Shown: piece after piece, positions 1-64,000 of the stretch | How positions within the stretch are numbered: position 1 is the first letter of the stretch | Layout of the letters: each line of letters starts with the position of its first letter | Assembly (NCBI RefSeq): GCF_004346265.1 | Contig: NZ_SMAP01000003.1 | Coordinates: 217,636-281,635 of the forward strand | Direction of reading: 5' to 3' | Origin: Thermomonas haemolytica | GTDB lineage: Bacteria; Pseudomonadota; Gammaproteobacteria; Xanthomonadales; Xanthomonadaceae | DNA length: 64,000 nucleotides | Translations under genes and position numbers: made by a program | Notes under the pieces: model-generated | Seen by the model: the letters and a program-made list of their open reading frames with translations, nothing else | The model's database searches: none | Told to the model about the DNA's origin: nothing

Positions 1-217
1 TCCCGAGGCCCGTGCGCTGGGCGAGATCGTCCGGCAGCGGGTGCAGGCGGCGCGGCTGCTGGCCGATTGCGATGCGGACGCCGCACTGACCGTGAGCATC
101 GGCGCCGCGCAGCGCGATGCCGCGATGCACGACCTGATGGCGCTGGCGAGCGCGGCGGATGCGGCGATGTACCGGGCGAAGGCGGGCGGGCGCAACCGGG
201 TGTGCGGCCCGGCGTGA
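1..217 (+). CDS. GGDEF-domain protein, C-terminal end (partial)
   Basis: The window opens inside a reading frame (second base is codon position 1) that ends in TGA at 215-217. The last 71 residues read as the C-terminal third of a diguanylate cyclase GGDEF domain: a LTVSIGAA strand, then the helix ending DAAMYRAKAGGRNRV, which is the usual close of the fold. The GG(D/E)EF active-site loop and any sensory domain lie outside the window, so catalytic competence cannot be judged. If active it would make cyclic di-GMP. It is co-directional with prpB, 58 bases upstream of it, but a separate promoter-like element lies between them. Confidence 0.85.
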   Translation, partial: PEARALGEIVRQRVQAARLLADCDADAALTVSIGAAQRDAAMHDLMALASAADAAMYRAKAGGRNRVCGPA

Positions 218-248
218 GTGTGGCCCCGGGGCCGCGGCCGGCATCGGC

Positions 249-254
249 TAAAAT
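249..254 (+). promoter_or_regulatory. -10-like element upstream of prpB
   Basis: A TAAAAT hexamer stands 21 bases before the prpB ATG in an otherwise very GC-rich stretch. A GGAG ribosome-binding site (267-270) follows with a five-base spacer to the start codon. No convincing -35 hexamer is visible, as is common in high-GC genomes. The assignment is by position and base composition only. Confidence 0.4.
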
Positions 255-275
255 GGCTTTTTTGCCGGAGCCCGC

Positions 276-1160
276 ATGAACGCTTCCTCCGCCGGCGCCC
301 GTTTCCGCGCCGCACTCGCCGAAGAATCCCCGCTGCAGGTCATCGGCGCCATCAATGCCAACCATGCCCTGCTCGCCAAGCGCGCGGGCTACCGCGCCAT
401 CTACCTGTCCGGCGGTGGCGTCGCGGCCGGCTCGCTGGGCCTGCCCGACCTCGGCATCAACACGCTCGAGGACGTGCTGGTGGATACCCGCCGGATCACC
501 GATGTCTGCGACCTGCCGCTGCTGGTGGACATCGACACCGGCTTCGGCCCGAGTGCCTTCAACATCGCGCGCACGGTGAAGAGCCTGATCAAGGCCGGCG
601 CCGCCGCCTGCCATATCGAGGACCAGGTGGGCGCCAAGCGCTGCGGGCATCGCCCGGGCAAGGAGATCGTGCCGCAGGGCGAGATGGTCGACCGGGTGAA
701 GGCGGCGGCCGATGCCAAGACCGACGCCGGGTTCTTCCTGATCGCGCGCACCGATGCGATCCAGGTGGACGGCGTGGACGCGGCGATCGAGCGCGCCATT
801 GCCTGCGTCGAGGCGGGCGCCGACGGCATCTTCGCGGAAGCCGCTTACGATCTGGACACCTACCGCCGTTTCGTCGAAGCGGTGCGGGTGCCGGTGCTCG
901 CCAACATCACCGAGTTCGGCAAGACCCCGCTGTTTTCGCGCGAAGAGCTGGCCAGCGCCGGCGTGGCGATCCAGCTGTTCCCGCTGTCCGCCTTCCGCGC
1001 CGCGAACAAGGCCGCGGAGCGGGTCTATGAAGCGATCCGGCGTGACGGCCACCAGCGCAACGTGGTCGATGCGATGCAGACCCGCGAGGAGCTGTACGAC
1101 CGCATCGGCTACCACGCCTACGAGCAGCAGCTCGACGCGCTGTTCGCGGCGAAGAAGTAA
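276..1160 (+). CDS. prpB: 2-methylisocitrate lyase
   Basis: This enzyme splits 2-methylisocitrate into pyruvate and succinate, the last step of the methylcitrate cycle that disposes of propionyl-CoA. The 294-residue product matches the family's length. It carries the isocitrate-lyase superfamily signature KRCGHRPGK at residues 121-129, with the catalytic cysteine at 123, and the metal-binding DIDTGFG strand near residue 85. The ATG is preceded by GGAG at good spacing. prpC follows after 27 bases, so the two are almost certainly co-transcribed. No prpR regulator and no prpD or acnD dehydratase gene is present next to them, so the middle step of the cycle must be encoded elsewhere. Confidence 0.95.
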
Positions 1161-1187
1161 CTACACGGAATTCCCAGGAGCACGACG

Positions 1188-2339
1188 ATGAGCGACACCG
1201 CCACCCCCGGCTTCAAGCCGAAGAAATCCGTCGCCCTCAGCGGCACCGCCGCCGGCAATACCGCGCTGTGCACGGTGGGCCGCAGCGGCAACGACCTGCA
1301 TTACCGCGGCTACGACATCCTCGATTTCGCGACCACCAGCGAGTTCGAGGAGATCGCGCACCTGCTGGTGCACGGCAAGCTGCCGAATCGCGCCGAGCTG
1401 GCTGCCTACAAGGCCAAGCTGAAGGCGCTGCGCGGCATCCCGGCCGCGGTCAAGGCGGCGCTGGAGGAGCTGCCGCCGTCGGCGCACCCGATGGACGTGA
1501 TGCGCACCGGCGTGTCGGTGCTGGGCTGCGTGGCGCCGGAGAAGGACGACCACAACCATCCGGGCGCGCGCGACATCGCCGACAAGCTGATGGCCTCGCT
1601 GGGCTCGATGCTGCTGTACTGGTACCACTACAGCCACAACGGCCGGGTGATCGACGTCGAGACCGACGACGATTCCATCGGTGGCCACTTCCTGCACCTG
1701 CTGCACGGCGCGTCGCCGCCGGCTTCGTGGGTGCGTGCGATGCATACCTCGCTGATCCTGTACGCCGAGCACGAGTTCAACGCGTCCACCTTCACTGCGC
1801 GCGTGATCGCGGGGACCGGCAGCGACATGCATTCCTGCATCGCCGGCGCGATCGGCGCGCTGCGCGGGCCCAAGCATGGCGGCGCCAACGAGGTCGCGTT
1901 CGAGGTGCAGAAGCGCTACGAGACGCCGGACGAGGCGGAGGCCGACATCCGCCGCCGGGTCGAAAACAAGGAGGTCATCATCGGCTTCGGGCATCCGGTC
2001 TATACCGTGTCCGACCCGCGCAACAAGGTGATCAAGGAAGTGGCGCGCCAGCTCTCGGCCGAGCAGGGCAACATGAAGATGTTCGACATCGCCGAGCGCC
2101 TGGAAGCGGTGATGTGGGACATCAAGAAGATGTTCCCGAACCTCGACTGGTTCAGCGCGGTCAGCTACCACATGATGGGCGTGCCCACCGCGATGTTCAC
2201 CCCGCTGTTCGTGATCGCGCGCACCAGCGGCTGGAGCGCCCACATCATCGAGCAGCGCATCGACGGCAAGATCATCCGCCCGTCCGCGAACTACATCGGG
2301 CCGGAAGACCGCGTCTTCGTGCCGATCGACCAGCGCTGA
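1188..2339 (+). CDS. prpC: 2-methylcitrate synthase
   Basis: This condenses propionyl-CoA with oxaloacetate to give 2-methylcitrate, the entry step of propionate catabolism. The 383-residue protein has the short type-II citrate-synthase layout. The active-site histidine lies in the segment [20 protein letters not shown], a second histidine is in GFGHPVYT, and the PrpC-type C-terminus reads SAHIIEQR followed by [11 protein letters not shown]. An AGGAG ribosome-binding site precedes the ATG. Side activity as a citrate synthase is usual for the family, but the pairing with prpB makes methylcitrate synthesis the main role. The channel-like gene downstream starts five bases after the stop. Confidence 0.94.
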
Positions 2340-2344
2340 GCGCG

Positions 2345-2821
2345 ATGATCCCGGCGTCGCCAGCGGCTGGCCTGGGCGGATACGCGCTGGCCGCGCTAGT
2401 CGCGGCGCTGGTGACCGCGCTGGTGATCCTGATCCACTACCGCGGCCTGGAATGGCTGGCGCGCCGCTTCGGCGGCCGCCGCTACCGCCGCCACCGCTCG
2501 GCCATGCTGGCGATCATCTTCGCCCTGCTCGGCCTGCACGTGCTGGAGATCGCCTGCTACGGCGTCGCCTACTGGGGCATGGACCAACTGCCCGGGATCG
2601 GCCTGGCGCGCGGCGTGGCCGACATTTCCCTGTTCGACGGGATCTATCTCTCGGCCATGGCTTACAGCACGGTGAGCTTCGGCGACATCTCGCCGGACGG
2701 TGCGCTGCGGGTGATGGCCGGGATGGAGGCGATCGCCGGGCTGATGATGATCGCCTGGTCGGCCAGCTTCACCTACCTGGAGATGGCGCGGCTGTGGCAG
2801 GGGCGCGGCGACTCGGAATGA
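2345..2821 (+). CDS. small ion-channel-like membrane protein
   Basis: The 158-residue product has three hydrophobic segments (about residues 13-33, 51-73 and 127-147) and, just before the last, a pore-loop-like sequence YSTVSFGDISPDG (108-119). TVSFGD at 109-114 resembles the potassium-channel selectivity filter TVGYGD with Gly-Tyr replaced by Ser-Phe. It therefore looks like a member of the bacterial two-TM/ion-channel (Ion_trans_2-like) group with an atypical filter. Ion selectivity cannot be deduced. I chose the ATG five bases after the prpC stop; the same frame remains open upstream but overlaps prpC. Co-transcription with prpBC is likely from spacing alone; a functional link to propionate use is not evident. 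Confidence 0.7.
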   Translation: MIPASPAAGLGGYALAALVAALVTALVILIHYRGLEWLARRFGGRRYRRHRSAMLAIIFALLGLHVLEIACYGVAYWGMDQLPGIGLARGVADISLFDGIYLSAMAYSTVSFGDISPDGALRVMAGMEAIAGLMMIAWSASFTYLEMARLWQGRGDSE

Positions 2822-2843
2822 GCCTGCGCCCGCGCGCGCCGGT

Positions 2844-3302
2844 TCAACCGCGGCGCGGCTTCAGGCTCTGCACTTTGTAGAACGTGTGGTCGCCGATGGT
2901 GGCCACCTGCAGCGCGCTGCCCCAGGCCGGGTTGGCGATCGCATGCGCGGCGAAATGGCTGGCGCCCGGCACCACCAGCTTGCGCTGGTCGCGGGGCAAT
3001 GCCCAGTTGCGCTGGGAATCCAGCGCCACGCTGACCGCCTCGGTCCAGGCCTGGATGTTGGACAGCCGGGTCTGCGGCGACAGCAGGGTGGGCGCGAACT
3101 GCTTGCGCGCGGTCACCACCTGGCACAGGTTGTTGCCCCAGAGGCCGCTGTCGCGGCGGCGCAGGGCCACCTCGGCCACGGCCTGCTGGCCCAGCGCGGA
3201 CTGGTCGCGCGCTTCCAGATAGATGGTGGTGGAGAGGCAGAGCGAGTCTGCGGCCGGCTGCGGCAGCACGTGCGACAGCCAGAGTATCCACGCCAGTTTC
3301 AT
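2844..3302 (-). CDS. cell wall hydrolase, SleB family (Hydrolase_2)
   Basis: A 152-residue exported protein that starts with a hydrophobic N-terminus (MKLAWILWLSHVLPQPAADS) and continues with the SleB-type core: an early acid in TTIYLEARDQS, then GQQAVAEVALRR, and the later ASHFAAHAIANPAWGS region. The family contains N-acetylmuramyl hydrolases/amidases that act on peptidoglycan. In Gram-negatives these are usually periplasmic housekeeping or lysis-related enzymes. The start is set by an AAGGAG ribosome-binding site seven bases upstream; an in-frame upstream extension has no such site. It is convergent with the channel gene. A stand-alone domain without a LysM or SPOR module is unremarkable. 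The exact substrate is not shown by the sequence. Confidence 0.75.
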   Translation of the reverse strand: MKLAWILWLSHVLPQPAADSLCLSTTIYLEARDQSALGQQAVAEVALRRRDSGLWGNNLCQVVTARKQFAPTLLSPQTRLSNIQAWTEAVSVALDSQRNWALPRDQRKLVVPGASHFAAHAIANPAWGSALQVATIGDHTFYKVQSLKPRRG

Positions 3303-3599
3303 GTCGTACTCCTTGCTCCGTTGCGGCGCGGGGCGGGGCATCGGTGGAGCGGATGCCGCGCGGTCGCGTCATGGCGTACTGGGGAGGGCGGCTGCTCTAT
3401 GGCGGCCTTTGCCCGGGCGCGCGGCCCGCATCGGTCGGGATGGGCGGGCGGCGTGCCGGTTTACCTGATCAGAACGCGGGGGTGCGTCCGCTCAGGCCAA
3501 AAGTCGGCGCAAGGTAGGGGTCGATTCCATAACGTCAGCTGAACGAGTGGATTGAACCCCTTGATTTCCCGTGGATTTGTTCAGCATTCCGGCGCGGGT

Positions 3600-5708
<2,109 letters not shown>

Positions 5709-5826
5709 TAACCCGCTTTCGCCTGCCCATCGGGCCCGAAGCGGGTGGTGTGCGGACATAACCGATACACAGCAACACCAACACCTTTGCGTCGCAAGTT
5801 TCTTTACTGAATCAAGGAGCTGAAGC

Positions 5827-6915
5827 ATGAACAAGAAACTCCTCTGCGCTGCCCTGCTGGGTGGTCTGGGTCTGGCGCAGGCCGCGTCTGCCCAGGAGTT
5901 CGATGATCGCTGGTACGTGTCGGGTTCGACCGGCGTGAATTTCCAGGACAAGGATCGCGGCACCCAGGATGCGCTGTTCGGCACCCTCGGGTTCGGCAAG
6001 TTCCTGACCCCGCGGGTGTCGCTGGATACCGAGCTGAACTACCAGAACCCTGACAAGAACATCAATCCGAACTACCACTGGAGCCAGTACGGCATCTCGC
6101 TGGATGCGCGCTACCACTTCCGTGATGCGGGTGCCAAGATGTGGCCCTACCTGCGCGGTGGCCTGGGCTGGCAGCGCCACGAAGAGGAGTACAACGCGGC
6201 TCCGCTGCCGAGCCCTGGTCGCCACAAGGCCTCGAATCTGGCCGTGAACCTGGGCGCCGGCCTGCAGTTTGATTTCGGGCGCATGAACCTGCGCACGGAA
6301 GTCGGCACCCGCGTCGATTTCGACGATCAGCAGGCCCGCATCGGCAACCAGCAGAATCTGTTCACCGACGCGCTGCTGTCGATTGGCATGACCTACGCCC
6401 TCGGCCCGGATCCGGTTGCCCCGGTCGCTCCGGCCCCCGCTCCGGAGCCGGCGAAGACCTGCGCTGACATGGATGACGACGGCGACGGCGTCAACAACTG
6501 CAACGACAAGTGCCCGAACTCGCAGCCCGGCCAGACCATCGGTCCGGATGGTTGCCCGGTGCCGGTCTCGATCGACCTGAAGGGCGTCAACTTCGACTTC
6601 GACAAGGCCACCCTGCGTCCGGACGCCGTGGCGATCCTGAACGAGGCGGTCGAGATCCTGAAGCGCTATCCGGAGCTGAAGGTGGAAGTGGCCGGCCACA
6701 CCGACCAGTGCGGCAAGGAAGGCTACAACCAGAAGCTGTCCGAGCGTCGCGCCAAGACCGTGTACGACTACCTGACCAGCAACGGCGTGGACGCCTCGCG
6801 CCTGGCCGGCCCGGTTGGCTACGGCTTCAGCCGCCCGCTCGAGGACAAGGGCACGCACAAGCTGCCGACCTGCAAGAGCGAGATCAACCGCCGCACCGAG
6901 CTCAACAGCCAGTAA
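5827..6915 (+). CDS. OmpA-family outer membrane protein
   Basis: A 362-residue outer-membrane structural protein or porin of the OmpA/OprF type. It has a signal peptide (cleavage likely after LAQAASA, residue 22). An N-terminal beta-barrel follows to about residue 195, then a Pro/Ala hinge (PVAPVAPAPAPEP) and an acidic calcium-type repeat MDDDGDGVNNCNDKCPNSQPG with paired cysteines. The last 110 residues form an OmpA peptidoglycan-binding domain with the usual FDFDKATLRPD strand and the GHTDQCG and LSERRA motifs. An AAGGAG site stands before the ATG. An intrinsic terminator follows the stop at once, so the gene is monocistronic. It probably anchors the outer membrane to the cell wall. Confidence 0.92.
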   Translation: MNKKLLCAALLGGLGLAQAASAQEFDDRWYVSGSTGVNFQDKDRGTQDALFGTLGFGKFLTPRVSLDTELNYQNPDKNINPNYHWSQYGISLDARYHFRDAGAKMWPYLRGGLGWQRHEEEYNAAPLPSPGRHKASNLAVNLGAGLQFDFGRMNLRTEVGTRVDFDDQQARIGNQQNLFTDALLSIGMTYALGPDPVAPVAPAPAPEPAKTCADMDDDGDGVNNCNDKCPNSQPGQTIGPDGCPVPVSIDLKGVNFDFDKATLRPDAVAILNEAVEILKRYPELKVEVAGHTDQCGKEGYNQKLSERRAKTVYDYLTSNGVDASRLAGPVGYGFSRPLEDKGTHKLPTCKSEINRRTELNSQ

Positions 6916-6938
6916 TTTCGGCTGTCCGCTGCTCACGC

Positions 6939-6969
6939 GAAGCCCGGCCATTGGCCGGGCTTCGTTTTT
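6939..6969 (+). terminator. rho-independent terminator of the OmpA-family gene
   Basis: A perfect 11-bp stem (GAAGCCCGGCC paired with GGCCGGGCTTC) with a three-base loop, followed by GTTTTT. It begins 24 bases after the stop codon. Confidence 0.9.
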
Positions 6970-7073
6970 GGGCGGTGGCCGGTAAGGCTGGCGCGCCAGA
7001 CCGGGAATACGCGCATTGCCGGCACGTCGGCCTGCGGCCTACACTGTGCGCGGTCTTCCGGGGAGTATCCGCC

Positions 7074-7562
7074 ATGCCGTCGATTCGCGCCGTTCAAGTC
7101 CTGCCGCTGCTGTTCCTGCCGGCGATGGCGCATGCCGCGGGCGACGCCTGCCAGATGGAGCTGGCGGCTCCGACGCCCGTGCGCGTGGGCGTCCTGGCGC
7201 CGGTGGCGGCGGAGCTTACACCCGCGCTGACGCAGCTGGGCAGCGCCGACGGCGTGCTGGCGCAGTCGTTCGACGAAGCGCTGTCGGTGGACAACGTGCT
7301 GGCGCGCATCCGCATCGACGGGTGCCGCGCGATGCTGCGCAAGGCCGCGCCGGTGGTGGCGCAGGGCGCCCCCGATCCGGCGGCCTACACGCCCAAGACC
7401 GCGTTCGACAACACGCCCTGGCGCTTCAACATGACCCAAAACGGCAAGCGCATGACGGCCGATGAGTTCGATGCCTGGATGAAGGCACGCGGCGTGCGCG
7501 TGGTCGGTAAGAAGGAACCGGGCGCGGACGCCGCGCCTGCCGCGGCCGCGCCGGAGAAGTGA
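7074..7562 (+). CDS. exported protein of unknown function
   Basis: I do not recognise this 162-residue protein. It begins with a signal peptide (MPSIRAVQVLPLLFLPAMAHA), so the mature part is periplasmic or secreted. Two cysteines (in GDACQ and DGCRA) could form a disulfide. The middle reads as alternating helices. The C-terminal part has a compact motif (MTADEFDAWMKARGVRVV) before a disordered Ala/Pro-rich tail. It starts about 100 bases downstream of the OmpA terminator, and its stop overlaps the start of the pseudouridine synthase gene (GTGA), which implies translational coupling. That is the only clue to a role. The ATG was chosen because it gives a clean signal peptide; the frame is open further upstream. 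Confidence 0.6.
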   Translation: MPSIRAVQVLPLLFLPAMAHAAGDACQMELAAPTPVRVGVLAPVAAELTPALTQLGSADGVLAQSFDEALSVDNVLARIRIDGCRAMLRKAAPVVAQGAPDPAAYTPKTAFDNTPWRFNMTQNGKRMTADEFDAWMKARGVRVVGKKEPGADAAPAAAAPEK

Positions 7563-8338
7563 GCCGCTCCGTGCGCGGGCCGCGGCATGGCCTGGCGCGT
7601 GTGCTGTCCAAACGCGGGCTGTGCTCGCGCAGCGAAGCGGAACGGCTGGTGCGCGCAGGGCGGGTCCGGCTGGAGGGACGCGTGGTGCGCGATCCCGAAC
7701 ATCCCGTCGATGCCGTGGCAGCGCGCATCGCCATCGATGGCGCCGAGCCGGTCGCCGCGCTGCCGCGCTACCTGATGCTCAACAAGCCGCGCGGGCTGGT
7801 CACCACCGCGCGCGACGAGCGGGGCCGCGACACGGTCTATCGCTGCTTCGACGGTGCGGAGCTGGGCTGGATCGCCCCGGTCGGCCGGCTCGACAAGGCC
7901 AGCGAGGGGCTGCTGCTGTTCAGCAACGATCCGCAGTGGGCCGCGCGCATCACCGACCCGGCGACCGGGCCGGTCAAGACCTACCACGTGCAGGTGGACC
8001 GCATTCCCGATGCGGCGATCCTGGCCGCATTGCAGCGCGGGGCCGATGTCGATGGCGAGCATCTGCGTGCGGAATCGGCGCATCTGCTGCGCAGTGGCGA
8101 GAAGAACGCCTGGCTCGAAATCAGCCTCGATGAAGGCCGCAACCGCCACATCCGGCGCCTGCTGGCGGCATTCGACATCGGCGTGCTGCGGCTGGTGCGG
8201 GTGGCGATCGGGCCACTGGCCCTAGGTGAACTACCGAAGGGCCAGTGGCGCGAACTGCGCGCGGAGGAAATCGCCGCACTCGGCGGCAGCTGTGCCGTCA
8301 GGCGTTCAGCACGCCCAGTTCGCGGCCGATGCGGGTGA
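7559..8338 (+). CDS. RNA pseudouridine synthase, RsuA/RluB/RluE/RluF family
   Basis: It converts specific uridines of ribosomal RNA to pseudouridine. An N-terminal S4 RNA-binding domain (about residues 10-60, [23 protein letters not shown]) is followed by the synthase core. Core motifs are [12 protein letters not shown], the catalytic-aspartate segment [17 protein letters not shown], and a C-terminal basic strand [11 protein letters not shown]. At 259 residues it fits the small-subfamily range; which uridine it modifies cannot be told. The GTG start sits on the upstream gene's stop (GTGA overlap). The last 41 bases run into the convergent kbl gene, so the final basic residues ([13 protein letters not shown]) are encoded opposite the kbl C-terminus. 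Confidence 0.88.
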
Positions 8339-9491
8339 AGGCGTCGATCGCGCGATCGAGGTGCTCGCGCGTGTGCGCCGCGGAAATCTGCGTGCGAATG
8401 CGCGCCTGGCCCTTCGGCACCACCGGGAAGAAGAACCCGATCGCGTAGATGCCTTCCTCCAGCAGGCGCGCGGCGAAGCGCTGCGCCAGCGGTGCGTCGT
8501 ACAGCATCACCGGGCAGATCGGGTGCACGCCCGGCTTGAGGTCGAAGCCGGCGGCGGCCATGCGCTCGCGGAAGTAGGCGGTGTTCTCGCGCAGGCGCTC
8601 GCGCAGCTCGCCGGCGGAGGCGAGCATTTGGAAGGCCTTGATGCCGGCGGCCACCACGTGCGGCGGCAGCGAGTTCGAGAACAGGTACGGGCGCGAGCGC
8701 TGGCGCAGCAGTTCGATCACCTCCTTCTTCGCGGTGGTGAAGCCGCCCAGCGCGCCGCCCATGGCCTTGCCGAGGGTGCCGGTGAAGATGTCGATTTTGT
8801 CCAGCACGCCCTTCACCTCGGCGCTGCCGCGGCCGGTGGCGCCCAGGAAGCCGGTGGCGTGGCATTCGTCGATGTGCACCAGGGCGCCGTACTTCGCGGC
8901 CAGCGCGGTGATCTCGTCCAGCGGCGCGATGAAGCCGTCCATCGAGAACACGCCGTCGGTGGTGATCATGATCGTGCGCGCGCCGTCGGCCCGGGCCTGC
9001 TTGAGCTGCGTCTCGAGGTCGGCCATGTCGCAGTTGGCGTAGCGGTAGCGGCGGGCTTTGCACAGGCGCACGCCGTCGATGATCGAGGCGTGGTTGAGCG
9101 CATCGGAGATGATCGCGTCGTTCTCATCGAGCAGCGGTTCGAACAGGCCGCCATTGGCGTCGAAGCAGGCGGCGTAGAGGATGGTGTCCTCGGTGCCGAA
9201 GAACTCGGCGATGGTCTGTTCCAGCTGCTTGTGCAGGTCCTGGGTGCCGCAGATGAAGCGCACGCTGGCCATGCCGAAGCCGCGGGTATCCAGCGCTTTC
9301 TTCGCCTCCGCGATGATGTCCGGGTGGTCGGCCAGGCCCAGATAGTTATTCGCACAGAAGTTCAGCACCGTACGCCCGTCGGCCAGCCGGATTTCGGCGG
9401 CCTGCGGGCTGGTGATGATGCGCTCGGACTTGAACAGGCCGGCGGCGCGGATTTCCTCGAGGGTGGCGGCGTAGCGTTGGGTCAGGGACAT
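8298..9491 (-). CDS. kbl: glycine C-acetyltransferase (2-amino-3-ketobutyrate CoA ligase)
   Basis: A PLP enzyme that splits 2-amino-3-ketobutyrate with CoA into glycine and acetyl-CoA, the second step of threonine breakdown. The 397-residue protein is nearly identical in length to E. coli Kbl. It shows the alpha-oxoamine synthase motifs, including [14 protein letters not shown], the HIDECHATG segment and the PLP-binding lysine 242 in GTLGKAMGG. It is transcribed after tdh, which makes the reactions' unstable intermediate. The order here is tdh then kbl, the reverse of E. coli, and a 116-bp palindromic repeat lies between them, ending 14 bases before the kbl ATG. Its ribosome-binding site is weak. 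The 3' end overlaps the convergent pseudouridine synthase gene. Confidence 0.95.
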
Positions 9492-9505
9492 GGGGGGTTC
9501 CGTGC

Positions 9506-9621
9506 GCATTGGGCGGCCGGGGCTGCCTGTGCCCGACACGCCGTGAATACATCCATGTAGGCTCATCGGCGGCATCCATGCCGCCGATGGTCGTGCACAG
9601 GCAGCCCCGGCCGCCCAATGC
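9506..9621 (-). repeat. 116-bp palindromic intergenic element with GTAG tetranucleotide
   Basis: A perfect 27-bp inverted repeat (9506-9532 against 9595-9621) encloses a 62-base centre. The centre holds a second near-perfect hairpin of 12 bp with a two-base loop (9564-9575 against 9578-9589) and a small 5-bp dyad TACAT/ATGTA. A GTAG tetranucleotide (9557-9560) lies three bases before the inner stem. This is the layout of REP elements that are moved by RAYT transposases (GTAG plus adjacent hairpin). It lies between tdh and kbl, so their mRNA would carry a very stable hairpin just before the kbl start. I infer that it is a dispersed repeat, but no second copy lies in this window. Confidence 0.75.
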
Positions 9622-9634
9622 ACGACCCGTCTCG

Positions 9635-10657
9635 TCAGTTCCAGCTCAGCACGATCTTGCCGGCCTTGCCTTGTTCCATCAGGTCGAAGCCCTTCTGGAA
9701 CTCCTCGATTGGCAGCTGGTGGGTCAGCACCTTGCCCAGCGGGAAGCCGGAGAGCACCAGCTGGGTCATCTTGTACCAGGTCTCGTACATCTTGCGGCCG
9801 TAGATGCCCTGCACGGTGAGGCCCTTGAAGATGATCTTGTCCCAGTCCACCCCGGCGCCCTTGGGCAGGATGCCGAGCAGGGCGATCTTGCCGCCGTGGT
9901 ACATGCAGTCGAGCATGTCGTTGAACGCGCGCGGGTTGCCGCTCATCTCCAGCCCCACGTCGAAGCCTTCCATGTGCAGGTCGGCCATGACGTCCTTCAG
10001 CGAGGTGTTGGCCACGTTCACCACCCGGGTCGCGCCCATGTCGGCGGCCAGCTTCAGGCGGTAGTCGTTGACGTCGGTGACGACCACGTTGCGCGCACCG
10101 ATGTGCTTGCAGATGCCGGCGGCGATGATGCCGATCGGGCCGGCGCCGGTGATCAGCACGTCCTCGCCGACCACGTCGAACTCCAGCGCGCAGTGCGCGG
10201 CGTTGCCGTAGGGGTCGAAGAACGCCGCCAGCTCGGACGGGATCTGGTCCGGGATCGGCCACAGGTTGCTGGCCGGCATCACCATGTATTCGGCGAACGC
10301 GCCGTTGCGGTTAACGCCGATGCCGACGGTGTTCGGGCACAGGTGCTGGCGGCCGGCGCGGCAGTTGCGGCAGTGGCCGCAGACGATGTGGCCTTCGGCC
10401 GAGACGCGCTGGCCGACCTCGTAGCCGGTGACGGCCGCGCCGAGGGCGGCGATGCGGCCGACAAACTCATGCCCGATCACCAGCCCGGGTTTGATGGTGC
10501 GCTGGCTCCACTCGTCCCACAGGTAGATGTGCAGGTCGGTGCCGCAGATCGCGGTCTTCTCCAGTTTGATCAGCACTTCGTTCGGGCCGGGCACCGGGAC
10601 CGGCACCTGTTCCATCCAGATGCCCTTGGCGGCTTCGCGCTTGACCAGCGCGCGCAT
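9635..10657 (-). CDS. tdh: L-threonine 3-dehydrogenase
   Basis: It oxidises L-threonine with NAD+ to 2-amino-3-ketobutyrate, which kbl then cleaves. The 340-residue medium-chain zinc dehydrogenase has the catalytic-zinc cysteine in TAICGTDLH, the GHEFVG histidine/glutamate, the structural-zinc cysteines in [15 protein letters not shown] and the nucleotide-binding [11 protein letters not shown] chose the start [15 protein letters not shown] because it aligns in length with E. coli Tdh; an in-frame ATG 18 bases upstream (MSQATT) is equally possible, and neither has a strong ribosome-binding site. It is first in the tdh-kbl unit and divergent from the S46 peptidase gene. Confidence 0.95.
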
Positions 10658-10805
10658 GGTGGTGGCTTGCGACATGTGCGTGACCCGTGCGGAGGAAGCC
10701 GCCATTTTAGCGCCGTTCCCCGCGCCGCCCCGGCCTGACCATGGGCACGGTCCGGCGTCGGGCGGGGATGGTCTAATACGGGTTTGCCGTCCCGGAGAGC
10801 CACCC

Positions 10806-12956
10806 ATGCGCAAACGCAGCCTGACCGCCGCCCTGGCCCTGACCCTCGCGGGCGGGGCCGCCCATGCCGACGAAGGCATGTGGATGCCCTCGCAACTGCC
10901 GCAGCTGGCGGCGCAGCTGAAGGCCGCGGGGTTCCAGGGCGATCCGGCGGCCCTGGCCGACGTCACTGCCGACCCGCTGGCGGCGGTGATCTCGCTGGGC
11001 GGCTGCACCGCCAGCTTCGTCTCGCCGCAGGGGCTGATCGTCACCAACCACCACTGCGCGATGGGCGCCATCCAGCTCAACTCCACGCCCGAGAAGAACC
11101 TGATCAAGGACGGCTTCAACGCCGCCACGATGGCCGACGAGGTCTCCGCCGGGCCGGCCGCGCGGGCCTGGGTGACGGTCGGCTTCACTCCGATCACCGA
11201 GCGCATCCTGGCCGGTGCCAGGGGCAAGACCGGGCGCGCCTACTTCGATGCGGTGGAGGCCGCGAAGAAGGCCGCGGTGGCCGAATGCGAGCGCGATGCC
11301 GGGCACCGCTGCAGCGTGGCCGACATGTACTACGGCAGCGAGTTCTACCTGATCAAGCAGCTGGAATTGAAAGACATCCGGCTGGTGTACGCGCCGCCGG
11401 AGGCGATCGGCAACTATGGTGATGAGATCGACAACTTCATGTGGCCGCGCCACAGCGGCGATTTCGCGTTCTACCGCGCCTACGTCGGCAAGGATGGCAA
11501 GCCGGCCGCGTACGCGCCGGATAACGTGCCCTACGTGCCGCCCGCGGTGCTGCCGGTGTCCACCGCGCCGGTGAAGGCCGGGGATTTTGCAATGGTGGCC
11601 GGCTACCCTGGCGTCACCTTCCGCCTGCGCACCGCCTCGGAGTTCGCCACCCAGGTGGACTGGCTGCTGCCGGCGCGGGTGGAGATGCTGGACGGGTTGA
11701 TCCGCACCATCGAGGCGGCCACCGCCGGCAGCGACGAAAAACGCGTGCGCTACGCCTCCACCGTGGCATCGCTGAAAAACAACCTCAAGCGCGCGCAGGG
11801 CGAGCTGGACGGGCTGCGCCGCAGCGACGCGGTGCGCGTGCGCCGCGCCGACGAGGAGGCGATGCTGGCCTGGCTGGCGCGACAGCCGGGCAACAAGCCG
11901 GCGCAGGCCGGGATCCGCGCGCTGCAGGCGCAGCTGGATGCGCAGGACGCCACCCGCGCACGTGATTTCATCCTGCCGTTCCTGCGCCCGGGCCTGCTGG
12001 GCGCGGCGGTGCAATTGCAGCGACTGGCGCTGGAGCGCACCAAGCCGGATGCCCAGCGTGAATCCGGCTACCAGCAGCGCGACGAGGCGCTGATCGAAGG
12101 CGGCCTGAAGCAGTTGCAAAAGCGCTTCGATCCCGAGGTGGAGAAGGCCACCCTGCGCTATGCGCTGAAGCGCTATTTCGCGCTGCCCGCCGCGCAGCGG
12201 GTGCCGGAGTTCGATGCGGTGTTCGGCACCAGCGAGGCCGAGGCCGCGCAGCGGCTGGACGCGCTGTACGCGGGTACCCGGCTGGGCGACGAGAGCGTGC
12301 GGTTGGCCGCTCTGCACCAGGATGCCGCGCAGCTCGCCGCCTCCGACGACACCCTGCTGCGCGCCGCCGCCACCCTGCAGCCGGCCCTGCTGCGGCTGGA
12401 GGATCAGGCCAAGCAGCGCGCCGGCGAACTGCTGCGGCTGCGCCCGGCCTATATGCGCACTCTCATCGCCTACCGCAAGACGCAGGGCCGCGCGGTGTAT
12501 CCGGACGCCAATTCCACCCTGCGCGTGAGCTACGGCAAGGTCAGCCCGCTCTCGCCGCGCGACGGCATCGACTACCGCCCGCTGACCACGGTGGCGGGGA
12601 TCGTGGAGAAGCACACCGGCCAGGCGCCGTTCGATGCGCCCAAGCCGCTGCGCGATGCGATCGCCAAGGGCGATTTCGGCAGCACCGCCGACCCGGAGTT
12701 GAAGACGCAGACGGTCGATTTCATGACCAACCTCGATACCACCGGCGGCAACTCCGGCTCGCCGGTGCTGGATGCGCAGGGACGCCTGATCGGGCTGAAC
12801 TTCGACAGCAACTGGGAGGCGGTCAGCGCCAGCTGGATGTATGACCCGCGCTACAAGCGCGCGATCCACGTGGACATGCGCTACCTGCGCTGGATCCTGG
12901 CCAAGGTGTACCCCGCGCCGCGCCTGCTGCGCGAGATGCAGCTGCCGGCCGAGTGA
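10806..12956 (+). CDS. S46 family dipeptidyl-peptidase (first of tandem pair)
   Basis: A 716-residue periplasmic serine peptidase that removes dipeptides from the N-termini of oligopeptides (DPP7/DPP11/DAP-BII family). The signal peptide ends near AAHA (residue 21). The chymotrypsin-type triad is visible as His83 in TNHHC, Asp219 in RHSGDF and Ser650 in GGNSGSP, with a helical domain between Asp and Ser. The N-terminus of the mature protein ([11 protein letters not shown]) is typical, since S46 enzymes use early residues to hold the substrate amino group. Whether it prefers hydrophobic or acidic residues cannot be read from sequence with confidence. It is followed after 124 bases by a paralogue, so the pair probably arose by tandem duplication. 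Confidence 0.93.
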
Positions 12957-13080
12957 ACCGGCGCCGCCAGCACCAGGCGGCGCGAGAAAACGACAACGAC
13001 CACCGGCACGACGACGCTCCGAGCCGGGCTGCGGAAGCAAGGCACGCAACCAAGAGACGAACCAGAGAGAGGGAGATGAC

Positions 13081-15249
13081 ATGCGCAAGACGATGATGGC
13101 CGCCGCGGTGGCGCTGGCGGTGGCAGGGCTGGGCACGGCGAGTGCCGGCGAAGGCATGTGGGTGCCGCAGCAGCTGCCGGAGATCGCCGGCCCGCTGAAG
13201 CAGGCCGGGCTGAAGCTGGACCCGAAGCAGCTGGCCGACCTCACCGGCGACCCGATGGGCGCGGTGGTCTCGCTGGGCGGTTGCACCGCGAGCTTCGTGT
13301 CCCCGAACGGGCTGGTGGCCACCAACCACCACTGCGCCTACGGGGCGATCCAGCTCAACTCCACCCCGGAGAAGAACCTGATCAAGGACGGCTTCAACGC
13401 GCCGACCACCGCTGACGAGCTGTCCGCCGGCCCGAACGCGCGCATCTACGTGCTGGAGGCGATCACCGACGTCACTGCGCAGGCCAAGGCCGCGATGGCG
13501 GCCGCCGGCAACGACCCGGTGGCGCGCGCGGATGCGCTGGAGGCGTTCGAGAAGAAAGCCACCGGCGACTGCGAGGCCGAGCCGGGCTACCGCTGCCGCC
13601 TGTACAGCTTCATGGGCGGCAACACCTACCGCCTGTTCAAGAACCTCGAGATCAAGGACGTGCGCCTGGCCTACGCGCCGCCGTCCAGCGTCGGCAAGTT
13701 CGGCGGCGACATCGACAACTGGATGTGGCCGCGCCACACCGGCGATTTCTCGTTCTACCGCGCCTACGTCGGCAAGGACGGCAAGCCGACCGCGTACAGC
13801 AAGGACAACGTGCCGTACCGTCCGAAGCATTGGCTCAAGATCGCGGATACGCCCCTGCGTGAGGGCGACTTCGTGATGGTGGCCGGCTACCCGGGCCGCA
13901 CCGATCGCTATGCGCTGGCCGCCGAGTTCCAGAACACCGAGGCCTGGCGCTATCCCGCGATCGTCAAGGCGTTCAACGACCAGATTGCGCTGGTCGAGGC
14001 CGCAGCCAAGGGCAACCCCGACATCGCGGTGAAGTACGCCAGCGCGCTGGCCGGCTGGAACAACACCAGCAAGAACTTCGCAGGCCAGCTGGAAGGCTTC
14101 AAGCGCAACGGCGTGCTGGCGATCAAGCAGCGCGAGGAGGCCGACGTGCTGGCCTGGCTGCGCAAGCGCGGCGCCGCCGGCAAGCCGGCGCTGGACGCGC
14201 ATGCCACGCTGGTGAAGCTGGTCGAGGACGGCAAGCGTACGCAGGAGCGCGACCTGGTGCTGGGCAGCTTCGACCGCACCGGCACCGTCGGGGTGGCGGT
14301 GAGCCTGTACCGACTTGCGCTCGAGAAGCAGAAGCCCGACGCCGAGCGCGAGTCCGGCTACCAGCAGCGCGACCTGCCGGTGATCGAGGGCGGCCTGAAG
14401 CAGATGGAGCGCCGCTACGTGCCGGCCATGGACCGCCAGCTGCAGCAGTACTGGCTGGACCGCTACGTGGCGCTGCCGGCCGACCAGCGCGTGGCCGCGG
14501 TGGATGCCTGGCTGGGCGGCAGCGATGCGGCCGCCGTCGAACGCGCGCTGGCGCGTCTGGACGGCAGCGCGCTGGGCAAGCTCGATGCGCGCCTGAAGTG
14601 GTTCAATGCCGACAAGGCCGCGTTCGAGGCCAGCGATGATCCGGCCATCCAGTACGCGGTGGCGGTGATGCCGACCCTGCTGCAGATGGAAGAGAAGGCG
14701 AAGGCCGTGTACGGCACCGCGCTGCAGGCGCGCCCGCTGTACCTGCAGGCGATCGCCGACTACAAGCGCAGCAAGGGCCAGTTCGTGTACCCGGACGCCA
14801 ATTCCTCGCTGCGCATCACCTTCGGCCACGTGAAGGGCTACACCGGGCTGGACGGCAAGGTGTATACCCCGTTCACCAAGCTCGAGGAAGTGGCGGCGAA
14901 GGAAACCGGCGCCGAGCCGTTCGACAACCCGAAGGCGCTGCTGGACGCGGTGGCGGCCAAGCGCTACGGCGGGCTGGCGGATGCGGCGCTGGGCACCGTG
15001 CCGGTCAACTTCCTGGCCGACCTCGACATCACCGGCGGCAATTCCGGCTCGCCGGTGCTGGACGCGCACGGCCGCCTGGTGGGGCTGGCGTTCGACGGCA
15101 CCCTGGAGTCGGTGGCCAGCAACTGGGTGTTCGACCCGGTGATCACCCGCATGATCTCGGTGGACCAGCGCTACATGCGCTGGATCATGCAGGAGGTGAT
15201 GCCGGCGCCGCAGCTGCTGCAGGAGCTGGGCGTGGCGCCAAAGCGCTGA
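13081..15249 (+). CDS. S46 family dipeptidyl-peptidase (second of tandem pair)
   Basis: A 722-residue paralogue of the preceding gene, with the same domain order. There is a signal peptide to about residue 22, a mature N-terminus GEGMWVPQQLPEI, and a triad of His84, Asp222 and Ser655. It acts in the periplasm on short peptides. The two copies differ clearly around the C-terminal specificity region ([14 protein letters not shown] in the first, LAFDGTLESVASNW in the second), so they probably split substrate preferences. A purine-rich ribosome-binding site (GAGAGGGAGATGAC) lies directly before the ATG. The 124 bases between the two genes hold no terminator I can see, so co-transcription is likely. 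A hairpin terminator follows this gene. Confidence 0.93.
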   Translation: MRKTMMAAAVALAVAGLGTASAGEGMWVPQQLPEIAGPLKQAGLKLDPKQLADLTGDPMGAVVSLGGCTASFVSPNGLVATNHHCAYGAIQLNSTPEKNLIKDGFNAPTTADELSAGPNARIYVLEAITDVTAQAKAAMAAAGNDPVARADALEAFEKKATGDCEAEPGYRCRLYSFMGGNTYRLFKNLEIKDVRLAYAPPSSVGKFGGDIDNWMWPRHTGDFSFYRAYVGKDGKPTAYSKDNVPYRPKHWLKIADTPLREGDFVMVAGYPGRTDRYALAAEFQNTEAWRYPAIVKAFNDQIALVEAAAKGNPDIAVKYASALAGWNNTSKNFAGQLEGFKRNGVLAIKQREEADVLAWLRKRGAAGKPALDAHATLVKLVEDGKRTQERDLVLGSFDRTGTVGVAVSLYRLALEKQKPDAERESGYQQRDLPVIEGGLKQMERRYVPAMDRQLQQYWLDRYVALPADQRVAAVDAWLGGSDAAAVERALARLDGSALGKLDARLKWFNADKAAFEASDDPAIQYAVAVMPTLLQMEEKAKAVYGTALQARPLYLQAIADYKRSKGQFVYPDANSSLRITFGHVKGYTGLDGKVYTPFTKLEEVAAKETGAEPFDNPKALLDAVAAKRYGGLADAALGTVPVNFLADLDITGGNSGSPVLDAHGRLVGLAFDGTLESVASNWVFDPVITRMISVDQRYMRWIMQEVMPAPQLLQELGVAPKR

Positions 15250-15271
15250 ATCCAGCGCCAGCCACGCAAGG

Positions 15272-15303
15272 AAACGCCCGGCGCAGGCCGGGCGTTTCCT
15301 CTT
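15272..15303 (+). terminator. intrinsic terminator after the S46 pair
   Basis: An 11-bp perfect stem (AAACGCCCGGC with GCCGGGCGTTT) and a four-base loop, followed by a pyrimidine stretch CCTCTT rather than a pure T run. The stem begins 23 bases after the stop codon. Confidence 0.7.
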
Positions 15304-15395
15304 GCAGAGAAAGCCGGTCGCGGAGGGCGCGCCGGCGCGCTGCTTCTACAGCCCGCGCTCCATCGCCTGGGCCTGCCGGTATTGGATACGCCCAC

Positions 15396-16757
15396 TCAGC
15401 GCAGCAGCAGCACCGTGGCCAGGCCGAGGAAGGTGAAGAAGCCCATCACGTCGGTGACGGTGGTGAGGAAGATGCTGCTGGCCAGCGCGGGGTCGTAGCC
15501 CATCCGCTTGAGGGTCACCGGCACCAGCACGCCGGCCAGCGCCGCGAACAGCAGGTTGCAGGTGAGGGCGATGGCGATCACCAGCGACAGGCCGAGGTCG
15601 TGGAACCACAGCAGCACCACCAGGGCCAGCACCAGACCCAGGCCCAGGCCGTTGAGCAGCGCCACCCGCGACTCCTTCCACAGTAGGGTGCGGATGTTGG
15701 AGGCGCCCACCTGGCCCAGCGCGAGGCCGCGCACCATCAGCGCCAGCACCTGGGTGCCGGCGTTGCCGCCCATGCCGGCCACGATCGGCATCAGCACCGC
15801 GAGCGCGGTCAGGGCGTGGATGGTCTCCTCGAATTGACCGACCACGCTGGCGGCCAGGAACGCGGTGGCGAGGTTGATGCCCAGCCACAGCATGCGCCGG
15901 CGAGTGGCGCGCCAGACCGGGCTGAACAGGTCCTCGTCCTCGTCGAGGCCGGCGGCGGACAGCGCCTGGTGCTCGGCCTGCTCGCGGATGATGTCCACCA
16001 CGTCGTCGATGGTGATGCGGCCCAGCAGCACGTTGCTCTCGTCCACCACCGGCGCGGAGATCCAGTCGTGGTCGGAGAACTTGCGCGCCACCGCGTCGGC
16101 GGGCTCGTTGACGTTGATCGCGGTGAGGTCGTCGTCGATCAGGCGGTTGATCGGGGTGCCGGGGTCGTGGGTCACCAGGTCCTGCAGCGCGACCCAGCCG
16201 ATCAGATGGTGGCGGCGGTTCACCACGTACAGGTGGTCGGTGTGGTCGGGCAGCTCGCCGCGCAGGCGCAGGTAGCGCAGCACCACGTCCACCGTGGTGT
16301 CGGCGCGCACGGTCACCACGTCCGGGTTCATCAGGCGCCCGGCGGTGCCCTCCTCGTAGGACAGCACCTGCTCCAGGCGCTCGCGGTTCTCGCGATCCAT
16401 CGATTTGAGGACTTCCTCGATCACCGTGTCCGGCAGGTCTTCCACCAGGTCGGCGAGGTCGTCGATGTCGAGGTCGGAGGCCGCGGCCACCAGCTCGTCC
16501 TCGTCCATGTCGGCGATCAGCGACTCGCGCACTTCCTCGCCGACGTGCACCAGCACCTCGCCGTCGTCCTCCGGGTCCACCAGCCCCCACACCACCGAGC
16601 GCTTGCCCGGCGGCAGCGATTCCAGCAGGTTGCCGATCTCCGCCGGCGAGAGGGTGTTGACCAGCCGCCGCACCGGCCCGAGGCGGCCGCTGTCCAGCGC
16701 GTCGCTGAGCAGGCGCAACTGGCGCGCGGTCTTGTCGTGGCGGACGGCTTCGGCCAT
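15396..16757 (-). CDS. mgtE: magnesium transporter MgtE
   Basis: An inner-membrane Mg2+ channel. The 453-residue protein shows an N-terminal helical MgtE-N domain (about 1-125, with the acidic DMDEDELVAAASDLD segment) and a CBS pair (about 130-255, containing TVRADTTVDVVLRYLR and WISAPVVDESN). It ends in five transmembrane helices with the pore motif PIVAGMGGNAGTQ. The cytosolic domains of the family close the pore when they bind Mg2+. No M-box or other Mg2+ riboswitch is recognisable in the 194-base region shared with the divergent apaG. In relatives mgtE is often near the PTS genes; here it is several kilobases away. Confidence 0.93.
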   Translation of the reverse strand: MAEAVRHDKTARQLRLLSDALDSGRLGPVRRLVNTLSPAEIGNLLESLPPGKRSVVWGLVDPEDDGEVLVHVGEEVRESLIADMDEDELVAAASDLDIDDLADLVEDLPDTVIEEVLKSMDRENRERLEQVLSYEEGTAGRLMNPDVVTVRADTTVDVVLRYLRLRGELPDHTDHLYVVNRRHHLIGWVALQDLVTHDPGTPINRLIDDDLTAINVNEPADAVARKFSDHDWISAPVVDESNVLLGRITIDDVVDIIREQAEHQALSAAGLDEDEDLFSPVWRATRRRMLWLGINLATAFLAASVVGQFEETIHALTALAVLMPIVAGMGGNAGTQVLALMVRGLALGQVGASNIRTLLWKESRVALLNGLGLGLVLALVVLLWFHDLGLSLVIAIALTCNLLFAALAGVLVPVTLKRMGYDPALASSIFLTTVTDVMGFFTFLGLATVLLLR

Positions 16758-16951
16758 GCGGGGTTCCGGGCGGAGGGGAAGGCCGGTCGCGCGGCGATGG
16801 GCGCGGGGCCGGGTCGGGCGGGCACGTGCGGCGGATTATCGCCCGCGGCCCCCCGGCTTGCCCACCCTGCGCGCGTGCCTTGCGCATGCAGCGCGGATGC
16901 GCGCCCGCCGCGCGCGCCCCGCGTGCGGGCGGCCGCGGCTAGAATGTGCCG

Positions 16952-17332
16952 ATGAGCAGCAACGATTACCAGTTCGACATCGACGTGGACGCCCGCTTCC
17001 TGGACGACCAGTCGGCCCCGGAGGAAGGGCGCTACGTGTTCGCCTACACCATCCACATCCGCAACCTGGGCAAGGTGCCGGCGCGGTTGCTGGGGCGCCA
17101 CTGGCTGATCACCGACGGCAACGGCAAGGTGCGCGAGGTGACGGGCGAGGGGGTGGTGGGCGAGCAGCCGTGGCTGCGCCCGGGCGAGGGCTTCGAGTAC
17201 ACCTCCGGCGCGGTGCTGGAGACCGACATCGGCACCATGCGCGGCAGCTACGACATGCTGGCGGACGACGGCACCCGCTTCGCGGCGCCGATCCCGGCGT
17301 TCACGCTGTCCGTCCCGCGCACCCTGCACTGA
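16952..17332 (+). CDS. apaG: ApaG protein
   Basis: A 126-residue single-domain beta-sandwich (fibronectin-III-like, DUF525) protein. Its length and core motif ([13 protein letters not shown], then [13 protein letters not shown]) fit the family, as do the following [25 protein letters not shown] and the C-terminal [12 protein letters not shown]. Its biochemical role is unsettled; E. coli ApaG has been linked to cobalt resistance and to the Ap4A pathway by its gene neighbours. I chose the ATG at 16952 over an in-frame GTG two codons earlier. A TAGAAT -10-like hexamer lies just upstream. It sits ten bases before apaH, the classic pair. Confidence 0.92.
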
Positions 17333-17342
17333 GGCCGCACGC

Positions 17343-18209
17343 ATGGCCGTCTGGGCAATCGGCGACCTCCAGGGTTGCTACGACGTCACCCAGCGCCTGC
17401 TGGAGAAACTGCGTTTCGACCCGGCGGTGGACCGCCTATGGTTCTGCGGCGACCTGGTGAACCGCGGCGGGCAGTCGGTGGAGACCCTGCGCCTGGTGCA
17501 TTCGCTACGCGACCACTGCGAGGTGGTGCTGGGCAACCACGACCTGTCGCTGCTGGCGGTGTCCGAGCGCACCCCCGAGGAGCAGCGCCGGGTCAACCCC
17601 GACCTGCAGGGCGTGCTGTCCGCGCCGGATGCCCCGGAGCTGCTGGCCTGGTTGCGCGGGCGCGAGCTGTGCCACGTGGACCGCGGCCTGGGCTGGATGA
17701 TGGTGCATGCCGGGCTGGCCCCGAAGTGGACCACCCAGATGGCCGAGAAGCACGCGCGCGAGGTGGAGGCGCGCCTGCGCGGCGAGCACTACCCGCGGCT
17801 GCTGCGCCACATGTACGGCGATGGCCCGGACTGGGGCCCGCACCTGAAGGGCAACGACCGCGACCGCGCGATCATCAACATCTTCACCCGCATGCGCTAT
17901 TGCAGCCCGCGCGGGCGGATCGCGTTCGACCAGAAGGGCCCGCCGGGCAGCCAGCCGCCGGGGTTGTATCCGTGGTTCTGCGTGCCGGGGCACGCCGCGC
18001 GCGATCTCAAGATCGTGTGCGGGCACTGGAGCACCTTGGGGCTGTTCATCGGCAACGGCGTGCACGCGATCGACACCGGCGCGGTCTGGAGCGGCAAGCT
18101 CACCGCGCTGCAGCTGGATACCGACGAGCTGCGGGTGGTGCAGGTGCCCGGTCGCGACGTGCCGGCCCCGGCGCCGAAGCCGCGCCCGGCCAGGCCGCGC
18201 CCGCGCTGA
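17343..18209 (+). CDS. apaH: symmetrical bis(5'-nucleosyl)-tetraphosphatase
   Basis: It hydrolyses diadenosine tetraphosphate (Ap4A) to two ADP, and removes Ap4A-type caps from RNA in E. coli. The 288-residue protein is a metallophosphoesterase with the expected metal-binding motifs in order: GDLQGC (8-13), CGDLVNRGG, LGNHD and the later CGHWSTLG. The C-terminal tail (PAPAPKPRPARPRPR) is Pro/Arg-rich and longer than in E. coli. It is transcribed with apaG and is convergent with murA, with 24 bases between the stops. No terminator hairpin with a T tract is visible there. Confidence 0.95.
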   Translation: MAVWAIGDLQGCYDVTQRLLEKLRFDPAVDRLWFCGDLVNRGGQSVETLRLVHSLRDHCEVVLGNHDLSLLAVSERTPEEQRRVNPDLQGVLSAPDAPELLAWLRGRELCHVDRGLGWMMVHAGLAPKWTTQMAEKHAREVEARLRGEHYPRLLRHMYGDGPDWGPHLKGNDRDRAIINIFTRMRYCSPRGRIAFDQKGPPGSQPPGLYPWFCVPGHAARDLKIVCGHWSTLGLFIGNGVHAIDTGAVWSGKLTALQLDTDELRVVQVPGRDVPAPAPKPRPARPRPR

Positions 18210-18233
18210 AGCGGGCGCGCCGCCGGCCGGCGT

Positions 18234-20778
<2,545 letters not shown>

Positions 20779-20779
<1 letters not shown>

Positions 20780-21333
20780 TGCGCCATCCGGAACGGATCG
20801 ACTACCCGGTAGAAGTGCTGGCGCGTGCCGCAAGAGTCCGCCTGATCGGCTTCGACGTGGACGGCACCCTGACCGACGGCGGCCTGCAGTACGACGCCCA
20901 CGGCGGCGAGAGCAAGCGCTTCCACGTGCAGGACGGCCTGGGCCTGGCGCTGCTGCGGCGCGCCGGGATCGCCACTGCGCTGGTCAGCGCGCGCCGCAGC
21001 GAGGCCACCCTGGCACGCGGGCGCGAGCTCGGGATCGACCACCTGCACCTGGGCGAGCAGGACAAGCTGGGCTGCCTGCGGCGGATCGCCACCGAGCGCG
21101 GCCTTGGCCTGGACGAGGTGGCGTTCATGGGTGACGACCTGCCCGACCTGCCGGTGCTGCGCGCGGTCGGGCTGGCCATCGCCCCGGCCAACGTGCACCC
21201 GTGGCTGCGCGCGGACGTGCACTGGACCACCGCGCTGGCCGGGGGCGAGGGCGCGGTGCGCCAGGCCTGCGACCTGCTGCTGCACGCGCAGGGCCGGGTC
21301 GAGGCGCTGCTGGCGCGGGAGCCGGCGCCGTGA
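20779..21333 (+). CDS. kdsC: 3-deoxy-D-manno-octulosonate-8-phosphate phosphatase
   Basis: It removes phosphate from Kdo-8-phosphate, the third step of Kdo synthesis. The 184-residue HAD phosphatase has the catalytic aspartates 26 and 28 in GFDVDGTLTDGG, the ALVSARRSEAT threonine/serine region and the MGDDLPDLPVL acidic motif. It lacks a cap domain, as C0-type KdsC tetramers do. The intervening enzyme, KdsA, is not in this window. The start is fixed by its one-base overlap with kdsD, and its stop overlaps the GTG start of lptC. Confidence 0.94.
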
Positions 21334-21884
21334 GGCTGCGCCGGTGGCTGACCCTGGGGCTGCTGGCGGCGGCTATCGCCAGCGGCTGGTCGATCTGGAT
21401 GCGCGCGCATCCGGATGACGGCGGCGTGCTGCTGGCGCGCCCGGACTACGTGCTGCGCGATTTCGAGGTGGTTTCGCTGGACAAGCAGGGCAAGGAGGCG
21501 TTCACCCTGCTCGGCCCGGAACTGCAGCGTAATCCCGCCGACCGCACCCTCGCGCTGGCCACCCCGCGCTTCCTGGTGCCCGACCGCGAGGGGCGGTATT
21601 GGGACGTGCGCGCCCAGCGCGGACTGGTGCCGGCCGACGGCAGCCGGATCGAGCTGCATGACGACGTGCTGGCGACCAGCCCGCCGCAGGCGCCGCCGCC
21701 GACCCGGATCGCAACCGACCACCTGGCGCTGGACCTGAACCGCAATCTGGCCAGCACCAGCGCCGACGTCACCATCACCCGCCCCGGTCTTACAATGCAG
21801 GGCAAGGGGCTGGAGGCGGATTTCGACCACCAGCAGGTCTCCCTTCTTTCCCAGGTTCGCACCCGCTATGTCCCGCAGCACTGA
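21330..21884 (+). CDS. lptC: LPS export protein LptC
   Basis: A bitopic inner-membrane protein that passes LPS from the LptB2FG transporter to LptA. The 184-residue product has one N-terminal membrane helix (about 5-23) and a periplasmic beta-jellyroll (PDYVLRDFEVVSLDKQGKEAFTL onward, then LHDDVLATSP and TRIATDHLALDLN). This is the usual LptC size. The start is a GTG on the kdsC stop (GTGA overlap). The last 17 bases overlap lptA. The membrane components lptF and lptG are elsewhere. Confidence 0.9.
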   Translation: MRLRRWLTLGLLAAAIASGWSIWMRAHPDDGGVLLARPDYVLRDFEVVSLDKQGKEAFTLLGPELQRNPADRTLALATPRFLVPDREGRYWDVRAQRGLVPADGSRIELHDDVLATSPPQAPPPTRIATDHLALDLNRNLASTSADVTITRPGLTMQGKGLEADFDHQQVSLLSQVRTRYVPQH

Positions 21885-22389
21885 CTTCCTGGCCGGCCTG
21901 CTGGCCGCGGCCCTGACCGTCGCCTGCGGCGCGGCGGCGGCGCGCACGTCCGACCGCAACCAGCCGATGGACATCGAGTCCGCGCGCAGCACCTGCGGCA
22001 CCGGCAACAACGCCAGCTGCACCCTCACCGGCAACGTCACCCTGGTGCAGGGCACGCTGCGGGTGAAGGCGGAGAAGGCGGTGATCCAGCAGGCCGGCGG
22101 CAACCCCAGCCGCGCCCTGCTCAGCGGCGGGGTCAACCTGCAGCAGGAGATGGACGACGGCGACCGCATCGACGCCACCTCCGACAACATCGACTACGAC
22201 CTGCGCAACGAAGTCATGGTGTTCACCGGCAACGTGGTGATCCGCCAGCAGCGCGGCACCCTCAACGGCCAACGCGTGGTCTACAACCTCAAGACCGGGC
22301 AGGTGGAGAGCGGCGGCGACGGCGGCCGGGTCAAGATGCGCATCCTGCCCAAGGACGCGCCGGCGGACGCCGGCAAGGGCATGCCCTGA
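21868..22389 (+). CDS. lptA: LPS transport periplasmic protein LptA
   Basis: The periplasmic bridge that carries LPS between LptC and LptD. The 173-residue product has a signal peptide (cleavage likely after CGAAAA, about residue 25) and a mature OstA-like domain. Its repeating strands read [67 protein letters not shown]. Two cysteines ([11 protein letters not shown]) are close together and may form a disulfide, which is not general in the family. The gene overlaps lptC by 17 bases and its stop overlaps the lptB start by one base. Confidence 0.93.
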
Positions 22390-23108
22390 TGCTTCTCGCC
22401 GAGGGACTGCGCAAGCGCTACCGGTCGCGCGAGGTGGTGCGCGACTTCGGGCTGACCCTGGACGCCGGCGAGGTGGTTGGCCTGCTGGGCCCGAACGGCG
22501 CCGGCAAGACCACCTGCTTCTACATGATCGTGGGCCTGGTCTCGGCCGATGCCGGGCGGATCGTGCTGGACGGCACCGACATCACCGGCGAGCCGATGTA
22601 TCGGCGCGCGCGCCTGGGCCTGGGCTACCTGCCGCAGGAGCCCTCGATCTTCCGCAAGCTGAGCGTGGCCGACAACCTGCGGCTGGTGCTGGAGCTGCGG
22701 CCCGACCTCGACGAGGACGGCCGCGAGCACGAGCTGGATGCGCTGCTGGACGAGCTGCAGATCGGCCACGTTGCCGAGCAGCAGGGCGCCAGCCTGTCCG
22801 GCGGCGAGCGGCGGCGGGTGGAGATCGCGCGCGCGCTGGCCGGCAAGCCGCGCATGATCCTGCTAGACGAGCCCTTCGCCGGGGTCGATCCGATCTCGGT
22901 CAACGAGATCCAGCGCATCGTGCGCCACCTGAAGGCGCGCGGTATCGGGGTGCTGATCACCGATCACAACGTGCGCGAGACGCTGGGCATCTGCGACCGC
23001 GCCTATATCCTGGCCGATGGCGGGGTGCTGGCACAGGGCACGCCCGAGGCGGTGCTGCAGAACGCCGACGTGCGCCGGGTGTACCTGGGCGACGACTTCC
23101 GGCTGTGA
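22389..23108 (+). CDS. lptB: LPS export ABC transporter ATP-binding protein LptB
   Basis: The cytoplasmic ATPase that drives extraction of LPS from the inner membrane by LptB2FG. The 239-residue protein is a complete ABC domain: Walker A GPNGAGKT at 34-41, the LptB-typical [17 protein letters not shown]-loop, signature [15 protein letters not shown], Walker [14 protein letters not shown] and the switch histidine in ITDHNVRE. In many proteobacteria rpoN comes next; here the next gene is hpf after 201 bases that hold a GC-rich hairpin (GCGGCA/TGCCGC) but no coding frame I would accept. Confidence 0.96.
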
Positions 23109-23309
23109 GGCCGCCCCGGCGCGGCCTGCACGAACCGCCGCCAACGCGATCGCGCGTGGCCCTTGCCGGATGCGCGCCGGGCCGATAGGTTGGGAGCCGA
23201 AGGCGCGGATGGACGGTCGCCGGGCGGCAGGCTGCCGCCGCAGGGGCCACGCCCGCCGCCTTGCCGCGAGCACCCCCGCGCGCGGCCCATCGTGCAGAAG
23301 GAGGTCAAG

Positions 23310-23633
23310 ATGCAGATCGAAACCTACGGCCAGCAAATGGACGTCACCCCCGCCCTGAGCAAGTACGTGGAGACCCGCTTCGAGCGGCTGGGGCGGCATT
23401 TCGAGCATCCCTGCCAGATCCGCGTCCAGCTCGGACTGGAGAAGCCCGACCACCGCGCCGAGGCCACCGTCAACCTGCCCGGCAAGACCCTGCATGCCGA
23501 TGCCAACGCGGCCGACATGTACGCGGCGATCGACCTGCTGGCCGACAAGCTCGACCGCCTGCTGCTGAAGCAGAAGGACAAGATGGTGGACCACCATCGC
23601 GGCGAAGGGCTGTCGCGCGACTTCGCCGGCTGA
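23310..23633 (+). CDS. hpf: ribosome hibernation promoting factor
   Basis: A 107-residue short-form HPF/YhbH protein that binds the 30S decoding region and favours 100S ribosome dimers in stationary phase. The sequence has the expected beta-alpha-beta-beta-beta-alpha order, with [20 protein letters not shown] at the start, the strand [17 protein letters not shown] and a C-terminal helix [25 protein letters not shown] strong GAAGGAGG ribosome-binding site fixes the ATG. hprK follows after only ten bases. There is no ptsN between them, unlike in many related clusters. Confidence 0.93.
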
Positions 23634-23643
23634 CCCGCCCGCC

Positions 23644-24600
23644 GTGACCGCCGCACGCATCACCGCCGCCGAACTGTTCGCCCTCCAGCAGGAGCGCCTG
23701 GCGCTGCGCTGGGTGGCCGGGCAGGCACAGGGCGGGCAGCGCGTGCTGGAGGCGGTGGAAACCGTGGCCCGCCGGCCGTCGCTGGCGGGCTACCTCAACG
23801 CGATCTATCCCAACAAGGTGCAGATCCTCGGCAGCGAGGAGCTGGAATGGCTGGATGGGCTGGACGCCCGCCAGCGCTGGGAGACCATCCAGAAAATCAT
23901 CGATTTCCGCCCGCTGGCGCTGGTGATCAGCAAGAACCAGTCGTGCCCGGAAGACTTGCGCCAGGCGGCCGAAGAGTCCGATACCCCGCTGTGGGTCTCG
24001 CCGCGCCGCGGGCATGAACTGCTCAACCACCTGCAGTACGTGCTCGCGCGCAAGCTGGCGCCGCGCGTGACCCTGCACGGCGTGTTCATGGAGATCTATT
24101 CGATCGGCGTGCTGATCACCGGCGAATCCGGTTCGGGCAAGAGCGAGCTGGCGCTGGAACTGGTGACCCGCGGCCACCGCCTGGTGGCGGACGACGCGCC
24201 CGAGTTCACCCAGATCGCCCCCGACGTGCTCGATGGCACCTGCCCGGAGCTGCTGCAGGACATGCTGGAGCTGCGCGGCCTGGGAGTGCTCAACATCCGC
24301 CAGATGTTCGGCGATACCGCGGTCAAGCGGAACAAATACCTACGCATGATCGTGCACCTGTCGCGGCCGTCGCTGGAGCCAGACCCCAGCGGCCTGGAGC
24401 GCCTGACCGGCGATCTTGGCAGCCGCCGCGTGCTCGACCTGGACGTGCCGATGATCACCATCCCGGTGATGCCCGGGCGCAACCTGGCGGTGCTCACCGA
24501 GGCCGCCACCCGCATGCACATCCTGCGCAGCAAGGGGATCGACCCGGCCGCGGCGTTCATGGCCCGGCACAGCCACTTCCTCGAGCATTCCAGCCCGTGA
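23644..24600 (+). CDS. hprK: HPr kinase/phosphorylase
   Basis: A bifunctional enzyme that phosphorylates HPr on Ser46 with ATP and removes that phosphate. The 318-residue protein has the N-terminal regulatory domain and the C-terminal kinase domain. The kinase part shows His145 in LHGVFME, the P-loop GESGSGKS at 160-167, the paired aspartates VADD (181-184) and the HprK signature region with [16 protein letters not shown]. The start is a GTG ten bases after hpf. Its substrate HPr, which keeps Ser46, is encoded 1.4 kb downstream. The protein therefore controls the local phosphorelay rather than sugar transport. Confidence 0.95.
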
Positions 24601-24607
24601 GCGCGCC

Positions 24608-25489
24608 ATGAGCGAGGCGACACAGCAACCCGCGGTGCCGGCCCTGGTGGTGGTCAGCGGCATGTCCGGTTCCGGCAAGTCCGGCGCGCTGCACACGCTG
24701 GAGGACCTCGGCTACTACTGCGTGGACAACCTGCCGGCCGAGTTGCTGCCGGAGTTCGTGCGCCGCATGCGGGCCGGGGATTCGGCGCCGGAGAAGGTGG
24801 CGGTGGTGATCGACGCGCGCAGTCTGGGCGATCTGTCCGACGTGCCGGCGATGCTGTCGCAGGTGGGCGCGATGGGCCTGAACCCGCGCCTGCTGTTCCT
24901 CGAAGCCCGCAGCGAGGTGGTGCTGCGCCGCTACGCCGACACCCGCCGCCGGCACCCGCTCAGCCACCTCGGGCTGTCGCTGGCGGACGCGATCTTGCTG
25001 GACCGCCAGGCGCTGCGCCCGCTGCGCCAGATCGCGGACATCCTGATCGATACCAGCGAACTCAACGTGCACCAGATGCGCCGCCGCATCCTGTCCGAAT
25101 TCGGGCTGGAGAGCGCCGGGCTGGCGCTGCTGTTCGAGTCGTTCGCCTACCGCCACGGGGTGCCGGGCGACGCCGATTTCGTGTTCGATGCGCGGGTGCT
25201 GCCGAACCCGCACTGGGACGCGCGCCTGCGGCCGCTGTCCGGGCGCGACCCGGAAGTGCGCGACTACCTCGACGCGCAGCCGGAGGTGGCGACCTACGTC
25301 GCGCAGGTGCAAGCGTTCCTGGATACCTGGCTGCCCAAGCTGAGCACCGATACCCGCAGCTATGTCACCGTGGCGTTCGGCTGCAGCGGCGGCCGCCATC
25401 GCTCGGTGTACCTGGCCGAGCGCCTGGCCCGCCACAGCCGCGAACACGGCTGGCGCGAGGTCGCCACCCACCACCGCGAGCTGGACTGA
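24608..25489 (+). CDS. rapZ: RNase adapter protein RapZ
   Basis: A 293-residue P-loop protein with Walker A GMSGSGKS at 18-25, an N-terminal kinase-like domain and a C-terminal domain ending in the typical [22 protein letters not shown]. In E. coli RapZ binds the small RNA GlmZ and brings it to RNase E, which controls glucosamine-6-phosphate synthase. In bacteria without GlmY/GlmZ the role is less clear, but a glucosamine-6-phosphate-sensing C-terminal domain is conserved. It lies seven bases after hprK, in the usual hprK-rapZ-PTS order, and presumably belongs to the same transcript. Confidence 0.94.
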
Positions 25490-25568
25490 CGCGCCGTCCG
25501 GCGCATGCGCGCATCGTGGCCGATGCCCGCGCTTCCCCGCCGTCATCGCGGTCTGTTAAGTTGCGCGG

Positions 25569-25961
25569 ATGAGCGTCGGCATCCTCCTCGTCACCCATGA
25601 AGGCATCGGCCAGCCCCTGCTGGCGGTGGCCGCGCGCCTGCTGGGCAGGCTGCCGCTGGCGTGCGAGGCGTTCGAGGTGCCGTTCGACGGAGAGCCCGAG
25701 GCCCTGCTGCCGCAGGCCAGCGCGGCGATGCGCCGGGTGGACGGCGGCGACGGCGTGCTGGTCCTCACCGACCTGTACGGCGCCACGCCCGCCAACCTCG
25801 CCGCGCGCCTGGCGCGGCTGGGGACGCCGGTGCGCCGGGTGTCCGCGCTCAGCCTGCCAATGCTGCTGCGGGTGATGAACTACGCGGAGCTGGAACTGGC
25901 CGACCTGCCGGCGGTGGCTGCCGCCGGTGCCCGCAGCGGAGCCATCATCGATGACATCTGA
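25569..25961 (+). CDS. PTS EIIA component, mannose family
   Basis: A 130-residue stand-alone EIIA-Man-type domain. The phosphorylated histidine is His10 in ILLVTHEGIGQPLL, and the second conserved segment reads GVLVLTDLYGATPAN. It accepts phosphate from HPr. No EIIB, EIIC or EIID subunit is encoded nearby, so it probably has a regulatory output and not a transport one, as has been found for similar incomplete PTS systems in proteobacteria. It starts 79 bases after rapZ and is followed after 36 bases by the HPr gene. Confidence 0.9.
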   Translation: MSVGILLVTHEGIGQPLLAVAARLLGRLPLACEAFEVPFDGEPEALLPQASAAMRRVDGGDGVLVLTDLYGATPANLAARLARLGTPVRRVSALSLPMLLRVMNYAELELADLPAVAAAGARSGAIIDDI

Positions 25962-25997
25962 CCCTTCCCGCCCGCGCCGCGCCCGCGGAGGCGCCGC

Positions 25998-26267
25998 ATG
26001 ATCCGGCGCGAACTCAAGATCAGCAACCGCCTCGGCCTGCATGCGCGCGCCACCGCCAAGCTGGTGCAGCTGCTGTCCGCGTTCCGCTGCCAGGCCACGC
26101 TGGAGGCGCGTGGCCGCGAGGTCAATGCCAAGAGCATCATGGGCGTGATGCTGCTGGCCGCCGGCCCGGGTTCGGAGGTGGTGCTGCGGGTGGATGGCGA
26201 GGACGAGCAGGCCGCCGCCGACGCGGTGGCGGCGCTGTTCGAGCGCCGTTTCGACGAGGACAGCTGA
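25998..26267 (+). CDS. phosphocarrier protein HPr
   Basis: An 89-residue HPr that passes phosphate from enzyme I to EIIA. It keeps both phosphorylation sites: His15 in GLHARAT and Ser46 in NAKSIMGVMLLAA, the target of the HPr kinase encoded in the same cluster. The presence of Ser46 and its surrounding hydrophobic patch indicates that serine phosphorylation can gate the relay. The ATG follows a GGAGG-type site. The stop and the start of the enzyme I gene overlap by one base (TGATG), so the two carriers are translationally coupled. Confidence 0.95.
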   Translation: MIRRELKISNRLGLHARATAKLVQLLSAFRCQATLEARGREVNAKSIMGVMLLAAGPGSEVVLRVDGEDEQAAADAVAALFERRFDEDS

Positions 26268-27994
26268 TGCGCCAGGTCCTGTCCGGCACCGCCGCCGCCC
26301 GCGGCAGCGCGCTTGGACGGGCCCGCGTGCGCCTGCCGCACGCGCTGGAGATCAACGAGGCACGCATCGCCGCCACCGAAGTGGACGCCGAACTGGCGCG
26401 CTTCCATGCCGCGGTGGACAGCGTGCGCGCGGAGATGCGCCAGCTGCGCGAGCGCCTGCACGGCGCGCTGGCGCACGAGATCGGCGAGTTCCTCGACCTG
26501 CACGCGCTGCTGCTGGACGACCCCGAGCTGCTGTCGGGGATCGACGAGCTGATCCGCACCGGGCTGTATTCCGCCGACTACGCGCTGCGCCTGCAGCGCG
26601 ACCGCATCGCCGCGGTGTTCGAGGGCATGGACGATGCCTACCTCCGCAGCCGGATCGACGACATCGACCAGGTGATCGGCCGCCTGCACGCCGCCCTGCA
26701 CAGCGGCCGCGCGGAGCTGCAGGGGGTGTCCGGCGAGATCCTGGTGACCGACAACGTGGCGCCAGCGGAACTGGCGCAGCTGCAGGCGCAGGGCGTGGTC
26801 GGGGTGGTCACCGCCGGCGGTAGCCCGCTGTCGCACAGCGCGATCCTCGCGCGCAGCCTGCACCTGCCGCTGGTGGTGGGTGCCGCGCAGGCGCTGCAGA
26901 AGATCAACGACGGCGACGTGCTGGCGATCGACGGCGGCAGCGGGCTGGTGGTGCTGGAGCCGGATGCCGCCGATCTGCGCGCCCACCATCGCCGGATGGC
27001 CGAGGCGCGCCGCGAGCGGCGCCAGCTCAACCGCCTGCGGCGCGAGCCCACCCGCACCCTGGACGGGATCGACATCAAGCTGTGGGCGAACGCGGAGTCG
27101 CGCGAGGATGTCACCGAGGCGCACGCGCTGGGGGCCGCGGGCGTCGGCCTGTACCGTACCGAGTTCCTGTTCCTCGGCAGCAGCGTGCTGCCCGACGAGG
27201 AGGCGCAGTTCCGCGCCTACCGCGACGCGGTGCTGGCGATGACCGGGCGCACCGTCACCATCCGCACCCTGGACCTCGGCGCCGACAAAGCCGACAAGAC
27301 CGGCCTGGCCCTGCGCGACGAGCCGAACCCGGCGCTGGGCCTGCGCGGGGTGCGGCTGTCGCTGGCGCGGCAGGAGCTGCTGCGCACCCAGCTGCGCGCG
27401 ATCGCGCGCGCCTCCGGCTACGGCCCGGTGCGGGTGCTGGTGCCGATGGTCAGCGGCGGCGAGGAACTGCGCGCGGTGCGGCGGCTGCTGGACGAGGTCC
27501 TGCGCGAGCTGCGCGCGCAGGGGCTGGAAACCGCGCCGCAGCTGCCGCTGGGCGCGATGATCGAAGTCCCGGCCGCGGCCCTGGCGCTGGGCGCGTTCGT
27601 CGGGCAATGCGACTTCCTGTCGATCGGCACCAATGACCTGGTGCAGTACCTGCTGGCGGTCGACCGCACCCACGAAGCGCTGGGCGAGCTGTACACCCCG
27701 CTGCACCCGGCGGTGCTGCGGGTGCTGCGCGATGTGGTCCGGATCGGCCAGCGCCGTGGCCGCCCGGTCACGGTCTGCGGCGAGATGGCCGCGGACCCGC
27801 GGCTGGTGCCGCTGCTGCTGGCGCTGGGGCTGACCGAGCTGAGCCTGCACCCGGCGACCCTGCTGGAGGTGCGGCAGGCGATCCGCCAGTGCGACCTCGG
27901 CCGCCTGCGCGCCGCCGCGCCGGCGCTGCTGCGCGCGCGCCAGCGCGCCGCGATCGAGGACTGGGTGGCCGCCTGGCTGCCGGAGGCCCCGTGA
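26267..27994 (+). CDS. ptsI: phosphoenolpyruvate-protein phosphotransferase (enzyme I)
   Basis: It transfers phosphate from PEP to HPr at the head of the PTS. The 575-residue protein has the full enzyme I layout: an N-terminal HPr-binding helical part, the phospho-histidine domain with His190 in TAGGSPLSHSAILARSL, and a PEP-binding barrel from about residue 255. The barrel contains GVGLYRTEFLFLG, the metal-binding GAMIEVPAAAL, FLSIGTNDLVQY and the cysteine loop TVCGEMAADP. There is no GAF domain, so it is ordinary enzyme I and not the nitrogen-type PtsP. It closes the run of genes that began at kdsD. Confidence 0.95.
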   Translation: MRQVLSGTAAARGSALGRARVRLPHALEINEARIAATEVDAELARFHAAVDSVRAEMRQLRERLHGALAHEIGEFLDLHALLLDDPELLSGIDELIRTGLYSADYALRLQRDRIAAVFEGMDDAYLRSRIDDIDQVIGRLHAALHSGRAELQGVSGEILVTDNVAPAELAQLQAQGVVGVVTAGGSPLSHSAILARSLHLPLVVGAAQALQKINDGDVLAIDGGSGLVVLEPDAADLRAHHRRMAEARRERRQLNRLRREPTRTLDGIDIKLWANAESREDVTEAHALGAAGVGLYRTEFLFLGSSVLPDEEAQFRAYRDAVLAMTGRTVTIRTLDLGADKADKTGLALRDEPNPALGLRGVRLSLARQELLRTQLRAIARASGYGPVRVLVPMVSGGEELRAVRRLLDEVLRELRAQGLETAPQLPLGAMIEVPAAALALGAFVGQCDFLSIGTNDLVQYLLAVDRTHEALGELYTPLHPAVLRVLRDVVRIGQRRGRPVTVCGEMAADPRLVPLLLALGLTELSLHPATLLEVRQAIRQCDLGRLRAAAPALLRARQRAAIEDWVAAWLPEAP

Positions 27995-28057
27995 GCCGGC
28001 CGCACCCCGTGGCCGCCTGCGCGGGGCATCGGCACCGTCGCAATCTCTGGCAGACTA

Positions 28058-28097
28058 GGCGCGGGCCAGTGCCTGCTGGCTGTAGCCAGCCCGCGCC
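28058..28097 (+). promoter_or_regulatory. structured leader before the HD-GYP-like gene
   Basis: Two nested stems can form in the 5' region of the next gene. An inner CTGGC-TGTA-GCCAG hairpin (28076-28089) is followed directly by CCCGCGCC (28090-28097), which pairs with GGCGCGGG (28058-28065). Thirty bases then separate the structure from the ATG. There is no T run, so it does not look like a terminator of ptsI. I do not recognise it as a known riboswitch. Confidence 0.35.
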
Positions 28098-28127
28098 CAC
28101 TCGCGCGCCAGGGACAGTTCCGGGGAC

Positions 28128-29264
28128 ATGAACCAAGTAACGATCCGCATGGATGCCGCCCGCCCGCTCAGGGAGGACGATCTCGAAGTCGGCAAGCCGC
28201 TGGTGCTGCCGGTGTACGACCGCTCGGGCGCGCTGCTGATGCCGCAGGGCGCGCTGGTCGAGAACGAGGAGCAGCGGCGGATGCTGCTGCAGCGGGGCAA
28301 CCTGGTGCCGCTGGCGCGGCGCGCGCCGGCCGCCGTGGATGCGCCGCCGGCGACCACCATCGAGGCGATGAACCAGCTCCACCGCGACGTGGCCATGCTG
28401 CACCGGCGCCTGCTCTCCGGCACCGCGGCCGGCGTGCAGGAGCGGGTGGCGCAGCTGATCGCCTGCATCGAAACCCACCTGGCGCAGGATGCCGATGCCG
28501 CGCTGGCGGCCATGCAGATGCAGCTGGACCCGGCCAACCACGCCGCGCGCCAGGCGCATGCGGCCATCATCTGCGTGTTCGCCACCCGGGCGATGGGGAT
28601 GGAGGCGGCCACCGCGCGCGCGTTGGCGGGCGCGGCGCTGACCTACGACCTCGCCCTCGGCCCGCTGGCGGCCCAGCTCAACGGCCAGAGCGAGCGCCTG
28701 AGCTACACCCAGCTGGCGCAGGTGCGCGCGCACCCGGAGGTGGGCCTGCGCCTGCTGGAAGCCGCGGGCATCACCGACCCGGTGTGGGTGGACGCGGTGC
28801 TGCACCACCACGAACGCCTGGACGGCTCCGGCTATCCGCACGGCCTGCGCGGCGCGGCCATCCGCGAGCCGACCCGGCTGCTGGCGATCATCGACATCTA
28901 CACCGCGATGCTGCGCCCGCGGGTGTACCGCGACGCGCTGCCGGCGCGGATGGCGCTGCGCAGCATCTTCCTCGAGCGCGGCAAGCAGGTGGACGAGGGG
29001 CTGGCGATGATGCTGGTCAAGGAACTGGGCGTGTATCCGCCCGGCACCCTGGTGCGGCTGGCCAACGATGAAATCGGGATCGTCCTGCGCCGCGGCGAGG
29101 ATGCCGCGCATCCGCAGGTGGCGCGACTGGTGACCGCCGATGGTGCGCGCGGCGGCGCGCAGGTGCTGCGCGACACCCGCCAGCCGGAGTACCAGATCGT
29201 CGATTCGGTGCCTTACGACCGCGTGCCCGGCGTGCTGGCGCAAGCGGCCGCGCTGTGGGATTAG
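28128..29264 (+). CDS. HD-GYP domain protein with degenerate HD dyad
   Basis: A 378-residue soluble protein with an N-terminal domain of about 70 residues, of the type often found before HD-GYP domains (LEVGKPLVLPVYDRSGALLMPQG). A helical linker and an HD-GYP-like domain (about 140-290) follow. Intact HD-GYP enzymes hydrolyse cyclic di-GMP. Here the GYP part is well kept (HHHERLDGSGYP at 226-237, then HPEVG and IIDIYTA), but the metal-binding His-Asp dyad is Tyr-Asp (173-174) and the Gly-Lys that usually follows is missing. Enzyme activity is therefore doubtful; a c-di-GMP-binding or protein-interaction role is as likely. It starts 133 bases after ptsI and may have its own promoter. Confidence 0.8.
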   Translation: MNQVTIRMDAARPLREDDLEVGKPLVLPVYDRSGALLMPQGALVENEEQRRMLLQRGNLVPLARRAPAAVDAPPATTIEAMNQLHRDVAMLHRRLLSGTAAGVQERVAQLIACIETHLAQDADAALAAMQMQLDPANHAARQAHAAIICVFATRAMGMEAATARALAGAALTYDLALGPLAAQLNGQSERLSYTQLAQVRAHPEVGLRLLEAAGITDPVWVDAVLHHHERLDGSGYPHGLRGAAIREPTRLLAIIDIYTAMLRPRVYRDALPARMALRSIFLERGKQVDEGLAMMLVKELGVYPPGTLVRLANDEIGIVLRRGEDAAHPQVARLVTADGARGGAQVLRDTRQPEYQIVDSVPYDRVPGVLAQAAALWD

Positions 29265-29277
29265 CCGCGGGTAGCGT

Positions 29278-30090
29278 TCAGCCGCCGCGCGCCGCGAGGA
29301 GATTGGCAAGCTGCACGAAACCGGCGACCGTCACCTGCTCGGCGCGCGCCTCCGAGCGCAGGCCGGCGGCCTCGATCGCGGCGGTATCGGCTACGCCCTG
29401 CAGCGCGTTGCGCAGGGTCTTGCGGCGCTGCCCGAAGGCCGCGCGAACCACATTCGCGAATGTCGCGCGATCCGCTACCTCGATGCGCTCGGCCGGCTTC
29501 GGCACCAGCCGGACCACCGCCGAGTCCACCTTCGGCGCTGGCCGGAACGCGCCGGGCGGCACCGTGAACAGCGGCGTCACCGCGCAATAGGCCTGCAGCA
29601 TCACGCTCAGGCGGCCATAGACCTTGCTGCCTGGCCCGGCGGCCATGCGCTCCACCACTTCCTTCTGCAGCATGAAGTGCATGTCGCGGATCGCGGCGGC
29701 GTGGTCCAGCGCATGGAACAGGATCGGCGAGGACAGGTTGTAGGGCAGGTTGCCGACCAGCCGGATCTGCCCGCGGGCATCCCCGGCGCGCGCGGCCAGC
29801 GCGGTGAAGTCCACGCCGAGCACGTCGCCTTCGATCAGGTGCAGGTGCCCGTGCGCGGCGGCCGCGGCCTGCAGCGGGGCGTGCAGGTCGCGGTCGAACT
29901 CGATCGCGGTCAGTTCGCCGTGGCGGTCCAGCAGCGGGAAGGTGAGCGCGCCTTGGCCGGGGCCGATCTCCACCAGCACGTCGCCCGGCTGCGGATCGAT
30001 CGCCTGCACGATCTTCGCGATCACGCCCTTCTCGTGCAGGAAGTTCTGGCCCAGGTGCTTCTTGGCCGGTTCGGTGAAGCCGGTGGTCAT
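29278..30090 (-). CDS. rsmA: 16S rRNA dimethyladenosine transferase
   Basis: It dimethylates two adjacent adenosines (A1518 and A1519 in E. coli numbering) near the 3' end of 16S rRNA, using S-adenosylmethionine. The 270-residue protein has the N-terminal KKHLGQNFL signature, the AdoMet-binding EIGPGQGALTFPL, the acidic IEFDRDL and the catalytic NLPYNLSSPIL. The GTG-free start MTTGFTEPAKKHLGQNFL overlaps the stop of the csaA-like gene by four bases (ATGA). Loss of this enzyme is known to give kasugamycin resistance. It ends the surA-pdxA-csaA-rsmA run, a common order in gammaproteobacteria except for the csaA insertion. Confidence 0.96.
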   Translation of the reverse strand: MTTGFTEPAKKHLGQNFLHEKGVIAKIVQAIDPQPGDVLVEIGPGQGALTFPLLDRHGELTAIEFDRDLHAPLQAAAAAHGHLHLIEGDVLGVDFTALAARAGDARGQIRLVGNLPYNLSSPILFHALDHAAAIRDMHFMLQKEVVERMAAGPGSKVYGRLSVMLQAYCAVTPLFTVPPGAFRPAPKVDSAVVRLVPKPAERIEVADRATFANVVRAAFGQRRKTLRNALQGVADTAAIEAAGLRSEARAEQVTVAGFVQLANLLAARGG

Positions 30091-30425
30091 AACAGGCGGG
30101 TTCCGAGGGGGACGTCGCGGTCGGGCACACACAGGGCCACCGCGCCGTCGGCATCATGGAAGCCGGTCACCAGGCATTCCGACATCAGCGGGCCGATCTG
30201 CTTGGGCGGTAAATTGACGACCCCCACGACCAGGCGCCCGACCAGGTCCTCCGGCCGGTAGTGCACGGTGATCTGGGCGCTGGACTTGCGCACGCCCAGT
30301 TCCGGTCCGAAATCGACGTGCAGGATGTAGGCGGGCTTGCGGGCCTGCGGGAACGGCTCGGCGGACACCACGCGGCCGACGCGCAGTTCCACCTTGAGGA
30401 AATCGGCAAAGGAAATCATCTCCAT
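30087..30425 (-). CDS. csaA: CsaA-like tRNA-binding protein
   Basis: A 112-residue protein built from a single OB-fold tRNA-binding domain, related to the anticodon-arm-binding part of methionyl- and phenylalanyl-tRNA synthetases. The core reads FADFLKVELRVGRVVSAEPFP, then KPAYILHVDFG, VRKSSAQITVHY and VVGVVNLPPKQIGPLMSECLVTG. CsaA has been described as an export-related chaperone in Bacillus, but the fold points to tRNA binding. The ATG overlaps the pdxA stop by one base; a GTG one codon upstream is possible. It is translationally coupled on both sides. Confidence 0.85.
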   Translation of the reverse strand: MEMISFADFLKVELRVGRVVSAEPFPQARKPAYILHVDFGPELGVRKSSAQITVHYRPEDLVGRLVVGVVNLPPKQIGPLMSECLVTGFHDADGAVALCVPDRDVPLGTRLL

Positions 30426-31396
30426 CACGCGCGCTTCCCGATGGCCAGGTGCGTGCAGGTGGTGATCGCGGCGAACAGGCTGGACGGGTCGGCCCGGCCG
30501 GTGCCGGCCAGGTCGAGCGCGGTGCCGTGATCTACTGCCACCCGCGGGAAGGGCAGGCCGAGGGTGATGTTCACGGCGTGGGCGAAGTCGGCGTGCTTGA
30601 GCACCGGCAGGCCCTGGTCGTGGTACATCGCCAGCACCGCATCCACGCCGCGCAGTTTCTCCGGCAGGAAGGCGGTGTCGGCCGGCAGCGGGCCGAGCAG
30701 GTGCAGGCCCTCGCGGCGCAGCGCCGAAAGCGTCGGCGCGATCACGTCCAGTTCCTCGCGGCCAAGATGGCCGTCCTCGCCGGCGTGCGGGTTCAGGCCC
30801 AGCACCGCGATGACCGGCGCGGCGATCCCGAACTGCGTGCGCAGCGCGCCATCGACGATGCGCAGGGTGCGTGTCAGCGTTTCCGGGGTGATGGCCTCCG
30901 GCACCGCGCGCAGCGGCAGGTGCACAGTCTGCAGGGCGACCCGCATCGCCGGGTTGGCCAGCATCATCACCACCTCGCAGCCACTCAGCGCAGCCAGCAG
31001 GCCGGTGGTGCCGGTGAACGCGATCCCGGCCTGGTTGATCACCGCCTTGTGCACCGGGCCGGTGACCATGCCGTGCAGGGTGCCGGCCAGGCAGTCCCGC
31101 GCGGCGCGGGTCAGCGCAGCGACCACACTGGGGGCATTGGCAGGGTTGGGCTGGCCCCAGGGCGCGGCATGGGGATGCGGGATCTCCACCAGCGCTAGGC
31201 TGCGTGCCTGCGGCGGCGGGCTGCCCGCAGGGTGCAGGTGCAGCGGCAGGCCGAGCGCGGCGGCGGCGCGCGAGAGGGTATTGGCATCGCCGTAGACGAC
31301 CAGCTCCGCCTCCCAGTCGCGCTGGGCCGCGCGCACCACCAGTTCCGGCCCGATACCGGCCGGCTCGCCGGGGATCAGGGCCAGCCGTGGACGCAT
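30425..31396 (-). CDS. pdxA: 4-hydroxythreonine-4-phosphate dehydrogenase
   Basis: It oxidises 4-phosphohydroxy-L-threonine in pyridoxal 5'-phosphate synthesis. The 323-residue protein has the N-terminal PGEPAGIGPEL, the zinc-binding histidines in TVHLPLRAVP, LNPHAGEDG and AMYHDQGLPVLK, and the C-terminal VAVDHGTALDLAGTGRADP. One feature is unusual: the phosphate-site motif usually written GHTE reads GTTG (about residues 129-132), so its histidine and glutamate are both replaced. The three zinc ligands remain, so the enzyme is probably active. ATG at 31396 follows a GTG codon. It lies seven bases after surA. Confidence 0.93.
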   Translation of the reverse strand: MRPRLALIPGEPAGIGPELVVRAAQRDWEAELVVYGDANTLSRAAAALGLPLHLHPAGSPPPQARSLALVEIPHPHAAPWGQPNPANAPSVVAALTRAARDCLAGTLHGMVTGPVHKAVINQAGIAFTGTTGLLAALSGCEVVMMLANPAMRVALQTVHLPLRAVPEAITPETLTRTLRIVDGALRTQFGIAAPVIAVLGLNPHAGEDGHLGREELDVIAPTLSALRREGLHLLGPLPADTAFLPEKLRGVDAVLAMYHDQGLPVLKHADFAHAVNITLGLPFPRVAVDHGTALDLAGTGRADPSSLFAAITTCTHLAIGKRA

Positions 31397-31403
31397 CACA
31401 GGC

Positions 31404-32852
31404 TCAGGGCTGCGCCTCGGGCATGAAGCGGCCGGCGGCGCTGGCGTCTTCCATTTCCCGATTGGGGCGCGCCTTGTGCTTTTCCTTGGGCGTTTCCGGA
31501 AGCGCCGGGGCGGTGGAATGGCCTTCGGCGTCGCGCACGTCCACGTAGGCCTCGCCGCGCATTTCGCGCAGGAAGCGGTTCCATTCGTCTTCCAGCTTGC
31601 GGCGGCCGATGGTTTCGCGGATCTGCGCGCGCATGTTCTCGTCGCCGGCCGCGATCTCGCGGGTGCCCACGCGCTGCACGATCACCCAGCCGGCATCGGT
31701 CTTGAACGGGGCCGAGGTCTGGCCATCGGACAGCGCGGCGACCTGCAGGCCGAAGGCGGTGCCGTAGGTGTCGGCAGTGAACCAGCCGAGGTCGCCGCCG
31801 CGGCGGCGGGTGGCGGCGTCGTCGGAGTTCTCGCTGGCCAGTTTGGCGAAGTCCGCGCCGCCGGCCAGCTTGGCGGCGATGGCGTCGGCCTTGGCCTTGG
31901 CCGCGGCATCGCTGGTCTTGTCGTCCACCTTGACCAGGATCTGGCGTGCGGAGAACTGGGTGACCTTGTCGCCGCTGCCCGGCGCCTGGGTGCGGGTGCC
32001 CACCAGCTGCAGCAGCTGGAAGCCGCTGGGGCCGCGGATCGGGCCGAGGATCTCGCCGTCGTGCATCTGCTGGATGGCGGCGGCGAATGCCGGCGGGATC
32101 TCGTTCAGGCTGCGCCAGCCGAGGTCGCCGCCTTCCAGCGCGTTGGGGCTGTCGGAATAGCGCACCGCGGCGGCGGAGAAGCTCATCTCGCCCTTGTCGA
32201 TCAGGGCTTTCACGCCCTCGATCTTCTTCTGCGCGATGGCGATCTGCTCGGGGCTGGCGGCCTCCGGCGTGCCGACCAGGATGTGCGCCAGGTGGTATTG
32301 CTGGGTGGCGGTCGCGGCGGCGGTGGCCATCGCGGCGTCCACTTCCGCCTCGCTGACGTTGATGCGGCCCTGGGCGAAGCTCTGGCGCAGCTTCTGGGTG
32401 ACGATCTCGTCGCGCAGGTTGTTGCGGAAGTCGGCGAAGCTCATGCCGTCCTGGGCGATGCGCGCGCGCAGCTGGTCCACGCTCATGCCGTTCTGCTGGG
32501 CCACGCCCTGCACCGCGCGCTCGATGTCCGAGTCGGTGGCGGTGATGCCGGCATCCGCCGCGCGCGCCAGCTGCAGGCGCATCAGGATCAGGCGCTCCAG
32601 CACCTGGCGCTCCAGCACGTTGTCCGGCGGCAGCTGGTTCTCGTTGCCCTTGTACTGGGCGCGGATATTGGCGATCGCGCGCTCCAGCTCGCTGCGCAGG
32701 ATCACGTCGTCGTTGACCACCGCCGCGATCTGCTCCACCGGCTGCAGCGGCGTGGCGGCCTGCTGTGCGTCCGCGTGCCCGGCCAGCAGCAGGGCCGGCA
32801 GCAGCAGGGAGGCGAGGAGTCGGGGGGCACGCAGGCGGGAGGTGGGCATCAT
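31404..32852 (-). CDS. surA: periplasmic chaperone and peptidyl-prolyl isomerase SurA
   Basis: It escorts unfolded outer-membrane proteins through the periplasm, LptD among them. The 482-residue protein has a signal peptide (cleavage near AGHADA, about residue 28) and an N-terminal chaperone domain with the conserved IAAVVNDDVILRSELE and the DGMSFADFRNNLRDEI segment. Two parvulin domains follow (AHILVG near the middle, and the second with RQILVKV and RGGDLGWFTADTY). A C-terminal helix returns to the chaperone core, and the tail after it is extended and charged. The start overlaps the lptD stop by four bases (ATGA), so the chaperone and its main client are coupled. Confidence 0.95.
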   Translation of the reverse strand: MMPTSRLRAPRLLASLLLPALLLAGHADAQQAATPLQPVEQIAAVVNDDVILRSELERAIANIRAQYKGNENQLPPDNVLERQVLERLILMRLQLARAADAGITATDSDIERAVQGVAQQNGMSVDQLRARIAQDGMSFADFRNNLRDEIVTQKLRQSFAQGRINVSEAEVDAAMATAAATATQQYHLAHILVGTPEAASPEQIAIAQKKIEGVKALIDKGEMSFSAAAVRYSDSPNALEGGDLGWRSLNEIPPAFAAAIQQMHDGEILGPIRGPSGFQLLQLVGTRTQAPGSGDKVTQFSARQILVKVDDKTSDAAAKAKADAIAAKLAGGADFAKLASENSDDAATRRRGGDLGWFTADTYGTAFGLQVAALSDGQTSAPFKTDAGWVIVQRVGTREIAAGDENMRAQIRETIGRRKLEDEWNRFLREMRGEAYVDVRDAEGHSTAPALPETPKEKHKARPNREMEDASAAGRFMPEAQP

Positions 32853-35185
32853 GGATTGGCGTTCGCGGGGGCGGGCTTGGAAGGCTGGCCCGTGGCAGTC
32901 TGCGGCGGCACCAGATAAAGGTCGTCGCGATTGTAGCCGAGGATGGATCGGCGCAAGGTGGTCTGGATGTCCTGGCCGGCGGAGCCCAGCCCTTTCAGCT
33001 CGATCTCGAACATCAGGGTATTGCCCAGCTGGCCGGCCCGATTCTGCACGTAGCGGCGGGCCACAAGCCGAACCGCGACACAACAGCTGTCCCACTGCAC
33101 CCCGGCCACGCCCTCCAGCGTCTTGCGGTCGCGCAGCGAGTAGTACTCGCGGCCGACCACGCTCCAGCGGGGGTTGATCGGGTACAGGAAGGAGAAGTCC
33201 ACCTGCTCCAGCTGCGCGCGGCGGTAGCGGTAGTTGATGTTGACGATCCCGTCGTCCGGGAACAGGTAGCGCGCGCGCAGGCTGGCGAGGTCGGTGCGCT
33301 TGAACTTGGGGTCGCGCTGGTAGGACGCACCGATGGTCCAGCGGTCGGTGGGCGCGTAGTTGGCATCCACCACCCAGGCCGAATTGCCCTTGTCGGTGAT
33401 CGGCTCGCCCGGCAGGCGCACCAGCGATTCGCGGAAGTAGCGGATCTGGCCGATGCTGGCCGAGAAGCGCTCGAAGCCGTCGGACTGGCGGATCATGCGG
33501 GTGCTGACCGCCAGCGTGAGCTGGTTGGCGTCGGCCTGGCGGTCGCCGCCCGAATAGCGGTTGTCGCGGAACAGTTGCTCCCAGCTGAAGGTCAATGGCT
33601 GGGTATCGAACACCGGCATTCCGGACTGGTCCACGTAGGGCACGTTCAGGTAGAACAGGCGCGGCTCGATGCTCTGCAGGTAATCGTGGCCCTTGACCCG
33701 GATCTCGCGGTCGAAGAACAGCCCGCTGTCGAGGCTGAAGATGGACTGCGCGCGTGAGGGGGTCTTGCCGCTGCCGAGGCTCTGCGCCAGCGCCGGGTCC
33801 AGCACGTAACTGGTATAGCGCCAGGCCAGGGTGGGGCGTACGAACCAGGCGTCGCCTTGCAGCGGCGAGCTGATCCAGGGCTTGGCGTCGAAACGCGAGC
33901 CGGCCGCGTACACCGGGTGCTGGAAGCGCACCGCCTCGGCGTCCACGCCGTAGGTCAGCGCCATGCCCGCGTTGCGCTGCCAGTGCAGGAAGGCGCGCGG
34001 TAGGCGGTCGTAGGGCAGCACGCTGCGGTCGAGGGTGTAGTCGGCCAGCTGCCAGTGGTCGGCGGTCACCCCGGCGGTCCAGCCTTCGCCGATGCCGTAC
34101 AGCCCGAGGTTGCTGAAGGTGGTGGCGCGCGCCAGCCCGTCCAGGCTGCTGCTGAAATCCTCCAGATAGCGGGGGTCGCTGATCCAGGCGAGGTCGGCAC
34201 GCGCCTGCCAGTGCTCGGAAATGTCCTGCACGCCCTTGAAATCCATGCTGCCGCGGTAGCGGTCGCGCAGGCGGTCATGCGGCATCCACCAGGCGTTGAG
34301 GGTGCCGCGCCCGCTTTCCTGCAGATAGCGGAACTGCCCCCCCAGCAGCGCGCCGCGCGACGACATCAGGCGCGGGGTGAGGGTGGCGTCGTAGTTCGGT
34401 GCCAGGTTCAGGTAGATCGGCTGGGCCCAGTCCAGGCCGTTACGGCTGGAATTGGAGACCGACGGCAGCAGCAGGCCGGTGCGGCGGCGGTCGTCGGTGG
34501 GAAACATGAAGAACGGGAAATACAGCACCGGCACCTTGCCGACGTGCAGGCGCGCCCCGTAGGCCCGGGCCCAGCCGGTTTGGTTGTCGATGTCGATCCG
34601 GCGTGCGTCCAGCTCCCAGTGCCGCGCCTGCGGCGGGCAGGTGGAGTAGGTGGCCCCGCGCAGGCTGCCCTCCTGGCCGGCCAGGCTCAGGCTGTCGGCC
34701 TTGCCGTTGCCGCGCCGCGACAGCAGCTGGTATTGCAGGTCCTGCATGGTATGGGTGTCGGAGTTCTGGTCGCCCTCCGCGCTGGCCGCGCGCAGGCGCA
34801 GACCGTTGGCCTGGAAGCGCACGCTGCCTTCGGCCTTGTAGCGCCCCTCGGCCTTGTCGAAGGTGAGCTGGTCGGCGCCCATGAACTGGCTGCCGCGGCG
34901 CATGGTGACGTTGCCCTGGAACACCGGGTTGGCATCGGTGCCCCCCAGGTGGTCGCCCTCGATGTCGGTGGGCGCGTGCTTGTCGTCGCCGGCCGCCTGC
35001 CCGGCTGCCTTGCCCAGCGGATCGATGTTCAGGCCCTCGGGCGCACGCGGGAAATCCGCGAACGCCGGCACCGCGTCGCCCACCGGGCACAGCGCCCAGT
35101 TCTGCGGCATGTCGTTGCCGGCCTGCGCGGGCAGCGCGGCGGCGATGCAGAGCGGAAGCGGCAGCAGGCGCGGGATCAGGCGCAC
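32849..35185 (-). CDS. lptD: LPS assembly outer-membrane protein LptD
   Basis: The 26-strand outer-membrane barrel that, with LptE, inserts LPS into the outer leaflet. The 778-residue product begins with a signal peptide (MRLIPRLLPLPLCIAAALPAQA). An N-terminal OstA-like beta-jellyroll covers about residues 70-200, and the barrel follows. The four cysteines needed for the two long-range disulfides are present: Cys33 (WALCPVG), one in TCPPQARHW and the adjacent pair in WDSCCVAVRLVARR near the C-terminus. The GTG start was chosen because it gives the signal peptide; no strong ribosome-binding site is seen, and an in-frame ATG 60 bases upstream is the alternative. It is first in the lptD-surA-pdxA-csaA-rsmA run. 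Confidence 0.94.
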   Translation of the reverse strand: MRLIPRLLPLPLCIAAALPAQAGNDMPQNWALCPVGDAVPAFADFPRAPEGLNIDPLGKAAGQAAGDDKHAPTDIEGDHLGGTDANPVFQGNVTMRRGSQFMGADQLTFDKAEGRYKAEGSVRFQANGLRLRAASAEGDQNSDTHTMQDLQYQLLSRRGNGKADSLSLAGQEGSLRGATYSTCPPQARHWELDARRIDIDNQTGWARAYGARLHVGKVPVLYFPFFMFPTDDRRRTGLLLPSVSNSSRNGLDWAQPIYLNLAPNYDATLTPRLMSSRGALLGGQFRYLQESGRGTLNAWWMPHDRLRDRYRGSMDFKGVQDISEHWQARADLAWISDPRYLEDFSSSLDGLARATTFSNLGLYGIGEGWTAGVTADHWQLADYTLDRSVLPYDRLPRAFLHWQRNAGMALTYGVDAEAVRFQHPVYAAGSRFDAKPWISSPLQGDAWFVRPTLAWRYTSYVLDPALAQSLGSGKTPSRAQSIFSLDSGLFFDREIRVKGHDYLQSIEPRLFYLNVPYVDQSGMPVFDTQPLTFSWEQLFRDNRYSGGDRQADANQLTLAVSTRMIRQSDGFERFSASIGQIRYFRESLVRLPGEPITDKGNSAWVVDANYAPTDRWTIGASYQRDPKFKRTDLASLRARYLFPDDGIVNINYRYRRAQLEQVDFSFLYPINPRWSVVGREYYSLRDRKTLEGVAGVQWDSCCVAVRLVARRYVQNRAGQLGNTLMFEIELKGLGSAGQDIQTTLRRSILGYNRDDLYLVPPQTATGQPSKPAPANANP

Positions 35186-35266
35186 GAAGGGTCCGGAAGC
35201 GGGAAAACGGGAATCAAGCTTGCCGGAAGCGGCCGGAGGCGGCAAACCCGGCGGGCGTTGCGGCGT

Positions 35267-36178
35267 TCAGGATCGCAGCGCATCCACGTGCGCCACGCTG
35301 CATTCGGCCAGCGCTTCGAGGTCGTAGCCGCCCTCCAGCATCGACACCACCCGGCCGTCGCAGTGGCGGTCGGCCAGCGCGACCAGGCGCGCGGTCAGGC
35401 GGGCATAGTCCTCGGCTTCCAGCTGCAGGCCGGCCAGGGGGTCGCGGCGGTGGCCGTCGAAGCCGGCCGAGATCAGCACCAGCTGCGGCCGGAACGCGTC
35501 CAGGAACGGCAGCAGTTCGTCGTTCCAGGCGGCCAGGAAAACAGCGCCGTCGGCGCCCTGCGGCAGCGGGGCGTTGGCGATGTTGCCGCGCCCGGTCTCG
35601 TGGTGCGCCCCGGTGCCCGGGTACAGCGGCCACTGGTGCGAACTGGCAAAGCGCACCCGCGCATCATCCGCGAAAATGGCCTGGGTGCCATTGCCGTGGT
35701 GCACGTCGAAATCGGCGATCACCACCCGCTCCAGCCCGTGCGCGTCGAGTGCGTGGCGGGCCGCCACCGCGATGCTGTTGAACAGGCAGAAGCCCATCGC
35801 GGTGGTCGCGGTGGCGTGATGGCCGGGCGGCCGCACCGCGCAGAAGGCGCGCCGGGCCTGTCCGGACAGCACCGCATCCACCGCGGCCACGCCGGCGCCG
35901 GCGGCGCGCAGGGCGGCCTCGGCGGAGGCGGGCGAGAGCACGGTGTCGGGGTCCAGCATCACCCGTTCGTGCGGCTGGCTGTCCAGCACCGTGCGCAGCA
36001 GGGCTTCATCGTGCACCCGCAGCAGCTGGCCGCGGCTGGCGCGCGGGGCCTGCTGCCAGTCGAGGTCGGGATGCGCGCGCTCCAGCGCGGTGAGCACCGC
36101 GCGCAGGCGCTCGGGGCGCTCGGCATGGCCGGGCCCGGTGTCGTGGGTCAGGCAGGCGGGATGGGTGAATACCTGCAT
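35267..36178 (-). CDS. histone-deacetylase-family hydrolase
   Basis: A 303-residue class-II-type zinc hydrolase of the bacterial HDAC-like/acetylpolyamine amidohydrolase group. Active-site segments are in order: RPPGHHATATTAMGFCLFN, VIADFDVHHGNGTQAIF (the metal-binding Asp and His) and ISAGFDGHRRDPL. The proton-relay histidine pair is intact, so it should be catalytic. Natural substrates in bacteria include acetylated polyamines or small molecules; nothing in the sequence decides. It lies 81 bases upstream of the lptD start on the same strand and 20 bases after the adenosyltransferase gene, so it may share their transcript. Confidence 0.88.
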   Translation of the reverse strand: MQVFTHPACLTHDTGPGHAERPERLRAVLTALERAHPDLDWQQAPRASRGQLLRVHDEALLRTVLDSQPHERVMLDPDTVLSPASAEAALRAAGAGVAAVDAVLSGQARRAFCAVRPPGHHATATTAMGFCLFNSIAVAARHALDAHGLERVVIADFDVHHGNGTQAIFADDARVRFASSHQWPLYPGTGAHHETGRGNIANAPLPQGADGAVFLAAWNDELLPFLDAFRPQLVLISAGFDGHRRDPLAGLQLEAEDYARLTARLVALADRHCDGRVVSMLEGGYDLEALAECSVAHVDALRS

Positions 36179-36198
36179 GGGCGGGATCCCGCCGGCGC

Positions 36199-36750
36199 CT
36201 ATTTGCGGCGCTCGTGCTGCCACAGCACTTCGCCGTGGCCGGCCGCGCGCGCCAGCACCCGCGCCAGCACGAACAGCAGGTCGGACAGGCGGTTGAGGTA
36301 GCGCACCGCCTGCGGCCGGATGTCCTCCTGCCGCGCCAGCGCCACCGTCGCGCGCTCGGCGCGGCGCACCACCGTGCGCGCCACGTGGCAGCGCGCCGCG
36401 GCCTCGCCGCCGCCAGGCAGGATGAACTCCTGCAGCGCTGGCAGGCCGTCGTTGAAATGGTCCAGCTGCGATTCCAGCGCCGCGATGTCGGCGTCGGAAA
36501 TGGCGGCATGGCCGGGGATGCACAGCTCGCCGCCGAGGTCGAACAGCTGGTGTTGGATGCGCGTCAGCAGGTCGCGCACGGCATCCGGCAGGTCAGCCGC
36601 CAGCAGCAGGCCGATGCAGGAATTGGCCTCGTCCACCGTGCCGTAGGCCTCCACCCGTAGCGAGTCCTTGCCCACGCGGGTGCCGTCGCCGAGGCCGGTG
36701 CTGCCGTCGTCGCCGGTGCGCGTGTAGATCTTGCTGAGGCGGTTGCCCAT
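36199..36750 (-). CDS. ATP:cob(I)alamin adenosyltransferase, PduO type
   Basis: It makes coenzyme B12 (adenosylcobalamin) from reduced cobalamin and ATP. The 183-residue protein has the PduO/ATR signature motifs: TRTGDDGSTGLGDG (about 10-23), RVEAYGTVDEANS, FILPGG and CHVARTVVRRAER. That is the usual five-helix trimeric enzyme with the ATP-binding N-terminus. No B12-dependent enzyme or B12 synthesis gene is adjacent, so it probably salvages cobalamin for an enzyme elsewhere. The start shares one base with the stop of the membrane protein gene upstream (TGATG). Confidence 0.93.
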   Translation of the reverse strand: MGNRLSKIYTRTGDDGSTGLGDGTRVGKDSLRVEAYGTVDEANSCIGLLLAADLPDAVRDLLTRIQHQLFDLGGELCIPGHAAISDADIAALESQLDHFNDGLPALQEFILPGGGEAAARCHVARTVVRRAERATVALARQEDIRPQAVRYLNRLSDLLFVLARVLARAAGHGEVLWQHERRK

Positions 36751-37319
36751 CAGGCGGTCTGTGCGCGCAGGGCCGGCAGCTGCCGACGCAGCAGTTCGAA
36801 GCCGCCGAACAGCAGCGCGGAATAGAACAGGGTGCCGAGCACGGTCCACTGGAAGAACGGGATGCCGGCCGCGAACGCCGCAGCCAGGCCGGCCGGCGTG
36901 TGCGGGTACAGCGCGCCGAACGCCCACACCCCGGCGTTGGTCAGCACGAAGAACAGCAGCGAGCCGGCCAGCGAATAGCCGAGCACGCGGCCGGCGCCGA
37001 CCTTGCCGCGCAGGCCGAAGCCGAGCACCGCCGACAGCGCGATGCAGGCGTACACCAGCAGGTAGCCGGCGCTGGCGAAGTAGTTCCAGTAGATGCCGCC
37101 GTTGGCCAGGCCCAGCACCAGGTCGGAGGCGAACATCGCCAGCAGCGGCACCGCCACCGCCCAGCCGCGGCGGGCGAAATAGGCGCCGCCGAACAGTGCC
37201 ACCGCTTCCACCGGCGAGAAGTTGGGCGGATGCGGCAGCACCCGGCTCAGCGCGGCGGCGAAGATCAGCACGGCCAGCAGCAGCGGGCCGGCGGGAAGCA
37301 GGGAAGCGGGGCGGTTCAT
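36750..37319 (-). CDS. DUF6580-type integral membrane protein
   Basis: A 189-residue membrane protein with five or six hydrophobic segments. It resembles the DUF6580 family (LSRVLPHPPNFSPVEAVALFGGAYF near the N-terminus, FFQWTVLGTLFYSALLFGGFE at the end). The family is reminiscent of ECF-type S components and is sometimes found beside cobalamin genes. Its coupling here to a cobalamin adenosyltransferase (one-base stop/start overlap) fits a role connected with B12 or another cofactor, but this is an inference. I took the ATG at 37319; an ATG two codons earlier is possible. It is divergent from ubiH. Confidence 0.75.
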   Translation of the reverse strand: MNRPASLLPAGPLLLAVLIFAAALSRVLPHPPNFSPVEAVALFGGAYFARRGWAVAVPLLAMFASDLVLGLANGGIYWNYFASAGYLLVYACIALSAVLGFGLRGKVGAGRVLGYSLAGSLLFFVLTNAGVWAFGALYPHTPAGLAAAFAAGIPFFQWTVLGTLFYSALLFGGFELLRRQLPALRAQTA

Positions 37320-37362
37320 GGGCATGCGCACGGCGGTACGGTGAAGCCGTTAGCATAGCGCA

Positions 37363-38595
37363 ATGTCCTCCCACGCCCCCACGCGCGGCCCGGTGCATGA
37401 CGTCCTGATCGTCGGCGGCGGCCTGGTCGGCGCCAGCCTCGCCATCGCCCTCGATGCCCAGGGCCTTGAGGTTGGCCTGGTCGAAGCCGCCCCTGCCGAG
37501 GCGCTGCCGCCGGTGTTCGACCAGCGCAACCTCAGCCTGGCCGAGGCCAGCCTCAATGCCCTCGATGCGCTCGGGGTATTGCCGCTGCTGCGCGCGCCGA
37601 CCGGGCCGATCCAGCGCATCCACATCAGCCGCAGCGGAGATTTCGGGCGCGTCCTGCTCGATGCGCGCGAGCATGGGCGCGAGGTCTTCGGGCGCGTGGT
37701 GGTGGCGCGCGATTTCGGCGCGGCGCTGGAGACGCGGCTGCAGCAGCTGCGGCACCTGGTGCGCTACCGCCCGGCGCGCTTTGTCGGGCTGGAGGCGGGC
37801 GATCCCGGCCTGCGCTGGATCCGCGTCGAGGAACCCGGCGGCGAGCGCGTCCTCGGCGCGCGGCTGCTGGTTGCCGCCGACGGCGCGCACAGCGCGGTGC
37901 GGGAAGCGCTGGGCATCGGCGTGCAACAGCACGATTACGGCCAGACCCTGTTCGTCGCCCGCCTGCGCGCCCAGCGCGCGCCCGACGGCACCGCCTACGA
38001 GCGCCTGACCGACGCCGGCCCGACCGCGCTGCTGCCGCGCGGGGATGGCCATTACGGGCTGGTGCATGGGGTCGCGCGCGCGCAGGCCGAAGCGGTGGCC
38101 GCGCTCGGCGATGCCGCCTTCCTCGCCCGCGTGCAGGACGTGTTCGGCTGGCGCGCCGGGCGCTTTTTCGCGGTCGGGCCGCGCAGCGCCTATCCGATCC
38201 AGCGCTGCGTGGCCGATGCGCTCACCGCGCCGCGCGCGGTGCTGGTCGGCAACGCGGCGCAGGCGATCCATCCGATCGGCGCGCAGGGTTTCAACCTCGG
38301 CCTGCGCGATGCGCTCACCCTGGCCGAATGCATCGCCGCCAACGGTGGCGACCCTGGCGCCGACGCGGTGCTCGGGCAATATGCCGCGCGTCGCGCCGAG
38401 GACCGTGCGCGCACGCTGGCGTTCTCCGACGGGCTGGCGCGGCTGACCGCCAGCGACGCCCCGCTGCTGCGCCCGCTGCGTAGCGCCGGCTTGCTGGCGG
38501 GCGGGCTGTCGGGCGGGTTGCAGGCCTGGCTGGTGGGCGGCGCGATGGGCTATCGCGGCGACGTGCCGGCGCTGTGCCGGGGGCGGGCGGCATGA
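37363..38595 (+). CDS. ubiH: 2-octaprenyl-6-methoxyphenyl hydroxylase
   Basis: An FAD monooxygenase that hydroxylates the ring of a ubiquinone precursor. The 410-residue protein has the dinucleotide-binding IVGGGLVGASLAIAL (15-29), the middle ADGAHSAVR motif (residue 170 region) and the second FAD motif VLVGNAAQAIHPIGAQGFNLGLRDALTLA. The GNAAQAIHPIGAQGFN form points to UbiH rather than UbiF or UbiI. It is followed by a second family member with a four-base overlap (ATGA), and the two probably act on different ring positions in the same pathway. Confidence 0.9.
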   Translation: MSSHAPTRGPVHDVLIVGGGLVGASLAIALDAQGLEVGLVEAAPAEALPPVFDQRNLSLAEASLNALDALGVLPLLRAPTGPIQRIHISRSGDFGRVLLDAREHGREVFGRVVVARDFGAALETRLQQLRHLVRYRPARFVGLEAGDPGLRWIRVEEPGGERVLGARLLVAADGAHSAVREALGIGVQQHDYGQTLFVARLRAQRAPDGTAYERLTDAGPTALLPRGDGHYGLVHGVARAQAEAVAALGDAAFLARVQDVFGWRAGRFFAVGPRSAYPIQRCVADALTAPRAVLVGNAAQAIHPIGAQGFNLGLRDALTLAECIAANGGDPGADAVLGQYAARRAEDRARTLAFSDGLARLTASDAPLLRPLRSAGLLAGGLSGGLQAWLVGGAMGYRGDVPALCRGRAA

Positions 38596-39794
38596 GCCGG
38601 CGCGGGCAGCTGGATGCGGTCGTCGCCGGCGGCGGCGTGGTCGGCGCGACGGCGGCGCTGGCGCTGGCGCGCGCGGGATTGCAGGTGGCGCTAGTGGAGG
38701 CGCGCCCGCCCGCGCCGTGGCGGCGCGAGTCGCGCGATCTGCGGGTGTATGCCTTCGCTCCCGACAACGCGGCCCTGCTGCGCGAGTTGGGGGTCTGGCC
38801 GCAGGTGGCGGCCTGCCGCGCGCAGCCTTACCGCGGCATGCGGGTCTGGGATGCCGCGGGCGGTGATCCGCTGGTATTCGATGCCGACGTGCTGGGGCAG
38901 CCGCAGCTGGGCTGGATCGTCGAGAACGCCCTGCTGGTGGATGCGCTATGGCAGGCGCTGCCGGCGGCCGGCGTGCGCCTGCACTGCCCGGCGCGGGTGG
39001 AAGGGCTGGAGCAAATGGACGACGGCGTGCGCCTGCGCCTGGACGATGGCCTGCAGCTGGAGGCGCGGCTGGCGATCGCCGCCGATGGCGGGCAGTCGGC
39101 CTTGCGCCAGCTGGCCGGGATCGCGGCCCCGCAGCACGACTACCACCAGCGCGGTCTGGTGGCCTTCGTCGCCAGCAGCGCGCCGCACCGCGACACCTGC
39201 TGGCAGCGGTTCCTGGCGACCGGGCCGGTGGCGTTGCTGCCGTTCGCCGCGGACGGCGACGCCGGCCTCGAAGGCCACCTCGGGTCGATCGTGTGGACCT
39301 TGCCGGAGGCCGAGGCGCAGCGCCTGCTCCAGGCGCCGGAGGCGGAGTTCGAGCAGGCGCTGTCCATTGCCTTTGGCGGCGAACTCGGTGATTTCACGCT
39401 GCAGTCGCCGCGCGCCGCGTTCCCGCTGCGGCGCCAGTTGGCGGACACGCAGGTCGCAGGGCGGGTGCTGCTGGTGGGCGATGCCGCGCACGTCATGCAC
39501 CCGCTGGCCGGGCAGGGCGTGAACCACGGCCTGCGCGACGTGGCCGCGCTGCGCGCGCTGGTGCGCACGGCGCAAGCGCAGGGTGGCGACATCGCCGCGC
39601 CGGCGCGGTTGGCGCGCTGGGCGCGCAACCGCCGCAGCGAGAACGCACTCGGCGCGTATGCGTTCGAGGCCATCAACCGGGTGTTCAGCAACGACGCGCT
39701 GCTGCCCACCCTGGTGCGCGGCCACGCGCTGGGCCTGGCCGGGCGCCTGCCGCCGCTGGCGCGCGCGCTGTGGCGGCACGCCGCCGGGGTGTGA
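38592..39794 (+). CDS. FAD-dependent ubiquinone-type hydroxylase (UbiF/UbiI/VisC group)
   Basis: A 400-residue paralogue of the upstream UbiH, with VAGGGVVGATAALALARAG at the N-terminus, AADGGQSALRQLAG in the middle and VLLVGDAAHVMHPLAGQGVNHGLRDVAAL towards the C-terminus. The GDAAHVMHPLAGQGVN form is the UbiF/UbiI/VisC type. Which of the C5 or C6 ring hydroxylations it performs cannot be said from sequence. The first FAD motif reads AGGG instead of the usual IGGG, which should be harmless. The ATG overlaps the ubiH stop by four bases. Downstream lie 141 bases that hold short GTGCAGG repeats and the terminator of the convergent tRNA gene. Confidence 0.87.
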   Translation: MSRRGQLDAVVAGGGVVGATAALALARAGLQVALVEARPPAPWRRESRDLRVYAFAPDNAALLRELGVWPQVAACRAQPYRGMRVWDAAGGDPLVFDADVLGQPQLGWIVENALLVDALWQALPAAGVRLHCPARVEGLEQMDDGVRLRLDDGLQLEARLAIAADGGQSALRQLAGIAAPQHDYHQRGLVAFVASSAPHRDTCWQRFLATGPVALLPFAADGDAGLEGHLGSIVWTLPEAEAQRLLQAPEAEFEQALSIAFGGELGDFTLQSPRAAFPLRRQLADTQVAGRVLLVGDAAHVMHPLAGQGVNHGLRDVAALRALVRTAQAQGGDIAAPARLARWARNRRSENALGAYAFEAINRVFSNDALLPTLVRGHALGLAGRLPPLARALWRHAAGV

Positions 39795-39899
39795 GCCTGC
39801 ACGCCACTGGCCGCGCGGCACGCGACGCCTGACGGGCGCAGCCTGCCGCCGCCCTCTGGCCGTGCAGGAATGTGCAGGCACGTGCAGGAACCAGAAACG

Positions 39900-39925
39900 A
39901 AAAAACCCGCTTGCGCGGGCTTTTC
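39900..39925 (-). terminator. terminator of the tRNA-Leu gene
   Basis: Reading the minus strand, a GC-rich stem (AAGCCCGC with GCGGGTTT, one G-T pair) and a GCAA tetraloop are followed by a T run. It begins about ten bases after the tRNA CCA end. On the plus strand it could also stop transcripts that come from the hydroxylase genes. Confidence 0.8.
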
Positions 39926-39935
39926 ATGCTTCACG

Positions 39936-40020
<85 letters not shown>

Positions 40021-40036
40021 CGGTGGTGAGCCGCGC

Positions 40037-40065
40037 ATTTTCCGGAGATGCCTGCGGGCTGTCAA
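40037..40065 (-). promoter_or_regulatory. sigma-70 promoter of tRNA-Leu
   Basis: On the minus strand a perfect TTGACA (40065-40060) is followed after exactly 17 bases by GAAAAT (40042-40037). The tRNA begins 17 bases after the -10 hexamer. Placement and spacing are as expected for a stable-RNA promoter. Confidence 0.85.
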
Positions 40066-40119
40066 CAGGTATTTTCACCGGCCGGCGGCGCTTCACCTCC
40101 CTGCCTGTACCATCGCGGG

Positions 40120-42525
40120 ATGAGCAAACCCCCAAGCAAGCGCGGCGGTGGCCGCGGCAAGACGTCCGGCAAGTCTGCCGGTGCACCCTCCAAAGCCGGT
40201 AAGCGGCGCGCGCCGGCAGGCAAGAACGGCGCTTCCCGCGCGCGGCCGCCGTGGATGCCCGAACCGCCCCCGGCCGGCCAGCGCACACCGGTGGCCGATC
40301 CCTATGCCCAGCGCGAAGCCCAGCGCTACGAGCAGCCGATCGCCAGCCGCGAGCTGATCCTGCAGGTGCTGGCCGCGCACGACGGCCCGATGGACGATAC
40401 CGAGCTGGCGCGCACCCTGGGGCTGACCGCCCCCGACCGCTTCGAGGCGCTGCAGAAGCGGCTGGCGGCGATGCTGCGCGCCGGCCAGCTGCTGCAGAAC
40501 CGTCGCGGCGGCTACGTGCCGGCGGCGCAGGCCGAGCTGATCGCCGGCACGGTCATCGCCAATCCCGACGGCTTCGGCTTCCTGCGCCCGGAGAAGGGCG
40601 GCGACGACCTGTTCCTGCCGCCGCTGGAGATGCGCAAGGTCAGCCACGGCGACCGCGTGCTGGTGAACCTGATCGGCCTCGACCACCGCGGCCGCGGCGA
40701 GGCCAGCATCGTCGAGGTGCTGGAGCGCCGCCTGACCCGGCTGCTGGGCCGTTACACCGAGGAGCTGGGCATCGCCTACGTGGTGCCGGACGACAAGCGC
40801 ATCCAGCGCAACCTGATGATCCCGCAGGACGCGCGCAACGGCGCCCGCCCGGGGCAACTGGTGGTGGCCGAGATCACCACCCCGCAGGACGCGCACCGAC
40901 CGCCGATCGGCAAGGTGCTGGCGGTGCTGGGCGACAAACTCACCGCCTCGCAGGCGGTGGAGGCGGCGATCCACGGCCACGACATCCCGCACGAATTCCC
41001 GCCCGAGGTGCTGGCGCAGGCCACCGCGGTGCCGCTGGAGGTGCAGCCCGCGGAGATCGCCGGGCGGGTGGACCTGCGCGCGGTGCCGCTGGTGACGATC
41101 GACGGCGAGGACGCCAAGGACTTCGACGACGCGGTCTGGTGCGAACCCACCCGCGATGGCTTCCGCCTGATCGTCGCCATCGCGGACGTCTCGCACTACG
41201 TGCGTCCCGGCACGCCGTTGGACGAGGAGGCGCAGAAGCGCGCGACCTCGGTGTACTTCCCAGGTTTCGTGGTGCCGATGCTGCCGGAGACCTTGAGCAA
41301 CGGCATCTGCTCGCTCAATCCGCAGGTGGACCGGCTGTGCTTCGTGTGCGCGATGGAGATCGGCCGCGATGGCATCGTCGCCAAGGCCAGCTTCCACGAA
41401 GCGGTGATGCATTCGCACGCGCGGCTGACCTACAGCGACGTATGGAACGCGGTGGGCGAGGGCATCCCCGAGGACGACCACGCCGCCGCGCTGGCCAAGA
41501 TCGGCCCGCTGCTGCCGCAGGTGCGCAACCTGCACCGGCTGTTCAAGGTGCTGGAGAAGGCGCGCGCCAAGCGTGGCGCGATCGAGTTCGAGACCGGCGA
41601 GGTGCGCTTCGTGCTGGACGCGCAGGGCGCGGTGGCACAGGCGGGCATGCTCCAGCGCAACGACGCCCACAAGCTGATCGAGGAATGCATGATCGCGGCC
41701 AACGTGGAGGCCGCGAAGTTCCTGCTCGCCTGCGGCGTGCCGGCCCCGTTCCGCGACCACGACAAGCCGCCGGAGTCGAAGTACGCCGACCTCGAGGAGT
41801 TCCTCAAGGAGTTCCAGCTGCGCCTGCCGCCGTGGGGCAAGGTGCGGCCGAAGGACTTCCGCAACCTGCTGGAGAAGGTGCGCGAGCGCCCGGACGCGGC
41901 GCTGCTGGAATCGGTGATCCTGCGCAGCCAGTCGCTGGCGGTGTACGCGCCGGAGAACATCGGCCACTTCGGCCTGGCGCTGGAGGCCTACGCGCACTTC
42001 ACCTCGCCGATCCGCCGCTATGCAGACCTGCTGGTGCACCGCGCGATCAAGCATGCGCTGCGCGGCGGCAAGCCTGAGGCCTATGACTATTCGCCGCACG
42101 AGATGGCGGCGCTGTCGCTGCAGTGCTCCGAACGCTCCCGTCGCGCCGACGAGGCCCAGCGCGAGGTGGACGAGCGCTACCGCGCGGCGTGGATGGAAAG
42201 CCATGTCGGCAAGGAGTTCGACGGCACCATCAGCGGCGTCACCAGCTTCGGCCTGTTCGTGGAGCTGGACGAGTCCAAGGTCAACGGACTGGTCCACGTG
42301 ACCCAGCTGCCGCGCGATTTCTACCACTTCGACGCGGTGCGCAAGACGCTGACCGGCGAGCGCCGCGGGCGCGCGTTCCGGCTCGGCGACCGCGTCCGCA
42401 TCGTGGTGCTCAAGGCCAGCGTGGAGGAACGCAAGATCGACTTCCGCCTGGCCGAGGACGACGCCGGTCTGCCGCCGCTGCCGGAACGCGGCCAGCCAGC
42501 CCGCCGCAAGAAGCAGAAGTACTAG
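40120..42525 (+). CDS. rnr: ribonuclease R
   Basis: A processive 3'-to-5' exoribonuclease that degrades structured RNA and takes part in RNA quality control and cold growth. The 801-residue protein has a long basic N-terminal extension (residues 1-50, rich in Lys, Arg, Gly and Ser), then a winged-helix domain and cold-shock domains. The RNB catalytic domain carries the Mg2+-binding TIDGEDAKDFDDAVW, and a C-terminal S1 domain (FDGTISGVTSFGLFVEL) ends in a short basic tail RRKKQKY. The start ATG gives a TACCAT -10-like element 12 bases upstream only, so the true start could be slightly further in. rlmB follows, the same order as in E. coli. Confidence 0.95.
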   Translation: MSKPPSKRGGGRGKTSGKSAGAPSKAGKRRAPAGKNGASRARPPWMPEPPPAGQRTPVADPYAQREAQRYEQPIASRELILQVLAAHDGPMDDTELARTLGLTAPDRFEALQKRLAAMLRAGQLLQNRRGGYVPAAQAELIAGTVIANPDGFGFLRPEKGGDDLFLPPLEMRKVSHGDRVLVNLIGLDHRGRGEASIVEVLERRLTRLLGRYTEELGIAYVVPDDKRIQRNLMIPQDARNGARPGQLVVAEITTPQDAHRPPIGKVLAVLGDKLTASQAVEAAIHGHDIPHEFPPEVLAQATAVPLEVQPAEIAGRVDLRAVPLVTIDGEDAKDFDDAVWCEPTRDGFRLIVAIADVSHYVRPGTPLDEEAQKRATSVYFPGFVVPMLPETLSNGICSLNPQVDRLCFVCAMEIGRDGIVAKASFHEAVMHSHARLTYSDVWNAVGEGIPEDDHAAALAKIGPLLPQVRNLHRLFKVLEKARAKRGAIEFETGEVRFVLDAQGAVAQAGMLQRNDAHKLIEECMIAANVEAAKFLLACGVPAPFRDHDKPPESKYADLEEFLKEFQLRLPPWGKVRPKDFRNLLEKVRERPDAALLESVILRSQSLAVYAPENIGHFGLALEAYAHFTSPIRRYADLLVHRAIKHALRGGKPEAYDYSPHEMAALSLQCSERSRRADEAQREVDERYRAAWMESHVGKEFDGTISGVTSFGLFVELDESKVNGLVHVTQLPRDFYHFDAVRKTLTGERRGRAFRLGDRVRIVVLKASVEERKIDFRLAEDDAGLPPLPERGQPARRKKQKY

Positions 42526-42633
42526 CCCGGGCGCCCTCCCTTTCGCCGCGGGCGGCGGGGAGGGCGTGCCCGCCGGGGCATCGCGGGCGCGTGTTTCCGG
42601 GCGCACGGGGCCGCGGCGCGGCACAATAGCCAC

Positions 42634-43380
42634 ATGAGCAAATCCTCCCAATGGATCGTCGGCCTGAACGCGGTGGCCTCCGCGCTGGAGCACGATGCCG
42701 AACACGTGCGCGAAGTGCTGCTGGAAGCCGGCGGCAAGAACCCGCGCATCCTCGAGATCGAGCAGCAGGCGCGGCGCAAGGACATCGACGTGCGCCGGGT
42801 CTCCCAGCAGGCGCTGGACGGCGTGGCCGGCGGCGTCCGCCACCAGGGCGCCGCGGCGCGCTACGTCGCGGCCAAGACCTGGGACGAGCACGAACTGCCG
42901 GGCCTGGTCGACGCCGCCGAAGGCAAGGCGCTGCTGCTGGTGCTGGACGGCGTGCAGGACCCGCACAACCTCGGCGCCTGCCTGCGCAGCGCGGCGGCGG
43001 CGGGCGCGACCGCGGTGGTGATCCCCAAGGACAAGGCGGTGCAGGTCAATGCCACCGTGCGCAAGACCTCGGCCGGCGCGGCGGACACGCTGCCGATTTT
43101 CAGCGTCACCAACCTCTCGCGCACCCTGCGCGAGCTGCAGAAGGCCGGGGTGTGGATCTACGGGCTGGCCGGCGAGGCCGAGGCCTCGCTGTATGCCACC
43201 GACCTCACCGGCAACGTGGCGCTGGTGCTGGGCAGCGAGGGCGAAGGCCTGCGCCGGCTCACCCGCGAGCACTGCGACGGGCTGGTGAAGATCCCGATGC
43301 CGGGGGGCTTCGAGAGCCTGAACGTGTCGGTTGCGGCCGGGGTGGCGCTGTTCGAGGCCGTGCGCCAGCGGCTGGCGTGA
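42634..43380 (+). CDS. rlmB: 23S rRNA (guanosine-2'-O-)-methyltransferase RlmB
   Basis: It methylates G2251 of 23S rRNA in the peptidyl-transferase P-loop. The 248-residue protein has an N-terminal substrate-binding domain (GLNAVASALEHDAEHVREVLLE) and a SpoU/TrmH trefoil-knot domain. The three knot motifs are LDGVQDPHNLGACLRSA, LVLGSEGEGLRRL and KIPMPGGFESLNVSVAAGVALFE. It follows rnr after 108 bases, which include a GC-rich inverted repeat (CGCCCTCCC with GGGAGGGCG) without a T run. Confidence 0.95.
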   Translation: MSKSSQWIVGLNAVASALEHDAEHVREVLLEAGGKNPRILEIEQQARRKDIDVRRVSQQALDGVAGGVRHQGAAARYVAAKTWDEHELPGLVDAAEGKALLLVLDGVQDPHNLGACLRSAAAAGATAVVIPKDKAVQVNATVRKTSAGAADTLPIFSVTNLSRTLRELQKAGVWIYGLAGEAEASLYATDLTGNVALVLGSEGEGLRRLTREHCDGLVKIPMPGGFESLNVSVAAGVALFEAVRQRLA

Positions 43381-43399
43381 GCGGCGTAAGGAGATGCAG

Positions 43400-43666
43400 A
43401 TGAATCTGCATTGGTACGACTGGGTGGGGCTGGCGGGCACGGTGTCGATCGTGCTCTCGTATTTCCTGCTGCAGGCCGGGCGCCTGCACGGCAACCGCCT
43501 GCCCTACCAGCTGATGAACCTGCTGGGCGCCTCCGGAGTGCTGGCCTCGCTGTGGGGCAGCTTCAACATCTCGGTGTTTCTGCTGGAGGCGACCTGGGTC
43601 GCGATCAGCCTGTACGGCATTGCGCGCACGCTTGGCAGCGCGCGCAAGGGCGGCGGCATCGCCTGA
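43400..43666 (+). CDS. small membrane protein, CBU_0592-like
   Basis: An 88-residue protein with three hydrophobic segments (about 6-25, 36-52 and 54-74). It matches the short CBU_0592-type domain: WYDWVGLAGTVSIVLSYFLLQAGRL, then YQLMNLLGASGVLASL and NISVFLLEATWVAISLYGIAR. The family's function is unknown. I chose the second ATG because an AAGGAG ribosome-binding site stands six bases before it; the ATG two codons earlier abuts that site. It lies 19 bases after rlmB. Its stop is 11 bases from the convergent exonuclease gene. Confidence 0.75.
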   Translation: MNLHWYDWVGLAGTVSIVLSYFLLQAGRLHGNRLPYQLMNLLGASGVLASLWGSFNISVFLLEATWVAISLYGIARTLGSARKGGGIA

Positions 43667-43677
43667 CGCCGGCCGCG

Positions 43678-44364
43678 TCAGGCCGCGCCGGTGGCGGTAT
43701 CCGGATCGGCACCGCCCGTGCCCGCAGCGGCTGGCAGCGGCCAGGCGTTGGCGATCGCGCAGAACAGGCGCGCGGTCTGCAGCGCGTCATACACCGCCGA
43801 ATGCGCTTCCTGCGGATCCCAGCCCAGGCCGGCGGCCATCGCCGCGCGCGCCAGCACGGTCTGGCCGTAGGCGACTCCCGCCAGCGTCACGGTATCGAAC
43901 ACGCTGAACGGGTGGAACGGGTTGCGCTTGTGCTGCACCCGCGCCACCGCGGCATTGAGGAAGCCGAGATCGAAGTGGGCGTTGTGGCCGACCAGGATCG
44001 CGCGCTGGCAGCCGTGCTTCTTCACCGCCGCGCGCACGGGGATGAAGATCGCATCCAGCCCGCTGCGTTCGTCCACTTCGCCGCGCAGCGGATGGCCGAT
44101 CTTGATGCCGGTCACTTCCAGCGATTTCGGGTCGATCGTGGTGCCGGGTGCCGGCGCGATGTGCGCGTGCGCAATCTCGCCGGGGACGAGGCGGCCGGCG
44201 GCATCCAGTTCGATCGGGATGGCGGCGATTTCCAGCAGCGCGTGGCGCTGGCAGTCGAAGCCGCCGGTCTCCACGTCCACCACCACCGGCAGAAAGCCGC
44301 GGAAACGCTGCGCCATCGGCGTGAAGGCGGGCGCATCTGCGGGAGCATTCATGAGATCCGTCAT
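43678..44364 (-). CDS. rnt: ribonuclease T-like DEDDh exonuclease
   Basis: A 3'-5' exonuclease that trims the ends of tRNA and other stable RNAs. The 228-residue protein has all DEDDh active-site residues in order: Asp and Glu in [12 protein letters not shown], Asp in [17 protein letters not shown], and His plus Asp in [15 protein letters not shown]. The conserved [17 protein letters not shown] and [25 protein letters not shown] are characteristic of RNase T rather than of DNA polymerase proofreading subunits. The C-terminal tail is Ala/Gly-rich and disordered. Two in-frame starts lie within 12 codons; I took the upstream ATG. It is convergent with the small membrane protein gene. Confidence 0.9.
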
Positions 44365-44399
44365 CCGCACAGCCTAGCAGAGCCGCCGCGCGCGCCGGC

Positions 44400-45335
44400 T
44401 CAGGCGGGCGCCCACGGCTTCACGTGGCGTGCCGCCCAGGCGTGCAGGAAATCGCCCAGCTGCACGAAGGTCTCGCGCCGTGCCGCGTTGCGTCGCCAGC
44501 ACAGGCCGATGGTGCGCGCGCTGGCGGCATCGCCCAGCGGCTGTACCACCACGGACGTGCCCTTGAGGATGCCGCCGGTGATCGCAAGGTCGGGCAGGAA
44601 GGTGGCACCCATGCCTTCCGACACCATCGCCACCAGGGTGTGCAGGCTGGTCGAGGAGAAGTTGACGCGCCCCACCTCCGCCGCGTGCTGCAGGGCGGGC
44701 AGGGCGTGGCTGTGCAGGCAGTGGTCGTGCTCCAGCAGCAGCAGGTTGCGCTCGTCGATCTGCGCCTGCAGGTCGAAGCGCTTGCCCTTCACCGGCCGCG
44801 GCGCGTCGTCTTTGCGGGTGGCGAAGCGGTAGGCATCGTCGAACAGCATCCGGGTTTCCATGCCCGGGGTGTCGTAGGGGAAGGCCATCAGCACCAGGTC
44901 GAGCCGGCCCTCGGCCAGCTGGTCCAGCAGGTTGCCCGTCTTGTCCTCGCGCAGGGCCAGCCGCAGCTGCGGGAACTGGCGGCCGAGCGCGGGGATCAGC
45001 CGCGGCAGCAGGAACGGGCCGATGGTGGGCAGCACGCCGAGGTCGATCGTGCCGGCCATCGGGTTGCCGTCCTCGGCCGCCATCGCCACCAGCGCCTCGG
45101 CCTCGCGCAGCAGCAACCGCGCGCGCGCCACCAGCCGGTGACCGAGCGGGGTGATCACCACGCTGCGCTTGCTGCGTTCGGCCACCTGCGCGCCCAGCTG
45201 CGCTTCCAGCTCGCGGATGCCGGCGCTCAGGGTGGACTGGGTGACGAAGCAGGCGGCGGCCGCGCGCCCGAAGTTCAGATGGTCGTGCAGGGCGACCAGG
45301 TAGCGCAGGTGGCGCAGATTGGGCAGGGCGGACAT
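44400..45335 (-). CDS. OxyR-like LysR-family regulator lacking the second redox cysteine
   Basis: A 311-residue LysR regulator whose sequence follows OxyR throughout. The winged helix reads LRHLRYLVALHDHLNFGRAAAACFVTQSTLSAGIRELE (about 7-44), and the sensor domain holds LLLLEHDHCLHSHALPALQ. Cys206 stands where E. coli OxyR has the reactive Cys199, but the position of the resolving Cys208 is Leu215. A disulfide switch as in E. coli is therefore not possible. It is divergent from a persulfide dioxygenase operon, with an OxyR-type dyad between the start codons. I infer control of that operon, perhaps through oxidation or persulfidation of the single cysteine. The upstream ATG (three codons earlier) is an alternative start. 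Confidence 0.85.
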   Translation of the reverse strand: MSALPNLRHLRYLVALHDHLNFGRAAAACFVTQSTLSAGIRELEAQLGAQVAERSKRSVVITPLGHRLVARARLLLREAEALVAMAAEDGNPMAGTIDLGVLPTIGPFLLPRLIPALGRQFPQLRLALREDKTGNLLDQLAEGRLDLVLMAFPYDTPGMETRMLFDDAYRFATRKDDAPRPVKGKRFDLQAQIDERNLLLLEHDHCLHSHALPALQHAAEVGRVNFSSTSLHTLVAMVSEGMGATFLPDLAITGGILKGTSVVVQPLGDAASARTIGLCWRRNAARRETFVQLGDFLHAWAARHVKPWAPA

Positions 45336-45382
45336 GGCGAACATGCGGAGGGCTTGGACACTGCCATGGTAGCGAAAGCGTT

Positions 45383-45397
45383 ATCGAGCAGGTCGAT
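45383..45397. promoter_or_regulatory. candidate LysR/OxyR operator dyad
   Basis: The sequence ATCGAGCAGGTCGAT is a perfect 5-bp inverted repeat and contains the LysR T-N11-A motif. In register it reads ATCG-N7-CGAT, the same geometry as the OxyR half-site pair ATAG-N7-CTAT with one change in each arm. It lies 48 bases from the regulator start and about 130 from the persulfide dioxygenase start. A second pair seven bases further on is weak. Confidence 0.5.
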
Positions 45398-45527
45398 CAC
45401 ACAGGACGGAATAATTCGTTTCCCTTGCGCGCGGGACGGGCCTACAGTGCCCCGCATGAACGTCGGCGATGATGCCAGCGACGACACCATCGCACCGTAA
45501 GTCCAGAACGCCACCAAGGAGATCGCC

Positions 45528-46421
45528 ATGCACAGCGCATCGCTGCCGCCCGTTTCCGACGCCCATCCGGACGTGACCGCCTTCTTCGACCCCGCCACCA
45601 ACACCATCAGCTACGTGGTGCGCGATCCGGCCAGCACCGCCTGCGCCATCATCGACCCGGTGCTGGATTTCGATCCCGCCGCCGGCCGCATCGGCTATGC
45701 CTCGGCGCAGCGCATCGTGGACCACGTGCGCGCGCAGGGGTTGCAGGTCGAATGGCTGATCGAAACCCATGTCCATGCCGACCACCTCTCCGCCGCGCCG
45801 TGGCTGCAGCAGCAGCTGGGCGGCAGGATCGGGATCGGCGAGAAGATCGTGGAAGTGCAGCGCACCTTCGGCAAGATCTTCAACGAAGGCACCGAGTTCC
45901 AGCGCGACGGCAGCCAGTTCGACCGCCTGTTCGCGGACGGCGACCGCTACACGATCGGCACCCTGGAAGCCTTCGCCCTGCATACGCCCGGGCATACCCC
46001 GGCGTGCATGACCCACGTCATCGGCGATGCCGCGTTCGTCGGCGACACCCTGTTCATGCCGGATGCCGGCACCGCGCGCGCCGATTTTCCCGGCGGCGAT
46101 GCCCACACGCTGTATCGCTCGGCCCGGCGCATCCTGGCGCTGCCGCCGCACACGCGGCTGTTCATGTGCCACGACTACGGCCCGAACGGACGCGAGATCC
46201 GCTGGGAGACGACGGTGGCCGAAGAACGCCGCGCCAATATCCATGTCGCCGACGGTAGTGATGAAGACGCCTTCGTGGCGATGCGCCAGGCGCGCGATGC
46301 CACCTTGGGCATGCCGCGCCTGATCCTGCCTTCCTTGCAGGTGAACATGCGCGCCGGCCACCTGCCGCCGGCAGAGGCCGATGGCCGCCACTTCCTCAAA
46401 CTGCCTTTGAACGCGCTGTAA
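45528..46421 (+). CDS. persulfide dioxygenase-like MBL-fold protein
   Basis: A 297-residue metallo-beta-lactamase-fold protein of the ETHE1/Blh type, which oxidises persulfides such as glutathione persulfide to sulfite with O2 and one iron. The metal motif is THVHADHLSAA (His81, His83, Asp85, His86), with further ligands in LHTPGHTPA, VGDTLFMPDAGTARADFPGGDA and FMCHDYGPNGR. The Asp-Ala-Gly-Thr-Ala-Arg segment is a marker of this subfamily against glyoxalase II. It leads a three-gene set with a rhodanese-like protein and a TauE exporter, the usual sulfide-oxidation arrangement. An AAGGAG site stands before the ATG. Confidence 0.9.
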   Translation: MHSASLPPVSDAHPDVTAFFDPATNTISYVVRDPASTACAIIDPVLDFDPAAGRIGYASAQRIVDHVRAQGLQVEWLIETHVHADHLSAAPWLQQQLGGRIGIGEKIVEVQRTFGKIFNEGTEFQRDGSQFDRLFADGDRYTIGTLEAFALHTPGHTPACMTHVIGDAAFVGDTLFMPDAGTARADFPGGDAHTLYRSARRILALPPHTRLFMCHDYGPNGREIRWETTVAEERRANIHVADGSDEDAFVAMRQARDATLGMPRLILPSLQVNMRAGHLPPAEADGRHFLKLPLNAL

Positions 46422-46460
46422 GTCGCATTTGCCTTCCCATTCCAGCAAGGAGAATCCCCC

Positions 46461-46811
46461 ATGCCTGCCATCACCCCCATCACCCCCATCACCCCCACGT
46501 ACCACGTCAGCCCGCAGGTCGATCCGCGCGAGGTCGCCGCGATCGCTGCGGCCGGCTATACCACCCTGGTGTGCATGCGCCCGGATGGTGAGATGGCCGG
46601 CCAGCCCGCCTGGGCCCAGGTCGAGGCCGAGGCGAAAAAGCACGGCCTCAAGACGCATTACATCCCGGCCCAGTCCGGCGCGGTGACCCCGGCCCAGGCC
46701 GCCCAGCTCAAGCAGGTGCTGGCGCAGGCGCCGGGCAAGGTGCTGGCCTACTGCGCCTCCGGCAACCGCTGCGCGATGGCCTACCAGATGGCCCGGCAGC
46801 TGCCGGGCTGA
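46461..46811 (+). CDS. rhodanese-like DUF442 (TIGR01244) protein
   Basis: A 116-residue protein of the family found fused to or next to Blh persulfide dioxygenases. It has a phosphatase-like fold with the active-site loop CASGNR (Cys98 to Arg103, CX4R as in rhodaneses) near the end. The N-terminus holds a short in-frame repeat (ITPITPITPT) made by a 9-base tandem repeat at 46470-46497, which the family does not usually have. It probably moves sulfane sulfur between carriers (thiosulfate or glutathione persulfide). The gene lies 39 bases after the dioxygenase gene and five before the exporter gene. Confidence 0.85.
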   Translation: MPAITPITPITPTYHVSPQVDPREVAAIAAAGYTTLVCMRPDGEMAGQPAWAQVEAEAKKHGLKTHYIPAQSGAVTPAQAAQLKQVLAQAPGKVLAYCASGNRCAMAYQMARQLPG

Positions 46812-46816
46812 GCGCC

Positions 46817-47608
46817 ATGCTGGACCTCTGGCAGACGCTATCCTCGGTCGGCTCCGGCGCCGCGGTCGGGTTCGTGCTCGGCCTGATCGGCGGCGGCGGC
46901 TCGATCCTGGCCACCCCGCTGCTGCTGTACGTGGTCGGGATCGCGCAGCCGCACGTGGCGATCGGCACCAGCGCGCTGGCGGTGTCGGCCAATGCGTATC
47001 TCAATTTCGCCAGCCATGCGCGCCGCCGCAACGTGTGCTGGGCCTGCGCGATCGTGTTCGCGCTGGTCGGCACCGTCGGCGCGCTGCTCGGTTCCACCCT
47101 CGGCAAGGCAATCGACGGGCAGGCGCTGCTGTTCCTGTTCGGCCTGATCATGGTCGCGGTCGGCATCGCCATGCTGCGCCCGCGGCGCGAGCGCGGCGCC
47201 GCGCACCAGATCACCACCCTGCGCAACTGCCTGCGTACCGGGGTGGCGGCGCTGCTGGCCGGCGGTGCCTCCGGGTTCTTCGGTATCGGCGGTGGCTTTT
47301 TGATCGTGCCGGCGCTGATCCTGGCCACCGGGATGTCGATGGCCAACGCGGTCGGCTCCTCGCTGCTGGCGGTGGGCACCTTCGGCCTGGCCACCGCGCT
47401 CAACTACGCGGTGTCCGGCATGGTGAACTGGCCGGTGGCCGGGCTGTTCATCGCCGGCGGTCTGCTCGGCGGGCTCGTCGGCACCCGGTTGTCGCTGCGC
47501 CTGGCCGGGCAGCGCAACACCCTGGCGCGGATCTTCGCCGGCATCGTGTTCGCGGTCGCCGCCTACATCCTCTACCGCAGCGGCAGCGCGTTGCTGCGCG
47601 CGCCCTGA
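46817..47608 (+). CDS. TauE/SafE family sulfite-type exporter
   Basis: A 263-residue membrane protein with about eight helices in two repeated halves. The two copies of the TauE loop are GLIGGGGSILATPLLLYVVGI (residues 22-42) and GFFGIGGGFLIVPALILATGM (about 153-173). Members export sulfite or sulfonates. After a persulfide dioxygenase and a sulfurtransferase the obvious cargo is sulfite, which the dioxygenase makes; that is an inference from context. The stop is nine bases from the stop of the convergent RND gene. Confidence 0.88.
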   Translation: MLDLWQTLSSVGSGAAVGFVLGLIGGGGSILATPLLLYVVGIAQPHVAIGTSALAVSANAYLNFASHARRRNVCWACAIVFALVGTVGALLGSTLGKAIDGQALLFLFGLIMVAVGIAMLRPRRERGAAHQITTLRNCLRTGVAALLAGGASGFFGIGGGFLIVPALILATGMSMANAVGSSLLAVGTFGLATALNYAVSGMVNWPVAGLFIAGGLLGGLVGTRLSLRLAGQRNTLARIFAGIVFAVAAYILYRSGSALLRAP

Positions 47609-47617
47609 GTACCGAGG

Positions 47618-50600
47618 TCATTCCACTGCCGCAGTCGGCGGCGTGCGCGGGCGGCCCTGCAGCACGCACACCAGCGCCGGCAGCAGCAAGAGCACCAGCG
47701 GTACCGCGGCGATCAGGCCGAAGATGATGGCGGTGGCCAGCGGCTGTTGCAGCCCGGCGCCGCGGCTCAGGCCCAGCGCCAGCGGGCTCAGGGTGAGGAT
47801 CGCGATCAGCGCCGACATCAGGATCGGGCGCAGGCGTTTTTCTCCAGCCTCGCGCAAGGCAGTCACTTCGGCTGGCTGTCCGGCGGGCAGTTCGGAGAAA
47901 TAGAACACGATCAGCTCGGTCACCATGCCGACCACCATGGTCAGGCCCATCAGGGCCGACACGTCCAGTTCGATCCCGGTCAGCCACAGGCCGATGAACA
48001 CGGCGCCCGCGCTGAGCAGCACGGTGGCCATCGCCGCCAGCGTCCAGGCGAGGCGCTCGAACAGGAAGGTCAGCAGCAGCGCCGCCAGCAGCAGCGCGGC
48101 GCTGAACACCAGCGTCATGTCCGTAAAGCTCTGTCGCTGCTGCGCATACAGGCCGCCGTACTCGACCCGGATCGTGCCTGGCAGCCGCAGGGATGCCACC
48201 GTCTTGCGCACCTCGGCCATGGCCGAGCCGAGGTCGCGGCCTTCCAGGCGCGCGGTGACGTCGATGAACGGTGCCAGGTCCTCGCGCGTGCGCTGCTGCT
48301 GCCCGGCCACCACCACGACCTGCGCGACCTGGCCCAGGCGCAGGGCGTGCCCGTCGGGCGCCACCAGCGGCAGCTGCGCCAGCTCCGCCGCGCGCGCGCG
48401 CAGGTCGGATGGGCCGCGCACGCGCACGTCCAGCATCTGCTCGCCGACGCGCACCCGGGTCGCCACGTTGCCGCCGACCAGCGCCTCCACCTGGTCGGCC
48501 ACCTGCGCCGGGTCCAGCCCGTGCAGGCGGGCGCGCCCGGCATCGACCCGGATCGCGATCGCGTCGCCGGCCACCCGCAGGCCGTCCACCACCTCGACCA
48601 CGCCGGGGATGCGCGCGATCGCGCCGGCCACCCGCTGCGCGACCGGCGCCAGCTGCGCAGGATCGTCGCCGAACAGCTTGATCTCGATCGGCTGCGGCAC
48701 CGCGGTGAGATCGCCGATGAGGTCCTCCATCAGTTGCGCGGTCTCCACCTGCAGCCCCGGCACCTGGGTGGCGATGCGCTGGCGCAGGTCGGCCATCACC
48801 GCCTCGATCGGGCGTCGGCGCCCGTCCTTGAGGCGGATGAAGTAGTCGCCCTCGTCGGCCTCGGTCAGCCCGCCGCCGAGTTGCAGGCCGGTGCGGCGCG
48901 AATAGCTGGCCACCTCGGGCGTGGCGCGGATCAGCGCCTCGACCTGGCGCAGCAGGCGGTCGGTGTCGGCCAGCGCGGCGCCGGGCTGGGCCTTGTAGTC
49001 GAGGATGAAGCCGCCTTCGTCCATTTTCGGCATGAACCCGGACGGCACCTTGTACCAGGCCAGTCCGCCGGCGATGCCCAGCACCAGCGCCACGCTCGCT
49101 GCGAATCGTCCCGGATGTGCCATCACCGCCCGGAGCGCGCGGTGGTACTGGCGCAGCAGCCAGCCCAGCCAGCCGCCGGCGCGCTCGGCCAGCTCGGCAT
49201 CGCGCGGGCGCAGCCAGTGCGCGCACAGCAGCGGGATCAACAGGCGTGCATACAGCAGCGAGATCACCAGTGCGGCCACCATGGTCACCGCCAGCGCCTT
49301 GAAGAAGCCGCCGCTGACCCCGGCGATGAAGGCCAGCGGCAGGAACACCACGATGGTGGCCCCGGTGGACCCCAGCAGCGGGCGGGTCATCTCCGCGGCG
49401 GCGGCGAGGATGCCCGGCGGCGTGCGCGCGCGGCCTTCCTGCATGCGCCGCATCACGTGCTCGAGCATCACCACCGCATCGTCCACGATCAGGCCGACCG
49501 CGGCGGCCATGCCGCCCAGCGTCATCATGTCGAAGTGCAGGCCCAGCGCATACAGCACCAGGCAGGAGGCGGCCAGCACCGCCGGCAGCACCGCGGCGGT
49601 GATCGCCATCAGCCGCCACGAGCGCAAAAACAGCCACAGCACCAGCCCGGCCAGCAGGGCGCCGAGCAGGATCGCATCGCGCACCGCGCTGGCGGCACCG
49701 ACGACGAGCTCCGACTGGTCGTAGAACGGCGTCACCTTGACGCTCGGCGGCAGCCCCAGGCCGGCCAGGCGCGCCTGTACCTGCTGCACGATGCGCACGG
49801 TGTCGCCGCCCAGGCCCTGGCGCACGTTCACCAGCACCGCGCGGTGGCCGTCGCTGTTGACCAGGGTGTAGTTGGGTGCGCTGGCCGGATGGATGCGCGC
49901 GACATCGCCCAGCGTCACCTGCCCGGCGGCGGCGCTGTCGCCGGACTTGATCGGGATCCGCGCCAGTTCCGCCGGCGTGGCCGGGCGATGTTCGACCAGC
50001 ACCAGATACAGCCGGTGGCGGTCCTGCAGGCGGCCCACGCCGCGCACCAGGTTGGCCTGCGTGAGCGCACGCGCCACGTCGTCGATCGACAGCCCGAGCG
50101 CGGCCAGTTTGGCCGGGTCGACAGCGACCTCGAACTCGCGCGCGGCACCGCCCAGCACGTCCACCCCGGCCACGCCGTCCACCGCGGTCAGGGCCGGGCG
50201 GAGTTTCAGCTCGGCCAGCTGGCGCAGCGCCTGCGGATCGAGGCTGTCGGAGGTCAGGGCCAGCCCCAGCACCGGGAACAGGCTGGGATCGGAGCGCCGC
50301 ACCTCGTAGTCGGTGCCCGGCGGCAGGCGCGAGGCCACCGTGGCCAGCGCCCCCTGCGTGGCCAGCGTGGCCTGCGCCATGTCCTGGCCCCAGGGGAAGT
50401 TCAGGGCGATCTCGGCCGCGCCGCGGCTGGTGGTGGAGCGGATGTGGGTGACGCCGGGCACCGCGCGCAGGGCGATTTCCATCGGCCGGGTGATTTCGGC
50501 CTCCATCTGCGCCGGGTCGCGCTCGCCGGCGTCGATCGCCACCAGGATGCGCGGATAGTCGATCTGCGGGAACAGGCTGACCGGCATCCGCAGCGCGCCG

Positions 50601-50674
50601 ACGATACCGCCCAGGGTGAGCAGCAGCAGCGCCAGCCACAGGCTGCGGGCGTGACGGGTGAGGGCGCTGCTCAT
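47618..50674 (-). CDS. RND efflux transporter permease, CusA/CzcA-like
   Basis: A 1018-residue inner-membrane proton antiporter with the twelve-helix RND layout and two large periplasmic loops. The N-terminus reads SLWLALLLLTLGGIVGALRMPVSLFPQIDYPRI. The TM4 proton-relay region has GLIVDDAVVMLEHVMRR (about residue 395), and TM10 lies near VSALMGLTMVVGMVTELIVFYF. The TM4 Asp-Asp pair is also seen in drug-type pumps, and I do not see the methionine set of CusA, so the metal-versus-organic substrate is open. It is last in a chain of ATGA overlaps that starts at the response regulator, so pump and sensor are one operon. Confidence 0.85.
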   Translation of the reverse strand: MSSALTRHARSLWLALLLLTLGGIVGALRMPVSLFPQIDYPRILVAIDAGERDPAQMEAEITRPMEIALRAVPGVTHIRSTTSRGAAEIALNFPWGQDMAQATLATQGALATVASRLPPGTDYEVRRSDPSLFPVLGLALTSDSLDPQALRQLAELKLRPALTAVDGVAGVDVLGGAAREFEVAVDPAKLAALGLSIDDVARALTQANLVRGVGRLQDRHRLYLVLVEHRPATPAELARIPIKSGDSAAAGQVTLGDVARIHPASAPNYTLVNSDGHRAVLVNVRQGLGGDTVRIVQQVQARLAGLGLPPSVKVTPFYDQSELVVGAASAVRDAILLGALLAGLVLWLFLRSWRLMAITAAVLPAVLAASCLVLYALGLHFDMMTLGGMAAAVGLIVDDAVVMLEHVMRRMQEGRARTPPGILAAAAEMTRPLLGSTGATIVVFLPLAFIAGVSGGFFKALAVTMVAALVISLLYARLLIPLLCAHWLRPRDAELAERAGGWLGWLLRQYHRALRAVMAHPGRFAASVALVLGIAGGLAWYKVPSGFMPKMDEGGFILDYKAQPGAALADTDRLLRQVEALIRATPEVASYSRRTGLQLGGGLTEADEGDYFIRLKDGRRRPIEAVMADLRQRIATQVPGLQVETAQLMEDLIGDLTAVPQPIEIKLFGDDPAQLAPVAQRVAGAIARIPGVVEVVDGLRVAGDAIAIRVDAGRARLHGLDPAQVADQVEALVGGNVATRVRVGEQMLDVRVRGPSDLRARAAELAQLPLVAPDGHALRLGQVAQVVVVAGQQQRTREDLAPFIDVTARLEGRDLGSAMAEVRKTVASLRLPGTIRVEYGGLYAQQRQSFTDMTLVFSAALLLAALLLTFLFERLAWTLAAMATVLLSAGAVFIGLWLTGIELDVSALMGLTMVVGMVTELIVFYFSELPAGQPAEVTALREAGEKRLRPILMSALIAILTLSPLALGLSRGAGLQQPLATAIIFGLIAAVPLVLLLLPALVCVLQGRPRTPPTAAVE

Positions 50675-51705
50675 TGCGTGCGCACCCGCATGCCGTCTTC
50701 CAGCGCGGTGCCGCCGGCGACGACCACCGGCTCGCCCGCGCGCACGCCGGCGAGGATCGCCGCCTGGCGGGCATCCGTCGGCCCCAGCTGCACGTCGCGG
50801 CGCTGGGCGATGCCGTTCTTCACGACATAGACATAGGGCTGTCCGCCATCGTCCAGCAGGGCGGCATAGGGCACCACCACGGCATCGCGCACGCTGGCGA
50901 CCGCCACCCGGGCCGCCAGCGGCTGGCCGGGGCTGGGCGCATACGCGGCCGGGATGTCCACCAGGAAGCTGGCCAGCCGGGTCTGCGGATCGGGCACACG
51001 GCTGAGGCTGCGCACGTTGGCGGAGAAGGATGGACGGCCATCCAGCGGCTGCACCTGCACCGGGGCGCCCACCTGCAGGCTGTCGATCAGCGCCGGGTCG
51101 ATCCCGAACCGCGCCACCCCGGCGCCGACCGCTGCGAGGCTGGCCACCGGCGCGCCGGGCGCGAGCAGGTCGCCGACATTCACCAGCACCCGCTGCACGT
51201 CGCCAGCGGCAGGCGCGCGCAGGTCGAGCTGGGCCAGGCGTGCCTGCAGAGTCGTGCGCTGGGCGTCGGCACTGCGCAGGCGCAGCTGCGCGGCTTCGAT
51301 GTCGGCCTGGCTGCCCAGGCCGTCCGCGCGCAGGCGCTGTGCGCGTGCCAGCGCTTCGCGCGCGGCCTGGGCTTCGGCTTGCGCGGACTGCCATTGCGCG
51401 CGGGTGGCCGGGCTGGGTTGCAGGCGCACGATGCGCTGACCCTGGCGCACGCGGCTGCCGGCAGGGGCGTCGATCGCGGCCACGATCGCCTCGACCGGCG
51501 CGACCAGCATGCGCTGGCTGTCGCTGCCGGCCTCGACCTGGCCATACAGGGTGACGGTCTGCGCCACCGTGCCGCGCTGGGCGGTGGCCGGGGTGACCAG
51601 GGTGCGCGCGGCGGCGGTGCTGGCCTCGGCGTCATCGGCATCGCCGCTGCGCCCGCAGGCGGTCAGCAATAGACACAGCAGGAAAACGGGGAGGCGGTGG
51701 TTCAT
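50671..51705 (-). CDS. RND efflux periplasmic adaptor (membrane fusion) lipoprotein
   Basis: A 344-residue adaptor that links the RND permease to the outer-membrane channel. It has a lipoprotein signal with the lipobox LTAC (Cys17), then a short acidic linker. A biotinyl-lipoyl-like half (VAPVEAIVAAIDAPAGSRVRQGQRIVRL) comes before a coiled coil rich in Ala, Gln, Arg and Glu (about 95-155). The second lipoyl half (LRAPAAGDVQRVLVNVGDLLAPGAPVASLA) follows, with beta-barrel and membrane-proximal domains after it. I see no His- or Met-rich metal-binding tail. It overlaps the permease and TolC genes by four bases each (ATGA). Confidence 0.87.
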   Translation of the reverse strand: MNHRLPVFLLCLLLTACGRSGDADDAEASTAAARTLVTPATAQRGTVAQTVTLYGQVEAGSDSQRMLVAPVEAIVAAIDAPAGSRVRQGQRIVRLQPSPATRAQWQSAQAEAQAAREALARAQRLRADGLGSQADIEAAQLRLRSADAQRTTLQARLAQLDLRAPAAGDVQRVLVNVGDLLAPGAPVASLAAVGAGVARFGIDPALIDSLQVGAPVQVQPLDGRPSFSANVRSLSRVPDPQTRLASFLVDIPAAYAPSPGQPLAARVAVASVRDAVVVPYAALLDDGGQPYVYVVKNGIAQRRDVQLGPTDARQAAILAGVRAGEPVVVAGGTALEDGMRVRTQ

Positions 51706-53054
51706 GGGGTCTCCTCGGTCGGCGCGCCGATCAACAGTTCGAGCGCGATGCGCTGCTCGGCGATGGTTTGCTCCAGTTGCGCCAGCAGCAGGGCGCGGTC
51801 GCGCCAGGCCTGGGCGAGGGCATCGGCCGCGGCCTGCGCCAGGTCGCCGCGATGGGCGGCGGCCTGCGCGGCTTCGGCCTGCATCCGCAGGGCCGGGGCA
51901 TCCGCTTGCGCCGCCGCGCGCTGGCGCAGCGCCAGCAGCAGGGCCTCGCGCGCGCTGGCCAGGTCGGCGCGGGTCTGGAACAGGCGCGCCGCGTATTCCG
52001 CGCGCAGGCTGGCGCGGGTGGCGGTTTCCACCGCGATGTTGCCGCGGCTGCGGTTCCACAGCGGCAGGGTGAAGTCGATCGCCGGCCCCAGCAGCAGGTT
52101 GCCGGCGGAGTCGCGGTTGCCGGTCAGGCTCAGGTTGAGGCTGGGGAACTGCTGCAGGATCGCCTTGTGCAGCGCGGCCTCCTGGGCGTCGTAGCCGGCA
52201 CGCAGCGCGGCCAGGTCGCTGCGCTGCGCGATCGCCTGCGTGAACAGGGCCTCCAGCGGCGCGGGCTGGGCGGCGTTCATGGGCGTATCGGCCAGGGCGA
52301 GCGGGGTCTGCGGCGGCAGCCCGAGCAGCCGGTTGAGGGTCTGGCGCGCGGTCAGCAAATCCTGCTCCAGCGTGCGCAGGCGGGTCTGCGCGTCCAGTAC
52401 CGCCAGCCGCTGCGCCTGCGCCGCCTCGGCTGTGATGTCGCCACGTGCCGCCGCGCGCTGGCTGGCCTCGGCCAGTTGCGCGGCGCTGCGTGCGCTGTCG
52501 CGCAGCGGCGGCAGCTGGCGCTCGTAGGCGCGGATGCGCGCCGCCTGCAGGCGCGCCTGGCCGGCCGCCTGCCATTCCGCCCAGGCCAGGTCCAGACGCA
52601 CGCTGCGCGCCTGCGCGTTCGCCTGGGCGCGGGTCAGCGCGCGCGTGCGCAGGGCATTGAGGTCGAACCCCAGCGCGGCGCTCAGGTTGAGCAGGGTGTC
52701 CGGCCCGCGCAGCACCTTGTCGGCGCCGAGGCTGAAGGTGGGGTCGGGCAGCAGGCCGGCGGCGAAGGCCTGCGCCTCGGCGATCCCGGCGCGAGTGCGC
52801 AGGGCGACCAGGTCGGGGCCGTTGACCACTGCCAGCGTGGCCACCGCGGCATCGTCCAGCGGGGCCTGCAGGTCGATCCGCACCGGGGCCAGCCACGGGC
52901 GCGGGATCGCGTCCGCCCGTGCCTGCAGGATGCTGGCCACCGGCGGTGCCAGCAGGGCGGGGTCGCGTGCCAGCGGCTGCGGCGCGTAGCTGGCGCAGGC
53001 GGCCAGCAGCAGCGCGAGCGCCAGCGCAGGCAGTGGCCGTGCGGATCGGATCAT
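51702..53054 (-). CDS. TolC-family outer-membrane efflux lipoprotein
   Basis: A 450-residue outer-membrane channel of the OEP family. It has a lipoprotein signal with lipobox LAAC (Cys20). Two OEP repeats then follow, each with a strand pair and long Ala-rich helices: LAVVNGPDLVALRTRAGIAEAQAFAAGLLPDPTFS in the first and AIAQRSDLAALRAGYDAQEAALHKAILQQFPSLNLSLTGNRDSAG in the second. The alternating helix pattern continues to a C-terminus without a long tail. With the adaptor and permease it forms a tripartite pump. It overlaps the sensor-kinase stop by four bases. Confidence 0.88.
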   Translation of the reverse strand: MIRSARPLPALALALLLAACASYAPQPLARDPALLAPPVASILQARADAIPRPWLAPVRIDLQAPLDDAAVATLAVVNGPDLVALRTRAGIAEAQAFAAGLLPDPTFSLGADKVLRGPDTLLNLSAALGFDLNALRTRALTRAQANAQARSVRLDLAWAEWQAAGQARLQAARIRAYERQLPPLRDSARSAAQLAEASQRAAARGDITAEAAQAQRLAVLDAQTRLRTLEQDLLTARQTLNRLLGLPPQTPLALADTPMNAAQPAPLEALFTQAIAQRSDLAALRAGYDAQEAALHKAILQQFPSLNLSLTGNRDSAGNLLLGPAIDFTLPLWNRSRGNIAVETATRASLRAEYAARLFQTRADLASAREALLLALRQRAAAQADAPALRMQAEAAQAAAHRGDLAQAAADALAQAWRDRALLLAQLEQTIAEQRIALELLIGAPTEETP

Positions 53055-54439
53055 GGATGGATCTCCGTGGAATCACGATACGGCGGCAGGAGGAGGCAGG
53101 CGCGCAGGCCGGGGGCGGCATCCTCCAGTTGCAGCTGGCCGGCGTGCGCCTGCGTGATCGCCTCGACCAGGCTCAGGCCGAGGCCGTGGCCGGGCGTGCT
53201 GCGCGAGGCTTCCAGCCGCACGAAGCGCTGGCGCACGCGTGCGCGGTCGGCGGCCGGGATGCCGGGGCCGTGGTCGCGCACGCAGACCGTGATGGTGCCG
53301 CTGTCGGGCTCGGCGGCGATCCCGGCGCGCAGCTCCACCCGGCAGCCGGAAGGCGTGTGGCGCAGCGCGTTCTCGACCAGGTTCAGCACCGCCTGCGCCA
53401 GCAGCTGGCGGTCGCCGCGCACGCGCAACTCCGGCGCGATCGCAGCGGAAAAGACATGCCCGCTGTCTTCGGCCAGCGGCTGCAGGCTGTCGGCCAGCTC
53501 GGCCAGCAGCGCGCTCAGGTCGAGCACGCTAAAGCCCTTGGCCAGTTGCCCGGCATCGACTTCGGCGATCCGCAGGATCGCATCGAACAGCGCCAGCACC
53601 TCGTCGGTATGCGCCTGCGCGGCTTCGATCCGCGCCTGCCGCTGCGCCGGGTCGGATTCGTCGTGCAGGGCTTCCAGCTGGTTGCGCAGATGCATCAGCG
53701 GGGTGCGCAGGTCGTGGGCGAGATCCGCGCTGACCTGGCGCAGGTTTTCGACCAGCGCGGCGATGCGGTCGAGCATTGCGTTCAGCGAGGCGGCCACGCG
53801 GTCGAATTCATCGCCGGCGGCGGTGATGGCGGCGCGTTGGTTCAGGTCGCCATGCAGCACCGCCGCGGTGGTGCGATCCAGCGGCTGCAGGCGGCGACGC
53901 AGGTAGCGCGCCAGCAGCAAGGCCGCCAGCAGGCCGAGCCCGAACAGCGCGACCAATGCCATGGCAAACACGCCCAGCAGGGTGCGGTCGATGGTTTCCA
54001 GCGCCTCCAGATCGGCCGCGACCACCAGCCGGTTGCCGTCCGGCAGGGCGCTGACCAGGGCCAGGGCCGGGTCGGGCCCTTCGCGCGGGTCGCGCAGCAG
54101 GATCTTCTGCCAGCCGAGCGCCGCGGGCGGCGCGGTCTCGATGTTGCCGCCCAGCCGGCGGCCATCGGCGGCGAACAGGGCGGCGCCTTGCGGGATCGGC
54201 CCGGCACCGTGCAGGCGCGCCATCACCTGCATCAGGCCGCGCGCGCCATCGTTGCGGTAATCGGTTTGCAGGGTGTCCGACAGCTGCGCCAGGTTCGCCG
54301 CGATCTGCCGTTGCAGGGCGGCGTGGGTCGCGTAATAGACGGCGATGCCCAGCGGCAGCAGCGCCGCCGCATAGATCAGCAGGCCGATGAGCGCGATCCG
54401 GCGCGCCGCGCTGCGCGGCAGCAGGCGTATGCGGCTCAT
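53051..54439 (-). CDS. sensor histidine kinase of a two-component system
   Basis: A 462-residue membrane kinase. Two transmembrane helices (about 14-36 and 155-178) enclose a periplasmic sensor of some 118 residues with no His or Cys cluster. A HAMP region and the dimerisation/phosphoacceptor domain with His242 in SADLAHDLRTPLMHL follow. The ATPase domain has its N, G1 and G2 boxes (NLVENALRHTPSG, DHGPGIP, GHGLGLSLVEAI). The type is close to the CzcS/CusS/QseC group. It presumably senses a periplasmic metal or stress signal and controls the pump encoded downstream. ATGA overlaps join it to the regulator and to the TolC gene. Confidence 0.92.
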   Translation of the reverse strand: MSRIRLLPRSAARRIALIGLLIYAAALLPLGIAVYYATHAALQRQIAANLAQLSDTLQTDYRNDGARGLMQVMARLHGAGPIPQGAALFAADGRRLGGNIETAPPAALGWQKILLRDPREGPDPALALVSALPDGNRLVVAADLEALETIDRTLLGVFAMALVALFGLGLLAALLLARYLRRRLQPLDRTTAAVLHGDLNQRAAITAAGDEFDRVAASLNAMLDRIAALVENLRQVSADLAHDLRTPLMHLRNQLEALHDESDPAQRQARIEAAQAHTDEVLALFDAILRIAEVDAGQLAKGFSVLDLSALLAELADSLQPLAEDSGHVFSAAIAPELRVRGDRQLLAQAVLNLVENALRHTPSGCRVELRAGIAAEPDSGTITVCVRDHGPGIPAADRARVRQRFVRLEASRSTPGHGLGLSLVEAITQAHAGQLQLEDAAPGLRACLLLPPYRDSTEIHP

Positions 54440-55110
54440 GCACGCACCCGATAGCCCGCGCCGCGCGCGGTTTCGATCGCGTCGCTCGCAAAGCCGTCGT
54501 TGAGCTTGGCGCGCAGGCGGCTCATGTGGGTCTCCACGATCTTGGTCTGCGGGTCGAAATGGAAGTCCCACACGCGCTCGAGCAGCATGGTGCGGGTGAC
54601 GAACTGGCCGGCGTTGCGCAGCAGTTCTTCCAGCAGCCGGAACTCGCGCGGCTGCAGCGCGATGAGGCGGCCCTCGCGGTGCACTTCGCGGCGCAGCAGG
54701 TCCATCTCGATCCCATCCGCCCGCAGCACGGTGGCGACGCTGGCCGGTGCGCGCCGGCGCGCCAGCGCCTGCACCCGCGCGGCCAGCTCGCTGAAGGCGA
54801 ACGGCTTGACCAGGTAATCGTCGGCGCCGGCCTGCAGGCCGTCCACGCGGTCCTCGATCCGGCCCAGTGCGGTCAGCAGCAGGGCGGGCGTGCTGATCTC
54901 CGCGGCGCGCAGGCGCTTGAGCACGCTCAGCCCGTCCAGCCCCGGCAGCATGCGGTCGAGCACGATCACATCCAATGCCTCGCTCAGGCCCAGGTGCAGC
55001 GCGTCCTCGCCGCGTTCGGCGGCAAGGACGTTGTGGCCCTGCTCGCGCAAGGCGCGCTCCACGAACTGGCGGGTGTCGGGGTCGTCCTCGGCGAGCAGGA
55101 TGCGCAGCAT
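54436..55110 (-). CDS. OmpR/PhoB-family response regulator
   Basis: A 224-residue regulator with a receiver domain (acidic pocket Glu8, Asp9, Asp10; phosphoacceptor Asp52 in VIVLDRMLPGLDG; Lys in YLVKPFAF). A C-terminal winged helix follows (LLRREVHREGRLIALQPREFRLLEELLRNAGQFVTR, then KIVETHMSRLRAKL). It is the partner of the adjacent kinase. It begins seven bases after the PepSY gene, so the operon runs PepSY, regulator, kinase, TolC, adaptor and permease. A direct repeat of GTTTCC with 17-base spacing lies upstream of the PepSY gene and is a candidate site. Confidence 0.94.
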   Translation of the reverse strand: MLRILLAEDDPDTRQFVERALREQGHNVLAAERGEDALHLGLSEALDVIVLDRMLPGLDGLSVLKRLRAAEISTPALLLTALGRIEDRVDGLQAGADDYLVKPFAFSELAARVQALARRRAPASVATVLRADGIEMDLLRREVHREGRLIALQPREFRLLEELLRNAGQFVTRTMLLERVWDFHFDPQTKIVETHMSRLRAKLNDGFASDAIETARGAGYRVRA

Positions 55111-55117
55111 GATGGCG

Positions 55118-55423
55118 TCAGTCGCGGTCGGCGTCGGCTTCGAACTTGTCTTCGACGATCTTGCCGGTGGCCACGTCCACGCCGATCTCGTGGACCTGGC
55201 CGGGCTTGCCCTCCTGGCGGATGTCGAAGGAATAGCGCAGGGCGCCGTTTTCCTTCTCGCGCTCTTCCTTGACGATCTTGCCGGGCGCGGCCTGAAGCGC
55301 GATCGCGCGCGCCTGCGCCAGGCTGATGCCACCGGCTGGCGCGGCGGGCGGATTGCCGGCGAGGGCGCCGGCGGCGAATGCAGCAAGGACGGACAGCAGG
55401 GCGGTGCGGGACAGGGTGTGCAT
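55118..55423 (-). CDS. periplasmic PepSY-domain protein
   Basis: A 101-residue exported protein: signal peptide (cleavage likely after AAGALAG, about residue 23), then one PepSY-type domain. The core runs ISLAQARAIALQAAPGKIVKEEREKENGALRYSFDIRQEGKPGQVHEIGVDVATGKIVEDK, of the usual PepSY length. Short PepSY proteins often accompany OmpR-type regulators for metal and antimicrobial-peptide response, and may modulate the kinase or bind the signal. An AAGGAG site fixes the ATG. It heads the efflux operon. Confidence 0.88.
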   Translation of the reverse strand: MHTLSRTALLSVLAAFAAGALAGNPPAAPAGGISLAQARAIALQAAPGKIVKEEREKENGALRYSFDIRQEGKPGQVHEIGVDVATGKIVEDKFEADADRD

Positions 55424-55489
55424 GGTCAAGCTCCTTGGGAGGGGTGGATGGAACGCCCTCCATGCTGCCCAAGGGTAGTGCGCGCGGCG

Positions 55490-55512
55490 GTTTCCGCAGG
55501 GATACAGTTTCC
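55490..55512. promoter_or_regulatory. direct repeat upstream of the PepSY-regulator operon
   Basis: The hexamer GTTTCC occurs at 55490-55495 and again at 55507-55512, start-to-start 17 bases (reads GGAAAC on the operon's strand). OmpR-family regulators often bind direct repeats, although the more usual spacing is about 11 bases. It lies 67 to 89 bases upstream of the PepSY start codon. No convincing -10 or -35 pair is visible. Confidence 0.3.
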
Positions 55513-55537
55513 CAACCTTGCAAGACCCGCCCCAGCG

Positions 55538-56290
55538 TCACTCTTCTCGACCGGCTGCACGCCACACCAGCACGCCTTCCTGGCGCAACCGCGCCAGCAT
55601 CGGCAGGGCCTCGCGGAGGACCGCGGCGGTATCGGGCTGGCCGGCTTCTGCGGCCAGTTGCAGCAGCAGCGCGCGGCTGCTGTGCGTGGTGTTGCCGTCT
55701 GCCCGTTCCAGCAGGCAGTACAGCAGCGGCGAGAGCTGCGCGAAGTGCACGCATCCGGCCTCGTCACGGCGCAACAGCAGCAGGGTGGGCTGCGCGGGCG
55801 GGGTGGTCGGCTGGAAGCCGGGGCCGATCTGCTGCACCGGCCAGCGGTAGGCGCGCGGCCAGGCCAGCGGGGAGAGCTGCGGGATGCCGTCGAGCAGGTC
55901 GGCGTCCGGCGTATGCGGCGGTGGAGTGGCGTCCGCCAGTTGCAGGCCGAGTTCGGCCCATTCGTAGTCGGCCAGCTCCGCCAGCCAGGGCCGCGCCGGG
56001 TCTTCGATGTTGGCAAGGAACGCGGTGAACTCCCGCCCCAGCTGCGGGAACAGCGGGGTGCGGCTGTGGTGTTCGCGCAGGAAGCGTTCCAGCAGCGCGG
56101 ACCAGTCGCGCGGGCCCAGCGTGGTGCGCAGCACCGGGAAGGTGCCGCCGAGCAGGGTGGCGAGGGTGTTGCGCACCAGCTTGCGGTACACCCGCAGGCG
56201 GCGTTCGGGGATCCCGGGCGGGCCGGGATGGGTGGCGGGGTCGCGCACGTGCGCGGCCAGCGCGTGCAGTTGTGCGTGCAGCGCGCTCAT
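55538..56290 (-). CDS. DUF2063 partner protein of the MNIO enzyme (HvfC/BufC-like)
   Basis: A 250-residue protein with an N-terminal DUF2063 domain (about 5-95; [25 protein letters not shown], then [24 protein letters not shown]) and a less conserved C-terminal winged-helix-like part ([29 protein letters not shown]). In characterised clusters this partner, fused or separate, brings the precursor peptide to the DUF692 oxidative enzyme, as MbnC, TglI-type and HvfC proteins do. The start overlaps the stop of the enzyme gene by four bases (ATGA). It is last in the three-gene unit, so enzyme and recognition partner are made together. Confidence 0.86.
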
Positions 56291-57111
56291 GGGTACCCGG
56301 CCTGCAGGCGGCGGATATGCGCCACTTCCTCCAGCAGCACCGGCAGCGGCGGGAAGTTGAAGTCGCGCTCGAGCAGGGTGGGGCGCACGCCGTGGGTGGC
56401 ATAGGCGAAGTCGAGCAGCGCCCAGACGTCGTCCTTCACGCTGGCGCCGTGGGTGTCGATCTTGAGCCCGTCGGGCTCGTCGTCATGGCCGGCGATGTGG
56501 TAGCCGGCGATGCGCTCGCCCGGCAGGGCGGCGATGTAGGCGCGCGCGTGGAAGCCGTGGTTGGCGGCGTTGACGTACACATTGTTGACGTCGAGCAGCA
56601 GGTCGCAATCGGCCTCTGCCAGCACCGCGCGTACAAACGTCGCCTCGTCCATCTCCGCGGCCGGAACCGCATAGGTGCTCACGTTCTCGACCGCGATCCG
56701 CCGTCCGAGCACGTCCTGCGCCTGGCGGATGCGCGCGGCGACATGGCGCACGGCCTCCTCGGTATGCGGCAGCGGCAGCAGGTCGTACAGATGGCCACCG
56801 GCCGCGCAGTAGCTGAGGTGCTCACTGTAGAGCGCGGCATGGTGGCGGTCGAGGAAGGCGCGGGTCTGGCGCAGCAGGTCCAGATCCAGCGGATCGGGGC
56901 CGCCGAGCGAGAGCGACAGCCCGTGGCCGCTCAGCGGGTGGCGCGCCGTGAGTTGCGCCAGTTTGTCGGCAAACACGCCGCCCACCCCGATCCAGTTGTC
57001 GGGCGCGCATTCCAGGAAATCGAAGGCGCCCGCGGGCGCTGTGATCAGGTCATCCAGCAGGGCGCGGCGCAGGCCGAGGCCGGCGCTATGCGCGGGCAAG
57101 GGGGCAGGCAT
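56287..57111 (-). CDS. DUF692 multinuclear iron oxidative enzyme (HvfB/BufB-like)
   Basis: A 274-residue TIM-barrel enzyme of the MNIO family (DUF692), which uses two or three iron ions and O2 to modify cysteines in RiPP precursors. Metal-site motifs are all in place: [11 protein letters not shown] (61-71), YSEHLSYC (95-102), VENVSTY (141-147), [13 protein letters not shown] (174-186), YHIAGHDD (204-211), DTHGASV (219-225) and [10 protein letters not shown] (247-256). It should therefore be catalytic. The six-base gap from the upstream Cys-rich precursor gene and the coupled DUF2063 partner define it as an HvfB-like maturase. Its likely targets are the cysteines in the EGKCG repeats. Confidence 0.9.
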
Positions 57112-57117
57112 GCCGGC

Positions 57118-57585
57118 TCACATGCTGCCGCACATGCCCTCGCCGCATTTGCCTTCCCCGCACTTGCCTTCGCCTGCGGCCTTGGTCTCCGCCGCGGGCT
57201 TCTGCATGGCCGCGTGGTGGGCGTCCATCTCGGCCTGGCTGATGAAGCCGTCGCCATTGGTGTCGATCTTGGCGAACATCGCGTCCTGACCCTTGTGCGC
57301 GGCTGCGAATTCGGCGCGCGAGATGCGGCCGTCCTTGTCGGTGTCCATCTTCGCCATGCCGCAGCCGCCTTCGTGGTCGGCCTTGGCGCTGGCCATCTTG
57401 CCGGCGCCGCACTTGCCCTCGCCGCCGCATTTGCCTTCGCCAGCCTTGTTGGTCGCGGGTTTGGCGGCGTCCTGCATGTAGCCGTGGGCGAGCGCGTCCA
57501 TCGAGAACAGGCTGCCGCTGGCAAGGGTGCCGGTGGCGACGGCGGCGCCGATCAGCAGCGACAGCGGGGTGCGCGGATGGGACAT
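57118..57585 (-). CDS. EGKCG-repeat, EF-hand-containing RiPP precursor (HvfA-like)
   Basis: A 155-residue exported protein, probably the substrate of the adjacent MNIO enzyme. A signal peptide (cleavage near MDALA, about residue 33) is followed by EGKCG at 50-54 and 56-60 and by EGGCG at 72-76. Two EF-hand loops, DTDKDGRISRAE at 81-92 and DTNGDGFISQAE at 108-119, lie in the middle. Another three motifs end the protein: EGKCG at 139-143 and 144-148, EGMCG at 149-153. All six cysteines (53, 59, 75, 142, 147, 152) sit in these pentapeptides. Haemophilus HvfA has EGKCG motifs that become oxazolone/thioamide copper ligands; that precursor has no EF-hands known to me. The RBS (AGGAG) is good. Confidence 0.85.
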   Translation of the reverse strand: MSHPRTPLSLLIGAAVATGTLASGSLFSMDALAHGYMQDAAKPATNKAGEGKCGGEGKCGAGKMASAKADHEGGCGMAKMDTDKDGRISRAEFAAAHKGQDAMFAKIDTNGDGFISQAEMDAHHAAMQKPAAETKAAGEGKCGEGKCGEGMCGSM

Positions 57586-57669
57586 GGCAAAGCTCCTGCC
57601 AGTAGTTTCGGGAGCCCCGATCCTACCCCCGGCGGCGGCCGGCGGCCAGCGCGCCGCCGGCAGGGCGGG

Positions 57670-58374
57670 TCAGGCCACCGTGGTGTTGCTGTCGTCGCGC
57701 TTCTCGCGCTCCGGCAGCGGGGTCTCGCCGTGCAGCAGGAACCAGATGTTCTCGGCGATGTTGGTGGCGTGGTCGCCGATCCGTTCCAGGTTCTTGGCCA
57801 TGAACAGCAGGTGCGTGCACGGGGTGATCGCGCGCGGGTCTTCCATCATGTAGGTGAGCAGCTCGCGGAACAGGCCGGTATAGAGCGTATCCAGCTCGGC
57901 ATCGCGCGCACGCACGCGCAGCGCGGCCTCGCCATCGCGGTGGCGATAGGCCTCCAACACGTCGCGCACCTGCTGCACCGCCAGCTTGCCGAGCGCGTTC
58001 AGGCCGCGGGTGTGCGGCAGCGGTGGCGACAGGTTGAGCGCCAGCGAGCGCTTGGCGATGTTGGCGGCGTAGTCGCCGATGCGCTCGATGTCCGAGGCCA
58101 CCCGCAGGGCGGCCAGGATGATGCGCAGGTCGGTGGCCAGCGGGCCGCGCCGGATCAGGTGGATCACGTCGTGGTTGACCTGCTGCTCCAGCGCGTCGAT
58201 CGCCTCGTCGTTGGCGATCACGCGCTCGGCGGCGTTGCCGTCGCGGCGTTCCACCACGTCCAGCGCGGCCTCCAGCTGCGCGGCCGACATCTGGCCCATG
58301 CGGATCAGTTCGTCGAGCAGGGTGGCCTGCTCCTGGTCGTAGCTGCGGACGATGTGACTGCTTTGCTCGTTCAT
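57670..58374 (-). CDS. phoU: phosphate transport accessory protein PhoU
   Basis: A 234-residue helical protein that links the Pst transporter to the PhoR/PhoB system and keeps the regulon off when phosphate is ample. It consists of two repeats of a three-helix bundle with the metal-binding motifs. The first holds RVASDIERIGDYAANIAKR and the second LLFMAKNLERIGDHATNIAENIW. That is the usual PhoU size. It lies 58 bases after pstB and is last in the pstC-pstA-pstB-phoU unit. phoB and phoR are not in the window. Confidence 0.95.
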   Translation of the reverse strand: MNEQSSHIVRSYDQEQATLLDELIRMGQMSAAQLEAALDVVERRDGNAAERVIANDEAIDALEQQVNHDVIHLIRRGPLATDLRIILAALRVASDIERIGDYAANIAKRSLALNLSPPLPHTRGLNALGKLAVQQVRDVLEAYRHRDGEAALRVRARDAELDTLYTGLFRELLTYMMEDPRAITPCTHLLFMAKNLERIGDHATNIAENIWFLLHGETPLPEREKRDDSNTTVA

Positions 58375-58432
58375 AGGGGTTCCTGTCCTTCCCGCGGGGA
58401 GGCGCGCCGCATGGCGCGGAAGGGGTCTCGGA

Positions 58433-59272
58433 TCAGCCAAACCGACCGGTGATGTAATCCTCGGTCTGCTGCTTGGTCGGATTGGAGAAGATCTGCGCGG
58501 TGCTGCCGTGCTCGACCAGATCGCCCAGGTACATGAAGGCGGTGTAGTCGGACACGCGCGCCGCCTGCTGCATGTTGTGGGTCACGATCATGATGGTGAA
58601 GGTCTGCTTCAGCTCTTCCACCAACTGCTCGATGCGGCTGGTGGAGATCGGGTCCAGCGCCGAGGTGGGTTCGTCCAGCAGCAGCACTTCCGGGCGCAGC
58701 GCGATCGCGCGCGCGATGCACAGGCGCTGCTGCTGGCCGCCGGACAGGCCCAGGCCGCTGGCCTTGAGCTTGTCCTTCACCTCGTCCCACAGCGCGGCCT
58801 GGCGCAGCGCCTGCTCCACGCGGTCGTCCATCTCCGAACGCGACAGCCGCTCGTGGTGGCGGATGCCGTAGGCGACGTTCTCGTAGATCGTCATCGGGAA
58901 CGGCACCGGCTTCTGGAATACCATGCCGACCTTGCTGCGCAGGCGGTTGATCGGGTATTTCGGGTCCAGCACGTTGTCGCCGTCCAGCAGCACCTGCCCT
59001 TCCGCGCGCAGCTTGGGGTAGAGCGCGTAGATGCGGTTGAACACCCGCAGCAGGGTGGACTTGCCGCAGCCGGACGGGCCGATCAACGCGGTGACGCGCT
59101 TCTCGGGGATGTCGAGGTCGATGTTCTTGACCGCGTGGAACTTGTCGTACCAGAAGTTCAGGCCGCGCGCGGCGATCTTGGGGGGCGGCAGCGCGGCTGC
59201 CCCGGCATTGTGGTCGGCGGGCATGGCCGCGGCGTACGAGGAAGACATCGGTATGGTCCGCAGGTCAGTCAT
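58433..59272 (-). CDS. pstB: phosphate ABC transporter ATP-binding protein PstB
   Basis: It energises phosphate uptake through PstA and PstC. The 279-residue protein is a full ABC ATPase: Walker [10 protein letters not shown], the PstB-specific [22 protein letters not shown], signature [15 protein letters not shown], Walker [14 protein letters not shown] and the switch histidine in IVTHNMQQA. The first 30 residues extend beyond usual PstB proteins, so the true start may be an ATG eight codons later; I kept the first ATG because it overlaps the pstA stop by eight bases, as expected in a coupled operon. Confidence 0.96.
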
Positions 59273-60125
59273 GGGTCAGTTTGTTGCGCAGGACGATGGC
59301 GCGTGCGATCAGGCTGATGGCCAGCACGAACAGGGTGAGGATGAAGGCGCCGGCCCAGGCCAGGGCGTGCCAGCCGTCGTACGGGCTCATCGCGAACTGG
59401 AAGATCACCACCGGCACGTTGGCCATCGGCGCCAGCAGGTTGGTGGTCCAGTACTGGTTGTTGAGCGCGGTGAACAGCAGCGGCGCGGTTTCGCCGCTGA
59501 TGCGCGCCAGCGCCAGCAGGATGCCGGTGACGATGCCCGGCATCGCGCTGCGATAGAGCACCTGCAGGGTCACCTTCCACTGCGGAACGCCGAGCGACAG
59601 CGCGGCCTCGCGCATCTGCCCGGGCACCAGGCGCAGCATCTCGTCGGTGGTGCGCACCACCACCGGCAGCACGATGAAGGCCAGCGCGATGCCGCCGGCC
59701 AGCGCCGAGAAGTGGCCCATCTGCGCCACCACCAGGGTATAGACGAACAGGCCCAGCACGATCGAGGGCGCCGACAGCAGGATGTCGTTGACGAAACGCA
59801 CGGTTTCGCCCAGCCAGTGGCGGTTGGCGTATTCGGCCAGGTAGGTGCCGGCCAGGACGCCGATCGGCGCGCCGATGGCGATGCCCATCAGGCTGATCAC
59901 GGCGCTGCCGAAGAAGGCGTTGAGCAGGCCGCCGCCTTCCTCGCCCGGCGGTGGCGTCATCTCGGTGAACAGCGCCGGGCTGATCGCGCTGATGCCCGTA
60001 CGCAGCGTGGTCCACATGATCCAGATCAACCAGAACATGCCGAACAGGGTGGCGGCGGTGGCAAACAGCTGGGCGAGGACGTTCTTGAACGCGCGCCAGC
60101 GGTGCAGGGAGGTGGACGCGGCCAT
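59265..60125 (-). CDS. pstA: phosphate ABC transporter permease PstA
   Basis: A 286-residue inner-membrane permease with six helices. The cytoplasmic ABC-coupling loop lies around [49 protein letters not shown], which contains the permease EAA-type motif and the PstA-specific SGETAPLLF. It forms the channel with PstC. The ATG shares one base with the pstC stop, and the pstB start lies within its last codons. Sequence length and hydrophobic pattern are ordinary for the family. Confidence 0.95.
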
Positions 60126-61093
60126 CAGTGGCCCTCCTGGCGGTTGAGCCGGCGCAGCATCAGGCGCGCGATCGTGAGCACGACGAAGGTGAGCATGAAC
60201 AGCACGAAGCCGAGCGCGATCAGGGCCGACAGGTACATCTTGGAGTCCGCTTCGGTGAATTCGTTGGCGATGGTGGCGGCGATCGAGTTGCCCGGCTCCA
60301 GCAGCGAGAACGTCAGCGAGTGCGCGTTGCCGAGCACGAACGTCACCGCCATGGTCTCGCCGAGGGCGCGGCCAAGGCCGAGGAAGATGCCGCCGATCAC
60401 CGCCGAGCGGGTATAGGGCAGGACGACGTCCCAGGCCACTTCCCAGCGGGTCGCGCCGAGCGCGTAGGCGGATTCCTTCAGCGGGCCGGGGACGGTGAGG
60501 AAGACTTCGCGCATCACCGAGGCGACGAAGGGAATCACCATGATCCCCAGCACCAGGCCGGCGGTGCCCATGCCCAGGCCCAGCGGCGGGCCGCTGAACA
60601 GCATGCCGATGCCGGGCAGCTGGCCCAGGTGTTCGTCCACCCACGGGAACACATGCTCACCCAGCAGCGGGGCCAGCACGAACAGGCCCCACATGCCGTA
60701 GATGATCGAGGGAATGCCGGCCAACAGTTCGATGGCGGCGCCGACCGGCGCGCGCAGCCAGCGCGGCGCGATCTCGGTCAGGAAGAAGGCGATGCCGAAG
60801 CTGACCGGGACTGCGATCAGCATGGCGATGACCGCGGTCACGATGGTGCCGTAGATCGGAACCAACGCGCCGAACTGCTGCTGCACCGCGTCCCACTGGT
60901 CGGTCCAGAAGAAGGCCAGGCCGAACTTTGCGAACGCCTGGCGGCCGCCCCACAGCATCGACAGGGCCGCAGCGGTCAGGCCGAGCAGCACGATCATGCC
61001 GGCGGTGGTCACCAGCCAGCGGAAACGGGTGTCGGCGCGCAGGTCGGCGTGCTCGCGGCGGGTCAGGTCAATGCTGTCGGGGGTGGCATTCAT
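60125..61093 (-). CDS. pstC: phosphate ABC transporter permease PstC
   Basis: A 322-residue inner-membrane permease that pairs with PstA. A first helix (about 28-50) is followed by a periplasmic loop and the conserved core LAGIPSIIYGMWGLFVLAP. The coupling loop has KESAYALGATRWEVAWDVVLPYTRSAVIGGIFLGLGRALGETMAVTFVLGN. A Pho box lies 122 to 139 bases upstream of the start, just past the pstS terminator, so pstC has its own PhoB-controlled promoter. This fits a separate pstCAB-phoU transcript. Confidence 0.95.
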   Translation of the reverse strand: MNATPDSIDLTRREHADLRADTRFRWLVTTAGMIVLLGLTAAALSMLWGGRQAFAKFGLAFFWTDQWDAVQQQFGALVPIYGTIVTAVIAMLIAVPVSFGIAFFLTEIAPRWLRAPVGAAIELLAGIPSIIYGMWGLFVLAPLLGEHVFPWVDEHLGQLPGIGMLFSGPPLGLGMGTAGLVLGIMVIPFVASVMREVFLTVPGPLKESAYALGATRWEVAWDVVLPYTRSAVIGGIFLGLGRALGETMAVTFVLGNAHSLTFSLLEPGNSIAATIANEFTEADSKMYLSALIALGFVLFMLTFVVLTIARLMLRRLNRQEGH

Positions 61094-61214
61094 GCGTCGG
61101 GTCTACTGCTGTACCGGCGGCGCGGCAAACGTGGCCGGCTTCGGTGGGAGAGCCGGGCCAGGGACGATGGGCGGGAAAGGCGGCAACGCGTGGTCGCCAT
61201 GAAACGCTGTTTTT

Positions 61215-61232
61215 GTGACAGCTTCGTGACAT
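61215..61232 (-). promoter_or_regulatory. Pho box upstream of pstC
   Basis: The minus strand reads ATGTCACGAAGCTGTCAC, two 7-base PhoB half-sites four bases apart. They match the consensus CTGTCAT at five and six of seven positions. The 11-base period is as expected. It lies five bases downstream of the pstS terminator T run and upstream of pstC. Confidence 0.75.
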
Positions 61233-61236
61233 CCGC

Positions 61237-61271
61237 AAAAAATGAAGAGGCGGGGTCATGCACCCCGCCTC
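61237..61271 (-). terminator. rho-independent terminator of pstS
   Basis: A 10-bp perfect stem (GAGGCGGGGT with its complement) closes a five-base loop. On the minus strand it is followed by TTCATTTTTT. It begins 20 bases after the pstS stop. Confidence 0.88.
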
Positions 61272-61290
61272 TCCGGAGCCGCACGATGGC

Positions 61291-62313
61291 TTACTTGGCG
61301 CCGATGTTCTGCGCCCAGTAGCCCTCGATCTGCTTCACCAGCGAGGCCGGCAGCGGCACATAGTCCAGCGAGGTCGCCTGCGGCTGGCCGTTTTCCAGCG
61401 CCCACTTGAAGAAGTCCAGGGCCTGGCGGGTGCGCGCGGCATCCTTGGGCTTCTTGTACATCATCACGAAGGTGGTGGCGGCGATCGGCCAGGCATTGGC
61501 GCCCGGGGCATTGGTGATGACCAGGTCGAAATCCTGGGTGGCACCCCAGTTGGCATTGGCGGCCGCGGCCTGGAAGGTGTCGTCGCTGGGCTTGACGAAG
61601 TTGCCGGCGGCGTTCTTCATCAGCGCGTAGGTCAGCTTGTTCTGCAGGGCGTAGGCGTACTCCACGTAGCCAATGCCGCCGCGGATCTGGCGGGAATAGG
61701 CGGCCACGCCTTCATTGCCCTTGCCGCCGACGCCGGCCGGCCACGCCACCGAGGTGCCCTCGCCGACCTTCTGCTTCCATTCCGGGCTGACCTTGGACAG
61801 GTAGTTGGTGAAGTTGAAGGTGGTGCCCGAGCCGTCGGAGCGATGGACCACGGTGATCTTCATGTCCGGCAGCTTCAGGCCGGGATTCAGCGCGGCGATG
61901 CGGGCGTCGTTCCATTTGGTGATCTTGCCGAGGTAGATGTCGGCCAGGATCGGGCCATCGATCTTCATCGCGCCCGGCGCCACGCCCGGCAGGTTCACCA
62001 CCGGCACGATGCCGCCGATCACGATCGGGAACTGCGCCAGCCCGGCCTGCTTGAGTTCCGCCGGAGGCAGCGGCTTGTCGGAGGCGCCGAAGTCCACGGT
62101 GGCCGCCTTGATCTGGGCGATGCCGCCGCCGGAGCCGATCGACTGGTAGTTGATCTTGTTGCCGGTCTTGGCGTTGTAGTCGGCGGACCACTTCGACAGG
62201 ATCGGGTAGACGAAGGTCGAGCCGGCGCCGGTGATGTCGGCCGCGAACGCGGAGCCGGCAACGCTGGTCGCCACGGCGAGCACGACGAGGCGGGACTTGA
62301 GGGACTTGAGCAC
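61291..62313 (-). CDS. pstS: phosphate ABC transporter substrate-binding protein PstS
   Basis: The periplasmic phosphate-binding protein that feeds PstCA. The 340-residue product has a signal peptide (MLKSLKSRLVVLAVATSVAGSAFA). The mature domain has the phosphate-binding loops: ITGAGSTFVYPILSKW, IGSGGGIAQI, DFGASDKPLP and VVHRSDGSGTTFNFTNYLS. A GTG start is chosen because an AAGGAG site stands seven bases before it; no ATG in the region gives a signal peptide. It is followed by its own terminator. A row of PhoB half-sites lies 50 to 104 bases upstream. Confidence 0.95.
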   Translation of the reverse strand: MLKSLKSRLVVLAVATSVAGSAFAADITGAGSTFVYPILSKWSADYNAKTGNKINYQSIGSGGGIAQIKAATVDFGASDKPLPPAELKQAGLAQFPIVIGGIVPVVNLPGVAPGAMKIDGPILADIYLGKITKWNDARIAALNPGLKLPDMKITVVHRSDGSGTTFNFTNYLSKVSPEWKQKVGEGTSVAWPAGVGGKGNEGVAAYSRQIRGGIGYVEYAYALQNKLTYALMKNAAGNFVKPSDDTFQAAAANANWGATQDFDLVITNAPGANAWPIAATTFVMMYKKPKDAARTRQALDFFKWALENGQPQATSLDYVPLPASLVKQIEGYWAQNIGAK

Positions 62314-62362
62314 GGAAAACTCCTTGGGTCTGGGATGACGGCGGCAGCGCCGCACGCCGGCA

Positions 62363-62417
62363 TTGGACGGCAGTGCGGTGACAAGGTTGCGGCGTAAATA
62401 TGACGATCGAATGACAG
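62363..62417 (-). promoter_or_regulatory. array of Pho-box half-sites upstream of pstS
   Basis: On the minus strand a Pho box CTGTCAT-TCGA-TCGTCAT (62417-62400) is a seven-of-seven and five-of-seven match to the consensus. The 11-base register continues: after one poor unit come TTGTCAC-CGCA-CTGCCGT (62384-62367), five matches in each half. Thus five consecutive 11-base units, four of them recognisable, lie between pstS and the divergent porin gene. Confidence 0.75.
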
Positions 62418-62593
62418 GCCGCCATTCCCGCCGTTTGGGGAGGCGAGCGTGAAAAAAAGCGTGAGGCCGACATAAACCTGCAATGAATCCGCATTGAAAT
62501 AGCACCCCGGCACGGGCATTGGCCGCAGCCGGCGCGTGCAGCACCTCAACGCCTTCCTCTTCTCTTCCATCCGTCATCCACTGGAGTCTTTCC

Positions 62594-63799
62594 ATGCGTC
62601 CCACCCATCTGGCCGCCGCCGTCGCCTTGGCCATCGCCAGCACCAGCTTCAACGCTGCCGCGCAGAGCGCGCCCAGCGCCCAGGACATCGCCGAGCTGAA
62701 GGCGCAGATCGCCGCCCTGCAGGCGCAGGTCGAGGCGCTGCAGGCGCAGGCCGATGCGCAGTCCGACGTGAACATCACCCAGGCCAAGGCGATCGAGGAT
62801 GCCGAGGCCACCAAGGGCAAGGTGGACAAGCTGGCCAAGCTGGTGAACGACACCAGCATCAGCGGCCGCCTGTACTACGACCTGACCAACATCGATGACC
62901 AGAACCACGGCGTGAAGACCAACAAGTCGGGCTTCGCGTTCGACATCAAGCGCTTCTACCTGGGCGTGGACCACAAGTTCAACGACCAGTGGTCGATGAA
63001 CCTGACCACCGACTTCCAGTACTCCTCGGCGATCGCCTCCACCGAGATCTACCTGAAGAAGGCCTACGTGCAGTACAAGCTCAGCGACGCCTTCGTGCTG
63101 CGCGCCGGTGCCGCCGACCTGCCGTGGATCCCGTTTGCGGAGAACTGGTACGGCATGCGCTACGTCGAGAACACCCTCACCGATCGCCTGAAGTTCGGCA
63201 CTTCGGCCGACTGGGGCCTGCACGCCTCCGGCAAGGTCGCCGGCGGTTCGATGGAGTACGCGGTGGCCGCCCTGAACGGCAACGGCTACAAGAACCCGAG
63301 CCGCAGCAAGGGCCTGGACTTCGAAGGCCGCCTGAGCTATGCGCCGACCAGCAGCACCGTGCTGGCGGTGGGCTTCTACAACGGCACCCTGGGCAAGGAA
63401 ACCCAGACCGTGAATGCCCTGCACAACGCCGAGCGCGTGGACTTCCTGGCCGCCTACGCCGCTGGCACCACCCGCCTGGGCCTGGAGTACTTCCAGGCCA
63501 AGAACTGGAACAACGTGCTGACCGTGGCCACCGACAAGGCCAGCGGCTGGTCGGCCTGGGGCAGCATCGGCCTCGGCGGCGACGGCATCAACCTGTTCGG
63601 CCGCTACGACCGCACCGACCTCAGCAAGACCCTCGACCCGACCCTGCGCGACACCTACTACAACCTGGGCGTCGAGTTCCCGATCACCAAGGGCGTAAAG
63701 CTGGCCACCGTGTACAAGCACACCGACCAGAAGAACGCGCTGCTGACCAAGGACCTCAAGACCGACGAGTTCGGCGTGTGGGGCGAGTTCCGCTTCTGA
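62594..63799 (+). CDS. phosphate-type porin (OprO/OprP family)
   Basis: A 401-residue outer-membrane porin. It has a signal peptide (cleavage near FNAAAQ, residue 23), then a short coiled coil (DIAELKAQIAALQAQVEALQAQADAQ, about 30-55) that probably trimerises the N-terminus. The beta-barrel begins with ISGRLYYDLTNID. The barrel has the phosphate-selective porin family strand FAFDIKRFYLGVDHKFNDQWSMNLTTDFQYS, and the C-terminus ends in the terminal phenylalanine WGEFRF needed for outer-membrane insertion. It is divergent from pstS and presumably PhoB-controlled, so it should admit phosphate or polyphosphate. Confidence 0.87.
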   Translation: MRPTHLAAAVALAIASTSFNAAAQSAPSAQDIAELKAQIAALQAQVEALQAQADAQSDVNITQAKAIEDAEATKGKVDKLAKLVNDTSISGRLYYDLTNIDDQNHGVKTNKSGFAFDIKRFYLGVDHKFNDQWSMNLTTDFQYSSAIASTEIYLKKAYVQYKLSDAFVLRAGAADLPWIPFAENWYGMRYVENTLTDRLKFGTSADWGLHASGKVAGGSMEYAVAALNGNGYKNPSRSKGLDFEGRLSYAPTSSTVLAVGFYNGTLGKETQTVNALHNAERVDFLAAYAAGTTRLGLEYFQAKNWNNVLTVATDKASGWSAWGSIGLGGDGINLFGRYDRTDLSKTLDPTLRDTYYNLGVEFPITKGVKLATVYKHTDQKNALLTKDLKTDEFGVWGEFRF

Positions 63800-63829
63800 T
63801 CCGCGGAAACAGCCAGACGAAGTGGCACG

Positions 63830-63860
63830 GGCGGCGGGCTTGAGGTCCGCCGCCTTTTTT
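63830..63860 (+). terminator. rho-independent terminator of the porin gene
   Basis: An 8-bp perfect stem (GGCGGCGG with CCGCCGCC) and a nine-base loop, followed by TTTTTT. It starts 30 bases after the porin stop. Confidence 0.85.
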
Positions 63861-63884
63861 CGTATGGAAATGCGGTTGCCGCCG

Positions 63885-64000
63885 TCAGTTCGCCCAGCTC
63901 GACGGGCCCTTGTCGGGCCAGCGGCAGAGGTCGTGGATCGGGCAGTGCAGGCAATCCGGCTTGCGCGCCTTGCACACGTAGCGGCCGTGCAGGATCAGCC
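63885..64000 (-). CDS. nth: endonuclease III, C-terminal end (partial)
   Basis: The minus strand gives the last 37 residues of a DNA glycosylase/AP lyase, ending ...WPDKGPSSWAN. The four iron-sulfur-cluster cysteines of endonuclease III are visible as CKARKPDCLHCPIHDLC (CX6CX2CX5C), preceded by LILHGRYV. The catalytic lysine and aspartate lie beyond the window edge. It is convergent with the porin gene, and the porin terminator separates the two. Confidence 0.9.
   Translation of the reverse strand, partial: LILHGRYVCKARKPDCLHCPIHDLCRWPDKGPSSWAN

Follow-up and report, generated by a model that had tools for sequence, protein, structure and literature searches.

An HvfABC-type cluster of Thermomonas haemolytica whose precursor carries two EF-hands between two EGxCG cysteine blocks

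Organization of the locus

The window analysed here, a whole stretch of 64,000 nucleotides of Thermomonas haemolytica, contains three tightly packed genes for a Cys-rich precursor, an MNIO maturase and an HvfC-family partner (Table 1). In the precursor, the pentapeptides EGKCG, EGKCG and EGGCG precede two EF-hand loops (DTDKDGRISRAE and DTNGDGFISQAE), which are followed by EGKCG, EGKCG and EGMCG. All six cysteines fall within these EGxCG motifs, three on each side of the EF-hand pair. A hydrophobic stretch is seen by eye at the N-terminus, and the protein is probably exported. The MNIO gene begins 6 bases past the precursor stop, and a 4-base overlap (ATGA) joins it to the gene of the HvfC family.

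Table 1. Features of the precursor cluster and its surroundings, with positions in the window
Feature	Position	Strand	Details and basis
Precursor gene (HvfA/EfhP-like)	57118..57585	(-)	155 aa; N-terminal stretch resembling a signal peptide, by sequence inspection
N-terminal cysteine block EGKCG-G-EGKCG ... EGGCG	57358..57438	(-)	Residues 50-76; sequence and alignment
EF-hand loop 1 DTDKDGRISRAE	57310..57345	(-)	Residues 81-92; sequence and Pfam
EF-hand loop 2 DTNGDGFISQAE	57229..57264	(-)	Residues 108-119; sequence and Pfam
C-terminal cysteine block EGKCG-EGKCG-EGMCG	57127..57171	(-)	Residues 139-153; sequence
MNIO maturase, HvfB family	56287..57111	(-)	PF05114, 333.8 bits; NF003818, 401.6 bits; relative 3BWW
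HvfC-family partner, DUF2063 + NGO1945_C	55538..56290	(-)	Pfam; NF050145; distant relative of 3DEE
phoU, end of pst-phoU cluster directly upstream of precursor	57670..58440	(-)	PhoU in Pfam
Promoter-like GGTAGGATCG element upstream of precursor	57618..57627	(-)	Predicted; sequence
rnt-like gene, RNase_T domain	43681..44373	(-)	Stop-to-stop frame; synteny anchor

The EF-hand_5 family of Pfam is matched twice in the precursor (45.6 bits, cut-off 25.9). The whole protein also passes the HvfA-family model NF050137 of NCBIfam (27.7 bits, cut-off 19.5), with its best stretch in the C-terminal block (residues 132-150) and no single stretch reaching an E-value of 0.001. Both loops are canonical (DxDxDG and DxNxDG) and, in an alignment of 43 sequences, D81 and E92 of loop 1 and D108, G113 and E119 of loop 2 are invariant, among them the EF-hand ligand positions D1 and E12 of each loop. 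The starts of the two loops are 27 residues apart, and because this spacing is shorter than the 36 residues of calmodulin, the EF-hand core fold is not assured.

The MNIO scores above the cut-off of the HvfB model of NCBIfam (401.6 against 360 bits) and below that of the BufB model (271.2 against 310 bits), and its closest solved relative is the DUF692 protein 3BWW (E 1.1e-68), to which residues 9-273 align in two pieces. The partner exceeds the cut-off of the HvfC model NF050145 (265.1 against 142 bits) and is distantly related to 3DEE (E 1e-11). The DoxX-type fourth gene of the HvfABCD arrangement is not found at the locus, as the single DoxX match of the genome lies on another contig (C7), beside a BufB-type MNIO. 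Such a gene would be unnecessary for a cluster of this kind, since the fon cluster also lacks DoxX. The BufB-type MNIO and the DoxX match belong to a second MNIO cluster of the same genome (L001, G000 C7:132715-133509), whose small Cys-containing protein has no NCBIfam match.

The original prediction for this locus, which described a Cys-rich exported protein with three EGxCG motifs on either side of two EF-hand loops and every cysteine in a motif, was accurate in both coordinates and anatomy. The enzyme that it placed six bases after the precursor and the coupled DUF2063 partner are confirmed by PF05114 and by the HvfB and HvfC models, and the absence of a DoxX-type hvfD that it reported also holds.

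Readthrough of the precursor stop codon into the MNIO, which lies in the same frame at that short distance, was considered and rejected, the feature not being conserved: the stops of the relatives vary among TGA, TAA and TAG. In L112 (G239 C44) and L030/L116, precursor and MNIO are read without an intervening stop as a single open frame (465 residues), either as a natural fusion of substrate and enzyme or as a draft error, and a Met is kept at the usual start of the MNIO.

Genomic surroundings

A pst-phoU cluster (window 57670-62860) precedes the precursor cluster on the same strand. Of 87 family loci with motifs, 78 likewise have a PhoU match upstream in the same orientation, and the median gap from PhoU to the precursor is about 250 bases (80 loci with a PhoU match, starts estimated). 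The words phosphate, pst and phoU are absent from PMC12452194. At the position of the predicted GGTAGGATCG element, TAGGAT or TAGCAT was seen by eye in 23 of the 25 loci of the genus, including motif-free ones. On the other side of the cluster, about 11 kb (window 44374-55430) separate hvfC from the rnt-like gene, the two being adjoining in seven of eight relatives of the genus compared. This region contains a PepSY protein, a two-component pair whose best matches are of the heavy-metal type but under the cut-off, RND efflux genes and a LysR regulator. The PepSY and two-component genes were rejected as members of the system, a PepSY match being found solely in the window's own locus. Carriage by plasmids was also discarded: 72,556 plasmid records gave one weak match, to the EF-hands only.

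Distribution of the two-sided precursor

EF-hands and motifs were counted with simple search expressions, in which the first motif residue varied between counts: E only for the genus and class counts and for the ranges of motif number, and E, Q or D for the counts in the 90 family loci, the named loci, the MNIO tree, the stop codons and the His tails.

The precursor was matched at E<=1e-5 in 192 of 247 genomes of the family, plain EF-hand proteins included. Ninety loci were taken as the best-scoring by rank (30 + 60, one near-duplicate genome skipped), a choice that favours proteins resembling the query, and 82 of them are two-sided, two have motifs only before the EF-hands, three only after them, and three are motif-free. 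The two-sided arrangement, found in 82 of 90 relatives, is more than chance. The two arms are not strictly required, since the block stands on one side in five of the 87 motif-bearing loci. An MNIO adjoins the precursor in all 87, and HvfC lies beside 86, the remaining one (L074) being at a contig end. A single tblastn query, which did detect DoxX in L224, found it in none of the 87. The homologue search proposed with the original prediction, for proteins that keep an EF-hand pair and flanking repeats next to an MNIO, has a positive answer. Two-sided proteins carry from one to six motifs before the EF-hands and from one to nine after them. The N-terminal block is missing in L037, L045 and L071, and in the last two a His-rich stretch, recognized by eye, stands in its place.

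In a wider search of the class, 13 of 369 genomes gave a match at E<=1e-12, three inside the family and ten outside. Among the latter, seven are two-sided (from five families), one has a single block, and the remaining two are EF-hand proteins that lack cysteines. An MNIO adjoins five of these seven two-sided matches; in the other two genomes (G289 and G325) it lies elsewhere. The two-armed form is common in one bacterial family, and it occurs in five further gammaproteobacterial families.

A third set comprises the best 80 of at least 179 confirmed named loci, obtained with a search pattern that demanded a double motif. Among these best 80, 37 are two-sided and 43 carry the block only before the EF-hands. 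In Pseudomonas the latter form accounts for 37 of 41 loci of this same set, in contrast to the two-sided protein described here. Single loci of Rheinheimera, Steroidobacter and Stenotrophomonas are also N-only, and Lysobacterales are otherwise two-sided, again among the best 80. Thirty of these 80 best loci have no MNIO match in the stretch around the gene. When 15 such loci (14 genomes) were checked genome-wide, an MNIO was found elsewhere in 14 of 14 genomes. Pseudomonas L183, L185, L188 and L194, among others, have an EGKCG/EF-hand gene without a neighbouring MNIO match, and those genomes that were checked have an MNIO elsewhere. Modification in trans is possible for these Pseudomonas loci.

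A quick tree built from 79 MNIO rows places 15 of the 18 N-only rows in a single group, together with two two-sided rows; the SH-aLRT of this group is 88, under the star mark, and at least six changes between arm forms are required. The direction of arm gain or loss on this midpoint-rooted tree is a suggestion only. A lipoprotein-like protein of a Bacteroidales MAG (L234:3949-4906) alternates cysteine motifs, EF-hands, cysteine motifs and EF-hands before a cysteine tail, and no MNIO match was found within the stretch around its gene.

Presence and absence of the cluster within one genus

The EF-hand protein was matched in all 25 genomes of the genus (probably Thermomonas). In 18 of them it bears EGxCG motifs and an MNIO lies next to it; in the other seven it has no motif. 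An MNIO of the HvfB type is absent from these seven: four have no MNIO match at all, and three (G183, G150 and G167) have the BufB type only, their four MNIOs scoring above the BufB cut-off and below the HvfB one. In a separate check of eight genomes, which took in G289 and G325 as well as two with cysteine-free EF-hand matches (G495 and G595), all eight had an MNIO. Since G183, G150 and G167 have one as well, its presence in a genome is common and not diagnostic alone. In the motif-free proteins both EF-hand loops are intact (7/7), and the residual cysteines of three of them (one or two) lie within the signal-peptide region.

The rnt-like gene lies directly after hvfC in seven of the eight motif-bearing stretches compared (in L096 it was not found there within the stretch), and directly after the EF-hand gene in all seven motif-free genomes; phoU precedes the EF-hand gene in the motif-free L058, L069 and L327. 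This matching order of neighbours indicates that the locus is the same in motif-bearing and motif-free genomes. The simplest reading would be that a deletion of hvfBC, together with the loss of the motifs, gave rise to the motif-free form. A gyrB tree of 24 of the 25 genomes (gyrB is split in G614 and partial in G618, and several rows keep untrimmed upstream residues) requires three changes, two of them forced by well-supported branches.

The C-terminal tails also differ. Two or three His residues are present among the last eight in 7/7 motif-free proteins versus 0/18 motif-bearing members of the genus, with too few independent losses for significance. No motif-bearing family locus shows at least two (0/85, a set that overlaps the 18 and leaves out the fused L030). 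This comparison shows that the cysteine blocks and the MNIO with its partner are gained or lost together and that the EF-hand core does not depend on them; the tails tend to carry either Cys or His as metal ligands. The persistence of the EF-hands without motifs in seven genomes suggests a separate function for the calcium-binding part.

Discussion

EF-hand-bearing EGKCG precursors, whose prior description the original prediction had named as counting against it, are in fact a described MNIO-associated class, the Buf_EGKCG|EF-hand_5 chimaeras (PMC12452194), so that a categorically new class of precursor is ruled out by the published work (PMC12452194, PMC4053335, PMC11559002, PMC9132961). As in those chimaeras, the Thermomonas protein has a short EGKCG domain followed by two EF-hand_5 and associated MNIO genes. 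Members of the class have a signal peptide or a transmembrane helix ahead of the EGKCG domain, for which the hydrophobic N-terminal stretch seen here is a candidate. The fusions are, however, described with EF-hands at the C-terminus of the EGKCG domain, and the text available of the same four papers does not mention a block after the EF-hands. Because three EGxCG motifs stand there, the present precursor is a variant outside the one-armed subtype to which most Pseudomonas relatives belong. What stands of the claimed novelty is thus the narrower part, EF-hands between two cysteine blocks.

The member of the class with bench work is EfhP (PA4107) of Pseudomonas aeruginosa, cited by PMC12452194 in discussing EF-hand fusions and encoded in an apparent operon with PA4106 (DUF692) and PA4105 (DUF2063) (PMC4053335). 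The two proteins share two canonical EF-hands, EGKCG repeats (four in EfhP; PMC11559002), a signal peptide (predicted in EfhP, putative here) and DUF692 and DUF2063 neighbours, which at the Thermomonas locus also lie directly downstream. EfhP binds Ca2+ selectively with a Kd of 13.7 uM and rearranges upon binding (PMC9132961). It differs in being reported as a Ca2+/iron regulator, not a copper buffer: it regulates Ca2+-dependent iron-uptake genes, and its authors propose dual Ca2+/Fe sensing via the EGKCG cysteines (PMC11559002, PMC9132961). The text available of the EfhP papers (PMC4053335, PMC9132961, PMC11559002) mentions no modification of EfhP and does not describe its DUF692 neighbour as acting on those cysteines.

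The HvfABC (oxazolin), FonABC (fontiphorin) and MmrABC (bulbicupramide) systems share with this locus the EGKCG repeats, the MNIO and the DUF2063 partner, and the last two are likewise described as A-B-C clusters; in contrast, no EF-hands are mentioned in the descriptions available. The modification of HvfA, for which the original prediction had cited oxazolone/thioamide groups, is now assigned as 5-thiooxazole (PMC13097082; PMC13419390), a published chemistry that replaces the earlier product, and the thiooxazoles of MmrA are assigned tentatively (PMC12538549). RiPPs with 5-thiooxazole on Cys are known as captophorins, and the present protein is a candidate member of that group. Copper binding has been reported for the EGKCG products HvfA, FonA and MmrA (PMC13097082, PMC12538549, PMC13419390). 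The bufferins BufA1 and BufA2 are signal-peptide-bearing, Cys-rich MNIO substrates tied to copper protection (PMC12452194), but they have another motif and a BufB-type enzyme, and the Thermomonas genome keeps a separate BufB-type cluster with DoxX.

The reading favoured here, with moderate confidence, is that of a periplasmic core folded by Ca2+ and bearing two thiooxazole metal-binding arms. The precursor, with its Sec-type signal peptide as judged from the sequence, would be synthesised in the cytosol, where the HvfB-type MNIO and its HvfC partner would oxidise the EGxCG cysteines, most likely to 5-thiooxazoles by analogy with HvfA, FonA and MmrA. At the low Ca2+ of the cytosol the EF-hand pair would probably be unfolded, leaving both blocks reachable as a plain chain. 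After export, periplasmic Ca2+ would occupy both EF-hands, if the affinity of EfhP is a guide, and fold a compact core from which the two arms would project. These arms may constitute a periplasmic buffer for a soft metal, most likely Cu(I), a copper specificity that would be carried over from the relatives. The function of the core would be separable from the arms, as relatives without hvfBC and motifs keep the EF-hands and a His-rich tail. The fact that the HvfA, HvfB and HvfC models all exceed their cut-offs supports this reading, as do the joint absence of HvfB-type MNIO and motifs within the genus and the MNIO present elsewhere in 14 of 14 genomes whose EGKCG/EF-hand genes have no MNIO neighbour. 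The HvfABC-type cluster of the original prediction, with a probably exported and probably modified metal-binding protein, is well supported, the joint absence in relatives being part of that support.

Whether calcium controls the arms is a finer point. Calcium may gate the binding of metal, as the original prediction contemplated, but the persistence of the EF-hands without motifs can be read as independence and weakens it. A tentative alternative, with an appreciable chance and close in likelihood to gating, is a modular protein in which EF-hands and modified blocks are independent, so that calcium has no part in gating the metal arms or in their arrangement. On both sides of a core that stays, arms occur, are missing or vary in size, and C-only, N-only and motif-free forms exist, as such modularity would predict; the two-sided form of 82 of 90 family loci across deep divergence, on the contrary, makes placement seem to matter. 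A further possibility, rather doubtful but not negligible, is that the protein acts mainly as a periplasmic Ca2+ sensor in the manner of EfhP. Its cysteine blocks would then serve not as a buffer but as an additional input, from iron, copper or redox state, through which its signalling to partners is adjusted. The same-class EfhP, with its Ca2+-induced rearrangement, control of Ca2+-dependent iron-uptake genes and proposed dual sensing, speaks for it and weakens the reading as a copper buffer, and the EF-hands kept without motifs in seven members of the genus agree with it. However, the Thermomonas protein has no known partner or regulated gene, the fluid number of motifs is more in keeping with a buffer than with an exact sensor, and EGKCG products of other species are reported to bind copper. 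More speculative, and unlikely as a whole, is the idea that the conserved element is an EF-hand hub, folded by Ca2+, whose arms can be exchanged. In its usual form, two-sided thiooxazole arms made by the enzyme would be folded together only after export, and copper binding would depend on Ca2+; lineages losing hvfBC would swap in His-rich arms, and EfhP would be a reduced member with a single arm, modified by the MNIO, on which its Ca2+ signalling would depend.

Two other readings carry little weight. Unmodified, metallothionein-like cysteines, with an MNIO acting on another substrate, are very improbable given the joint lack of enzyme and motifs in at least two separate lineages, the MNIO found beside all 87 precursors with motifs in the family, and the reported modification of the same motif in HvfA, FonA and MmrA. 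Binding of another ion by the EF-hands, for example a lanthanide instead of Ca2+, seems more improbable still. In lanmodulin the EF-hand loop has a Pro at position 2, which is lacking in the canonical loops of the precursor. The lanmodulin model NF053806 is matched weakly (20.2 bits, far below the cut-off of 135), and lanmodulin chains do give matches of similar length over the EF-hand pair, but EfhP is reported to be Ca2+-selective (PMC9132961).

In any case, while the broad class of EF-hand and EGKCG precursors is known, the placement of the EF-hands between two cysteine blocks was not found in the published text available. The two-armed precursor links the field of thiooxazole metallophores with that of bacterial EF-hand signalling, and a genus in which the same locus occurs with and without the enzyme offers a natural experiment on what the modification adds. 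Finally, the EF-hand pair may illustrate a way for a protein to be modified in the cytosol as an open chain and to fold after its export.
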